From NCBI GenBank assembly GCA_900315895.1, contig ONAY01000014.1, positions 1-35,723 on the forward strand: DNA of 35,723 bases, given 5' to 3'. The translations under genes and the position numbers were made by a program. The DNA is from an uncultured Eubacteriales bacterium. GTDB lineage: Bacteria > Bacillota > Clostridia > Peptostreptococcales > Anaerovoracaceae. The notes beneath the pieces are model-generated. The model was not told where the DNA came from. It did no database searches and was given only the letters and a program-made list of their open reading frames with translations. This document shows, piece after piece, positions 1-35,723 of the stretch (positions are counted from its first letter, which is position 1; every line of letters begins with the position of its first letter).

Positions 1-134
1 CGGCCCTGATGTGACGGCAGCCGCGGAAGCGGTAACAAACATGGGAGGCATTATGCCGACCACCATGGGTCAGTCACAAGCCCCCGCTTCAAGGTCTTGC
101 CCTAAGCGGTGGGTAGTTGACTTGTGCTTGTAGA
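1..134 (+). ncRNA. structured RNA, 3' part (6S RNA candidate)
   Basis: This segment has no convincing ORF but folds into nested hairpins. They are CCGC-GGAA-GCGG near 21-32, a CATGG/CCATG stem enclosing GGCA-TTA-TGCC near 41-69, and a CCGCTT/AAGCGG stem near 84-109, itself closed by CACAAG (about 76-81) pairing with CTTGTG (about 121-126). The opening CCTGATGTG resembles the start of B. subtilis-type 6S RNA as I remember it, so 6S RNA is the leading guess. The 5' end seems to lie outside the window, so the closing stem cannot be checked. No clear U-rich terminator follows. I am confident that it is structured and much less sure of the family. Confidence 0.4.
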
Positions 135-409
135 TTCCTTTCTATAAACTATGGGGTATTATACATTTTTAGGCTGGGGATAGCAAGAGTTGGGGCGGCC
201 GGCGGGGGAATTGTTTCCCTTTGAGGTGCAATTCATGAGCAAAACATGGGAAATGAAGCAGTTTTCTCATCCATCGAGGCCAAAATTGAGTGTTTTGCGC
301 ATGATTCGTCAAAATATTGACGAGCCGCAGGGTGCGAACCCGCACCAGCTGCAATCGGAGATGGACTTTGGGGCGGCTTTGGGGTAAAATCTGTAGCGAG
401 GATATTCAA
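135..409. other. intergenic region with two hairpins
   Basis: I find no believable gene here. Short overlapping ORFs exist on both strands, but none has a family signature or a good ribosome site. Two small hairpins are visible: CGTCAA-AATA-TTGACG at 307-322 and GGTGCG-AACC-CGCACC at 331-346. GCAAAACA (239-246) can pair with TGTTTTGC (291-298), and the latter is part of a recurrent intergenic motif (GTGTTTTGCGC at 290-300). A weak -10-like TAAAAT at 385-390 sits just ahead of the next gene, but I see no good -35 for it. Confidence 0.4.
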
Positions 410-1780
410 ATGAAAGAATTCGAGCAACAACTGGACATCAGCAAGAAGATCGCCGCCCGCGTGGCGGAGCGGGGCGGGCGCGCATATTATGTGGGCGGCT
501 TCGTCCGCGACCGGGTGCTTAAGAGCGAGCTCCGCACCCCGGACATCGACATCGAGGTCCATGGGGTGGAGCCTGAGAAGCTCTTCCAATTGCTGGAGGA
601 CCTCGGCGAGCCTCTGGCTTTTGGCTCCAGCTTCGGCATATATTCGCTCAAAGGCTATAGCATCGACGTGGCGCTCCCCAGAAGGGAGCGGTCTGTGGGC
701 GGCGGCCACCGGGATTTCGAGGTGGACGTGGACCCGTTCATTGGCACTGAGGCGGCGGCCCGCCGCAGGGACTTCACCATGAACGCGCTCATGGAGGATG
801 TTTTGAGCGGTGAGATCATTGACCATTTCGGTGGCCGGGAGGACATCCGGCGGGGCGTCATCAGGCACGTGGATCCGGAGAGTTTTCCGGAGGATCCGCT
901 GAGGGTGCTTCGGGCGGCGCAGTTTGCGGCCCGCCTGGGCTTCAGCGTGGCTGAGGAGACCATGGATCTCATGAGGACCATCGATATCAGCGGTCTTTCC
1001 ATGGAGCGAATCGAGGGCGAGATGAAAAAAGCTCTCCTGGAGAGCCCCAAGCCTTCGGTGTTTTTTGAGGTGCTCAGGGGCTGCGGCAAGCTGAGCCCGT
1101 GGTTCAGGGAGATCGAGGAGACCATCGGGGTCCCGCAGGATGCCATCTACCATCCGGAGGGCGACGTGTGGACTCACACCATGGAGGTGCTGGATCGGGG
1201 CGCGACCTTAAGACACCTGGCGGAGGAGCCCTACGGTTTCATGATGCTTTGCCTGACCCACGACCTGGGCAAGATCGTGGCCACGGAGATGGGTGCGGAC
1301 GGCAGGATCCATGCCTATGGGCATGAGGATGCCGGCTTGCCTATCGCCGATAGGCAACTGGACCGCGTGGTCAGCCCCAAGGACATCAAAAAATACGTGC
1401 ACAACATGCTGCCCCTTCACATGAAGCCCAACATGACCGCTTACGCCAAGTCCAAGGTGAAGGTCACGAACCGCATGTTCGACCAGGCGATGGTCCCGGG
1501 TGACCTGGTGCTTTTCGCAGCTGCCGACAGGCCTGTGTTCGCAGGTGGCGACCGTTTCAGCGGAGACATGGGCTTTCTCATGGATCGCCTGGAGGTGTAT
1601 AATGAATACATGTCAAGGCCTCACGTCATGGGTCACGACCTGATCATGAACGGCATCGAGCCCGGCGAAGATTTCACCGAGATCCTGGAGTACGCCCACA
1701 AGCTGAGGCTGGCGGGGATACCCAAGGAGGAGGCGCTGAAGCAAACTTTGAAGTATGCGGAGAAGATACGCGGGAAGTAG
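410..1780 (+). CDS. tRNA nucleotidyltransferase / CCA-adding family protein with HD domain
   Basis: This 456-residue class II nucleotidyltransferase probably adds or repairs the CCA end of tRNA, or acts as a related poly(A) polymerase-type enzyme. The head domain shows YYVGGFVRD at about 27-34, a DIDIE metal-binding motif at 45-49 (Asp45 and Asp47), RRDFTMNA at 119-126 and EDPLRVLRAAQFAARLGF at about 161-178. A C-terminal HD phosphohydrolase domain follows (THDLGK, His284-Asp285). The ATG at 410 is chosen because a GCGAGG element precedes it at normal spacing and family similarity begins there. The frame is open further upstream, but that stretch does not look like the family. The next gene is unrelated. 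A GC-rich hairpin without a U-tract (1838-1856) lies downstream. Whether it adds full CCA or only part of it cannot be told by eye. Confidence 0.85.
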   Translation: MKEFEQQLDISKKIAARVAERGGRAYYVGGFVRDRVLKSELRTPDIDIEVHGVEPEKLFQLLEDLGEPLAFGSSFGIYSLKGYSIDVALPRRERSVGGGHRDFEVDVDPFIGTEAAARRRDFTMNALMEDVLSGEIIDHFGGREDIRRGVIRHVDPESFPEDPLRVLRAAQFAARLGFSVAEETMDLMRTIDISGLSMERIEGEMKKALLESPKPSVFFEVLRGCGKLSPWFREIEETIGVPQDAIYHPEGDVWTHTMEVLDRGATLRHLAEEPYGFMMLCLTHDLGKIVATEMGADGRIHAYGHEDAGLPIADRQLDRVVSPKDIKKYVHNMLPLHMKPNMTAYAKSKVKVTNRMFDQAMVPGDLVLFAAADRPVFAGGDRFSGDMGFLMDRLEVYNEYMSRPHVMGHDLIMNGIEPGEDFTEILEYAHKLRLAGIPKEEALKQTLKYAEKIRGK

Positions 1781-1837
1781 GGCCGGCGGCGCGTCCGTGC
1801 GACCTGACTTCGCTGGATACGGAATACACGCCGAAAG

Positions 1838-1856
1838 GGGGCGGCGAAACCGCCCC
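1838..1856 (+). other. GC-rich hairpin between cca-like gene and gatZ-like gene
   Basis: GGGGCGG (1838-1844) pairs with CCGCCCC (1850-1856) around a CGAAA loop. There is no T-run after it, so it is not a standard terminator. The rest of 1781-1900 shows no gene and no convincing promoter. Confidence 0.4.
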
Positions 1857-1912
1857 GCCCGCGGCACACCAAAAACCGATAATAATCGACATCAAATAAA
1901 GGAGGAATTTTG

Positions 1913-3208
1913 ATGCATCCCATAAAGGAACTTATATTAAATAGAAGCAAGGGCGGAGCCCTTGCCATACCTTCTTACTGTACCGGCTCTCTTCCGGTGA
2001 TCCGCGCGGCCATAAGGCGGGCGGCTAAGACCGGTCTTCCGGTGCTCATTGAAGCCACCGCCAATCAGGTTGACCAGAACGGCGGCTATACCGGACTTAA
2101 ACCCAAGGACTACTACGATCTGGTCATGGGCATGGCCGATGAGGAAGGGCTCAGCAGGGATCTTTTGATCCTGGGTGGGGACCACCTGGGACCTCTCACC
2201 TGGTCTCACCTTCCCGAAAAAGAGGCCATGGCCAATGCGGAGGTTTTGGTCAGGGAGTACGTAAAGGCGGGCTTCACCAAGATCCACCTGGACACCAGCA
2301 TGAAGCTGGCCGATGACCCGAAGGGTGCTTTCCCGCCGGAGATCCCGGCCAGGCGAGGCGCTTTCCTTTACCGTGTGGCCATGGACGCTTATGAGGAGAG
2401 GCTCAAGGAGGTGCCCGGCGCGGAGCGTCCGGTGTTCGTCATCGGGTCCGAGGTGCCGGTGCCCGGCGGCGCTCAGGAGGAGGAAGAGGGGCTCACAGTG
2501 ACTTCGCCCAAAGCCTTCAACGAGACCATGGAAGCCTATCGGAAGTTTTTTGCGCAGGAGGGAATGCCCGACGCTATGGAGGACGTGGTGGCCTGCGTGG
2601 TGCAGCCCGGCGTGGAGTTCGGGGACGAGCAGGTCTTCCAGTATGACAGCGGGGCTGCGGCTGAGCTCATGGCGGCGCTGAAGGACCACCCGGGTCTGGT
2701 GTTCGAGGGCCACTCCACGGACTATCAGTCCAGGGAGAGCCTGAGGGCCATGACAAGAGACGGCGTGGGGATCCTCAAGGTGGGACCGGCGCTGACCTTC
2801 GCCTACCGCGAGGGGCTTTTCGCCCTGAACATGATGGAGGAGGAGCTGATCCCGGCCCTGGACCAGTCGCTTTTCGACGATATCCTGGAGCAGGTGATGC
2901 TGGCTGACCCAGGCAAGTGGAAAGCCCACTACCACGGAAGCCCCGAGGCCCTCAAGCTGAAACGCCGTTACAGCTTCTCGGATCGCTCCCGCTACTACAT
3001 GGGGCACCCGGAGGTCCAGGCGGCTGTGGCCAAGCTAATCGACAACCTGCGCAGGGTGGACATCCCGCTGTCCATGCTGCATCAGTACATGCCACAGCAG
3101 TACGACGCGGTGAGAGACGGCCTTCTCGCAAAAGATCCGGAGGCGCTTCTTCAGGATTACGTGGAGCGCGTCATGGCGGATTATGAGTATGCGTGTGAGG
3201 CAGAATAA
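1913..3208 (+). CDS. D-tagatose-bisphosphate aldolase non-catalytic subunit (GatZ/KbaZ family)
   Basis: This 431-residue protein matches the GatZ/KbaZ family, whose E. coli members are about 420-426 residues. Family blocks visible are IEATANQVDQNGGYTG at 46-61, GGDHLGP at 88-94, AGFTKIHLDTSM shortly after, IGSEVPVPGG in the middle and VVQPGVEFG. In enterobacteria GatZ/KbaZ is a chaperone-like partner that stabilises the catalytic class II aldolase GatY/KbaY in galactitol or N-acetylgalactosamine breakdown. No GatY/KbaY, sugar kinase or transporter gene is adjacent, so the substrate is unknown. The ATG at 1913 has GGAGG at 1901-1905, seven bases upstream. A TTG at 1910 is in frame but less likely. 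A stem-loop with a T-run (3261-3293) ends the unit. Confidence 0.85.
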   Translation: MHPIKELILNRSKGGALAIPSYCTGSLPVIRAAIRRAAKTGLPVLIEATANQVDQNGGYTGLKPKDYYDLVMGMADEEGLSRDLLILGGDHLGPLTWSHLPEKEAMANAEVLVREYVKAGFTKIHLDTSMKLADDPKGAFPPEIPARRGAFLYRVAMDAYEERLKEVPGAERPVFVIGSEVPVPGGAQEEEEGLTVTSPKAFNETMEAYRKFFAQEGMPDAMEDVVACVVQPGVEFGDEQVFQYDSGAAAELMAALKDHPGLVFEGHSTDYQSRESLRAMTRDGVGILKVGPALTFAYREGLFALNMMEEELIPALDQSLFDDILEQVMLADPGKWKAHYHGSPEALKLKRRYSFSDRSRYYMGHPEVQAAVAKLIDNLRRVDIPLSMLHQYMPQQYDAVRDGLLAKDPEALLQDYVERVMADYEYACEAE

Positions 3209-3221
3209 AATGTAAAATTAA

Positions 3222-3249
3222 AAGTGCGGCGCCCGGGGGCGCCGCACTT
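3222..3249 (-). terminator. terminator of hipBA (minus strand)
   Basis: A 13-bp perfect stem (3222-3234 with 3237-3249) is followed, when read leftward on the minus strand, by a T-rich run. On the plus strand no T-run follows. It therefore fits termination of the leftward hipA transcript. Confidence 0.75.
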
Positions 3250-3260
3250 GTGCGGACATG

Positions 3261-3293
3261 ACGGTGTTACTCAGGTAGGAGGGCACCGTTTTT
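3261..3293 (+). terminator. terminator of gatZ-like gene
   Basis: ACGGTG (3261-3266) pairs with CACCGT (3284-3289), with a small inner CTC/GAG pairing, and is followed by TTTTT. It overlaps the hipA stop codon, so the convergent genes have separate, interleaved terminators. Confidence 0.6.
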
Positions 3294-4572
3294 ATAATGT
3301 TTTGCTGATGCCGCCTTTCAACAATATGTTCTCGGCGATATTTTTTGCTTTGGAAAATCCCAACGAGCAGAGTTCTTCTGAAGCTTCAAGCAGCGCAGGC
3401 CTAAAAGTTTCTGCCAACCGATCGAGCCTGTCAATCGCCAGACCACGGCCGATGCCAGCCTGAGATGCGGCTTTCAGCCAATTATCGCGAGAAACTTTTT
3501 CTACGGCATACTCTCCTCCGATATTAAAGCTCATGTTTCGTGAAGAGCCTTCATAGATCACAGTGCTCACCATGTCATAGGCCGGTGCCAAACGGACTGA
3601 AGACAAGTCATCCGAATATAGCAGAGAATAGTTTTTCAGGTGGGCGTCTGTATTTCCTATGAGCCAGTTGAACACCACCATGTCCCAAAAACCGATGATA
3701 TCATCGATGGGATCAGTGGAATGATGCCTCAAAAGATCGGTCATCATCGGCAGATAACTGTCCCCGGACCTTTCATATTTTGAGACGGGAGGCACACCCA
3801 GAGCCTGACAAAAGTCTTCCTGGTGGAGACGGAGGGGTCTTTTGAGGCCTGAGATCGTATCGTCTGAATATTCCTTCCGGTCATATCGCTCGGTAGCGAA
3901 GAGAACATCTCCTTCGCCGGAATCACCGGTATCGATGATGAAACTGTGAGGAACAGCGATCCCCAGTTTTGAGGCGGTCAAAAGACAGAGCTTCTCATTG
4001 GTGACGATGGCATCGTACCTTACGTGACTTTGCTTTACGATGCAGTTGCTGGGAGCGGAACCCAGAGGCAGATACCAATGGCCTGAGGATCCATCATGAT
4101 ATAGGCCAACCTTGCCCGACGCACCGGTCAGTGACAGGTGAGCTTCTGCCACCAACTGCGCGGACTGGGTGGCACCCTCCTGCGCCAGAGCGCTGATCCG
4201 GTCGAGGCCCAGAGGCTCGTATGATGGAGTCGGTTCCGGCGAACCGTCTTCAACGATCCTTATGGCTCCAAGACACTCGTTTCCGAGGTGGGCGAGAATC
4301 GCCGGGTAGTCTCCCTCATCTGCGCGGACCCATTGAGATACCGTCCTTCTGGTGAAACCTTCCGGAAGAAGGCCATCGAAAAAGTTTCCCGTCTCAGTCG
4401 GGCTGAAAGGCGCCGCCTGAAGTGGCAGACTGATGGAAACAGGTTTTGCTATGGGGGAAGACATATAGGATTCATCATACGTGAAAACAGTGTCTTCCGG
4501 TCCTGAGCCACGAAGAGTTCCTATGAACTTTTGAGCCCCTTTGATCTCAAGATATACTGACAGTTCTCTCAT
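3292..4572 (-). CDS. hipA: HipA-family serine/threonine kinase toxin
   Basis: This 426-residue protein is a HipA-type kinase. In E. coli HipA phosphorylates glutamyl-tRNA synthetase and induces persistence, while relatives have other targets. Visible features are an N-terminal HipA domain (about 1-105), a glycine-rich loop SLTGASGKVGL at 147-157, a nucleotide-binding Lys180 in CIVK, RYDR at 229-232, the catalytic NTDAHLKN at 307-314 (Asp309) and the metal-binding AYDM (Asp333). All core kinase residues are present, so the enzyme looks active. It starts one base after the stop of the HTH gene, which implies translational coupling in a hipBA operon. The leftward terminator at 3222-3249 ends the unit. 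The target cannot be predicted from the sequence. Confidence 0.92.
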   Translation of the reverse strand: MRELSVYLEIKGAQKFIGTLRGSGPEDTVFTYDESYMSSPIAKPVSISLPLQAAPFSPTETGNFFDGLLPEGFTRRTVSQWVRADEGDYPAILAHLGNECLGAIRIVEDGSPEPTPSYEPLGLDRISALAQEGATQSAQLVAEAHLSLTGASGKVGLYHDGSSGHWYLPLGSAPSNCIVKQSHVRYDAIVTNEKLCLLTASKLGIAVPHSFIIDTGDSGEGDVLFATERYDRKEYSDDTISGLKRPLRLHQEDFCQALGVPPVSKYERSGDSYLPMMTDLLRHHSTDPIDDIIGFWDMVVFNWLIGNTDAHLKNYSLLYSDDLSSVRLAPAYDMVSTVIYEGSSRNMSFNIGGEYAVEKVSRDNWLKAASQAGIGRGLAIDRLDRLAETFRPALLEASEELCSLGFSKAKNIAENILLKGGISKTL

Positions 4573-4573
4573 T

Positions 4574-4786
4574 CTATCCTCTCCCCTTCAGTTCCAGATC
4601 GAGCCCCAGGGTGTTGGCGATGATGATCGCCTTCTCCAGCTCTGCTGTCTTCTTTCCCCTCTCAAGATCGGACAAAAAACTCACGCTGAAGCCCGTGAAT
4701 GCCGCAAGCTCCGCCTGGGTGTATTTTAGAGCATTACGTCTGTCGCGGATGGCTTGGCCGAAATCCTTGCTGCTGGTGATCGTCAT
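4574..4786 (-). CDS. hipB: HipB-like XRE-family antitoxin/repressor
   Basis: This is a 70-residue single-domain helix-turn-helix protein of the XRE/Cro type. The helices lie around residues 9-60, with YTQAELAAFTGFSVSFLSDLERGKKT forming the HTH core and first half of the following helix. By analogy with HipB it should bind HipA and repress its own promoter. Its stop codon lies one base before the hipA start. A GAGG element lies about nine bases upstream of the ATG on the minus strand. Three copies of a GCCGTACGGC-type palindrome cover the promoter and leader, which fits autoregulation. Confidence 0.88.
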   Translation of the reverse strand: MTITSSKDFGQAIRDRRNALKYTQAELAAFTGFSVSFLSDLERGKKTAELEKAIIIANTLGLDLELKGRG

Positions 4787-4816
4787 AATAATGTACCTCG
4801 ACTTGCAAAAAACTTG

Positions 4817-4911
4817 TGCGTACGGCTATTAATCGTGGATCATGGATAAATTTAGCCGTACGGCTTATTCTGGTTGACTCTATTATATATTTAGCCGTAC
4901 GGCGAAGTCAA
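4817..4911 (-). promoter_or_regulatory. hipBA promoter with three palindromic operators
   Basis: On the minus strand, TTGACT (4911-4906) and TATAAT (4887-4882) are separated by 18 bp. A palindrome GCCGTACGGC (4894-4903) lies between them. A second, AGCCGTACGGCT (4854-4865), lies just downstream of the expected start. A third, imperfect copy with CGTACGGCTA (4819-4828) lies nearer the gene. Their centres are 38 and 39 bp apart. Repression by HipB with HipA is the natural reading. The sites and spacing are seen directly; binding is inferred. Confidence 0.8.
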
Positions 4912-5000
4912 GTGGCTGGGCATGAAGGTAATAAAAAAAGATAGACAACCATTTCCGATTAATGAACACATCCGATTTCTATTGGATGTGCAGACTGTAG
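4912..5000. other. short intergenic stretch with hairpin
   Basis: No gene is visible. CACATCC (4967-4973) pairs with GGATGTG (4984-4990). This small stem directly abuts the larger stem-loop at 4991-5041. Confidence 0.4.
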
Positions 5001-5062
5001 AAAAAGCCCCACACTTTGTGTGAGACTTTGTCTACAGTCTGAGCGCGCCCTTGCGGCGCGCT
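4991..5062 (-). terminator. terminator and adjoining hairpins of the thioredoxin operon
   Basis: Reading leftward, a GC-rich hairpin AGCGCGCC/GGCGCGCT (5042-5049 with 5055-5062) is followed by a stem-loop whose CACAC/GTGTG core (5010-5014 with 5018-5022) leads into a CTTTTT run (plus-strand A-run at 5001-5005). An outer 11-bp stem (4991-5001 with 5031-5041) encloses it. This fits an intrinsic terminator for the leftward thioredoxin unit. Confidence 0.6.
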
Positions 5063-5077
5063 AATGTTTTGCGCAGG

Positions 5078-5185
5078 TTATTCCTCGATCTCGGTCTCAC
5101 CCTTGATCTGGGCACCCATGACCAGCACCATGGCGATCAGGGTGGTAGCCAGGACCACGGGGAAAAGCGCTTTCAAAGTCCTCAT
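5078..5185 (-). CDS. 35-residue single-span membrane peptide
   Basis: This small ORF has a very strong ribosome site (AAAGGAGG, seven bases before the ATG) and starts 24 bases after the thioredoxin stop, so it is likely co-transcribed. The peptide begins MRTLKALFPVV. It has one hydrophobic segment from about residue 7 to 24 (ALFPVVLATTLIAMVLVM-like) and then an acidic tail ending GETEIEE. I know no family for it. It could be a small membrane protein linked to thioredoxin. The coding call rests on the ribosome site, the operon position and the sensible membrane-peptide layout. Confidence 0.65.
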   Translation of the reverse strand: MRTLKALFPVVLATTLIAMVLVMGAQIKGETEIEE

Positions 5186-5209
5186 GGTTAGGCCTCCTTT
5201 CCGGCTTCT

Positions 5210-5518
5210 TTAAAGTCTGCAGAGTGCAAGGATGCTGTCCTTGGGCACCACGCCCACGGACTTGTCCAGGGCCACGCCGCCCTCGAAGTAGATCAGGGTG
5301 GGGATGCTCATTACGCCGAACTGCATGGCGAGCTGGGGCTCTTCATCCACGTTGATCTTGCCGACTTTGAGCTCGGGATGCTCTTCGGCCACTTCGTCAA
5401 CTACGGGGCTCAGCATGCGGCAGGGGCCGCACCAGCTTGCCCAAAAGTCGATGAGCACGGGCTTCTTTGATTTGATCACTTCTGCTTCGAAATTATCATT
5501 TGTTATTACAACTGGCAT
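5210..5518 (-). CDS. trxA: thioredoxin
   Basis: This 102-residue classical thioredoxin is a cytoplasmic disulfide reductase reduced by thioredoxin reductase. The active site WCGPC is at 29-33 (Cys30, Cys33), preceded by VLIDFWASW. The cis-proline is in SIPTL (Pro73), followed by the usual FEGG region. The length is normal for the family. The start has AAAGGAGG just upstream on the minus strand. No thioredoxin reductase gene is nearby. A promoter is proposed at 5569-5598, and the small membrane-peptide gene follows it. Confidence 0.95.
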   Translation of the reverse strand: MPVVITNDNFEAEVIKSKKPVLIDFWASWCGPCRMLSPVVDEVAEEHPELKVGKINVDEEPQLAMQFGVMSIPTLIYFEGGVALDKSVGVVPKDSILALCRL

Positions 5519-5568
5519 ATTTTCCTCCTTTAATGGCTTGCGCCGATGAAATTCAAACTTATGTGGGT

Positions 5569-5598
5569 ATTTTACCCCATAAGTGTGGGTGTAAACAA
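5569..5598 (-). promoter_or_regulatory. putative trxA promoter
   Basis: On the minus strand, TTGTTT (5598-5593) and TAAAAT (5574-5569) are 18 bp apart, about 50 bp upstream of the trxA start. The match is moderate. Confidence 0.4.
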
Positions 5599-5665
5599 GG
5601 GCTGAGAAATATTTTCTTTGGGACGGGGCGGGGGTAGGCTTTGTAATACTGAACGTTTAGCATAC

Positions 5666-5693
5666 TTGACAATCTGGGTAGCAATGGTATAAT
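5666..5693 (+). promoter_or_regulatory. strong promoter of the small RNA
   Basis: TTGACA (5666-5671) and TATAAT (5688-5693), both perfect consensus hexamers, are 16 bp apart. The expected start is near 5700. Confidence 0.75.
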
Positions 5694-5699
5694 CAAAGT

Positions 5700-5764
5700 A
5701 CATGAGCTGGTCGCAAGACCCAGGTTCAACCTAACAGGCGTGGGAGACTCCCCGCCATTTTTTT
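5700..5764 (+). ncRNA. small structured RNA upstream of a DUF3800 remnant
   Basis: A stretch of about 65 nt runs from a consensus promoter to a T-run and contains three hairpins. The first is CTGGTC-GCAA-GACCCAG (5707-5723), which has a GNRA tetraloop and one bulged C. The second is AGGT-TCA-ACCT (5722-5732). The third is a terminator stem, GGCG/CGCC plus GGGA/TCCC (5737-5756), followed by T7. No ORF of note lies inside. It sits 24 nt upstream of a DUF3800-type start. Structured RNAs upstream of DUF3800 genes (the DUF3800 RNA motifs) have been published, and this is likely one of that group. The exact motif number cannot be assigned by eye. Confidence 0.65.
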
Positions 5765-5787
5765 ATCCGTGGGGTTTTTGGGAGAAA

Positions 5788-5935
5788 ATGGGGTATTTAA
5801 GTATATTTGTGGACGAATCTGGCGATTTCGGAGATTATCAATCCCACTCGCCATACTATATTTTGACATTGGTTTTTCATGATCAGGTATAAAGATTTTG
5901 TTCGAAGGCTTGAACTGAAAAAGTTCTAGGAATTA
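5788..5935 (+). pseudogene. DUF3800 gene remnant
   Basis: From the ATG at 5788 the frame encodes 34 residues beginning MGYLSIFVDESGDFGDY and ending in FHDQV before a stop at 5890-5892. FVDESGDFG followed by SPYYILTLVFHDQ is the N-terminal signature of DUF3800 proteins, which are normally over 200 residues. After the stop, another frame reads YKDFVRRLELKK and then stops, so a frameshift and large deletion are likely. The rest of the gene is missing before the crotonase promoter. DUF3800 has an RNase H-like fold by family knowledge and its role is unclear. Confidence 0.75.
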
Positions 5936-6017
5936 TGAGCGAAGGGGCAGTATATGATAGCCTTGCAATGTAAGTAGCATGAGGCTTTTTCCTTTTTTTG
6001 CCCATCTTTTTTGCATA

Positions 6018-6046
6018 TTGGAAAAAACTGCGGTGCGGTGTATAAT
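6018..6046 (+). promoter_or_regulatory. crotonase gene promoter
   Basis: TTGGAA (6018-6023) and TATAAT (6041-6046) are 17 bp apart, about 67 bp before the start codon. The -10 is perfect and the -35 moderate. Confidence 0.6.
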
Positions 6047-6112
6047 GGTTTTGTGGGAGGGCGGAGCCCCGCACCACGAAACCCATCATTGACATTAAAC
6101 AAGGAGACTGAC

Positions 6113-6889
6113 ATGTACGAAACACTCAAGTATGAAGTGAATGGAAACGTTGGAATTATCACCATTTCGAGAGAGCAGGCGCTGAACGCCCTGAACCGCC
6201 AGGTGCTGGAGGATCTCGACAAGGTGCTTGATGAGATAAAAGCCGACAAGGACGTGCGCGGCCTTGTGATCACCGGAGCAGGCAGATCTTTTGTGGCAGG
6301 CGCAGACATCGCTGCAATGAGCACCATGAATGAGCAGGAAGGCTTCGACTTCGGCGTATTCGGCGCAGGAGTTTTCAGGAAGATCGAGCTTCTGGACATC
6401 CCCGTCATCGCTGCGGTCAACGGTTTTGCGCTGGGCGGCGGCTGCGAGCTGGCCATGGCAACTGACTACATCGTTGCCAGCGAAAAGGCTAAGTTCGGAC
6501 AGCCCGAGGCCGGCCTCGGCATCACTCCCGGCTTCGGCGGCACCCAGAGACTCGCCAGAAAAATCGGAGTCTCCAAGGCTAAGGAGCTGATCTTCAGCGC
6601 CAGGATCGCCGGCGCCCAAGAAGCTTACGAGCTGGGACTGGTGGACAAGCTGGTGGCACCGGAAGAACTGATGGATACGGTCATGGCACTCATGGCATCC
6701 TTCACCAAGAATGCTCCCATCGCTGTAGCCAACTGCAAAAGAGCCATCGACGAGGGTTATCAGCTGGACATCGACGGCGGCGTTCGCGTAGAGAACAAGT
6801 ACTTCGGCAAGTGCTTCGCCACTGAGGACCAGAAGGAGGGCATGGCTGCCTTCCTCGGCAAGCGCCCCGCGGAGTTCAAGAACAGATAA
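6113..6889 (+). CDS. enoyl-CoA hydratase / crotonase family (3-hydroxybutyryl-CoA dehydratase-like)
   Basis: This 258-residue soluble enzyme of the crotonase superfamily hydrates or dehydrates short-chain acyl-CoAs. The oxyanion-hole region GRSFVAGADI is at 57-66. The two catalytic glutamates of true hydratases are present: Glu112 in GGGCELA and Glu132 in QPEAGLGITPGFGGTQRL. In Clostridia such enzymes (Crt) serve butyrate formation, but no thiolase, Hbd or Bcd gene is adjacent, so the physiological substrate is inferred. The ATG at 6113 follows AAGGAG at a good distance. The upstream in-frame extension overlaps the promoter and is rejected. The gene is monocistronic, with its own promoter and the terminator at 6908-6932. 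Confidence 0.88.
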   Translation: MYETLKYEVNGNVGIITISREQALNALNRQVLEDLDKVLDEIKADKDVRGLVITGAGRSFVAGADIAAMSTMNEQEGFDFGVFGAGVFRKIELLDIPVIAAVNGFALGGGCELAMATDYIVASEKAKFGQPEAGLGITPGFGGTQRLARKIGVSKAKELIFSARIAGAQEAYELGLVDKLVAPEELMDTVMALMASFTKNAPIAVANCKRAIDEGYQLDIDGGVRVENKYFGKCFATEDQKEGMAAFLGKRPAEFKNR

Positions 6890-6907
6890 TATATGTAGGT
6901 GATGTGA

Positions 6908-6932
6908 AGAGGCGCCGCGGGCGCCTCTTTTT
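6908..6932 (+). terminator. crotonase gene terminator
   Basis: AGAGGCGCC (6908-6916) pairs perfectly with GGCGCCTCT (6920-6928) around GCG and runs into TTTTT. Confidence 0.85.
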
Positions 6933-6994
6933 GTGTGATTTTTGGCGGGACGGGGTGAGTGGGGGCAGGTGGACTGTCTAGGCTGAAGGACTCA

Positions 6995-7136
6995 GACGCA
7001 ATTGAGATTTTTTGCGATTGCGTCCTAGGTTTCGGGGAAAAGACTAGGACGCAAATGGTCGAAACAGGGGTTTGCGTCCTAGTGGGGCAGGAAAAAACTA
7101 GGACGCAAATGGTCGAAACGGGGGTCTGCGTCCTAG
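6995..7136. repeat. hairpin-repeat array A (arm CTAGGACGCAAA)
   Basis: Three inverted-repeat units. A2 pairs CTAGGACGCAAA (7044-7055) with TTTGCGTCCTAG (7071-7082). A3 pairs the same arm (7098-7109) with TCTGCGTCCTAG (7125-7136). Both have arm midpoints exactly 27 nt apart and a near-identical 15-nt loop starting TGGTCGAAAC. The two units are 54 nt apart. A1 is divergent: GACGCAAT (6995-7002) with ATTGCGTC (7017-7024), midpoints 22 nt apart. No ORF here is believable. Confidence 0.9.
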
Positions 7137-7171
7137 TGGGGGTGACTGGAGTCGATGTGTGGGCGGGGTGA

Positions 7172-7580
7172 TTGGGTCAGAATGGGGTGTTTTGTGCAAT
7201 TCTGACCCAACTTGCTGGCACGAAACTGGGTCAAGCATGGTGTTTCCCTCGAATCAGACCCACTTCCAGCCCGAAAACTTGGGTCAGATAAGCCTACTCC
7301 CCCAAATCTGACCCACTCCCAGCCCGAAAACTTGGGTCAGATAAGCCCATTCTCCCGAATCTGACCCAAACCCCGATCAAAATATTGGGTCAGCTTGGCC
7401 AGGATCCCAAAATCTGACCCACTCCCAGCCCGAAAAATTGGGTCAGATAAGCCCATTCTTCCAAATCTGACCCAAACCCCAATCAAAATATTGGGTCAAC
7501 TTGGCCAGAATCCCGGAATCCGACCCACTCCCCATCACAATATTGGGTCAGATAAGCCAAATCCCTCATTTCCGACCCAT
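7172..7580. repeat. hairpin-repeat array B (arm TGGGTCAGA), eight units
   Basis: Eight units of TGGGTCAGA...TCTGACCCA. Left arms start at 7173, 7227, 7280, 7333, 7386, 7439, 7492 and 7544. Right arms start at 7201, 7254, 7307, 7360, 7413, 7466, 7519 and 7571. Arm midpoints are 27 nt apart in seven units and 28 in the first. Units repeat every 52-54 nt. Loops alternate between a TAAGCC type and a TTGGCCAG type, and the linkers between units alternate CTCCCAGCCCGAAAA and AACCCCRATCAAAATA. The higher-order unit is therefore about 106 nt. Open frames through the array are artefacts of the periodicity. Confidence 0.95.
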
Positions 7581-7683
7581 CCCCCCGAAAAAATACTTCC
7601 TACTTTCAAGTTTTCTTCAAGGTTCGGCGGATATAGTGGTACCATCAAAAGCAAAACCTTTTAGGAAAAGGGAGGGTAAGACA

Positions 7684-8985
7684 ATGAAATTCAAAAGATT
7701 TTTAGCTGTCGGCCTGGCTGCGTCCATGATCTTCACCATGGCGGCCTGCGGCACAGCACAAAATACACAGGAGCAGGCGCAGGCGGAAACTCAGACTGAG
7801 GCCACCGCGACGGCTTCTGACTATACATATGATTCAGTCGTAAGTTCCATAGACGGGGTCTACGAAAATTCGGTCATCGACACCGCTGATATGTTCACGG
7901 AGCGGGATCTCACTCAGAATGCGGACCTGACGGACGCTACATACTTCACTGTATCTGACGGGCAAAACATTGAGATCACGGAAGCCGGCGTCTACGTCCT
8001 TCAGGGGACGGCTGCCAACGTGACTGTCAAGGTGGAGTGCGCGGACGACAGCGCAAAGGTCCAGCTGGTGCTGGACGGCGTGAGCATCACCAATGAATCG
8101 GCTCCTGCCATCTATGTGACAAGCGCGGACAAGGTCTTCATCACCACCACAGATGGCACAAAAAATACCCTTAAGGTCACCGGCACTTTTGTGACTGACG
8201 GGGACACTGACCTGGACGGAGTGATCTTTTCCAAGGATGATCTGGTGCTGAACGGCCTGGGGACTCTGGCGATCTCCTCCACTGATCACGGTGTGGTTTC
8301 CAAGGATGGCCTCAAGGTAACAGGCGGCTCATACGAGATCTCAACTCAGGGCGACGGGCTCAAAGCTCATGACTATATTGAGATCGCAGCAGGTACATTC
8401 AACATCTCAGCTGATGACTGCATCGAAGCAAAAGACGATGATGACGACACCATCGGTTATGTATACATCCTGGGCGGGGCCTTCAATCTTAACGCCACGG
8501 ACGACGGTATCCACGGGACCACATATCTTGAGGTAGACGGCGGAAGCTTCAATATAAACGCCGCCGAGGGACTGGAGGCAACTTACGTGCAGCTTAACGG
8601 CGGCGATGTAACCATAAGTGCCACGGATGACGGCATCAATGCGGCTCAAAAATCCACTTCCGTCTCCTGCAGACTTGATATAAACGGCGGAAGCTATGAT
8701 ATCACTATGGGCCAAGGGGACACGGACGCTGTGGATGTTAACGGCACGCTGAACATCACCGGCGGTGAGATCAATATCACAGCGCAGTGGTCCTTCGACG
8801 TAGACGGACAGATCTCCTTCACGGGAGGCACCGTAATTGTCAACGGAGAGCAGCTCACCACCATTACCACGCAGATGATGGGAGGCCCTGGACAGGGCGG
8901 CATGGCGGGCGGTCAGCCCGGCGGCATGGGCGGCGGGCCCGGAATGGGTGGCGGCCCGGGAGGCGGCAGAGGTCCCTGGGGCTGA
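7684..8985 (+). CDS. lipoprotein with carbohydrate-binding (DUF4353-like) domain and Gly/Met-rich tail
   Basis: This 433-residue predicted lipoprotein has a signal peptide MKFKRFLAVGLAASMIFTMAAC with a lipobox cysteine at Cys22, so it should be anchored on the outer face of the membrane. A low-complexity Q/E/A/T linker follows to about residue 45. The body is a run of short beta repeats (for example DGLKAHDYIEIAAGTFNISADD, then GIHGTTYLEVDGGSFNINA), typical of the DUF4353 carbohydrate-binding-domain family with a right-handed beta-helix look. Acidic Asp-rich turns (KDDDDDT) may bind calcium. The last 35 or so residues are nearly all Gly, Pro, Met and Gln. The ATG at 7684 is eight bases after GGGAGG. 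The ligand is unknown. The gene stands alone between array B and a terminator. Confidence 0.75.
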   Translation: MKFKRFLAVGLAASMIFTMAACGTAQNTQEQAQAETQTEATATASDYTYDSVVSSIDGVYENSVIDTADMFTERDLTQNADLTDATYFTVSDGQNIEITEAGVYVLQGTAANVTVKVECADDSAKVQLVLDGVSITNESAPAIYVTSADKVFITTTDGTKNTLKVTGTFVTDGDTDLDGVIFSKDDLVLNGLGTLAISSTDHGVVSKDGLKVTGGSYEISTQGDGLKAHDYIEIAAGTFNISADDCIEAKDDDDDTIGYVYILGGAFNLNATDDGIHGTTYLEVDGGSFNINAAEGLEATYVQLNGGDVTISATDDGINAAQKSTSVSCRLDINGGSYDITMGQGDTDAVDVNGTLNITGGEINITAQWSFDVDGQISFTGGTVIVNGEQLTTITTQMMGGPGQGGMAGGQPGGMGGGPGMGGGPGGGRGPWG

Positions 8986-9070
8986 TGCCAGTCGGCCCCT
9001 CGAACCTGTGACAGCCCAGAAGCCCATGGACTAAGCTAATAATTCAGCAATATGACGATACCTTTCAATC

Positions 9071-9104
9071 AGGGCCTTCCGGCTGCGGCCGGAAGGCCCT
9101 TCCT
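9071..9104 (+). terminator. terminator after the lipoprotein gene
   Basis: A perfect 13-bp stem (9071-9083 with 9088-9100) has a 4-nt loop and is followed by a weak pyrimidine run (TCCTCTT). Confidence 0.65.
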
Positions 9105-9105
9105 C

Positions 9106-9134
9106 TTGAATATTGGGCCAAGTGGGGGTAAAAT
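9106..9134 (+). promoter_or_regulatory. putative pepT promoter
   Basis: TTGAAT (9106-9111) and TAAAAT (9129-9134) are 17 bp apart. The leader that follows holds an ATGTTTTGCGC motif (9168-9178) and a GGCGGGG/CCCCGCC pairing around it. Confidence 0.5.
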
Positions 9135-9218
9135 CAGAGCATGACGGCAAAGATGCGGCGGGGGCGGATGTTTTGCGCCCCGCCCACACCATAAAATCAA
9201 ATTAAAAGAGAGGAAATC

Positions 9219-10478
9219 ATGAATTCCACATTTAAAGAGAAATTAACCGAAAGATTTTTCAGATATTCGGAGATCCCCAGCCAGAGCGACCCCGCCAACC
9301 CGGTGGTCCCCTCGTCTCAGGGCCAGTGGGAGATGGCGGAGCTCCTCAGGGAGGAACTGGAGGGCCTTGGCCTTCAGGAGGTCACGGTGGACCAGCACGG
9401 CATCGTCTACGGGCATCTGCCCTCAAGGCTCAGCCCGGGCCACGGTCCGGTCCACGCCGTGGGCTGGTGCTGCCACATGGACACGGTGGCGGTGGGCCTG
9501 AGTCCTGAGGTGCACCCTCTGATCATCCGAAATTATCAGGGTGGTGACATCCTGCAGAATCCTGAGAAGCAACTTTACATAAGGGTTGCGGAGCATCCGG
9601 AGCTTCTGGACTACGTGGGCCAGGACATCATCGTGTCCGACGGCACCTCGGTGCTGGGCGCCGACAACAAAGCCGCCGTGGCCAACATCATGACCGCCCT
9701 TGAGATCCTTTGCGAGGACCCCTCCAGGGAGCACGGGGACATCTACGTGGCCTTTACTCCCGACGAGGAGACGGGCCTGAGGGGCGCCAAGCTCATGGAC
9801 TTCACCAAGTTCCCGGTGGATTTCGCCTACACCATCGACTGCTGCCAGCAGGGCGAGGTGATCTACGAGACCTTCAACGCCGGGGAGGCGGTGCTCAACG
9901 TGACGGGCGTTTCGGCCCACCCCATGAGCGCCAAAAACGTGCTGGTCAACGCCTGCACGGTGATGCGTGACTTCGCGGATCTTTTGGACAAGGCGGAGGT
10001 GCCGGAGCACACCGAGCTTCGTGAGGGCTACCTTTGGGTGTCCGAGATGTACTCCGACGGCGTCACCGGCAAGATGATAATCGACATCCGCGACCACGAC
10101 CGCGCAAAATATCAGTATCGCAAGCGCGTCCTCTCTGAGGCCCTTGAGATGGTCAGGCTCAAGTACCCCAAGGCGGAGATCACGCTGGATGTAAAGGACA
10201 TCTACGGCAACATCCTGGACTACGTCACCGAGGAAAACAGGGAGTGCGTGGATCTTTTGCTTAAGGCCGTGGAGGAGCTTGGGATCGAGCCCAAGATCAA
10301 GGCCATGCGGGGCGGCACCGACGGGTCTTTCATCTCCACAAAGGGGATCCCCACGCCCAACTATTTCACCGGGGCTCTCAACTTCCACTCGTCTAATGAG
10401 TTCCTGCCGCTGGATGCCTTCGAGAACGCCCTGAAGGTGACCCTGAAACTCGTGGAGCTCATCGCGTCCCCCAGATAG
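9219..10478 (+). CDS. pepT: peptidase T (tripeptide aminopeptidase)
   Basis: This 419-residue cytoplasmic M20 zinc aminopeptidase releases the N-terminal residue from tripeptides. Expected metal ligands can be seen in order: His86 in CHMDTV, Asp149 in LGADNKAA, Glu183-Glu184 in TPDEETG (catalytic base plus ligand), Asp207 in YTIDC and His390 in LNFHSSNEF. The RGGTDGSF block near the C terminus is typical of PepT. Cysteines flank the first ligand (WCCHMD), where relatives usually have other residues. The length is close to the E. coli enzyme (about 408). The start follows AGAGGA. The gene is single, with its own promoter. Confidence 0.93.
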   Translation: MNSTFKEKLTERFFRYSEIPSQSDPANPVVPSSQGQWEMAELLREELEGLGLQEVTVDQHGIVYGHLPSRLSPGHGPVHAVGWCCHMDTVAVGLSPEVHPLIIRNYQGGDILQNPEKQLYIRVAEHPELLDYVGQDIIVSDGTSVLGADNKAAVANIMTALEILCEDPSREHGDIYVAFTPDEETGLRGAKLMDFTKFPVDFAYTIDCCQQGEVIYETFNAGEAVLNVTGVSAHPMSAKNVLVNACTVMRDFADLLDKAEVPEHTELREGYLWVSEMYSDGVTGKMIIDIRDHDRAKYQYRKRVLSEALEMVRLKYPKAEITLDVKDIYGNILDYVTEENRECVDLLLKAVEELGIEPKIKAMRGGTDGSFISTKGIPTPNYFTGALNFHSSNEFLPLDAFENALKVTLKLVELIASPR

Positions 10479-10494
10479 TTTTTCCAAATAGTTT

Positions 10495-10556
10495 GCGCAA
10501 AACATTCAAAATCCCCTGTGGTCGGTATGGAAATGCCGGATATGTTGTGATATAAT
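10495..10556 (+). promoter_or_regulatory. extended -10 promoter for the zinc-ribbon gene
   Basis: TGATATAAT (-10 TATAAT at 10551-10556 with an upstream TG) gives an extended -10 promoter with only a weak -35. A GCGCAAAACAT motif (10495-10505) lies upstream, between it and pepT. Confidence 0.5.
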
Positions 10557-10610
10557 CACTATGTATACGATTAAAGGGGATTTTTTGTTTTTTGAGAAGG
10601 GGAGGAAATA

Positions 10611-11879
10611 ATGAAATATTGTTCCAGATGTGGGAATGAATTAACTGAAAAAGACGTTTTTTGCTCCAAGTGCGGGGCGAAGGCTTCAAGATATGCGGTG
10701 GACTCTTTGGATAAAAAGCCTGATGCGGGCAAGACCGAGAAGCATGCGGCTCTGATCGGCGAGAGCGTGCCGGGGGCCAGATACACCGCGGCCGTTGAGA
10801 AGAACGCTATCGGAGTCACTGAGTACTTAAGGCGGGCAGCTGACCTGGAGCTCATGAGATACGGCATCAACCGCATCGGCTGGAGCCTGGAGCTGAAGGA
10901 AGCCGAGACGGTGAAAAAGGTGGAGGCCGAGGACGAGGCCCTGAAGACCTTTAGAGAAAAAGAAGAAAACGTAGAGAAACGTATCAACGACTACCAAAAA
11001 AGAGAATATCGTGAGAAGGTCTACAGCTTTAGCCCAAAGCCGGAGCCGAAGATGCTGGGTATAGTTTTCGGAGGTTTTATACTTCTGTATATCATCCTTC
11101 TCATCGCCAAACTGGACTGGGGGATCCTGAAGTTCCCCGGGACGCTGATCTTTGTGGTGTTGCTTCCGGTGCTGACCATCCTTGGCATCGAGATCTACAA
11201 GTACATTTCAGGCAAGGCGGAGCACGCCCGTCTGGAGGAGGAGGCCAAGGTCGCCTACGAGGAAGAGCAGAACAAGATCATGGAGAGCACCCTCGAATTG
11301 CTTAATAACGATCTTATGGATTATCAGAGGATCATCGCCGAGCACGAGAAGACCAAGAAGGATCTGCAGAACATTGATTTAAGCGAGATCGAGGCTGAGA
11401 TCATCATGAACAACAAGGAGAAAAAGGCTACGGAGGAGATGCTGGACAAGTTCTACGCTCCCCAGGCCCTGAACGGCGAGTACAGGTCGCTGGTGCCCGT
11501 GGCCACCCTCTACGAATACTTCAAGACCGGCAAGGTCAAGGACCTGACCTCCGGGGACGGAGCCTACAGGGTCTACAAGAAGGAGCTGGCTGAGGGCATA
11601 GTGACCAACGACCTGCAGGAGCTTTACGCCAGGTTCGCCGGAAAGGGCAAGACTGAAGATCTGCAGTACGCGGTCTACGACAAGGTCAAGAGTTACGATG
11701 ACCTGGCCATCAACTTGATGAACTCCCTGGATGAGGCCATCAAGAAGAGCCACGAAAGTGAGGGAGACCTCAAGATCAGCAGAGAGATGAACAGCTTCTA
11801 CAGAGGAATGGCTAAGAACAGAGAGAGCCACAGGGAATACGTGGATAACGTGGATACCTACTCCAGAAACTGGTTCTGA
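10611..11879 (+). CDS. zinc-ribbon membrane protein with coiled-coil regions
   Basis: This is a 422-residue protein of unknown function. It opens with a zinc ribbon (MKYCSRCGNEL then FCSKCG: Cys4, Cys7, Cys18, Cys21). A charged helical segment rich in Glu and Lys follows (about 85-135). Two hydrophobic helices come next, around 148-168 (GIVFGGFILLYIILLIAKL) and 175-199 (LIFVVLLPVLTILGIEIY). A long Glu/Lys-rich coiled-coil stretch (about 200-280) leads into a mostly helical C-terminal domain. There is no signal peptide, so the zinc ribbon and tail are probably cytoplasmic, with the hairpin in the membrane. asnS follows after a 130-bp hairpin-rich gap with no terminator T-run. Confidence 0.7.
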   Translation: MKYCSRCGNELTEKDVFCSKCGAKASRYAVDSLDKKPDAGKTEKHAALIGESVPGARYTAAVEKNAIGVTEYLRRAADLELMRYGINRIGWSLELKEAETVKKVEAEDEALKTFREKEENVEKRINDYQKREYREKVYSFSPKPEPKMLGIVFGGFILLYIILLIAKLDWGILKFPGTLIFVVLLPVLTILGIEIYKYISGKAEHARLEEEAKVAYEEEQNKIMESTLELLNNDLMDYQRIIAEHEKTKKDLQNIDLSEIEAEIIMNNKEKKATEEMLDKFYAPQALNGEYRSLVPVATLYEYFKTGKVKDLTSGDGAYRVYKKELAEGIVTNDLQELYARFAGKGKTEDLQYAVYDKVKSYDDLAINLMNSLDEAIKKSHESEGDLKISREMNSFYRGMAKNRESHREYVDNVDTYSRNWF

Positions 11880-11912
11880 TAAGCGGTCGCCGAATGAGGC
11901 GGAGCAGAATAC

Positions 11913-11992
11913 GCCGGGCGCAGCCCGGCATCAAGCCGGAGCAACCGGCACCCCGGCCCTGACGGGCCGAAAAAATACCGGGTGATACCCGG
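11913..11992 (+). repeat. four tandem GC-rich hairpins between zinc-ribbon gene and asnS
   Basis: Four short stems lie end to end: GCCGGGC-GCA-GCCCGGC (11913-11929), GCCGG-AGCAA-CCGGC (11935-11949), CGGCCC-TGAC-GGGCCG (11954-11969) and CCGGGT-GAT-ACCCGG (11978-11992). The third is followed by A-runs, not T-runs, so they are not standard plus-strand terminators. No T-box signature was seen. Confidence 0.7.
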
Positions 11993-12009
11993 CACTGAAA
12001 GGAGTCCAA

Positions 12010-13404
12010 ATGGAAACAACATTAGTAAGAGATCTGTATCGCGCAACAGAAAAGTACGGCGGCAAAGAAGTCCTGGTGAGAGGCTGGGTAAGGAATAACC
12101 GTAATTCCAATAAGTTCGGATTCATCGATCTGAACGACGGTTCCTTCTTCAAGTCCGTACAGGTGGTATATGAAGAGGACTCCGTAAATAATTATGAAGA
12201 GATAGCCAAGTGCTACGTGGGCTCAGGCCTTGCCATCAGAGGCATCCTGACCCTTACGCCGGAGGCCAAGCAGCCCTTCGAGATCAAGGCCAGAGAAGTG
12301 GTGGTGGAAGGGACTTCCACTCCCGACTATCCGCTGCAGCCCAAGAGACACTCCATGGAATACCTGAGAGAGATCGCCTATCTGAGACCCAGAACAAACA
12401 TGTTCAGCGCTGTGTTCAGAGTGCGCTCCGTGGTGGCCTACGCCATCCATAAGTTCTTCCAGGAAAGAGGCTTCGTATACGTTCACACACCCATCATCAC
12501 CGGTTCCGACGCTGAGGGCGCAGGCGAGATGTTCAGAGTGACGACCCTGGACCTGGACGACATCCCCAGAACAGAGGACGGCAAGGTGGACTTCTCCAAG
12601 GATTTCTTCGGCAAGTCCGTGAACCTGTCCGTATCCGGCCAGCTGGAGGCGGAGATCTTCGCCCTGGCTTTCAGAGACGTGTACACCTTCGGACCCACCT
12701 TCAGGGCTGAAAACTCAAACACCACACGCCATGCCTCCGAGTTCTGGATGATCGAACCCGAGATGGCTTTCTGCGACCTGGAAGGCGACATGAAGGTCAT
12801 GGAAGACATGATCAAATACATCATAAGCTTCACCCTGGAGAACGCTCCCGAGGAGATGGAGTTCTTCAACAAATTCGTGGACAAGAGCCTTTTCGAGAGA
12901 CTGAACCACATTCTGGAATCCGACTTCGAGCGCGTCCCCTACACCAGAGCAGTGGAACTTCTCAAAGCGTCCGGCAAGCAGTTCCAGTATCCCGTGGAGT
13001 GGGGCATCGACCTCCAGACAGAGCACGAGAGATACATTACCGAGGAGATCTTCAAAAAACCCATCTTCGTCACTGACTATCCCAAGGACATCAAGGCCTT
13101 CTACATGAGACTGAACGACGACGGCAAGACCGTGGCCGCCTGCGACTGCCTGGTGCCCGGTGTGGGCGAGATCATCGGCGGTTCCCAGAGAGAGGAGAGG
13201 CTTGATATTCTCACAGAGCGCATCAAGAGCCTGGGCATGAACGAGGAGGATTATTGGTGGTACCTGAACCTGAGGAAGTACGGCGGAGTCCAGCACTCCG
13301 GCTACGGCCTGGGCTTCGACAGGATCATCATGTACCTCACCGGAGTGGAAAATATCCGTGACGTGCAGCCCTTCCCCAGAACACCCAAGAACGCTGAATA
13401 CTAA
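12010..13404 (+). CDS. asnS: asparaginyl-tRNA synthetase
   Basis: This 464-residue class IIb synthetase charges tRNA-Asn with asparagine. An N-terminal OB-fold anticodon-binding domain ([25 protein letters not shown], about 21-45) is followed by the catalytic core. Motif 2 starts near Phe231 ([21 protein letters not shown]). Motif 3 starts near Gly431 ([15 protein letters not shown]). The ENSNTTRH form of motif 2 marks AsnRS rather than AspRS. The start follows AAAGGAG. No clear promoter lies in the hairpin-rich gap, so it may be read through from the upstream gene. A strong terminator follows. Confidence 0.96.
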
Positions 13405-13425
13405 AGACTATCATATGACAGAGTA

Positions 13426-13460
13426 GGGACCCCGCCGAGGCGGGGTCCCGTTTGTTTTTT
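13426..13460 (+). terminator. asnS terminator
   Basis: GGGACCCCGCC (13426-13436) pairs with GGCGGGGTCCC (13439-13449) and is followed by a T-rich run (13451-13460). Confidence 0.9.
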
Positions 13461-13544
13461 GTGCCGGCAGTCAGTGCAGACCCCGAATTGTATATTTTGC
13501 GCTGATAACTCGCATCCGGATGGGCCTGTTGCCGTAAAAAAGCA

Positions 13545-13573
13545 TTGATAATAGCCAAACCCTTTGATATAAT
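13545..13573 (+). promoter_or_regulatory. promoter of the EF-G-like gene
   Basis: TTGATA (13545-13550) and TATAAT (13568-13573) are 17 bp apart, with a TG just before the -10. The leader is about 60 nt. Confidence 0.75.
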
Positions 13574-13639
13574 CTAGTTTAGGTGTGTGTCGGTCAACAC
13601 ACCAGCACAAAGGTATATTATTTCAGGAGGAAAACATAA

Positions 13640-15529
13640 ATGAAAGGCTACAACAAAGAGACCATCAGAAACGTTGCTTTGCTCGGCCACGGTGGAAGCG
13701 GCAAGACCACTTTCCTGGACGCTGCGCTTTTGGCGACAGGTGTCATTTCCAGACTCGGCAAGGTTGAGGATGGAACGACAGTCTCCGACTATGACAAGAC
13801 GGAGATCGAAAAGGGTTATTCCATCAACACCACCATCGTGCCGGTGGAGTTCAACAAGGTTAAGATCAACTTCCTGGACACTCCGGGATTCTTCGATTTT
13901 GCCGGTGAAGTCCAGGGTGCACTGAGAGCTGCTGAGGCAGCTGCAATACTGGTGGATGCTTCTTCCGGTGTTCAGGTAGGAACCGAGAAGGCATGGCTGG
14001 CCTGCAAGAAGAACAACACTCCGAGATTTTTCATAATCAACAAGATAGATAAGGACAACGTAAATGTGGATCAGGTGGTAGCTGACCTTCAGGCCAAGTT
14101 CGGAACTTCCGTTGTTACCCTTGACGACAGAGACGCTGTTTCCGAAGCCATCGCAGAAGTGGACGAGGAACTCATGGAGATCTACTTCGACGCCGGAGAA
14201 TTCACCGATGAGCAGTTCAACACAGGACTGTCCAAGGGCATCCAGCAGGGAGATATCTGCCCGGTATTCACCTGCTCCGCTCTCACAGGCGAAGGCATCA
14301 AGGAAGTGCTTCAGAAGGTGATCGATATAGTTCCCAAGGCTGACTGTGACGAGAACGGACGTCCCGTGGCATTCATCTTCAAGACTCTGGCAGACGCTTT
14401 CCTGGGCAAGATCTCCCTTGCAAAGGTAGTGTCCGGCAAGCTTACACCGGGAATGTCCCTTTACAATCACACAACAGAGAAGGACGAGAAGCTTGGCTCC
14501 ATGTTCTTCTTAAGAGGTAAGACTCAGGGCGAGTGCCCCGCAGCAGTTGCAGGCGACATCGTAGCTCTTGGTAAGCTTCAGTACACAAAGACAGGCGACA
14601 CCCTTTCCGAGAAGACCAACGAAGTGGTGCTGGATGCCATCGACTTCCCGCAGCCCACTCTGTATCAGGCGATCGTTCCCGTTGACAAGGGCGCTGACGA
14701 CAAGCTTTCCTCCGGCTTCCAGAAACTCATGGAAGAAGACCCCTCACTGGTACTTCAGAGAAACAAGGAGACCAGACAGACCCTTATCGGCGGTCAGGGA
14801 GAGATCCAGCTTGCTATCGCTTTATCCAAGCTTAAGGATAAGTACGGCGTTGCCGTTAACGTAGTTCCCCAGAAGATCGCTTACCGCGAGACCATCAAGG
14901 GCACATCCGACGTTCAGGGCAAGCACAAGAAGCAGACCGGCGGTTCCGGACAGTACGGCGACGTTCATATCAGATTCTCACCCTCCGATCAGGAGTTCGA
15001 GTTCTCTGAGGAACTCTTCGGCGGATCAGTTCCCAAGCAGTACGTTCCCGCAGTTGAAAAGGGACTTCTGGAATGCATGGAGAAGGGCCCCCTTGCCGGA
15101 TGTAAGGTACAGAACGTCAAGGCCGTCCTCTACGATGGATCATACCACCCGGTAGACTCCAACGAAAACGCATTCAAGACTGCCGCATCCCTGGCATTCA
15201 AGAAGGGTATCGTTGAAGCTAAGCCCTGCCTGCTTGAGCCCATCATGAAGCTCAACATCCTGGTTCCCGACGAATACGTAGGATCAGTAATGGGCGACCT
15301 TCCCACCAGAAGAGGCGTTGTAATGGGTATGGATCCCCAGATCGGCGGAGGCCAGCTGCTTCACGCAGAGGCACCTCAGGCTGAACTCTTCGATTACGCC
15401 ATCGCGCTCAGGTCCATGACTCAGGCAAGAGGCTCCTTCACAATGGAGTTCGACCGCTATCAGGAAGTACCTGCAGCCAATGCACAGAAGATCATCGAGG
15501 CTCACAAGGCTGAGGAAGCTGACGCATAA
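13640..15529 (+). CDS. EF-G-like translational GTPase (EF-G2 type)
   Basis: This 629-residue paralogue of elongation factor G has GTPase motifs GHGGSGKT (16-23), DTPG (80-83) and NKID (134-137). Domain II begins near residue 236, and EF-G domains III-V follow, including a QTGGSGQYGDVHI block and a GDLPTRRGVVMGM block. Two things set it apart from housekeeping EF-G. The P-loop reads GHGGSGKT rather than the usual AHIDAGKT, and switch I reads EKGYSINTT instead of ERGITI. The protein is also about 60 residues short, consistent with lack of the G' insertion. Such EF-G2 proteins have an unsettled role. The start follows AGGAGG. It has its own promoter and terminator. Confidence 0.85.
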   Translation: MKGYNKETIRNVALLGHGGSGKTTFLDAALLATGVISRLGKVEDGTTVSDYDKTEIEKGYSINTTIVPVEFNKVKINFLDTPGFFDFAGEVQGALRAAEAAAILVDASSGVQVGTEKAWLACKKNNTPRFFIINKIDKDNVNVDQVVADLQAKFGTSVVTLDDRDAVSEAIAEVDEELMEIYFDAGEFTDEQFNTGLSKGIQQGDICPVFTCSALTGEGIKEVLQKVIDIVPKADCDENGRPVAFIFKTLADAFLGKISLAKVVSGKLTPGMSLYNHTTEKDEKLGSMFFLRGKTQGECPAAVAGDIVALGKLQYTKTGDTLSEKTNEVVLDAIDFPQPTLYQAIVPVDKGADDKLSSGFQKLMEEDPSLVLQRNKETRQTLIGGQGEIQLAIALSKLKDKYGVAVNVVPQKIAYRETIKGTSDVQGKHKKQTGGSGQYGDVHIRFSPSDQEFEFSEELFGGSVPKQYVPAVEKGLLECMEKGPLAGCKVQNVKAVLYDGSYHPVDSNENAFKTAASLAFKKGIVEAKPCLLEPIMKLNILVPDEYVGSVMGDLPTRRGVVMGMDPQIGGGQLLHAEAPQAELFDYAIALRSMTQARGSFTMEFDRYQEVPAANAQKIIEAHKAEEADA

Positions 15530-15541
15530 AACAGTCGAGAT

Positions 15542-15568
15542 AAAGGCTCGCGTATGCGGGCCTTTTTT
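15542..15568 (+). terminator. terminator of the EF-G-like gene
   Basis: AAAGGCTCGC (15542-15551) pairs with GCGGGCCTTT (15556-15565), with one G-U pair, and runs into a T6 tract. Confidence 0.85.
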
Positions 15569-15649
15569 AAACCCCTGAAGGCGGCGCCCATGGCCCACCC
15601 TTCAGGCGCAAAACATCATAGGCGGACTTCCCGCCAATGGAGGTAAAAA

Positions 15650-16027
15650 ATGAACAGACCTGTAGTAACGACCAACGCACCCGGAGCCATCGGCCCCTAT
15701 TCTCAGGCAGTTGACTGCGGAAATATCGTATTCACATCCGGCCAGCTGGGACTGGACCCCATGACCGGTAACCTTGTGGAGGGAGTGGAGGCTCAGGCCA
15801 GACAGGCTCTCTTGAACGTGAAAGCCATAGTGGAAGCCAACGGCATGACCATGGACAACGTGGCCAAGACCCTGGTCTTCCTCACTGACATGAACGATTT
15901 CGCCAAGGTAAACGCCATATATGCAGAGTTCTTTAATGATGCCTGCTATCCGGCAAGATCTGCCGTGCAGGTGGGAGCTCTTCCCAAGGGCGGTCTGGTA
16001 GAGATCGAGACGGTCTGTGTGAAATAG
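15650..16027 (+). CDS. ridA: RidA family 2-iminobutanoate/2-iminopropanoate deaminase
   Basis: This 125-residue YjgF/YER057c/UK114 protein hydrolyses reactive enamines and imines released by PLP enzymes such as threonine dehydratase. The family blocks are APGAIGPYSQAV (10-21), FTSGQLGLDP (28-37) and YPARSAVQVGALPKGGLVEIE (about 100-120), which carries the substrate carboxylate-binding Arg103 and Glu120. The start follows GGAGG at good spacing. No clear promoter of its own was found in the short gap after the previous terminator. That gap contains CTGAAGG/CCTTCAG pairing and a GCGCAAAACAT motif (15606-15616). Confidence 0.93.
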   Translation: MNRPVVTTNAPGAIGPYSQAVDCGNIVFTSGQLGLDPMTGNLVEGVEAQARQALLNVKAIVEANGMTMDNVAKTLVFLTDMNDFAKVNAIYAEFFNDACYPARSAVQVGALPKGGLVEIETVCVK

Positions 16028-16064
16028 TCGGAATAGAATTTTTTGCACTTGATTGCGGGATGGG

Positions 16065-16094
16065 TTGTTTTGGAGCCGTCTGATGTGGTATAGT
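16065..16094 (+). promoter_or_regulatory. putative promoter of the SmsCB pair
   Basis: TTGTTT (16065-16070) and TATAGT (16089-16094) are 18 bp apart, about 45 bp before the ATPase start. The match is moderate. No IscR-like or Fur-like site was recognised. Confidence 0.45.
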
Positions 16095-16139
16095 TCATCG
16101 GGCGGGGGAAAGGTACCCCCTGCAATGAGAGGTAATGTA

Positions 16140-16883
16140 ATGCTTGAACTGAAAAATATTGTTTTTGATGTCAAGGAGGAGACCGGGGAGACAAAGAGGA
16201 TCCTGGACAATGTGAGTCTCTCACTTGACGAAGATATGTTTTATGTGGTCACCGGTCCCAACGGGAGCGGCAAGTCCACGCTGGCCAGGATAATCATGGG
16301 AATCGAAACCCCCACCTCCGGTCAGATCATTTATAACGGAGAGGACATCACTGAGAAGTCCATAACTGAGCGCGCCCAGATGGGCATCAGCTTCGCTCTG
16401 CAGCAGCCCGTAAGATTCAAGGGCATCAAGGTCTCCGACCTGATCAAGATCGCTTCCGGCAGGGAGCTCAGCACGGGAGAGGCCTGCGAGTATCTCAGCG
16501 AAGTGGGACTTTGCGCCAGGGACTATATCGACAGAGAGGTGAACTCCTCACTTTCCGGCGGCGAGCTCAAAAGGATCGAGATCGCAACGGTGCTGGCAAG
16601 GGGAACCAACCTGACCCTGTTCGACGAGCCTGAGGCGGGCATCGACCTTTGGAGCTTCCAGAATCTGATCCAGGTGTTCGATTCAATGAAAGAGAAGACC
16701 AAGGGCACCATCCTCATCATCTCCCACCAGGAGAGGATACTCAATATCGCTGACCAGATCATCCTGCTGGAGGATGGCCAGATCAAGAGGATCGGCCGCA
16801 AGGAGGATATGATGGTGGACATTTTGGGAGCCACGCTGGAAGGCGGATTCTGCGGAAAGATCATGGAAGGAGGTAAGAACTGA
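16140..16883 (+). CDS. SufC-like Fe-S assembly ATPase (SmsC-type)
   Basis: This 247-residue ABC ATPase has Walker A GPNGSGKST (39-47), a Q-loop near FALQQP (85-90), the signature LSGGELKR (138-145), Walker B LTLFDEPEAG (158-167) and an H-loop His196. LSGGELKRIEI is characteristic of SufC rather than of transporters, and no membrane permease is adjacent. It should power the scaffold encoded next to it. The ATG at 16140 has AGAGG seven bases upstream. An in-frame ATG at 16125 is less well spaced. The stop overlaps the next start (TGATG at 16881-16885), so the two proteins are translationally coupled. Confidence 0.87.
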   Translation: MLELKNIVFDVKEETGETKRILDNVSLSLDEDMFYVVTGPNGSGKSTLARIIMGIETPTSGQIIYNGEDITEKSITERAQMGISFALQQPVRFKGIKVSDLIKIASGRELSTGEACEYLSEVGLCARDYIDREVNSSLSGGELKRIEIATVLARGTNLTLFDEPEAGIDLWSFQNLIQVFDSMKEKTKGTILIISHQERILNIADQIILLEDGQIKRIGRKEDMMVDILGATLEGGFCGKIMEGGKN

Positions 16884-17809
16884 TGGCTGAACTTACACAG
16901 GCTCAGAAGGACCTTCTGGAGCAGATCGCAGGTCTTACCTGCAGGCCGGACGGCGCATTCAATATCAGGGCTAACGGCGGACTGGCTGAAAGAGCTGTGA
17001 CCGATCACATCAATATCACTTCCAAGAGTGACGTGCCCGGGATCGACATCACCATCAAGTCCGAAGCTCAGGGCGAGACAGTCTACATCCCGGTAGTCAT
17101 GGACGAGAGCGGGATGGTGGACGTGGTATACAATGATTTCTTCGTGGGTGATGGCGCAGACGTGACCATCGTGGCCGGCTGCGGCATCCACAACTGCGGA
17201 GCGGACGACTCCCAGCACGACGGTATCCACCGCTTCTTCGTAGGGAAGGGTGCTCACGTCAAGTACGTGGAGAACCACTATGGTTCCGGCGACGGCATGG
17301 GCAAGCGCATCCTTAACCCTGTCACTGAAGTATACATGGACGAGGACTCCTCTGTGGAGATGGAGATGGTCCAGATCAAAGGCGTGGACTCCACCATCAG
17401 GACCACCAAGTCTGAGCTGAAGGCCGGAGCCAAGCTGATCATCCGCGAGCGTCTCATGACCCACGGCGAGCAGCACGCCGAGTCCATTTACACCACCGAG
17501 CTCAACGGCGACGGTTCCTCTGCGGACGTTGTTTCCAGATCTGTTGCAAGGGAGAATTCTTATCAGAAGTACACCTCCAGGATCGTAGGAAACGCCGCCT
17601 GCACCGGACACACCGAGTGCGACGCCATCCTCATGGACAACGCCAGAGTTCTGGCCGTGCCCGAACTGGACGCCGCCTGCCTGGACGCTTCCCTGGTGCA
17701 CGAGGCTGCAATCGGCAAGATCGCCGGTGACCAGCTCATCAAGCTCATGACCCTGGGCCTCACCCAGGAGGAAGCTGAAGAGGAGATCGTAAACGGTTTC
17801 CTGGCATAA
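16883..17809 (+). CDS. SufB/SufD-family Fe-S scaffold (SmsB-type)
   Basis: This 308-residue SufBD-family protein is shorter than SufB (about 470-500) and lies in a two-gene unit with its ATPase. That is the layout of the published SUF-like minimal system (SMS). Possible cluster or sulfur ligands are Cys100 and Cys105 (GCGIHNCG), later cysteines in ACTGHTEC and DAACLDA, and the family HEAAIGKI block near the C terminus. No cysteine desulfurase (SufS) or SufU lies beside it, so sulfur must come from elsewhere. It has a ribosome site GGAGG inside the end of the ATPase gene and overlaps it by one base. A strong terminator follows. Confidence 0.85.
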   Translation: MAELTQAQKDLLEQIAGLTCRPDGAFNIRANGGLAERAVTDHINITSKSDVPGIDITIKSEAQGETVYIPVVMDESGMVDVVYNDFFVGDGADVTIVAGCGIHNCGADDSQHDGIHRFFVGKGAHVKYVENHYGSGDGMGKRILNPVTEVYMDEDSSVEMEMVQIKGVDSTIRTTKSELKAGAKLIIRERLMTHGEQHAESIYTTELNGDGSSADVVSRSVARENSYQKYTSRIVGNAACTGHTECDAILMDNARVLAVPELDAACLDASLVHEAAIGKIAGDQLIKLMTLGLTQEEAEEEIVNGFLA

Positions 17810-17827
17810 AATCAGATCTGTATGGAG

Positions 17828-17852
17828 CCGGGCCCCGCGGGGCCCGGTTTTT
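17828..17852 (+). terminator. terminator of the SmsCB unit
   Basis: CCGGGCCCC (17828-17836) pairs with GGGGCCCGG (17839-17847) and runs into TTTTT. Confidence 0.9.
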
Positions 17853-17908
17853 GCGTGCGGGGGTGGGGTGTTTTGCGCGGGGGTGGGTTGGGCGAGGCGG
17901 CCGGGGTT

Positions 17909-18098
17909 TACTGCTTATTTCCAAAAAACAGATCTAAGCAGTACAGAAAACAGGATATTTACTGTTTATCCGCAAAAAATCCATCCAAGCAGTAAACCTA
18001 TGGATCGGGCTTTACTGCTTGTGCGCAAAAAATCCACCTAAGCAGTAAAATCACCCGAAACCCTACTGCTTATTTTCAAAAAATCATAATAAGCAGTA
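17909..18098. repeat. hairpin-repeat array C (arm TACTGCTT), four units
   Basis: Four inverted-repeat units pair TACTGCTT-type left arms (starting 17909, 17960, 18013, 18064) with AAGCAGTA right arms (17936, 17987, 18040, 18091). The second left arm is TACTGTTT and pairs through a wobble. All four units have arm midpoints exactly 27 nt apart and repeat every 51-53 nt. Each loop has an A-run: CCAAAAAACAG, CGCAAAAAATCC twice, and TCAAAAAATCA. No ORF spans it. Confidence 0.93.
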
Positions 18099-18123
18099 AG
18101 CGCCGGTGAGCCCGACAGTAGAG

Positions 18124-18248
18124 GCGCAATATGTTAGCCGCAGGCGGTTTTTATTGCGCTAAAGTGCTGAATGTGATAAAATAACTTGATAATATGTGCG
18201 TTTTCTGTCAGTTCGCACGTGTTGGGCATAGGCTGTCGCTTAGGCGAC
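18124..18248 (+). promoter_or_regulatory. promoter and structured leader of the giant surface-protein gene
   Basis: GCGCAATA (18124-18131) pairs with TATTGCGC (18152-18159) around an inner CCGC/GCGG. TTGCGC (18154-18159) lies 17 bp before an extended -10, TGATAAAAT (hexamer 18177-18182), and may be the promoter. Downstream leader hairpins are GTGCG/CGCAC (18196-18200 with 18214-18218) and GTCGC-TTAG-GCGAC (18235-18248). I could not match the leader to a known riboswitch class. Confidence 0.4.
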
Positions 18249-18276
18249 GTTCTAATATTTTTATGAGGGATGACTA

Positions 18277-21200
18277 ATGAAAATTACGAGAAAGCTCCTT
18301 GCAGTTTTGTTGTGCATGGCGGTGATTTTTAGTATGGGAGTAGACACCGCTTTTGCATTTGATCTTCCGGGTAATTATGCTCAGGAAGAAGCAGCAGGCG
18401 AGGCGGTACTTTCTGATACTGAAGAGACGGATGGTTCTGACATCGATGGAGATGCCCAGGGCGATCCGGCTTTTGACGTGGAGGAAAGTACGCAGGAAGA
18501 ACCCGTAACGGAAGAACCTGTAACAGAAGAACCTATAACGGAAGGTCCGCTTCCGGAAGGTTCCACTACGGATGCTGTCGGACCCGAAGCGGCAGAACCC
18601 GACGTTACAGATCCGGTAGTTACAGATCCGGAAGTAAGTATTATTACGAAAGAAGAGCCGGCAAACAGGGATGCGGTCTACACCGTGGCCCTCAACGATG
18701 ACTTCCCGCTGGACACGGATGCTCACGCAGGAAGGCTCTTCGAATGGATCGGAGGCGCCACCTTCGAAGTGTACGATGAAAACGGAAACGTGGTCACCGA
18801 TGAGGAGATCCGCTCCCGCTATGCCTTCCACATCATAGACGTAACAGGAACAGAGGAAGGTTTCGAGTGGGACATGGGAGAGAGCTACGTGCTGTCCCCG
18901 GTGAACGATGTGATATACACCGTTCAGTTCGCCATATTCGAAACTGCCACAGGAGAACAGGTCTCTCCTACCTACACCAGGACCATCAAGACCTACAACT
19001 CGTCTCAGATCCTACCCCTTCTGGATTCCGACGATCAGTACGTGACCAGGGCATGGGTGGAACCCTCCACCTACCAGACTGGCTTTGCCCCCTGGGACGC
19101 CGACAACAATCCCGGAAACGACCAGAACGCCACCAACAACATAGTAAGGAGCTTCGACTCCATCCACTATGAGGTGATCTATCAGACCAAGAGTTATTCC
19201 GAGAACTACTACAAGGAAGGCTACGTCGGTTTCCTGATCCTCATGGCTGACGAGAACGGCAACCCCCTGGATCCGGACGGATCAGAGGCTTACGTTGTCA
19301 AGGACTCCGTCAGCTGGATGAAGACCGATTCAGCCAACACCAAGCTGAACCGCAAAATAGGCAAGGAGGAGTTCACTGTAAACGGCGTAACTCAGACCTA
19401 TTCCTACGTTCAGGGTTATCTGCACCTGGTGGCGGATGAGCAGGCGGACAACGTAATGCCAGTAGCATCTTCATCAGTAGAATTCGACGTGAACGCAGGC
19501 GCCATGATCAACGGCTCCACCATCAAGCCCCTGGTCTACGTATGGTGCCAGTACAACGATTTCGGCGACACCAACGGCGACGGCATAGTGGACGTCGTGG
19601 ACACGACCCACGTCTGCGAGAACGACGCCACCCACGCTCATGCCCAGAACGGCGGCAAAGAGCTGGTCCAGGTGGCGATCCCCAAGGTCATCGTATCTGC
19701 TTTCCCCAGATACAACATTCAGCTCAAAACATACAATTCTGACGGCAACATCTGGGGCATTGGAGGTGTTCTCGGGACCTACGATTTCAGCACAGGAAAT
19801 GATAAGGCTCTGGATAAGAGCGCAGGTTCCGTCTACGGCCGCGGATACGGAATGGGTATCACGGTCCAGCTGTATAACAGCAAGAGCGACAAGAACCTGA
19901 AGGGTATAGAATTCCCCAGAGGGGACATCCAGCTGGACATCAATTTCTCCGGCAAGTTTACCCCGGACAGTCCCAACGGCGCAGTATATCCCATGGACTA
20001 TACCGGAGCAGAGGCCGGGTTCGCACCCCTTATCTGGAGTACTGAAGGGAACAAGGGCGGAGCAGGACAGCAGGACGGAAGAAACCTTTCTCAGTTCACA
20101 ACTGAAGGATTCCCCCGCTACGTTGCGCCATACAACAAAAAAGGCGCCAATGATGTTCTTACGGACGGGAACTTGTGGGGCACCGCAAGCTGCTATGACG
20201 GCGGTACATGGAACGTTCAGCGCATCGATAGTGACACCATAAGATATACAATCAAAAACTATAAATTCAATTCTGCCTGGTTCCCCGCGCAGAACGGGCT
20301 GCTACTTGATTGGCGGTACGATGCCAATATTTACTGGGATCCCAGAATGGGAATAGAGAACAGCTGCCACATCGGCTGCTTCTCCGCAGCGGAACTCTGG
20401 GTGGTGCTTCCGCTGATCTCACCGGACGGCGAGAGACTGGAAGACCACAAGGCCCCCAACGGAGCAGAATACGGCTCAGGCATCGAGACCTTCTTCGTGG
20501 AGGATTCATCCCTTGTAGCCACATCCGCCAGCGGAGTCAACGTGGGATACAGAGATGCCAATGGCAATTACTATGTTGGAGAAGGTGAACCCGGTGACGG
20601 TTACACCCAGGTGACAGATACAAGCAACCAGGAGAGGACCAGTGATGATAAGCTGTCCTTTACCGCAGAGACCTATAAATGGACAGCAGGCACATACTCT
20701 GCTTCTGTCAAGTACAGTTCCCCCTCGATCACGGATCTGTATTGGATATATGACGCATCCTCAATTCCCGGAATAACCAAGGTGGGTCCCGCACAGGCTA
20801 ATGGCAGGGACGTGGCAGAAATATCACAGCCCATAAGCTTCTGGTGGAGAACTTCGGTAGGCTTAGGAAAGAACAGCGATGTCCTAAACTCGTCATACGG
20901 AACCAACGCTCTGGTTCTTTTCGACGACGCGGGAGTGAGACTCAACAGCGAAGCCGGAAGGATGTCCAATACAGAGCATTCCGGCTACCAGCGCAGTAAA
21001 TTCCTTTTCGCCGCAAAACCGGACGGAACCGGCTGGAAGCACTATGGCCTTAAACCGGACAGCACCGATGAAAACGGTACAGTCTGGTACTGCGATGAGG
21101 CCACGGGCAGCATAACCACGGACAAAAAGACCTACCTGGCATACGACTACGAACAGACCACAGCACAGGAGGGTGATCTGGTCTACTATACCTCATATGC

Positions 21201-24200
21201 AGATCTTGTTGCGGATGGAAAAGTCTGCGTAGGTGTTTTGGGCGAGGCCAGATCCTTGACCAAGAGTTCGAGTACCAAATATGCAACATTCAAGAACCTT
21301 ATAAAGGTAAGGGATGATGCAATGATGGGCTATGTCTATCAGATCGACATCAAGAGCAGAGCCTGGACGGCGAAGACATATGAGGATGCAGGCTTATCTG
21401 TGGATACAGATGGAGATATCGTGAGCAGGATGGATATTCAGAACGGTACTGCTACGACTGAGCAGCAGTATTTCTTTGAGCATCCTACGTACAGGGGCAA
21501 TCAGACCAAGTATTACGTCAAATCCACTTACAATGAGACCGGCGTATACACCGGAGGACACAGCCCCCACGATACAGTTCGCGGAGACTCTCTGTACATC
21601 ATACCTTTCCGCCCGAGCATAACCAAATATATCCTTCAGGTGAAGGAGTCCGGCACCACCAAGGAAGTCTACAACATGGACGAGAACCAGAACATCGTGG
21701 ACTTCAGGCTGTCGACGAAACTCTATCAGAGAGTGCCCAATGAGTCAGACTTCGTTTCTACCACCACTCTGATAGTGAAAGATACTTTGCCCAAGGGCGT
21801 CACATACAATGAGGACGCCATGCTGGGCGGCACCTACACTAAGAGCGCTACGCCGGGCTACCACGGTTCCTGGAGCGGCGGCGCACTTCCGGGAGAGACC
21901 TATGAACTGACTCTGGCCAACGGTCAGACATATACCATAGAGTTCCCCGAACCGGAGGTGGTAACGAATACAAACGGTGTGACCACCCTCACCTTCAGAT
22001 TTGCGGACTTCCCGGTGGGAGCAGATCCGATAGACATATTCTACTCGGTGACCATCGACAACTCCGCCGAAAACGGTCAGACATACACCAACGTCGCAGA
22101 GGTGGATACTTCTGATGTCCATCTGCTGAGCGATGAGGTATACGAGACAAGATCCGAAGTCGACTTCTCCGTCATCAGGACATTCACCATCTCTCTGAGC
22201 AAGCTCACAGAGAAGTCCTTCGTGGACATCAGCGCCCAGATCGGCTACACCATGGCGTGGCAGAACGTCGGAAACAACGATGTAACCAATGCGCCCATGA
22301 TCGACACCCTTCCGTACAACGGTGACGGAAACGGAACATCCTTCTCGGGCACATATACGCTTTCGTCCGTGAAGCTGACCAACAACAACGGCACCAAGAC
22401 TTCGCCCATCAAAGACTTTACGGGGCTCAGGGTGTTTTACACCACAGACACTGCTGTAAGAGACATCGATGTGAGCCTCTGGAAGGATGATTCGATCCAG
22501 TCCGGCTCCGTGACGGATCTGGACGGAAACACATTCAGCTGCCAGTGGACCGAGGCGACCGTCAACGCGGACGGGACAGTGACCGGAATCGATCCGAATG
22601 CTACGGCTTTCTGCATCCTCGGACCTCTCAAGTCCAAGAAGATGGTGGAGGCGGCCTGCGTGATCGATCCATCGAACAACGAGCCCGGAGACAAGTATGT
22701 CAACGCAATATCCATCAAGGGCAGCATCACCATCGCCCGCGGAATAGTCCTGAACAGGATCCTTTCCGGACTGGCATGGTATGACGAAAACTTTGACGGA
22801 GCCCGCCAGGCAACAGAGAAGAAGCTGGCAGGCATAACCGTCAAGCTGGTGAATAAGAGTGATTTCGAGGATGCGGTAGGCCCCGGAGACCATCAGTCAC
22901 CGGCTCCCGCACCCGTTCCCCAGAGAAGCAGCAGCACCGTGACCGGCATCGCTCCCGCCATCAACCTGAGAGGCGAGGAGTGCGTGACAACCACCGGTAC
23001 GGATGGTAAATATGAATTCGCATATCTTGCTGCAGGAGAATACGTGGCGATCTTCATGGACGGCGAGACAGTCCTGAGCGACTTCTACATGTCGCCCCTT
23101 GAGGCTGACACTGCCCGTGAGGTGAACAACAGCAATACCATACTTGTGGCTGCGGATGAAGAGGGCCACGTGGACTATGGCTACCTGTACGTCACCATGC
23201 CTCAGGCTGATGACATCAAGGCCAGCCCCTACATGATAAGAAACGAAGACATGGGTCTGGTGGAAGCCATCAACATCTACGCAGAGAAGAAGTGGCAGAC
23301 CGCAGACGGCGGCGAAGAACCGCCTGAAGGCGCAAAGATCACCTTCACCCTGACAGGCGGCGGCAACGCCTACAGTGTGGAGCTTGACGGCACACCTGAC
23401 GATCCTCTGGAGGCCAACGCCATCGGAGCCTTTGAAAGCGCTGCATGGTACGCCACTTTCCAGAATCTGCCCAAGTATGATGTGGACGACACAGGCAAAA
23501 CAGTAGAGATAGAGTACGAACTCACAGAGTCTGTGAAGTGGCCCGCCTTCACCGATACATATTCGGATAATGCAGGAGCTCTGACAGAGGGCGATGTTGG
23601 AACAGTTACCAACACCGAAACGACCATGGAGGTCCTGGTTAAGAAGGCATGGCAGAATGCAGACGGAACCACCACTCCGCCTGAGGGAGCACAGGTCACG
23701 TTCACACTTTATGCTGACGGCGACCCCACCGGCTACTCCGTGCCTTTGGATGGAACACCGGACGAGGAGATCACAGGTGCCGGCGGATTTGAAGCCAAGC
23801 CCTGGAATGCTTTGTTCAGGAAGCTTCCCAAGTACAAGGTGGTTGAAGGCGAAGCGACTGAGATTCAGTACACCGTGGAGGAGAGCGGCCAGTGGCCCGG
23901 ATATACGGTGGTATATCCTGACGCAACTCAATCTTTTGCGGTAAGCGGCGACACCATCACCAACGTTCAGAAAAAAACTGAACTCTCAGTGATCAAAGCA
24001 TGGAAGAATGTGGACGGAACCACAACTGCCCCAGAGGGGGCAGAGGTGACATTCACACTTCTTGCTGATGAAGCCCCAACATCTTACACCGTGACGCTGG
24101 ACGGAACTGCTGATACCACCGTGCCCACGGGAACCGGTGGATACGAGAGCGAAGCCTGGAAGGCGACCTTCGTGAACCTTCCCAAGTACAAGACAGCAAA

Positions 24201-26502
24201 CGGCTCAGCCGTTGAGATCCGGTACACCGTTAAGGAGACCGGAAAATGGGCCGGATACATAGTGATCTATGAAGGCGAGGGAGCAGTAAGCGCCATCGCT
24301 GACGGTGTGATCACAAACCAGCAGGTAGGCACAAAGATCGTTGTGACCAAGGCGTGGCTCAATGCCGATGGCACTTCGACTCCGCCTGAGGGAGCGGAGG
24401 TGACCTTTACACTGTACGCTGACGGTCAGGCAACAGACTACACTGTGACTCTTGACGGAAATCCGGAGACCACAGCACCTGCAGGAACCGGCGGTTATGA
24501 GAGCGAAGCATGGAAGGCTGCTTTCATTAATCTTCCCAAGGAAAAGAACCTAGATGGTACGGCTGTTGCCATTGACTACACTGTAGTTGAGAGTGGCAGC
24601 TGGCCGGGATACCAGATAAGCTATCCGGGCGGAGAGACCGCAACATACGCAACAAACAACACAACTATAACAAACTATCAGAAGACCACTGAAATTTCCG
24701 TCACCAAGGCATGGGCGCCTATCGTAGGAGATGTTCCCAGGGGAGCGAATGTGGAATTCACTCTCTGGGCTGACGGCCAGGCCACCAACTACACCGTCAC
24801 TCTTGACGGGACCACAGATCCTGATCCGGAGGGCACAGGCGGATATGAAAGCGAGGCCTGGAAGGCCAGCTTCGTAAACCTTCCCAAGTACAGGGTAGAG
24901 AACGATCGGCTGGTCGAGATCGGTTATACCGTGACCGAGAGCGGTCAGTGGCCGGGATATACCGTAAGCTACGGAGACAACAACGAGACCTTCGCAGTGG
25001 ACGGCGGAACCATCACCAACACTGAGGTCATGACCGGGCTCAGTGTGACCAAGGCCTGGAAGAACGCAGACGGTTCCACCACTGCACCGGATGGCGCAAA
25101 AGTAACCTTCACGCTTTACGCTGACGGCCAGCCCACCAACTTCAAAGTTGAGCTCGTGGGAATCGACAATGCGGATTCCATCATGCAGGGCGGACAGGAA
25201 ACACCTGCCTGGACGGCCTCCTTTGTCAGACTTCCCAAGTACAGGATCAACGACAAGGATGAGGCCGTGGAGATCGTCTACACAGTGGAGGAGACCGGCA
25301 CATGGCCGGGCTACACCGTAAGCTACGGCGATAACCAAGAGACCTTCGCGGTTGATGGCGGAACCATAACCAACGAACAGATCACCACCGAGATCGGCGG
25401 ATTCAAGACCTGGAGCGACGATGACTTCTTCGTTGACGGAGTACCCGTAAACGGATACCAGAGACCTGAGAGCATCACTATCGACCTCCTTGCAGACGGC
25501 ACAGTGATCGACTCAAAGACAGTCACTGAAGACGACGACTGGGAGTATGTATTCACAGATCTTCCCAAGTACAAGATCGTAGACGGACAGGCTGTGGAGA
25601 TCGTGTATACGGTAGAAGAAGAGACCGTCCCGGGCTACACAGCAGTAGCTGAGGGAACCGATGTGGAAAACACACCAGTCAGCAAAGAGGATGTAAGACC
25701 TACTCAGATTCTTTTGATAAAGGTAGATGCACTTACATGGGACGCCATCCAGGGTGATGAGAGCATTGAGCCCATAGTACCCGGAGAGAACGTTCCATCA
25801 ACGGGAATGGCAGGGGCAGAATTCGTGCTCACCGCTCCGGATGGAAGCGAGACCACGCTGACCACAGGCGCGGACGGAACTCTCACCATGGAGTTTACCG
25901 CTGAAGGCAGGTATGTTCTCAGAGAGACCAAGGCGCCGGAAGGCTATCAGAATCCCGGAGAGGAATATACCATCGATATCGTGAAGTCGCCGCTGGGCTG
26001 GGTGGAACTTGTAGATGATGAGAGTGCACCCGGCGGAAAGATCTGGGTACGGCATTACGTACTGGATGCATTCGCTGCCGACTTCTCCTTTACCAATGAT
26101 TGCATGATCGTCAAAGATCCTCCCGAGCTTATCAACATCGAAGGCGAGAAGATCTGGGACGACGGAAACGATGCAGACAAGATCAGACCGAAGGAGATCA
26201 CTGTAGAGCTTTATGCCGATGGCGAGAAGATCGGCCAGCAGACAGTAACTGCTGCAAACAACTGGAAGTACAGCTTCACAGATCTTCCCAAGGCGAAGGA
26301 CGGTAAGGAGATCGTTTACACCGTGGGCGAGATCCCGGTGAAGGGCTACACCACTGTGATCGACGGATTCAAGATCACCAACACCCACAAGGTGATCAAG
26401 ACCGGAGACGAGATGAACCTGGGACTGTGGATCGGCATCCTGGCGATTGCCGTGGCAGCCATAGGAATCATCGCCATCCTGATTTTTAGGAAAAAGAAAT
26501 AA
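18277..26502 (+). CDS. 2741-residue surface protein with SdrD-B-like, CnaB and SpaA-like domains
   Basis: This is a very large secreted protein, probably an adhesin or stalk. In order it shows a signal peptide (MKITRKLLAVLLCMAVIFSM..., cleaved near AFA), a low-complexity linker with EEPVTEEPVTEEPITEGP, and about 1000 residues without a recognised family. The latter includes a calcium-loop-like DTNGDGIVDVVD near 430. A DUF11/isopeptide-like segment (DTLPKGVTYNEDAML, then VTIDNSAENGQTYTNVAEV) follows, then an SdrD-B-like domain (GLAWYDENFDGARQATEKKLAGITVKL). Seven tandem CnaB repeats start near 1665, a SpaA-like domain (AGAEFVL to YVLRETKAPEGY) near 2490, and a last CnaB near 2619. The tail is KTGD, a hydrophobic helix and RKKK. 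The start has GAGGG seven bases upstream. No sortase gene is nearby. Confidence 0.88.
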   Translation: MKITRKLLAVLLCMAVIFSMGVDTAFAFDLPGNYAQEEAAGEAVLSDTEETDGSDIDGDAQGDPAFDVEESTQEEPVTEEPVTEEPITEGPLPEGSTTDAVGPEAAEPDVTDPVVTDPEVSIITKEEPANRDAVYTVALNDDFPLDTDAHAGRLFEWIGGATFEVYDENGNVVTDEEIRSRYAFHIIDVTGTEEGFEWDMGESYVLSPVNDVIYTVQFAIFETATGEQVSPTYTRTIKTYNSSQILPLLDSDDQYVTRAWVEPSTYQTGFAPWDADNNPGNDQNATNNIVRSFDSIHYEVIYQTKSYSENYYKEGYVGFLILMADENGNPLDPDGSEAYVVKDSVSWMKTDSANTKLNRKIGKEEFTVNGVTQTYSYVQGYLHLVADEQADNVMPVASSSVEFDVNAGAMINGSTIKPLVYVWCQYNDFGDTNGDGIVDVVDTTHVCENDATHAHAQNGGKELVQVAIPKVIVSAFPRYNIQLKTYNSDGNIWGIGGVLGTYDFSTGNDKALDKSAGSVYGRGYGMGITVQLYNSKSDKNLKGIEFPRGDIQLDINFSGKFTPDSPNGAVYPMDYTGAEAGFAPLIWSTEGNKGGAGQQDGRNLSQFTTEGFPRYVAPYNKKGANDVLTDGNLWGTASCYDGGTWNVQRIDSDTIRYTIKNYKFNSAWFPAQNGLLLDWRYDANIYWDPRMGIENSCHIGCFSAAELWVVLPLISPDGERLEDHKAPNGAEYGSGIETFFVEDSSLVATSASGVNVGYRDANGNYYVGEGEPGDGYTQVTDTSNQERTSDDKLSFTAETYKWTAGTYSASVKYSSPSITDLYWIYDASSIPGITKVGPAQANGRDVAEISQPISFWWRTSVGLGKNSDVLNSSYGTNALVLFDDAGVRLNSEAGRMSNTEHSGYQRSKFLFAAKPDGTGWKHYGLKPDSTDENGTVWYCDEATGSITTDKKTYLAYDYEQTTAQEGDLVYYTSYADLVADGKVCVGVLGEARSLTKSSSTKYATFKNLIKVRDDAMMGYVYQIDIKSRAWTAKTYEDAGLSVDTDGDIVSRMDIQNGTATTEQQYFFEHPTYRGNQTKYYVKSTYNETGVYTGGHSPHDTVRGDSLYIIPFRPSITKYILQVKESGTTKEVYNMDENQNIVDFRLSTKLYQRVPNESDFVSTTTLIVKDTLPKGVTYNEDAMLGGTYTKSATPGYHGSWSGGALPGETYELTLANGQTYTIEFPEPEVVTNTNGVTTLTFRFADFPVGADPIDIFYSVTIDNSAENGQTYTNVAEVDTSDVHLLSDEVYETRSEVDFSVIRTFTISLSKLTEKSFVDISAQIGYTMAWQNVGNNDVTNAPMIDTLPYNGDGNGTSFSGTYTLSSVKLTNNNGTKTSPIKDFTGLRVFYTTDTAVRDIDVSLWKDDSIQSGSVTDLDGNTFSCQWTEATVNADGTVTGIDPNATAFCILGPLKSKKMVEAACVIDPSNNEPGDKYVNAISIKGSITIARGIVLNRILSGLAWYDENFDGARQATEKKLAGITVKLVNKSDFEDAVGPGDHQSPAPAPVPQRSSSTVTGIAPAINLRGEECVTTTGTDGKYEFAYLAAGEYVAIFMDGETVLSDFYMSPLEADTAREVNNSNTILVAADEEGHVDYGYLYVTMPQADDIKASPYMIRNEDMGLVEAINIYAEKKWQTADGGEEPPEGAKITFTLTGGGNAYSVELDGTPDDPLEANAIGAFESAAWYATFQNLPKYDVDDTGKTVEIEYELTESVKWPAFTDTYSDNAGALTEGDVGTVTNTETTMEVLVKKAWQNADGTTTPPEGAQVTFTLYADGDPTGYSVPLDGTPDEEITGAGGFEAKPWNALFRKLPKYKVVEGEATEIQYTVEESGQWPGYTVVYPDATQSFAVSGDTITNVQKKTELSVIKAWKNVDGTTTAPEGAEVTFTLLADEAPTSYTVTLDGTADTTVPTGTGGYESEAWKATFVNLPKYKTANGSAVEIRYTVKETGKWAGYIVIYEGEGAVSAIADGVITNQQVGTKIVVTKAWLNADGTSTPPEGAEVTFTLYADGQATDYTVTLDGNPETTAPAGTGGYESEAWKAAFINLPKEKNLDGTAVAIDYTVVESGSWPGYQISYPGGETATYATNNTTITNYQKTTEISVTKAWAPIVGDVPRGANVEFTLWADGQATNYTVTLDGTTDPDPEGTGGYESEAWKASFVNLPKYRVENDRLVEIGYTVTESGQWPGYTVSYGDNNETFAVDGGTITNTEVMTGLSVTKAWKNADGSTTAPDGAKVTFTLYADGQPTNFKVELVGIDNADSIMQGGQETPAWTASFVRLPKYRINDKDEAVEIVYTVEETGTWPGYTVSYGDNQETFAVDGGTITNEQITTEIGGFKTWSDDDFFVDGVPVNGYQRPESITIDLLADGTVIDSKTVTEDDDWEYVFTDLPKYKIVDGQAVEIVYTVEEETVPGYTAVAEGTDVENTPVSKEDVRPTQILLIKVDALTWDAIQGDESIEPIVPGENVPSTGMAGAEFVLTAPDGSETTLTTGADGTLTMEFTAEGRYVLRETKAPEGYQNPGEEYTIDIVKSPLGWVELVDDESAPGGKIWVRHYVLDAFAADFSFTNDCMIVKDPPELINIEGEKIWDDGNDADKIRPKEITVELYADGEKIGQQTVTAANNWKYSFTDLPKAKDGKEIVYTVGEIPVKGYTTVIDGFKITNTHKVIKTGDEMNLGLWIGILAIAVAAIGIIAILIFRKKK
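23268..25709 (+). repeat. seven tandem CnaB repeats inside the surface-protein gene
   Basis: Units begin near residues 1665, 1784, 1902, 2020, 2139, 2254 and 2372, a period of 115-119 residues (about 345-357 bp). Each has a KAW-type Lys near its start (VTKAW, VIKAW, VKKAW; FKTW in the last), PPEGA-type and FTLYADG strands, a NLPKY block, and a Glu in YTVEES/YTVTES. The first six end with TITN, VITN or TVTN. Lys, Glu and Asn are the residues expected for an internal Lys-Asn isopeptide bond. The last unit is more divergent. Confidence 0.88.
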
Positions 26503-26524
26503 GAGATAGTGGATTTCAAAGAAG

Positions 26525-26561
26525 GGACCGCGGGCCGAGGCTCGCGGTCCTTGGATTTTTT
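26525..26561 (+). terminator. terminator of the surface-protein gene
   Basis: GGACCGCG (26525-26532) pairs with CGCGGTCC (26543-26550), extendable by a G-T and a G-C pair. A T6 tract begins five bases later and continues into TTTTGCGC (26558-26565). Confidence 0.65.
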
Positions 26562-26596
26562 GCGCTCTGATATCTAAAAAAGTATATCGGGAGGGG

Positions 26597-26650
26597 TTGA
26601 CATTTGCAATCTCGTTAAATATAATTAACTAAGGTTAGAAGAGGTTAACC
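26597..26650 (+). promoter_or_regulatory. feo promoter with candidate iron-responsive operator
   Basis: TTGACA (26597-26602) and TATAAT (26620-26625) are perfect and 17 bp apart. Overlapping the -10 and start region are TTAAC (26625-26629), GGTTAG (26633-26638) and the palindrome GGTTAACC (26643-26650). These look like half-sites of a DtxR/IdeR-type iron repressor. The promoter is clear; the operator is an inference. Confidence 0.65.
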
Positions 26651-26680
26651 GATATTGTTCCTTTCGCATAGGAGAACAGG

Positions 26681-26995
26681 ATGGAGAATATATTAAAGAT
26701 GAAATGGTTTACCAAAGAACCCAGCAAGGCTTCAGATAGTGTCGAAGAAGTGAGGTCAGAGAGAGTATCTGGCGGGAAAATGGATCTTCATGATGCTGAG
26801 CCAGGCGTGACTTATACAATAAAGGAGATAAACACCGAAGATGAGGATATGAATGCCTTCCTTTTCAGGCTGGGCTGCTATACCGGAGAGCCGGTGACTC
26901 TGATCTCAAAGAAAAAGAAGAACTGCATAGTAGTCATAAAGGATGGCAGGTACAACCTTGATAATCTTCTGGCTGAAGCAATCATCGTAGAATAA
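26681..26995 (+). CDS. feoA: FeoA-domain protein
   Basis: This 104-residue protein has a FeoA SH3-like domain from about residue 36 (LHDAEPGVTYTIKEINTEDE, FLFRLGCYTGEPVTLISKKKKNCIVVIKDGRYNLD, AEAIIV). The first 35 residues are a charged extension not usual in the shortest FeoA proteins (about 75-80 residues). FeoA is a small cytoplasmic partner of the FeoB ferrous-iron transporter. It is preceded by a perfect promoter and AGGAG six bases before the ATG, and is followed after 157 bp by feoB. The gap holds two hairpins and a GTTAG/CTAAC inverted repeat. Confidence 0.85.
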   Translation: MENILKMKWFTKEPSKASDSVEEVRSERVSGGKMDLHDAEPGVTYTIKEINTEDEDMNAFLFRLGCYTGEPVTLISKKKKNCIVVIKDGRYNLDNLLAEAIIVE

Positions 26996-27004
26996 CGGGA
27001 ATAT

Positions 27005-27093
27005 AGCGCTTTGAGTTCTACCAAAGCGCTTAAATTATCTCACTGGGTTAGATAAAACTAACAAAGATTACCGCCGGCTAAGGCTAGGCGGTA
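27005..27093 (+). promoter_or_regulatory. feoA-feoB gap: hairpins and candidate iron box
   Basis: AGCGCTTTG (27005-27013) pairs with CAAAGCGCT (27022-27030) without a T-run. GTTAGATAAAACTAAC (27047-27062) is a 5-bp inverted repeat with a 6-nt centre, similar in style to DtxR-family sites. TACCGCC (27069-27075) pairs with GGCGGTA (27087-27093). These may tune feoB relative to feoA. Confidence 0.45.
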
Positions 27094-27152
27094 AAAAGCC
27101 ACAGCAGAGAGTTTTTTGATAGTTTACTATTTTTCTAAAAAGGAGTTTTAAT

Positions 27153-29165
27153 ATGAGAATTGCATTTGCCGGCAATCCCAACAGCGGAAAGACGACCATG
27201 TTTAATGCCCTGACAGGCATGAGTGAACGTGTAGGTAACTGGGCCGGCGTTACCGTAGGCAAGAAAGAGGGACCTCTGAAAGAGGAGTTCAGAGGATCGG
27301 TGGAGGTCACAGCAGTGGACCTTCCCGGCGCTTACTCCATGTCTCCTTTCACACCGGAGGAATCCATCACGTCCGAATTCGTTCGTGATGAGCACCCGGA
27401 TGCAATAGTAAATATCGTAGACGCCACCAACCTTTCCAGATCGCTTTTCTTCACAACGCAGCTTCTGGAATTGGGCATCCCCGTGGTTGTCGCATTGAAC
27501 AAGAGCGATATCAATGCCAAGGAAGGAACTGAGATCGACGTAGACAAGCTCAGCGCAAAGCTGAACTGCCCGGTCATCAAGACGGTTTCCACCGAGTCGA
27601 AGCATGCCGATCTCAAGGAGGTCATAGAGAAAGCCATCTCCTTAAACGGTAAGCTGCAGAAAGCTCCTTATCTTCAGGCTGAAATCGACCTTCACGACAA
27701 GAACGCTGTAGACAGAGAGGACCGCAAAAGATTCGACTTTGTAAACAGCATAGTAAGCGACGTTGAGGTCAGGCAGCAGCTTTCCTCCGAGAGCACAGGA
27801 GCAGATAAGCTGGACAGCTTCCTGACCAACCCGATCGCGGGTATTCTGGTCTTCGCCGCAGTGATGTACTGCGTGTTCTGGGTCTCCCAGGCATGGGCAG
27901 GCCCCGGCATTGCCGACTGGCTTGTAGGCTGGATAGAGACATTCCAGGAATGGGTAGCGGGCAAGCTTGAAAACAGCCCTGCCATCGTATCCGCCATCAT
28001 CGCTGACGGTATTGTTGGAGGCGTAGGAGCCGTAGTGGGATTCCTTCCTCTGGTAATGGTAATGTACTTCCTGCTGGCGCTCCTTGAGGACTGCGGATAT
28101 ATGGCAAGAGTATCTGCCGTAATGGACCCCATCTTTAAGCGTGTGGGTCTCTCGGGCAAAGCCATCATCCCCATCATCATCGGAACCGGATGCGGCATCC
28201 CGGCTATCATGGCCTGCCGCACCATCAGAGATGAGAGAGAGAGACGTGCATCTGCCATGCTGACCACCTTCATCCCCTGCGGAGCAAAGATCCCCGTAAT
28301 CGCACTGTTCGCAGGAGCATTCTTTGCAGGCGCCGGCTGGGTGAGCACAGTATCCTACTTCCTTGGGATCGTGCTGATCTTCCTTGGAGCCCTGCTGGTA
28401 AAGGCAGTTACCGGATACAAATATCGCAAATCCTTCTTCATCATTGAACTTCCTAAATGGAAGGCACCTAGCCTTAAGAGAGCGTTCTTTTCCATGATGG
28501 AGAGAGCCAAGGCATATATCATCAAGGCTGCGACCATCATCCTGGTCTGCAACTGCGTTGTCCAGGTGATGCAGAGCTTCAACTGGCGCTTCCAGGCAGT
28601 TGAAGAGGGAATGGAAAACACTTCCATCCTGGCTTCGATCGCTTCTCCCTTCGCCATCCTGCTGATCCCCCTGGGATTCGGCGCATGGCAGCTGGCAGCA
28701 GCGGCAGTTACCGGTTTCATTGCCAAGGAGAACGTAGTAGGAACTCTGGCAGTTGTTTACGGACTTACAAACTTCATCGATGTTGATGAACTGGAAATGA
28801 CAGGAGACGGAAACGTGGTAGCCGCCACTATGGGACTTACCTCAGTTGCAGCTCTCGCTTATCTGTTCTTCAATCTCTACACTCCGCCCTGCTTCGCAGC
28901 AATAGGCGCTATGAACTCTGAGATGAAGTCCAAAGGCTGGCTCTGGAGCGCCATCGGCCTTCAGCTTTGCACCGGCTATACCGTAGCCTTCCTCGTTTAT
29001 CAGATCGGAACTCTGATCAGTGAGGGACACCTGGGAACAGCCTTCCTGCCCGGACTCATCGCCATAATCGTGATGGCGCTCTGCATCGTTGCCATCGGCA
29101 AGAGGATGAGAGCAAACTTCGACAAGGAGTACGAGCTTCACCAGGCTCAGGCAATTGCTGACTGA
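27153..29165 (+). CDS. feoB: ferrous iron transport protein B
   Basis: This 670-residue FeoB is the inner-membrane Fe(II) transporter with an N-terminal G domain. The GTPase motifs are GNPNSGKTT (7-15), the G2 region GNWAGVT (28-34, with Ala where many FeoB proteins have Pro), DLPG (56-59) and NKSD (116-119). A helical GDI-like segment follows to about 220. The membrane domain has two Gate regions, including the conserved GTGCGIPAI segment and the Cys-containing NLYTPPCFAAIGAM stretch. AAGGAG lies seven bases before the ATG. The gene sits between feoA and a FeoB-associated Cys-rich peptide gene, completing an iron-uptake unit. Confidence 0.96.
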   Translation: MRIAFAGNPNSGKTTMFNALTGMSERVGNWAGVTVGKKEGPLKEEFRGSVEVTAVDLPGAYSMSPFTPEESITSEFVRDEHPDAIVNIVDATNLSRSLFFTTQLLELGIPVVVALNKSDINAKEGTEIDVDKLSAKLNCPVIKTVSTESKHADLKEVIEKAISLNGKLQKAPYLQAEIDLHDKNAVDREDRKRFDFVNSIVSDVEVRQQLSSESTGADKLDSFLTNPIAGILVFAAVMYCVFWVSQAWAGPGIADWLVGWIETFQEWVAGKLENSPAIVSAIIADGIVGGVGAVVGFLPLVMVMYFLLALLEDCGYMARVSAVMDPIFKRVGLSGKAIIPIIIGTGCGIPAIMACRTIRDERERRASAMLTTFIPCGAKIPVIALFAGAFFAGAGWVSTVSYFLGIVLIFLGALLVKAVTGYKYRKSFFIIELPKWKAPSLKRAFFSMMERAKAYIIKAATIILVCNCVVQVMQSFNWRFQAVEEGMENTSILASIASPFAILLIPLGFGAWQLAAAAVTGFIAKENVVGTLAVVYGLTNFIDVDELEMTGDGNVVAATMGLTSVAALAYLFFNLYTPPCFAAIGAMNSEMKSKGWLWSAIGLQLCTGYTVAFLVYQIGTLISEGHLGTAFLPGLIAIIVMALCIVAIGKRMRANFDKEYELHQAQAIAD

Positions 29166-29198
29166 TAGAGATCACTCACAATTGATTTTTTAAAACGG

Positions 29199-29223
29199 TT
29201 CCCGCAAAAGTGTTTTGCGGGAA
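29199..29223. other. hairpin between feoB and the FeoB-associated gene
   Basis: TTCCCGCAAAA (29199-29209) pairs perfectly with TTTTGCGGGAA (29213-29223) around GTG. There is no T-run on the plus side. The right arm overlaps the -35 of the following promoter. Confidence 0.6.
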
Positions 29224-29242
29224 TCGTCATGTGGTATATAAT
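29214..29242 (+). promoter_or_regulatory. putative promoter of the FeoB-associated gene
   Basis: TATAAT (29237-29242) is perfect. The -35 candidate TTTGCG (29214-29219) is weak and 17 bp upstream. Confidence 0.45.
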
Positions 29243-29276
29243 GTGTGCTGACAGAGACAGAAAGGAGATGACCCTG

Positions 29277-29495
29277 ATGGAAGGACAATGGAATATGGCA
29301 ACAGTGATCGCAGTTATAGCCATAGTGGTCATACTGTTTCTGGCCATAAGATATATAGTCCGCGAGAAGCGCAAAGGCGTCCACTGCATCGGGTGCCCCA
29401 TGGCAGGCAGCTGCACCGAAGCCTACAAGCAGATGGAGCAGGAGATGAGAGCCTGCATTAAGAGAGATATGGCTGAGCAAAGCACAGAACAGTAA
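29277..29495 (+). CDS. FeoB-associated Cys-rich membrane protein
   Basis: This 72-residue peptide has one N-terminal membrane helix (about 7-25, MATVIAVIAIVVILFLAIRYIV) followed by a short cytoplasmic domain with HCIGCPMAGSC and a later Cys. It matches the layout of the FeoB-associated Cys-rich membrane protein family found directly after feoB in Bacillota, thought to assist Fe(II) transport or bind an Fe-S centre. The ATG at 29277 is nine bases after AAGGAG. Two upstream in-frame starts fall in the promoter or overlap the ribosome site. A strong terminator follows. Confidence 0.8.
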   Translation: MEGQWNMATVIAVIAIVVILFLAIRYIVREKRKGVHCIGCPMAGSCTEAYKQMEQEMRACIKRDMAEQSTEQ

Positions 29496-29509
29496 GACAT
29501 AATTGAGAT

Positions 29510-29545
29510 CTGCCCCAATGTAAAGCGGGGCAGTTTTATTTTTTG
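29510..29545 (+). terminator. terminator after the FeoB-associated gene
   Basis: CTGCCCC (29510-29516) pairs with GGGGCAG (29527-29533) and runs into TTTTATTTTTT. Confidence 0.85.
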
Positions 29546-29562
29546 AGGGTTTAGAGTATAAT
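29534..29562 (+). promoter_or_regulatory. putative promoter of the PLP desulfhydrase gene
   Basis: TATAAT at 29557-29562 is perfect. The only -35 at the right distance (TTTTAT, 29534-29539) lies in the T-tract of the previous terminator. Confidence 0.45.
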
Positions 29563-29590
29563 ACGGGTGACTCAGACCAAGGAGGAAATC

Positions 29591-30613
29591 ATGAGCTTCA
29601 GTGTGGATAAACTTAATATTCTTTATGAGACGCCTGTGGAATATCTTCCCCGCATAAGCGAAGAGCTGGGCATCGAATTCTATATCAAAAGGGACGACCT
29701 GACGCCCCTCGGAGCAGGCGGCAACAAGCTCAGGAAACTGGAATACCTGGTGAAGGATGCCATGAACAAGGGCGCCACCATGCTGATCACCGTAGGCGGA
29801 GGTCAGACCAATCATGGCAGACAGACCGCCGCCATGGCCGCGAAGTACGGCATGAAGTGCGCGATCCTTGCGGTGGATGAGTATCCGGGAGAGCTCAGCG
29901 CCAATATGCTTTTGGACAGACTTTTCGGCTGTGAGCTCTATTTAAAGCGTCCCGACGACCGGCCGGAATCTCTGCAACTCAATGAACTCGTGGAATCGGT
30001 GACTGCCAAGTACGAGGCTTTGGGCGAAAAGGTATACTTCATTCCAGTTGGAGGATCCAACGTTCTGGGTGCTCTGGGGTATTACGACTGTGCCGTGGAA
30101 CTGGACCGCCAGGCCCGTGCTATGGGTCTTGACAGGGCGAGAGTAATAGATACCGTGGGTTCCACGGGAACATATGCGGGGCTTTACCTGGGGCTCAGGG
30201 ATGTGAAATCAGACCTCCATCTGACAGGCATCGCCATAATGCCCTTCGGCGAAAAGAGCTTCGGCCGGCTGGAAAAATACATGAAGGAGGTCAAGGACGC
30301 CTTCGGTATGGATGTGGAGGTAGACCCGAAGGACTTTGACATAGAGACCGGATATGTGAGGGGAGGATACAATCTGCCCTCCAAAGAAGTGAGGGAGGCC
30401 ATAGAACTTATGGCGTCGCAGGAGGGAATCCTGCTGGACCCCTGCTATACCGGCAAGGCCTTCGCAGGGATAATGGATATGATCCGGGAGGGAAAGATCG
30501 CCCGGGGAGAGAAGATCATATTCATCCACACCGGGGGAATGCCGGGCCTGTACACGCCTGCCCACAGGGTGGAGCTCGAGAAGGAAATCATGGACGGAGT
30601 CCACGTGCTGTAA
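29591..30613 (+). CDS. D-cysteine desulfhydrase / ACC deaminase-family PLP enzyme
   Basis: This 340-residue fold-type II PLP enzyme has its Schiff-base lysine in AGGNKLRKLEYL (Lys46), a substrate-carboxylate loop GGGQTNHGRQTAA (69-81) and a phosphate-binding GSTGTYAGL near 195. It resembles the D-cysteine desulfhydrase (DcyD)/ACC deaminase family, which cleaves D-cysteine to pyruvate, H2S and ammonia. True ACC deaminase is rarer and cannot be excluded by eye. The ATG at 29591 has GGAGG five bases upstream. An in-frame upstream ATG at 29567 falls too close to the -10. The gene is monocistronic and ends at a bidirectional terminator. Confidence 0.82.
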   Translation: MSFSVDKLNILYETPVEYLPRISEELGIEFYIKRDDLTPLGAGGNKLRKLEYLVKDAMNKGATMLITVGGGQTNHGRQTAAMAAKYGMKCAILAVDEYPGELSANMLLDRLFGCELYLKRPDDRPESLQLNELVESVTAKYEALGEKVYFIPVGGSNVLGALGYYDCAVELDRQARAMGLDRARVIDTVGSTGTYAGLYLGLRDVKSDLHLTGIAIMPFGEKSFGRLEKYMKEVKDAFGMDVEVDPKDFDIETGYVRGGYNLPSKEVREAIELMASQEGILLDPCYTGKAFAGIMDMIREGKIARGEKIIFIHTGGMPGLYTPAHRVELEKEIMDGVHVL

Positions 30614-30641
30614 CGGCGCGGAGAAATGAGAAGACAACAAA

Positions 30642-30674
30642 AGGCGGGGCGCCGGTGGCGTCCCGCCTGTGTTT
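30642..30674. terminator. bidirectional terminator between convergent genes
   Basis: A 12-bp stem with one G-T pair (30642-30653 with 30657-30668) has a GTTTTT run to its right and an AACAAAA run to its left (T-rich on the minus strand). It serves the desulfhydrase gene and pncB. Confidence 0.8.
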
Positions 30675-30683
30675 TTAGGGGAA

Positions 30684-31883
30684 CTATTTGTCTTTCTGCC
30701 TCTCCAGCCTGAAGGCCACGGAGTTTTTCAGGTATACCAGATAGTCGGGATCGTCGCACATAGCCTTGCCCGGGGAGTCGGACAGCTTGGCCACGGGGCT
30801 TCCGTTGACGTACTGGAGCTTGATAACGATGTTCAGAGGATCCACGCATGTATCGTTGGAAACGAAGGTTCCGATACCGAAAGAGGTCTTAGCCTTGCCT
30901 TGGAAGTAGTCGGCGATCTCCTGAGCGTAGTCGAAGGTGAGACCATCCGAGAAAAGCAGCACCTTGGTCATGGGATCCACGCCATATTTCTTGAAGTGGG
31001 CGATCATCTTTTCGCCCCAGGCAAAGGGATCTCCGGAGTCGTGACGGACGCCGGTGTAGTTGTTGACCATGGAACGGTCGAAGTCCTTGAGGAAAAGATC
31101 CGTGGTCAGGGTATCCGAAAGAGCGGTTCCGTTGTCTCCTTTGTACTCGTCGTACCAGTCGCGAAGTGCGTAGTGGTTGGTGTAAGACAGGGGGATCTCA
31201 TCGATTCCCTGGTACATCTGGACGTACTCGTGAGCGTAGGTTCCGATGGGAGTCAGGTTGTACATCTTGGCGAAGTAAACGTTGGATGTACCTACCATGT
31301 TCTGGGTTTTTTGCGCCAATTCCCTGATGGCGTATTCCTCGAACTCGGCGGAGAGTCTTCTGCGGCATCCAAACTCTGCGAACTTGAAGGTGTACTTGCC
31401 CTCGTTGAAAGCTTTGACCTTGGCATCCAGCCTCTCCTTGGCGGAGGCCAGCAGCTCGTCATAATCATACTTGAACTTGAAGTAGACCTCGTTGATGATC
31501 TCCAGCAGGTAGATCTCGAACTGCATGGCGGAGAACATGGGACCCTTGACGATGACTGAGAGCTCGCCGTCTTCCTTGAGCTCGGTGTGCACGTACTGAC
31601 GAAGGGGATGCCACAGTCTGAGGAATTCCACGTAGTCATCGGAGATGTAGCGGATGCTCCTCAGGTATTCCAGTTCCTCCTCCTTCCAGGTCAGGGTGCA
31701 GAGGTAATCGATCTGCTCGTCGATCTCCTGAAGCATCTCGGGTGTGAACACCACTCCCTCGTTCCTGCACTTGAAGTGGTACTCTCCCACCAGGTTGGTG
31801 TGCTTGTGGAAGATCACCTGGTTCATGTTGAATTTGTATAAGTCTGTGTCCAGCAAAGACTGGACGATGGGGTTCAGTTTCAT
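30684..31883 (-). CDS. pncB: nicotinate phosphoribosyltransferase
   Basis: This 399-residue enzyme of NAD salvage converts nicotinate and PRPP to nicotinate mononucleotide, with ATP hydrolysis. Family blocks are LLDTDLYKFNM (10-20), EFGCRRRLS (170-178), GTYAHEYVQ with the probable phosphorylated His218, GVRHDSGDP, LLFSDGL and FGIGT. The length matches the E. coli enzyme (400). On the minus strand AGAGGAG lies about nine bases before the ATG. It has its own promoter, divergent from radA, and converges with the desulfhydrase gene at a shared terminator. Confidence 0.94.
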   Translation of the reverse strand: MKLNPIVQSLLDTDLYKFNMNQVIFHKHTNLVGEYHFKCRNEGVVFTPEMLQEIDEQIDYLCTLTWKEEELEYLRSIRYISDDYVEFLRLWHPLRQYVHTELKEDGELSVIVKGPMFSAMQFEIYLLEIINEVYFKFKYDYDELLASAKERLDAKVKAFNEGKYTFKFAEFGCRRRLSAEFEEYAIRELAQKTQNMVGTSNVYFAKMYNLTPIGTYAHEYVQMYQGIDEIPLSYTNHYALRDWYDEYKGDNGTALSDTLTTDLFLKDFDRSMVNNYTGVRHDSGDPFAWGEKMIAHFKKYGVDPMTKVLLFSDGLTFDYAQEIADYFQGKAKTSFGIGTFVSNDTCVDPLNIVIKLQYVNGSPVAKLSDSPGKAMCDDPDYLVYLKNSVAFRLERQKDK

Positions 31884-31949
31884 TTTATCTGTCTCCTCTT
31901 ACGGCAAAAAACTATCTTTTGTTGGCCCACGGCAAGCGGGCTACCCCTC

Positions 31950-31977
31950 ATTATACCACAGGATGCGCAAAAAACAA
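31950..31977 (-). promoter_or_regulatory. pncB promoter
   Basis: On the minus strand, TTGTTT (31977-31972) and TATAAT (31955-31950) are 16 bp apart. A GCGCAAAA motif (31965-31972) lies in the spacer. The leader can form a GGCCCACGG/GCGGGC-type hairpin. Confidence 0.6.
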
Positions 31978-32033
31978 TGAAAACTGCACAGGCATGTGGC
32001 GGAAGGGTGGCGGCAATACTCCAAAACTCCCAC

Positions 32034-32062
32034 TTGCCCCTGGGGAACCCCTATGATATACT
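32034..32062 (+). promoter_or_regulatory. radA promoter
   Basis: TTGCCC (32034-32039) and TATACT (32057-32062) are 17 bp apart, about 58 bp before the start codon. Confidence 0.5.
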
Positions 32063-32120
32063 CTGAATAGAACTTATGTTCTTTTGAGGCGCGGGTAGCC
32101 GCGCATTTACGGAGTAAGAA

Positions 32121-33509
32121 ATGGCAAAGAAAGCTAAGACAGTATACGTATGCCAGGAATGCGGCTATGAATCTCCCAGGTGGATGGGGCAGTGCATCTG
32201 CGGCGCCTGGAACTCCTTTGTGGAGGAGAAGGTGCTGCCGGACACGGGAGATGATACCAGGCAGCGGTTCAAGGCCGGTTCCAGGTCGCCTTCGGTGCTC
32301 AAGTCCGTGGGCACACTGAACTATGAGAGGCTCAATACCGGCATCGGCGAGCTCAACAGGGTGCTGGGCGGCGGCATGGTCAAGGGATCTCTGATCCTGA
32401 TCTCCGGCGAGCCGGGCATAGGTAAATCTACATTGATAATACAGACGGCGGAGAACGTGGCTAAGGGAGGGCACACGGTGCTATACGTGTCCGGAGAGGA
32501 ATCCGAAGAGCAGATCAAGCTGAGAGCTGACCGGGTCTGCGGCAACCTTTCGGACAAGCTTTTCGTTCTGGCTGAGACCAACATCGAAAACGTGGAGACC
32601 GCATGCGAGAATCTGAAACCGGATCTTTTGATAGTGGATTCCATCCAGACCATGTATTCGGATCAGCTGGATTCTGCGCCCGGGTCCATTTCTCAGGTGA
32701 GGCAGATAGGAAACGTGCTCATGAGGCTGGGCAAATCCTCTGACATGCCGGTGTTCATAGTGGCTCACGTCACCAAGTCCGGCGACCTTGCGGGACCCAA
32801 GACGGTGGAGCATCTGGTGGACTGTGTGCTGAACTTCACAGGTGAGCGTGACCAGGAGATCAGAGTGCTCAGGGCGTATAAGAACCGTTTTGGCACCACT
32901 TCGGAGATAGGCGCCTTCACCATGGAGGAGAAGGGACTCAGGGAGGTGCCGGATATCAGTGCCACCTTCCTTGAGAACAGTGCGGCGCAGACGGAAGGCT
33001 CCGTCACCACATCCATATATGAAGGGTCCCGCCCTGTGATGTTCGAGATCCAGGCTCTGGTGACTCCGGCTTCGGGCGTGGGATTTTCCAGGCGGACCGC
33101 CGTAGGAATAGACAATACCAGACTAAGCATGATAATCGCTGTCATGGAGAAGAAACTGGGCATGCCTCTGGGAAACGAGGACATCTATCTCAACGTGGTG
33201 GGTGGCATCAGGCCTGACGGCACCGGAACAGACCTGGCTGTGGCACTTGCCATCTATTCCAGCTTCAGAAGGATCGCTCCGGTGGAGCGGACCCTGGCCC
33301 TTGGAGAGGTGGGACTCACCGGAGACCTGAGACCGGTAAGGAATGCTGAAAGGATAGTTAAAGAGGCTGCACGCCTGGGATTCACCAGGATAATAATGCC
33401 TCGCTCCAACGCCGAGCGCATCAAGGATAAGGTGGGGAACTGCAGGATCTTCGGCGTCAGGAACATTTCCGAGGCGATCAGGGCGTTCCAAAAGGAGGAT
33501 AATGGCTGA
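32121..33509 (+). CDS. radA: DNA repair protein RadA/Sms
   Basis: This 462-residue branch-migration ATPase of recombinational repair has an N-terminal zinc finger (Cys11, Cys14, Cys25, Cys27), a RecA-like ATPase with Walker A GEPGIGKST (96-104), the RadA-specific KNRFG motif (254-258) and a Lon-protease-like C-terminal domain (MPLGNEDIYLNVVGGIRPDGTGTD). The last two zinc cysteines are spaced C-I-C, one residue closer than the usual C-x-x-C of E. coli and B. subtilis RadA. The start follows GGAG at normal spacing. disA, which often follows radA in Bacillota, is absent. The next gene has its own promoter. Confidence 0.95.
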   Translation: MAKKAKTVYVCQECGYESPRWMGQCICGAWNSFVEEKVLPDTGDDTRQRFKAGSRSPSVLKSVGTLNYERLNTGIGELNRVLGGGMVKGSLILISGEPGIGKSTLIIQTAENVAKGGHTVLYVSGEESEEQIKLRADRVCGNLSDKLFVLAETNIENVETACENLKPDLLIVDSIQTMYSDQLDSAPGSISQVRQIGNVLMRLGKSSDMPVFIVAHVTKSGDLAGPKTVEHLVDCVLNFTGERDQEIRVLRAYKNRFGTTSEIGAFTMEEKGLREVPDISATFLENSAAQTEGSVTTSIYEGSRPVMFEIQALVTPASGVGFSRRTAVGIDNTRLSMIIAVMEKKLGMPLGNEDIYLNVVGGIRPDGTGTDLAVALAIYSSFRRIAPVERTLALGEVGLTGDLRPVRNAERIVKEAARLGFTRIIMPRSNAERIKDKVGNCRIFGVRNISEAIRAFQKEDNG

Positions 33510-33514
33510 AACCG

Positions 33515-33543
33515 TTGATTTTATGAGGGTTTTAGTGTAGAAT
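33515..33543 (+). promoter_or_regulatory. promoter of the SHOCT-membrane gene
   Basis: TTGATT (33515-33520) and TAGAAT (33538-33543) are 17 bp apart, just after radA. Confidence 0.6.
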
Positions 33544-33571
33544 CTACACAGTCTTTTTAGGAGGTATTGGA

Positions 33572-34000
33572 ATGGATCAGAGATCAGATGTTGAAAGAAT
33601 AAGAGAATATAAGCAGCTCCTGGATGAGGGAATGATCACCCAGGAAGAGTTCGAAGCCAAGAAGAAACAGATACTTGAAGAGGGAAGTGCGCCCGGCCAG
33701 AACTATTCTCAGGCTCAGGGAACGGGAGGCGAGAAGCTTTCTCCCAAGGTCACCAATGTGCTTAGCTACATCACATGGATAGGCTTCCTCATCGCATACT
33801 TCGCAGGTGACAGAGAGCACTGCATGTTCCACCTGAACCAGGGACTGGTGCTGAATCTTTTCAGTTTGATCAGCCTGGTGCCGCTCATCGGTTGGGTCGC
33901 AAGCCTGGGCTCAATCGCACTGATGATACTGGGAATCGTGAACGCTTCAAGCGATGTGGAAAAGCCCCTGCCCCTTATCGGGACCATCAAGCTGCTGTAA
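33572..34000 (+). CDS. SHOCT-domain membrane protein (DUF4870-like)
   Basis: This is a 142-residue protein. It begins with a SHOCT-type short helical domain (IREYKQLLDEGMITQEEFEAKKKQIL, about 10-35), a flexible Gln/Gly-rich linker (about 38-52) and a membrane region with about three hydrophobic segments (NVLSYITWIGFLIAYFAG, LVLNLFSLISLVPLIGWV, SLGSIALMILGIVNAS). The YITWIGFLIAYF...HLNQGLVL layout is that of DUF4870/Tic20-like proteins. Its function is unknown. The SHOCT domain often occurs at ends of membrane proteins and may mediate oligomerisation. AGGAGG lies seven bases before the ATG. Confidence 0.78.
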   Translation: MDQRSDVERIREYKQLLDEGMITQEEFEAKKKQILEEGSAPGQNYSQAQGTGGEKLSPKVTNVLSYITWIGFLIAYFAGDREHCMFHLNQGLVLNLFSLISLVPLIGWVASLGSIALMILGIVNASSDVEKPLPLIGTIKLL

Positions 34001-34010
34001 AATATCAATC

Positions 34011-34039
34011 AAAAAATACCGGCTCAGCCGGTATTTTTT
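34011..34039. terminator. bidirectional terminator between convergent genes
   Basis: A perfect 13-bp stem including its A and T tracts (34011-34023 with 34027-34039, loop TCA) gives a T-run on both strands. It serves the SHOCT-membrane gene and the sensor kinase gene. Confidence 0.9.
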
Positions 34040-34080
34040 ATGGGATGAGGTGGGGCACCGTTTTAACGTCTCAAATTGGC

Positions 34081-35544
34081 TTAATTCCTCTTCATCATGT
34101 CCAGTTCGAACCAGAATGTGGAACCCTCGCCTTCCTGGCTCACAACGCCGAATTCGGCCTTGTGGAGGGTCAGGATCTCCTTCACTATGGACAGTCCCAG
34201 ACCGGAACCCTTGGTGGGACGGACGTAGTTGGAGCTTGCCTTGTAGTAGCGGTCCCATACATGGGGGATCTCTTCCTGCTTGATTCCCGGACCGTGGTCG
34301 GAGACTTCCACCCTGAATACCTTGCCCGCCTTACGGATGTTCACGATGACTGTCTTATCCTCGCCGCAGTACTTCACCGCATTGGATATCAGGTTGGTCA
34401 GCACCTGTGCGATATTGTCCCTGTCAGCGTACACCGGAGCCTCCTTGGGGGCATTAAAGATGAAATCGTAGCCGTCTCTGGTCACGTAGATATCGTAGGA
34501 GGTCAGGATCTCAGCGGTCAGCTGGACCAGATCGAAGTATTCCATATCCAGCTTTGTCTCGTGCCTCGCCATGCGGCTCACCTTGGACATGTCACTGATG
34601 AGGTTGGACATGCGGTCAGACTCATCCATGATGACCTCCAGATTGGCGTTCCGCTTCACAGGATCGTCTCCCGAAAGGTCCCTGATCATCTCCGCGTAGG
34701 AGCGGATCAGAGTAAGGGGAGTCTTAAGATCGTGGGAAACGTTGGCGATCAGGTCCTTCTGACGGTTGTCTGCCTGGGCCATCTCGTAGGCGGCGGTGTT
34801 AAGGGTTTCCGCCAGCCGGTTGACCTCTGAATAGGACTTTCCCTGGAACTTCACGTTGAAGTCGCCGTCTCCCAGCTTTCTGGCCTCGGAGGTTATGGCC
34901 TTGATGGGCCTTGACAGCCTTCTTGAGAACAAAAGGGCCAGAATGAAGGCGACTACCAGTGCCATCACTGTGATCAGAGTCAGCTGGCCCTGAAGGATAT
35001 GTACGGTGGAATCCACGGGGTAGAGAGGCGTGAAGATGTAGAGGTAGACGTTATTGTCCGGCTCCTCCTCGGTCTCCTGAGGCTCTTCGTTTGCGTCCAC
35101 AGTCTCCAGTATTTTGACGTAGCCCAGAACATAGTAATCCTCGGGCCCTGCGCTGAATTTCACTGAAGCGTGGTCGCCGCCTTCCGATGTGGACAGTGCG
35201 TCCTTCAGGTTGGGCACCAGCCTCTGATAGGTGTACACAGGCTTGGTGACCTCGCTGTCCGGCTGGAAGGTCAGGAGCTGTCCGCCGTACTCCATCATGA
35301 AGTAGTAGTCGTTGGTGACGGACATGTTCCTGATACTGTCTGCCAGAGACTCATCATCGTTATTGTAGGCGGTGGTGAAGGCGTTGGACATGGATGTGAC
35401 TTCGCGCATCTTCATCTCTTCGTAGTATTCCTTCATGAAGTAGACCTGAAGGAACCATACCAGAGCCAGTATGAGGACGGCCAGGATAAGGAAGTAGACC
35501 CAGATCCTGAACCTTATGCTTTTGAAATCAAATCTGATCTTCAT
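34081..35544 (-). CDS. two-component sensor histidine kinase
   Basis: This 487-residue membrane kinase has a first membrane helix at about 14-36 and an extracytoplasmic sensor region to about 180, with an acidic stretch EEPQETEEEPDNN. A second helix lies at about 188-206, then a HAMP domain (RRLSRPIKAITSEARKLGDGDF). A HisKA domain follows with phospho-acceptor His271 in VSHDLKTPLTLIRSYAEM, then a HATPase domain with N box NLISNAVKY, G1 DHGPGI and G2 GSGLGLSIV. The ATG at 35544 is chosen because it overlaps the stop of a 22-codon ORF (TGATG). There is no ribosome site of its own at normal distance. No response-regulator gene is visible in the 176 bp upstream, and the gene downstream is convergent. 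Confidence 0.9.
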   Translation of the reverse strand: MKIRFDFKSIRFRIWVYFLILAVLILALVWFLQVYFMKEYYEEMKMREVTSMSNAFTTAYNNDDESLADSIRNMSVTNDYYFMMEYGGQLLTFQPDSEVTKPVYTYQRLVPNLKDALSTSEGGDHASVKFSAGPEDYYVLGYVKILETVDANEEPQETEEEPDNNVYLYIFTPLYPVDSTVHILQGQLTLITVMALVVAFILALLFSRRLSRPIKAITSEARKLGDGDFNVKFQGKSYSEVNRLAETLNTAAYEMAQADNRQKDLIANVSHDLKTPLTLIRSYAEMIRDLSGDDPVKRNANLEVIMDESDRMSNLISDMSKVSRMARHETKLDMEYFDLVQLTAEILTSYDIYVTRDGYDFIFNAPKEAPVYADRDNIAQVLTNLISNAVKYCGEDKTVIVNIRKAGKVFRVEVSDHGPGIKQEEIPHVWDRYYKASSNYVRPTKGSGLGLSIVKEILTLHKAEFGVVSQEGEGSTFWFELDMMKRN

Positions 35545-35612
35545 CAAAAAATCTTGACGCGGAAACCCCCACCTCTTAAGGTGGCGGGATGAGCGTACCT
35601 AATGGCCCGCAT
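35544..35612 (-). CDS. 22-residue leader peptide ORF coupled to the sensor kinase
   Basis: A 23-codon ORF starts with MRAIRYAHPATL and ends RVKIF. It has a good ribosome site (AAAGGAG, five bases before the ATG) and its TGA overlaps the kinase ATG by one base. The kinase start itself lacks a ribosome site, so ribosomes may reach it only by translating this leader. A hairpin CCACCT-TAAG-AGGTGG lies within the ORF (plus-strand 35567-35582). It could be a control peptide or the remnant of a longer upstream gene. Confidence 0.5.
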   Translation of the reverse strand: MRAIRYAHPATLRGGGFRVKIF

Positions 35613-35661
35613 CTTTTCTCCTTTCTTCTCTTTCTTAGATTGTTCTATATTTGTTTTTGTG

Positions 35662-35675
35662 CGAACATATGTTCC
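35662..35675. promoter_or_regulatory. LexA (SOS) box
   Basis: CGAACATATGTTCC is a full match to the B. subtilis-type LexA consensus CGAACRNRYGTTYC. It lies about 20 bp upstream of a rightward TATAAT (35695-35700), overlapping the -35 position, and about 50 bp upstream of the leftward kinase leader ORF. The rightward gene, possibly starting at ATG 35707, is cut by the window edge. Confidence 0.75.
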
Positions 35676-35694
35676 TTTTTCTGCAGTTCTGTGG

Positions 35695-35700
35695 TATAAT
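35695..35700 (+). promoter_or_regulatory. rightward -10 element at window edge
   Basis: TATAAT lies seven bases before an ATG at 35707 (MEQTL...). That gene would need a leaderless start, or its true start lies beyond the window. Its identity cannot be told. Confidence 0.4.
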
Positions 35701-35723
35701 CAATATATGGAACAGACCCTTAC

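Follow-up and report, generated by a model that had tools for sequence, protein, structure and literature searches.

Evenly spaced arrays of short alternating sites between genes of an Anaerovoracaceae bacterium and some close relatives

Three alternating arrays in the window

The window analysed here is a stretch of 35,723 nt from an uncultured Eubacteriales bacterium of the family Anaerovoracaceae, whose genome is designated G000 below. It holds three arrays of short arms (A, B and C), which are separated by terminator-like hairpins from an enoyl-CoA hydratase gene (A and B) and from a SufB/D-type gene (C). The hairpins were recognised by reading, and a terminator was also flagged in each of the two gaps. 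The features are as follows.

6909–6932, + strand: hairpin with a T run that resembles an intrinsic terminator and separates the enoyl-CoA hydratase gene from arrays A/B
6991–7136, no strand assigned: array A, 6 arms, consensus CTAGGACGCAA / TTGCGTCCTAG, periods 53 and 54 nt
7172–7580, no strand assigned: array B, 16 arms, core TGGGTCA / TGACCCA, periods 52–54 nt
17827–17852, + strand: hairpin with a T run that resembles an intrinsic terminator and separates the SufB/D-type gene from array C
17909–18098, no strand assigned: array C, 8 arms, TACTGCTTA / TAAGCAGTA, periods 51, 53 and 51 nt

A DUF3800-XI RNA at 5703–5752 is no part of the arrays.

In all three arrays the arms alternate strictly in orientation. 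A sequence-only reading of the window had described left and right arms 27 nt apart in 13 of 15 units, repeating every 51–54 nt, and the arms of A, B and C were found where it had placed them. With its own arm boundaries, left-to-right start distances are 26, 27 and 27 nt in array A (12-nt arms), 28 and then seven times 27 nt in array B (9-nt arms), and four times 27 nt in array C (8-nt arms), which confirms the 13 of 15. The measured periods likewise agree, running 54, 53, 53, 53, 53, 53 and 52 nt along array B. The value of 27 hinges on where the arms are taken to end; when each family is given a single arm definition, arm starts are 24–29 nt apart one way and 24–28 nt the other. The period and the phase, which is close to half a period, do not depend on arm length and are better established.

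Period and arm families across genomes

Further arrays were sought with an arm-blind scanner that accepts any 8-mer except near-palindromic ones, with spacings of at most 90 nt, and requires regular alternation; irregular chains were set aside as non-periodic. Markov-resampled sequence yielded one regular alternating chain of at least four arms in 1.30 Mb, with a period of 23–26 nt, and 100 kb of E. coli K-12 yielded none, near-palindromic 8-mers being skipped by the scanner. In 383 kb of G000, most of it in stretches picked for earlier arm matches, we found 14 chains of at least four arms. Alternating regular arrays exceed chance. All 11 of the G000 chains with at least five arms have mean periods of 52–54 nt, and the three four-arm chains have periods of 51, 39 and 37 nt. 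The 13 stretches of G000 chosen without prior arm matches (193 kb) held no regular array.

The other genomes, all incomplete and one per species, included three congeners. G019 (the genome of locus L055, a reindeer metagenome-assembled genome named Peptostreptococcaceae; asnS 88% identical) was sampled blindly over 300 kb and gave seven chains, with arms that differ from those of G000: the four with at least five arms have periods of 52, 52, 53 and 54 nt, and the three shorter ones 52, 52 and 48 nt. Two further G019 arrays, missed by the chain tally, have periods of 54–55 nt. G149 (the genome of L057; asnS 89–91% identical) gave two chains in 165 kb, at 52 and 104 nt, the latter being twice 52 with a degenerate unit between; its single chain with at least five arms fits the 52–54-nt rule. 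In G102, of the same genus but with no DNA-level match for asnS, 290 kb contained 17 chains, seven at 52–53 nt, two at 44 nt and eight scattered, and the two with at least five arms have periods of 32 and 63 nt. Beyond these, 22 other genomes of the family, covered over 984 kb in all, gave 11 chains, none at 51–54 nt; three chains of ten arms have periods of 83, 86 and 87 nt, the last two both in G032, a genome of another genus whose two arrays of 86–87 nt have two different arms and a half-period of 43–44 nt.

A single period across arm families is therefore strong in G000, G019 and G149 and partial in G102, and in another genus the principle recurs at a different value. The sequence-only reading had proposed a scan that ignores arm sequence as a check on its common geometry; that geometry held in the first three genomes, in part in G102 (7 of 17 chains), and gave way to 86–87 nt in the other genus. 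Its argument that 51–54 nt is near five helical turns finds no support and is weakened by the same spread, since regular alternating arrays of 43–44 and 61–65 nt are also present in a congener and these lengths, together with 86–87 nt, share no one common phase.

Several arm families occur within G000 itself: TGGGTCA at ten loci, CTAGGACGCAA at C10, C9, C23 and C38, CAGGCTACA at C38, C50 and C9, and TACTGCTTA at C10 and C21. The C9 array is a composite of four TGGGTCA units and a single unit from each of two families, all in one phase. The families of G019 include CAGGCAGGGC, TTATCCTG, GGGCCACA and GTGGGCCGC. In whole-array alignments between the two genomes, in which the common period itself raises scores, TGGGTCA pairs with GGGCCACA at z 22.5 and CTAGGACGCAA with GTGGGCCGC at z 12.5, array A itself reaching only z 2.0 against the GTGGGCCGC array. 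Some families thus seem to be drifted forms of each other. Not all are visibly related, since none of the seven G019 arrays compared aligns with the TACTGCTTA arrays above z 3.2. The earlier description of the arms as unrelated goes too far if generalised, some families having close counterparts in a sister species, though A, B and C were not shown to be mutually related.

Arm pairs are largely confined to single species. Matches to TGGGYCA-N15-22-TGRCCCA number 39 in G000, at least 38 of them in arrays, and none in G019, G149 or G102; GGGCCACA-N14-24-TGTGGCCC has six matches in G019 and none in the other three. Across 148 genomes of the family, the TGGGTCA pair occurs in five, the four besides G000 having one match each. 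Among viral contigs searched for the arms, none matched array A or array C. One carried the array B arm, which on reading belongs to a different and denser heptamer cluster, and viral spread was rejected.

At orthologous places the arrays come and go. Arrays A/B and C are absent from the corresponding places in G019, and array C from that in G149, whose contig begins at the A/B place so that A/B could not be judged there; two G019 arrays are in turn absent from G000. No clean insertion joints were seen at the empty sites, where the flanks are too diverged to tell. At two orthologous intergenic sites, arrays with different arms face each other: with alignable flanks, G000 L034:15475-15800 has TGGGTCA at 53 nt and G019 L122:17466-18050 has TGGGCCACA at 54–55 nt, and G019 L068 (TTATCCTG) corresponds to G149 C79 (TTACTGTA, in a 52-nt phase). 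At such sites, of nearly equal period, either the arms may have changed in place or the arrays may have been replaced. A third pair (L034:8712 and L122:9368) occupies one gene gap at different points, the G019 array lying inside a gene remnant whose G000 counterpart is PAP2-like.

Placement beside genes and conservation within arrays

Gene neighbours were taken from our own hexamer gene caller, and 20 arrays, three of which (L079, L129 and L124) depart from 51–54 nt, were compared with all 368 gaps of 60–1500 bp, array gaps included. All 20 lie between called genes. Their gaps are convergent in 11 cases, tandem in 9 and divergent in none, versus 44 convergent, 262 tandem and 62 divergent among all gaps (Fisher P 1.1e-5 for convergent enrichment and 0.054 for divergent depletion). 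Arrays of small loci were left out of this count, among them C23c in L005, which lies between divergent ORFs. Of the 31 gene ends that face an array, 18 are separated from it by a terminator-like hairpin, so that transcription of the arrays is doubtful. No common neighbour gene was seen beside the arrays, whose loci are many and scattered.

Across 23 arrays, divergence among arms is 0–0.27, versus 0.04–0.75 for loops and spacers, and 18 of 103 periods are off the mode of their own array. The spacers of C and C21 are as divergent as random DNA (0.69 and 0.75), and arm starts across them are still 25–27 nt apart. The TGGGTCA core is almost invariant with weak flanks (115 sites at 10 loci, selected at no more than one mismatch, which inflates the invariance). 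A palindrome was looked for in this core and its flanks and none was found, and the arms of the other families are likewise non-palindromic on reading. A-tract phasing was considered because A6 runs appeared recurrent in the units, and was rejected: A5/T5 runs number 0.43 per 53 nt in arrays versus 0.57 in other intergenic DNA.

These figures bear on the proposal that slippage produced the arrays as neutral tandem repeats whose arms are homogenised by template switching or conversion between copies. Intergenic tandem arrays are common, and units are near-identical in C9, g19h and g19i, as such growth would produce. In C, C21, C23b, C5 and C30, however, arm divergence does not exceed 0.18 and arm-to-arm distances are 25–27 nt, against differences of 0.5–0.75 in loops or spacers. 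One period over several arm families and species would also be unexpected under slippage, and the enrichment in convergent gaps likewise speaks against it; we judge neutral growth improbable.

Covariation was assessed by comparing true partner arms with arms re-dealt within the same array over 2000 permutations, using 116 loop pairs from 21 arrays and 98 spacer pairs from 20 arrays. Arrays with fewer than three pairs were excluded, and the test has little power where arms barely vary. Loop partners had 121 mismatches versus 124.4 ± 3.3 when permuted (374 of 2000 permutations as low) and spacer partners 102 versus 106.1 ± 2.9 (225 of 2000), so neither set revealed covariation. Among mismatch types, G-T and A-C account for 34 and 29 of 122 in loops and for 34 and 22 of 102 in spacers, with no strong strand-specific wobble. 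Because true partners are no better matched than arms dealt anew within the array, these data on balance favour oriented protein sites over readings as hairpins, cruciforms or RNA chains.

RNA hairpin chains or DNA cruciforms, in which pairing itself would be selected, were among the structures that the sequence-only reading had offered. Array B does fold as a single strand or RNA better than its shuffles (z −6.25), as expected of inverted repeats, and single units in C21 and in one G019 array carry matched, compensated-looking changes on both arms. Set against the overall absence of covariation, the mismatch types and the terminators ahead of the arrays, this leaves selection for pairing quite unlikely. 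On balance, the conserved feature is not hairpin pairing but a short core and a nearly constant interval length.

Candidate partners, known repeat classes and interpretation

Profile searches for candidate partners gave no consistent pattern with the arrays. Y1 transposase (PF01797) had two IS200-like matches each in G000, G019 and G102 and none in G149, an incomplete genome; a RAYT (REP-associated Y1 transposase) as partner found no support. Rpn (TIGR01784) had no match in G000, G019, G149 or G032, two in G102 (one over the cut-off) and weak ones in G014 and G116, and the Nop domain of Tas proteins (PF01798) was matched in none of four genomes; neither found support as a partner. Rfam matches over array C in E-value mode, all below threshold, were taken as chance: mir-5366 at 26.3 bits (gathering 73), SNORD79 at 24.2 (gathering 47) and MIR9481 at 17.8 (gathering 130).

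The main rival to protein sites is that the arrays are footprints, with no host role, of selfish REPIN-like elements, a two-arm module having been moved and multiplied in trans by an arm-recognising enzyme. The arms are species-specific and spread over several loci, arrays are present or absent at orthologous sites, one G019 array lies ~150–250 bp downstream of a truncated Y1-transposase frame, and Y1 matches occur in three of the four congeners. Solitary modules, on the other hand, are hardly seen, as the TGGGYCA pairs illustrate; the intact Y1 protein of G000 resembles an ordinary IS200 transposase and has no array at its locus; G149 has arrays and, as far as its incomplete genome goes, no Y1 match; and the diverged flanks offered no clean insertion joints. 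We consider this origin rather unlikely. REPINs of P. fluorescens (PMC3116915) also consist of two inverted repeats flanking a short spacer and in some cases form tandem clusters, but they are mostly solitary and RAYT-associated, group GI having invariant 16-bp ends 71 bp apart, whereas the arrays here hold nearly all pairs at a period of ~53 bp.

The closest likeness is to the BIMEs (bacterial interspersed mosaic elements) known from E. coli. As described in PMC2817692, BIMEs are regularly spaced, alternating, extragenic repeats in clusters of variable length, including hybrid clusters of two repeat types, and the present arrays are regular, alternating and sometimes built of several arm types; they are also extragenic, apart from the one G019 array in a gene remnant. 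The BIME unit there is a REP with an imperfect palindrome, and inter-REP lengths in Stenotrophomonas are said to vary substantially; the unit here is a non-palindromic site of 7–11 bp, and the arm families share one period. BIMEs and REPINs are associated with a RAYT, and of the Y1 matches here one truncated G019 frame lies near an array. REP families tagged GTAG or CGTC, described in PMC3733652, are small intergenic repeats that are at times grouped, with a 20–40-bp palindrome that the arrays lack. On reading, the GT(A/G)G or CGTC tag is absent from the TGGGTCA and TACTGCTTA arms; CGTC does occur within the CTAGGACGCAA arm, as does GTAG, read on the opposite strand, within the CAGGCTACA arm, and neither lies on a palindromic stem. 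Since a REP palindrome was looked for and not found, we do not call the arrays BIMEs; they look like a BIME-type variant, seemingly undescribed, a search of mainly open-access literature having yielded no paper on such arrays in Clostridia.

TIGR guide-RNA arrays of Tas systems (PMC12045711) also alternate two short repeats of 8–12 nt with variable intervals, and TGACCCA starts with TG and ends with CCA. A relationship to them is hardly credible: intervals here are ~12–21 nt versus ~9-nt TIGR spacers, the unit is 51–54 nt versus 36-nt processed tigRNAs, no Nop-domain gene was matched, and the arrays sit at many scattered loci with no common neighbour seen.

Our preferred explanation, which we hold to have about equal chances of being right or wrong, is that these are BIME-like arrays of short (7–11 bp) oriented sites for a putative sequence-specific protein, placed past gene ends at about half of a 51–54-bp period. 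Each arm would most likely be recognised by a DNA-binding protein acting in trans, which would engage several sites spaced at a fixed pitch. Proteins that differ or have diverged, but assemble with one geometry, would account for the different arm families; arrays would grow by tandem duplication of a two-site module, after which sites and distances would be maintained as interval letters drift. Protein binding and growth by duplication are what we infer; the observations counted in favour are one period for several arm families in G000, G019 and G149, the common phase of the C9 composite, different arms at orthologous sites, arm versus interval divergence, absent covariation, convergent enrichment and the near-invariant TGGGTCA core. 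Counted against are the lack of a consistent partner among the protein families searched, the 10 of 17 G102 chains off the period, the 984 kb of 22 genomes without a chain at 51–54 nt, the weakness of the covariation test, the compensated-looking units, the G019 periods of 54–55 nt and the 193 kb of blindly chosen G000 sequence without an array. Of the structures first proposed for the window, a phased array of a putative protein is still the best fit. BIME-2 is reported to bind DNA gyrase (PMC2817692); by analogy, it is a reasonable conjecture, not a result, that the arrays affect DNA topology between convergent genes.

More broadly, and tentatively, the arrays may exemplify a class in which oligomerising proteins impose a fixed pitch on fast-changing targets, site and protein co-evolving under a lineage-specific pitch (51–54 nt in this genus, 86–87 nt in another); we think this possible but somewhat doubtful. 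To our knowledge, the cause of regular spacing and alternation in BIME-type arrays is unsettled. In the arrays described here geometry and sequence come apart, with several arm families at one period in related species and different arms of similar pitch at two orthologous sites, and the question of whether spacing or sequence is selected therefore becomes testable.

Alternating arrays with other periods in relatives

Intergenic alternating arrays repeat every 51–54 nt in the window's genome, and related genomes carried arrays of other periods. Two arrays of G032, which belongs to another genus of the family (L095:1650-2049 and L142:12564-12962), differed in their arms (GACGTGGTGCC and TTGGTGCA, respectively) and shared a half-period of 43–44 nt and a period of 86–87 nt. 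The congener G102 had alternating arrays at L079:16298-16720 and L129:9000-9258, with periods of 43–44 and 61–65 nt. In the family genome G041, 10 alternating TTTCAAACA-like arms (L164:3955-4322) recurred every 83 nt with an arm phase of 25/58, not at half phase. In the congener G019, at L108:1501-2400, a further array (17 arms, TGGGCCACA; period 54–55 nt) was located shortly downstream of a truncated Y1-transposase frame.

Composite arrays and a viral heptamer cluster

Two loci of the window's genome, L003 (C38) and L004 (C50), held composite arrays, each built of two or three arm families. In both contigs these were followed by the same 3′ gene end, which we read as that of a duplicated tuf gene. 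TGGGTCA heptamers, the core of window array B, were densely clustered in both directions in a viral contig (L197:440-650), many at 9-nt spacing; this cluster looks like iterons and unlike the alternating arrays of the window and its relatives.

Other features of the window

3292-4925, minus strand: HipA-type gene (Pfam HipA_C, Couple_hipA)

Upstream of this gene, three AGCCGTACGGC-like repeats were seen at about 4819-4903, which are perhaps operator sites for a HipB-like regulator. Within 5703-5889, an Rfam DUF3800-XI RNA (51.9 bits versus a gathering threshold of 37.8) precedes 34 open codons that include FVDESGDFG and run into stops. These codons are presumably the beginning of a DUF3800 gene that has been truncated. 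The 2741-aa open frame at 18277-26502 contains many internal segments that are alike and has a hydrophobic tail at its C terminus; we take it to resemble Cna-B/SpaA-type surface proteins.
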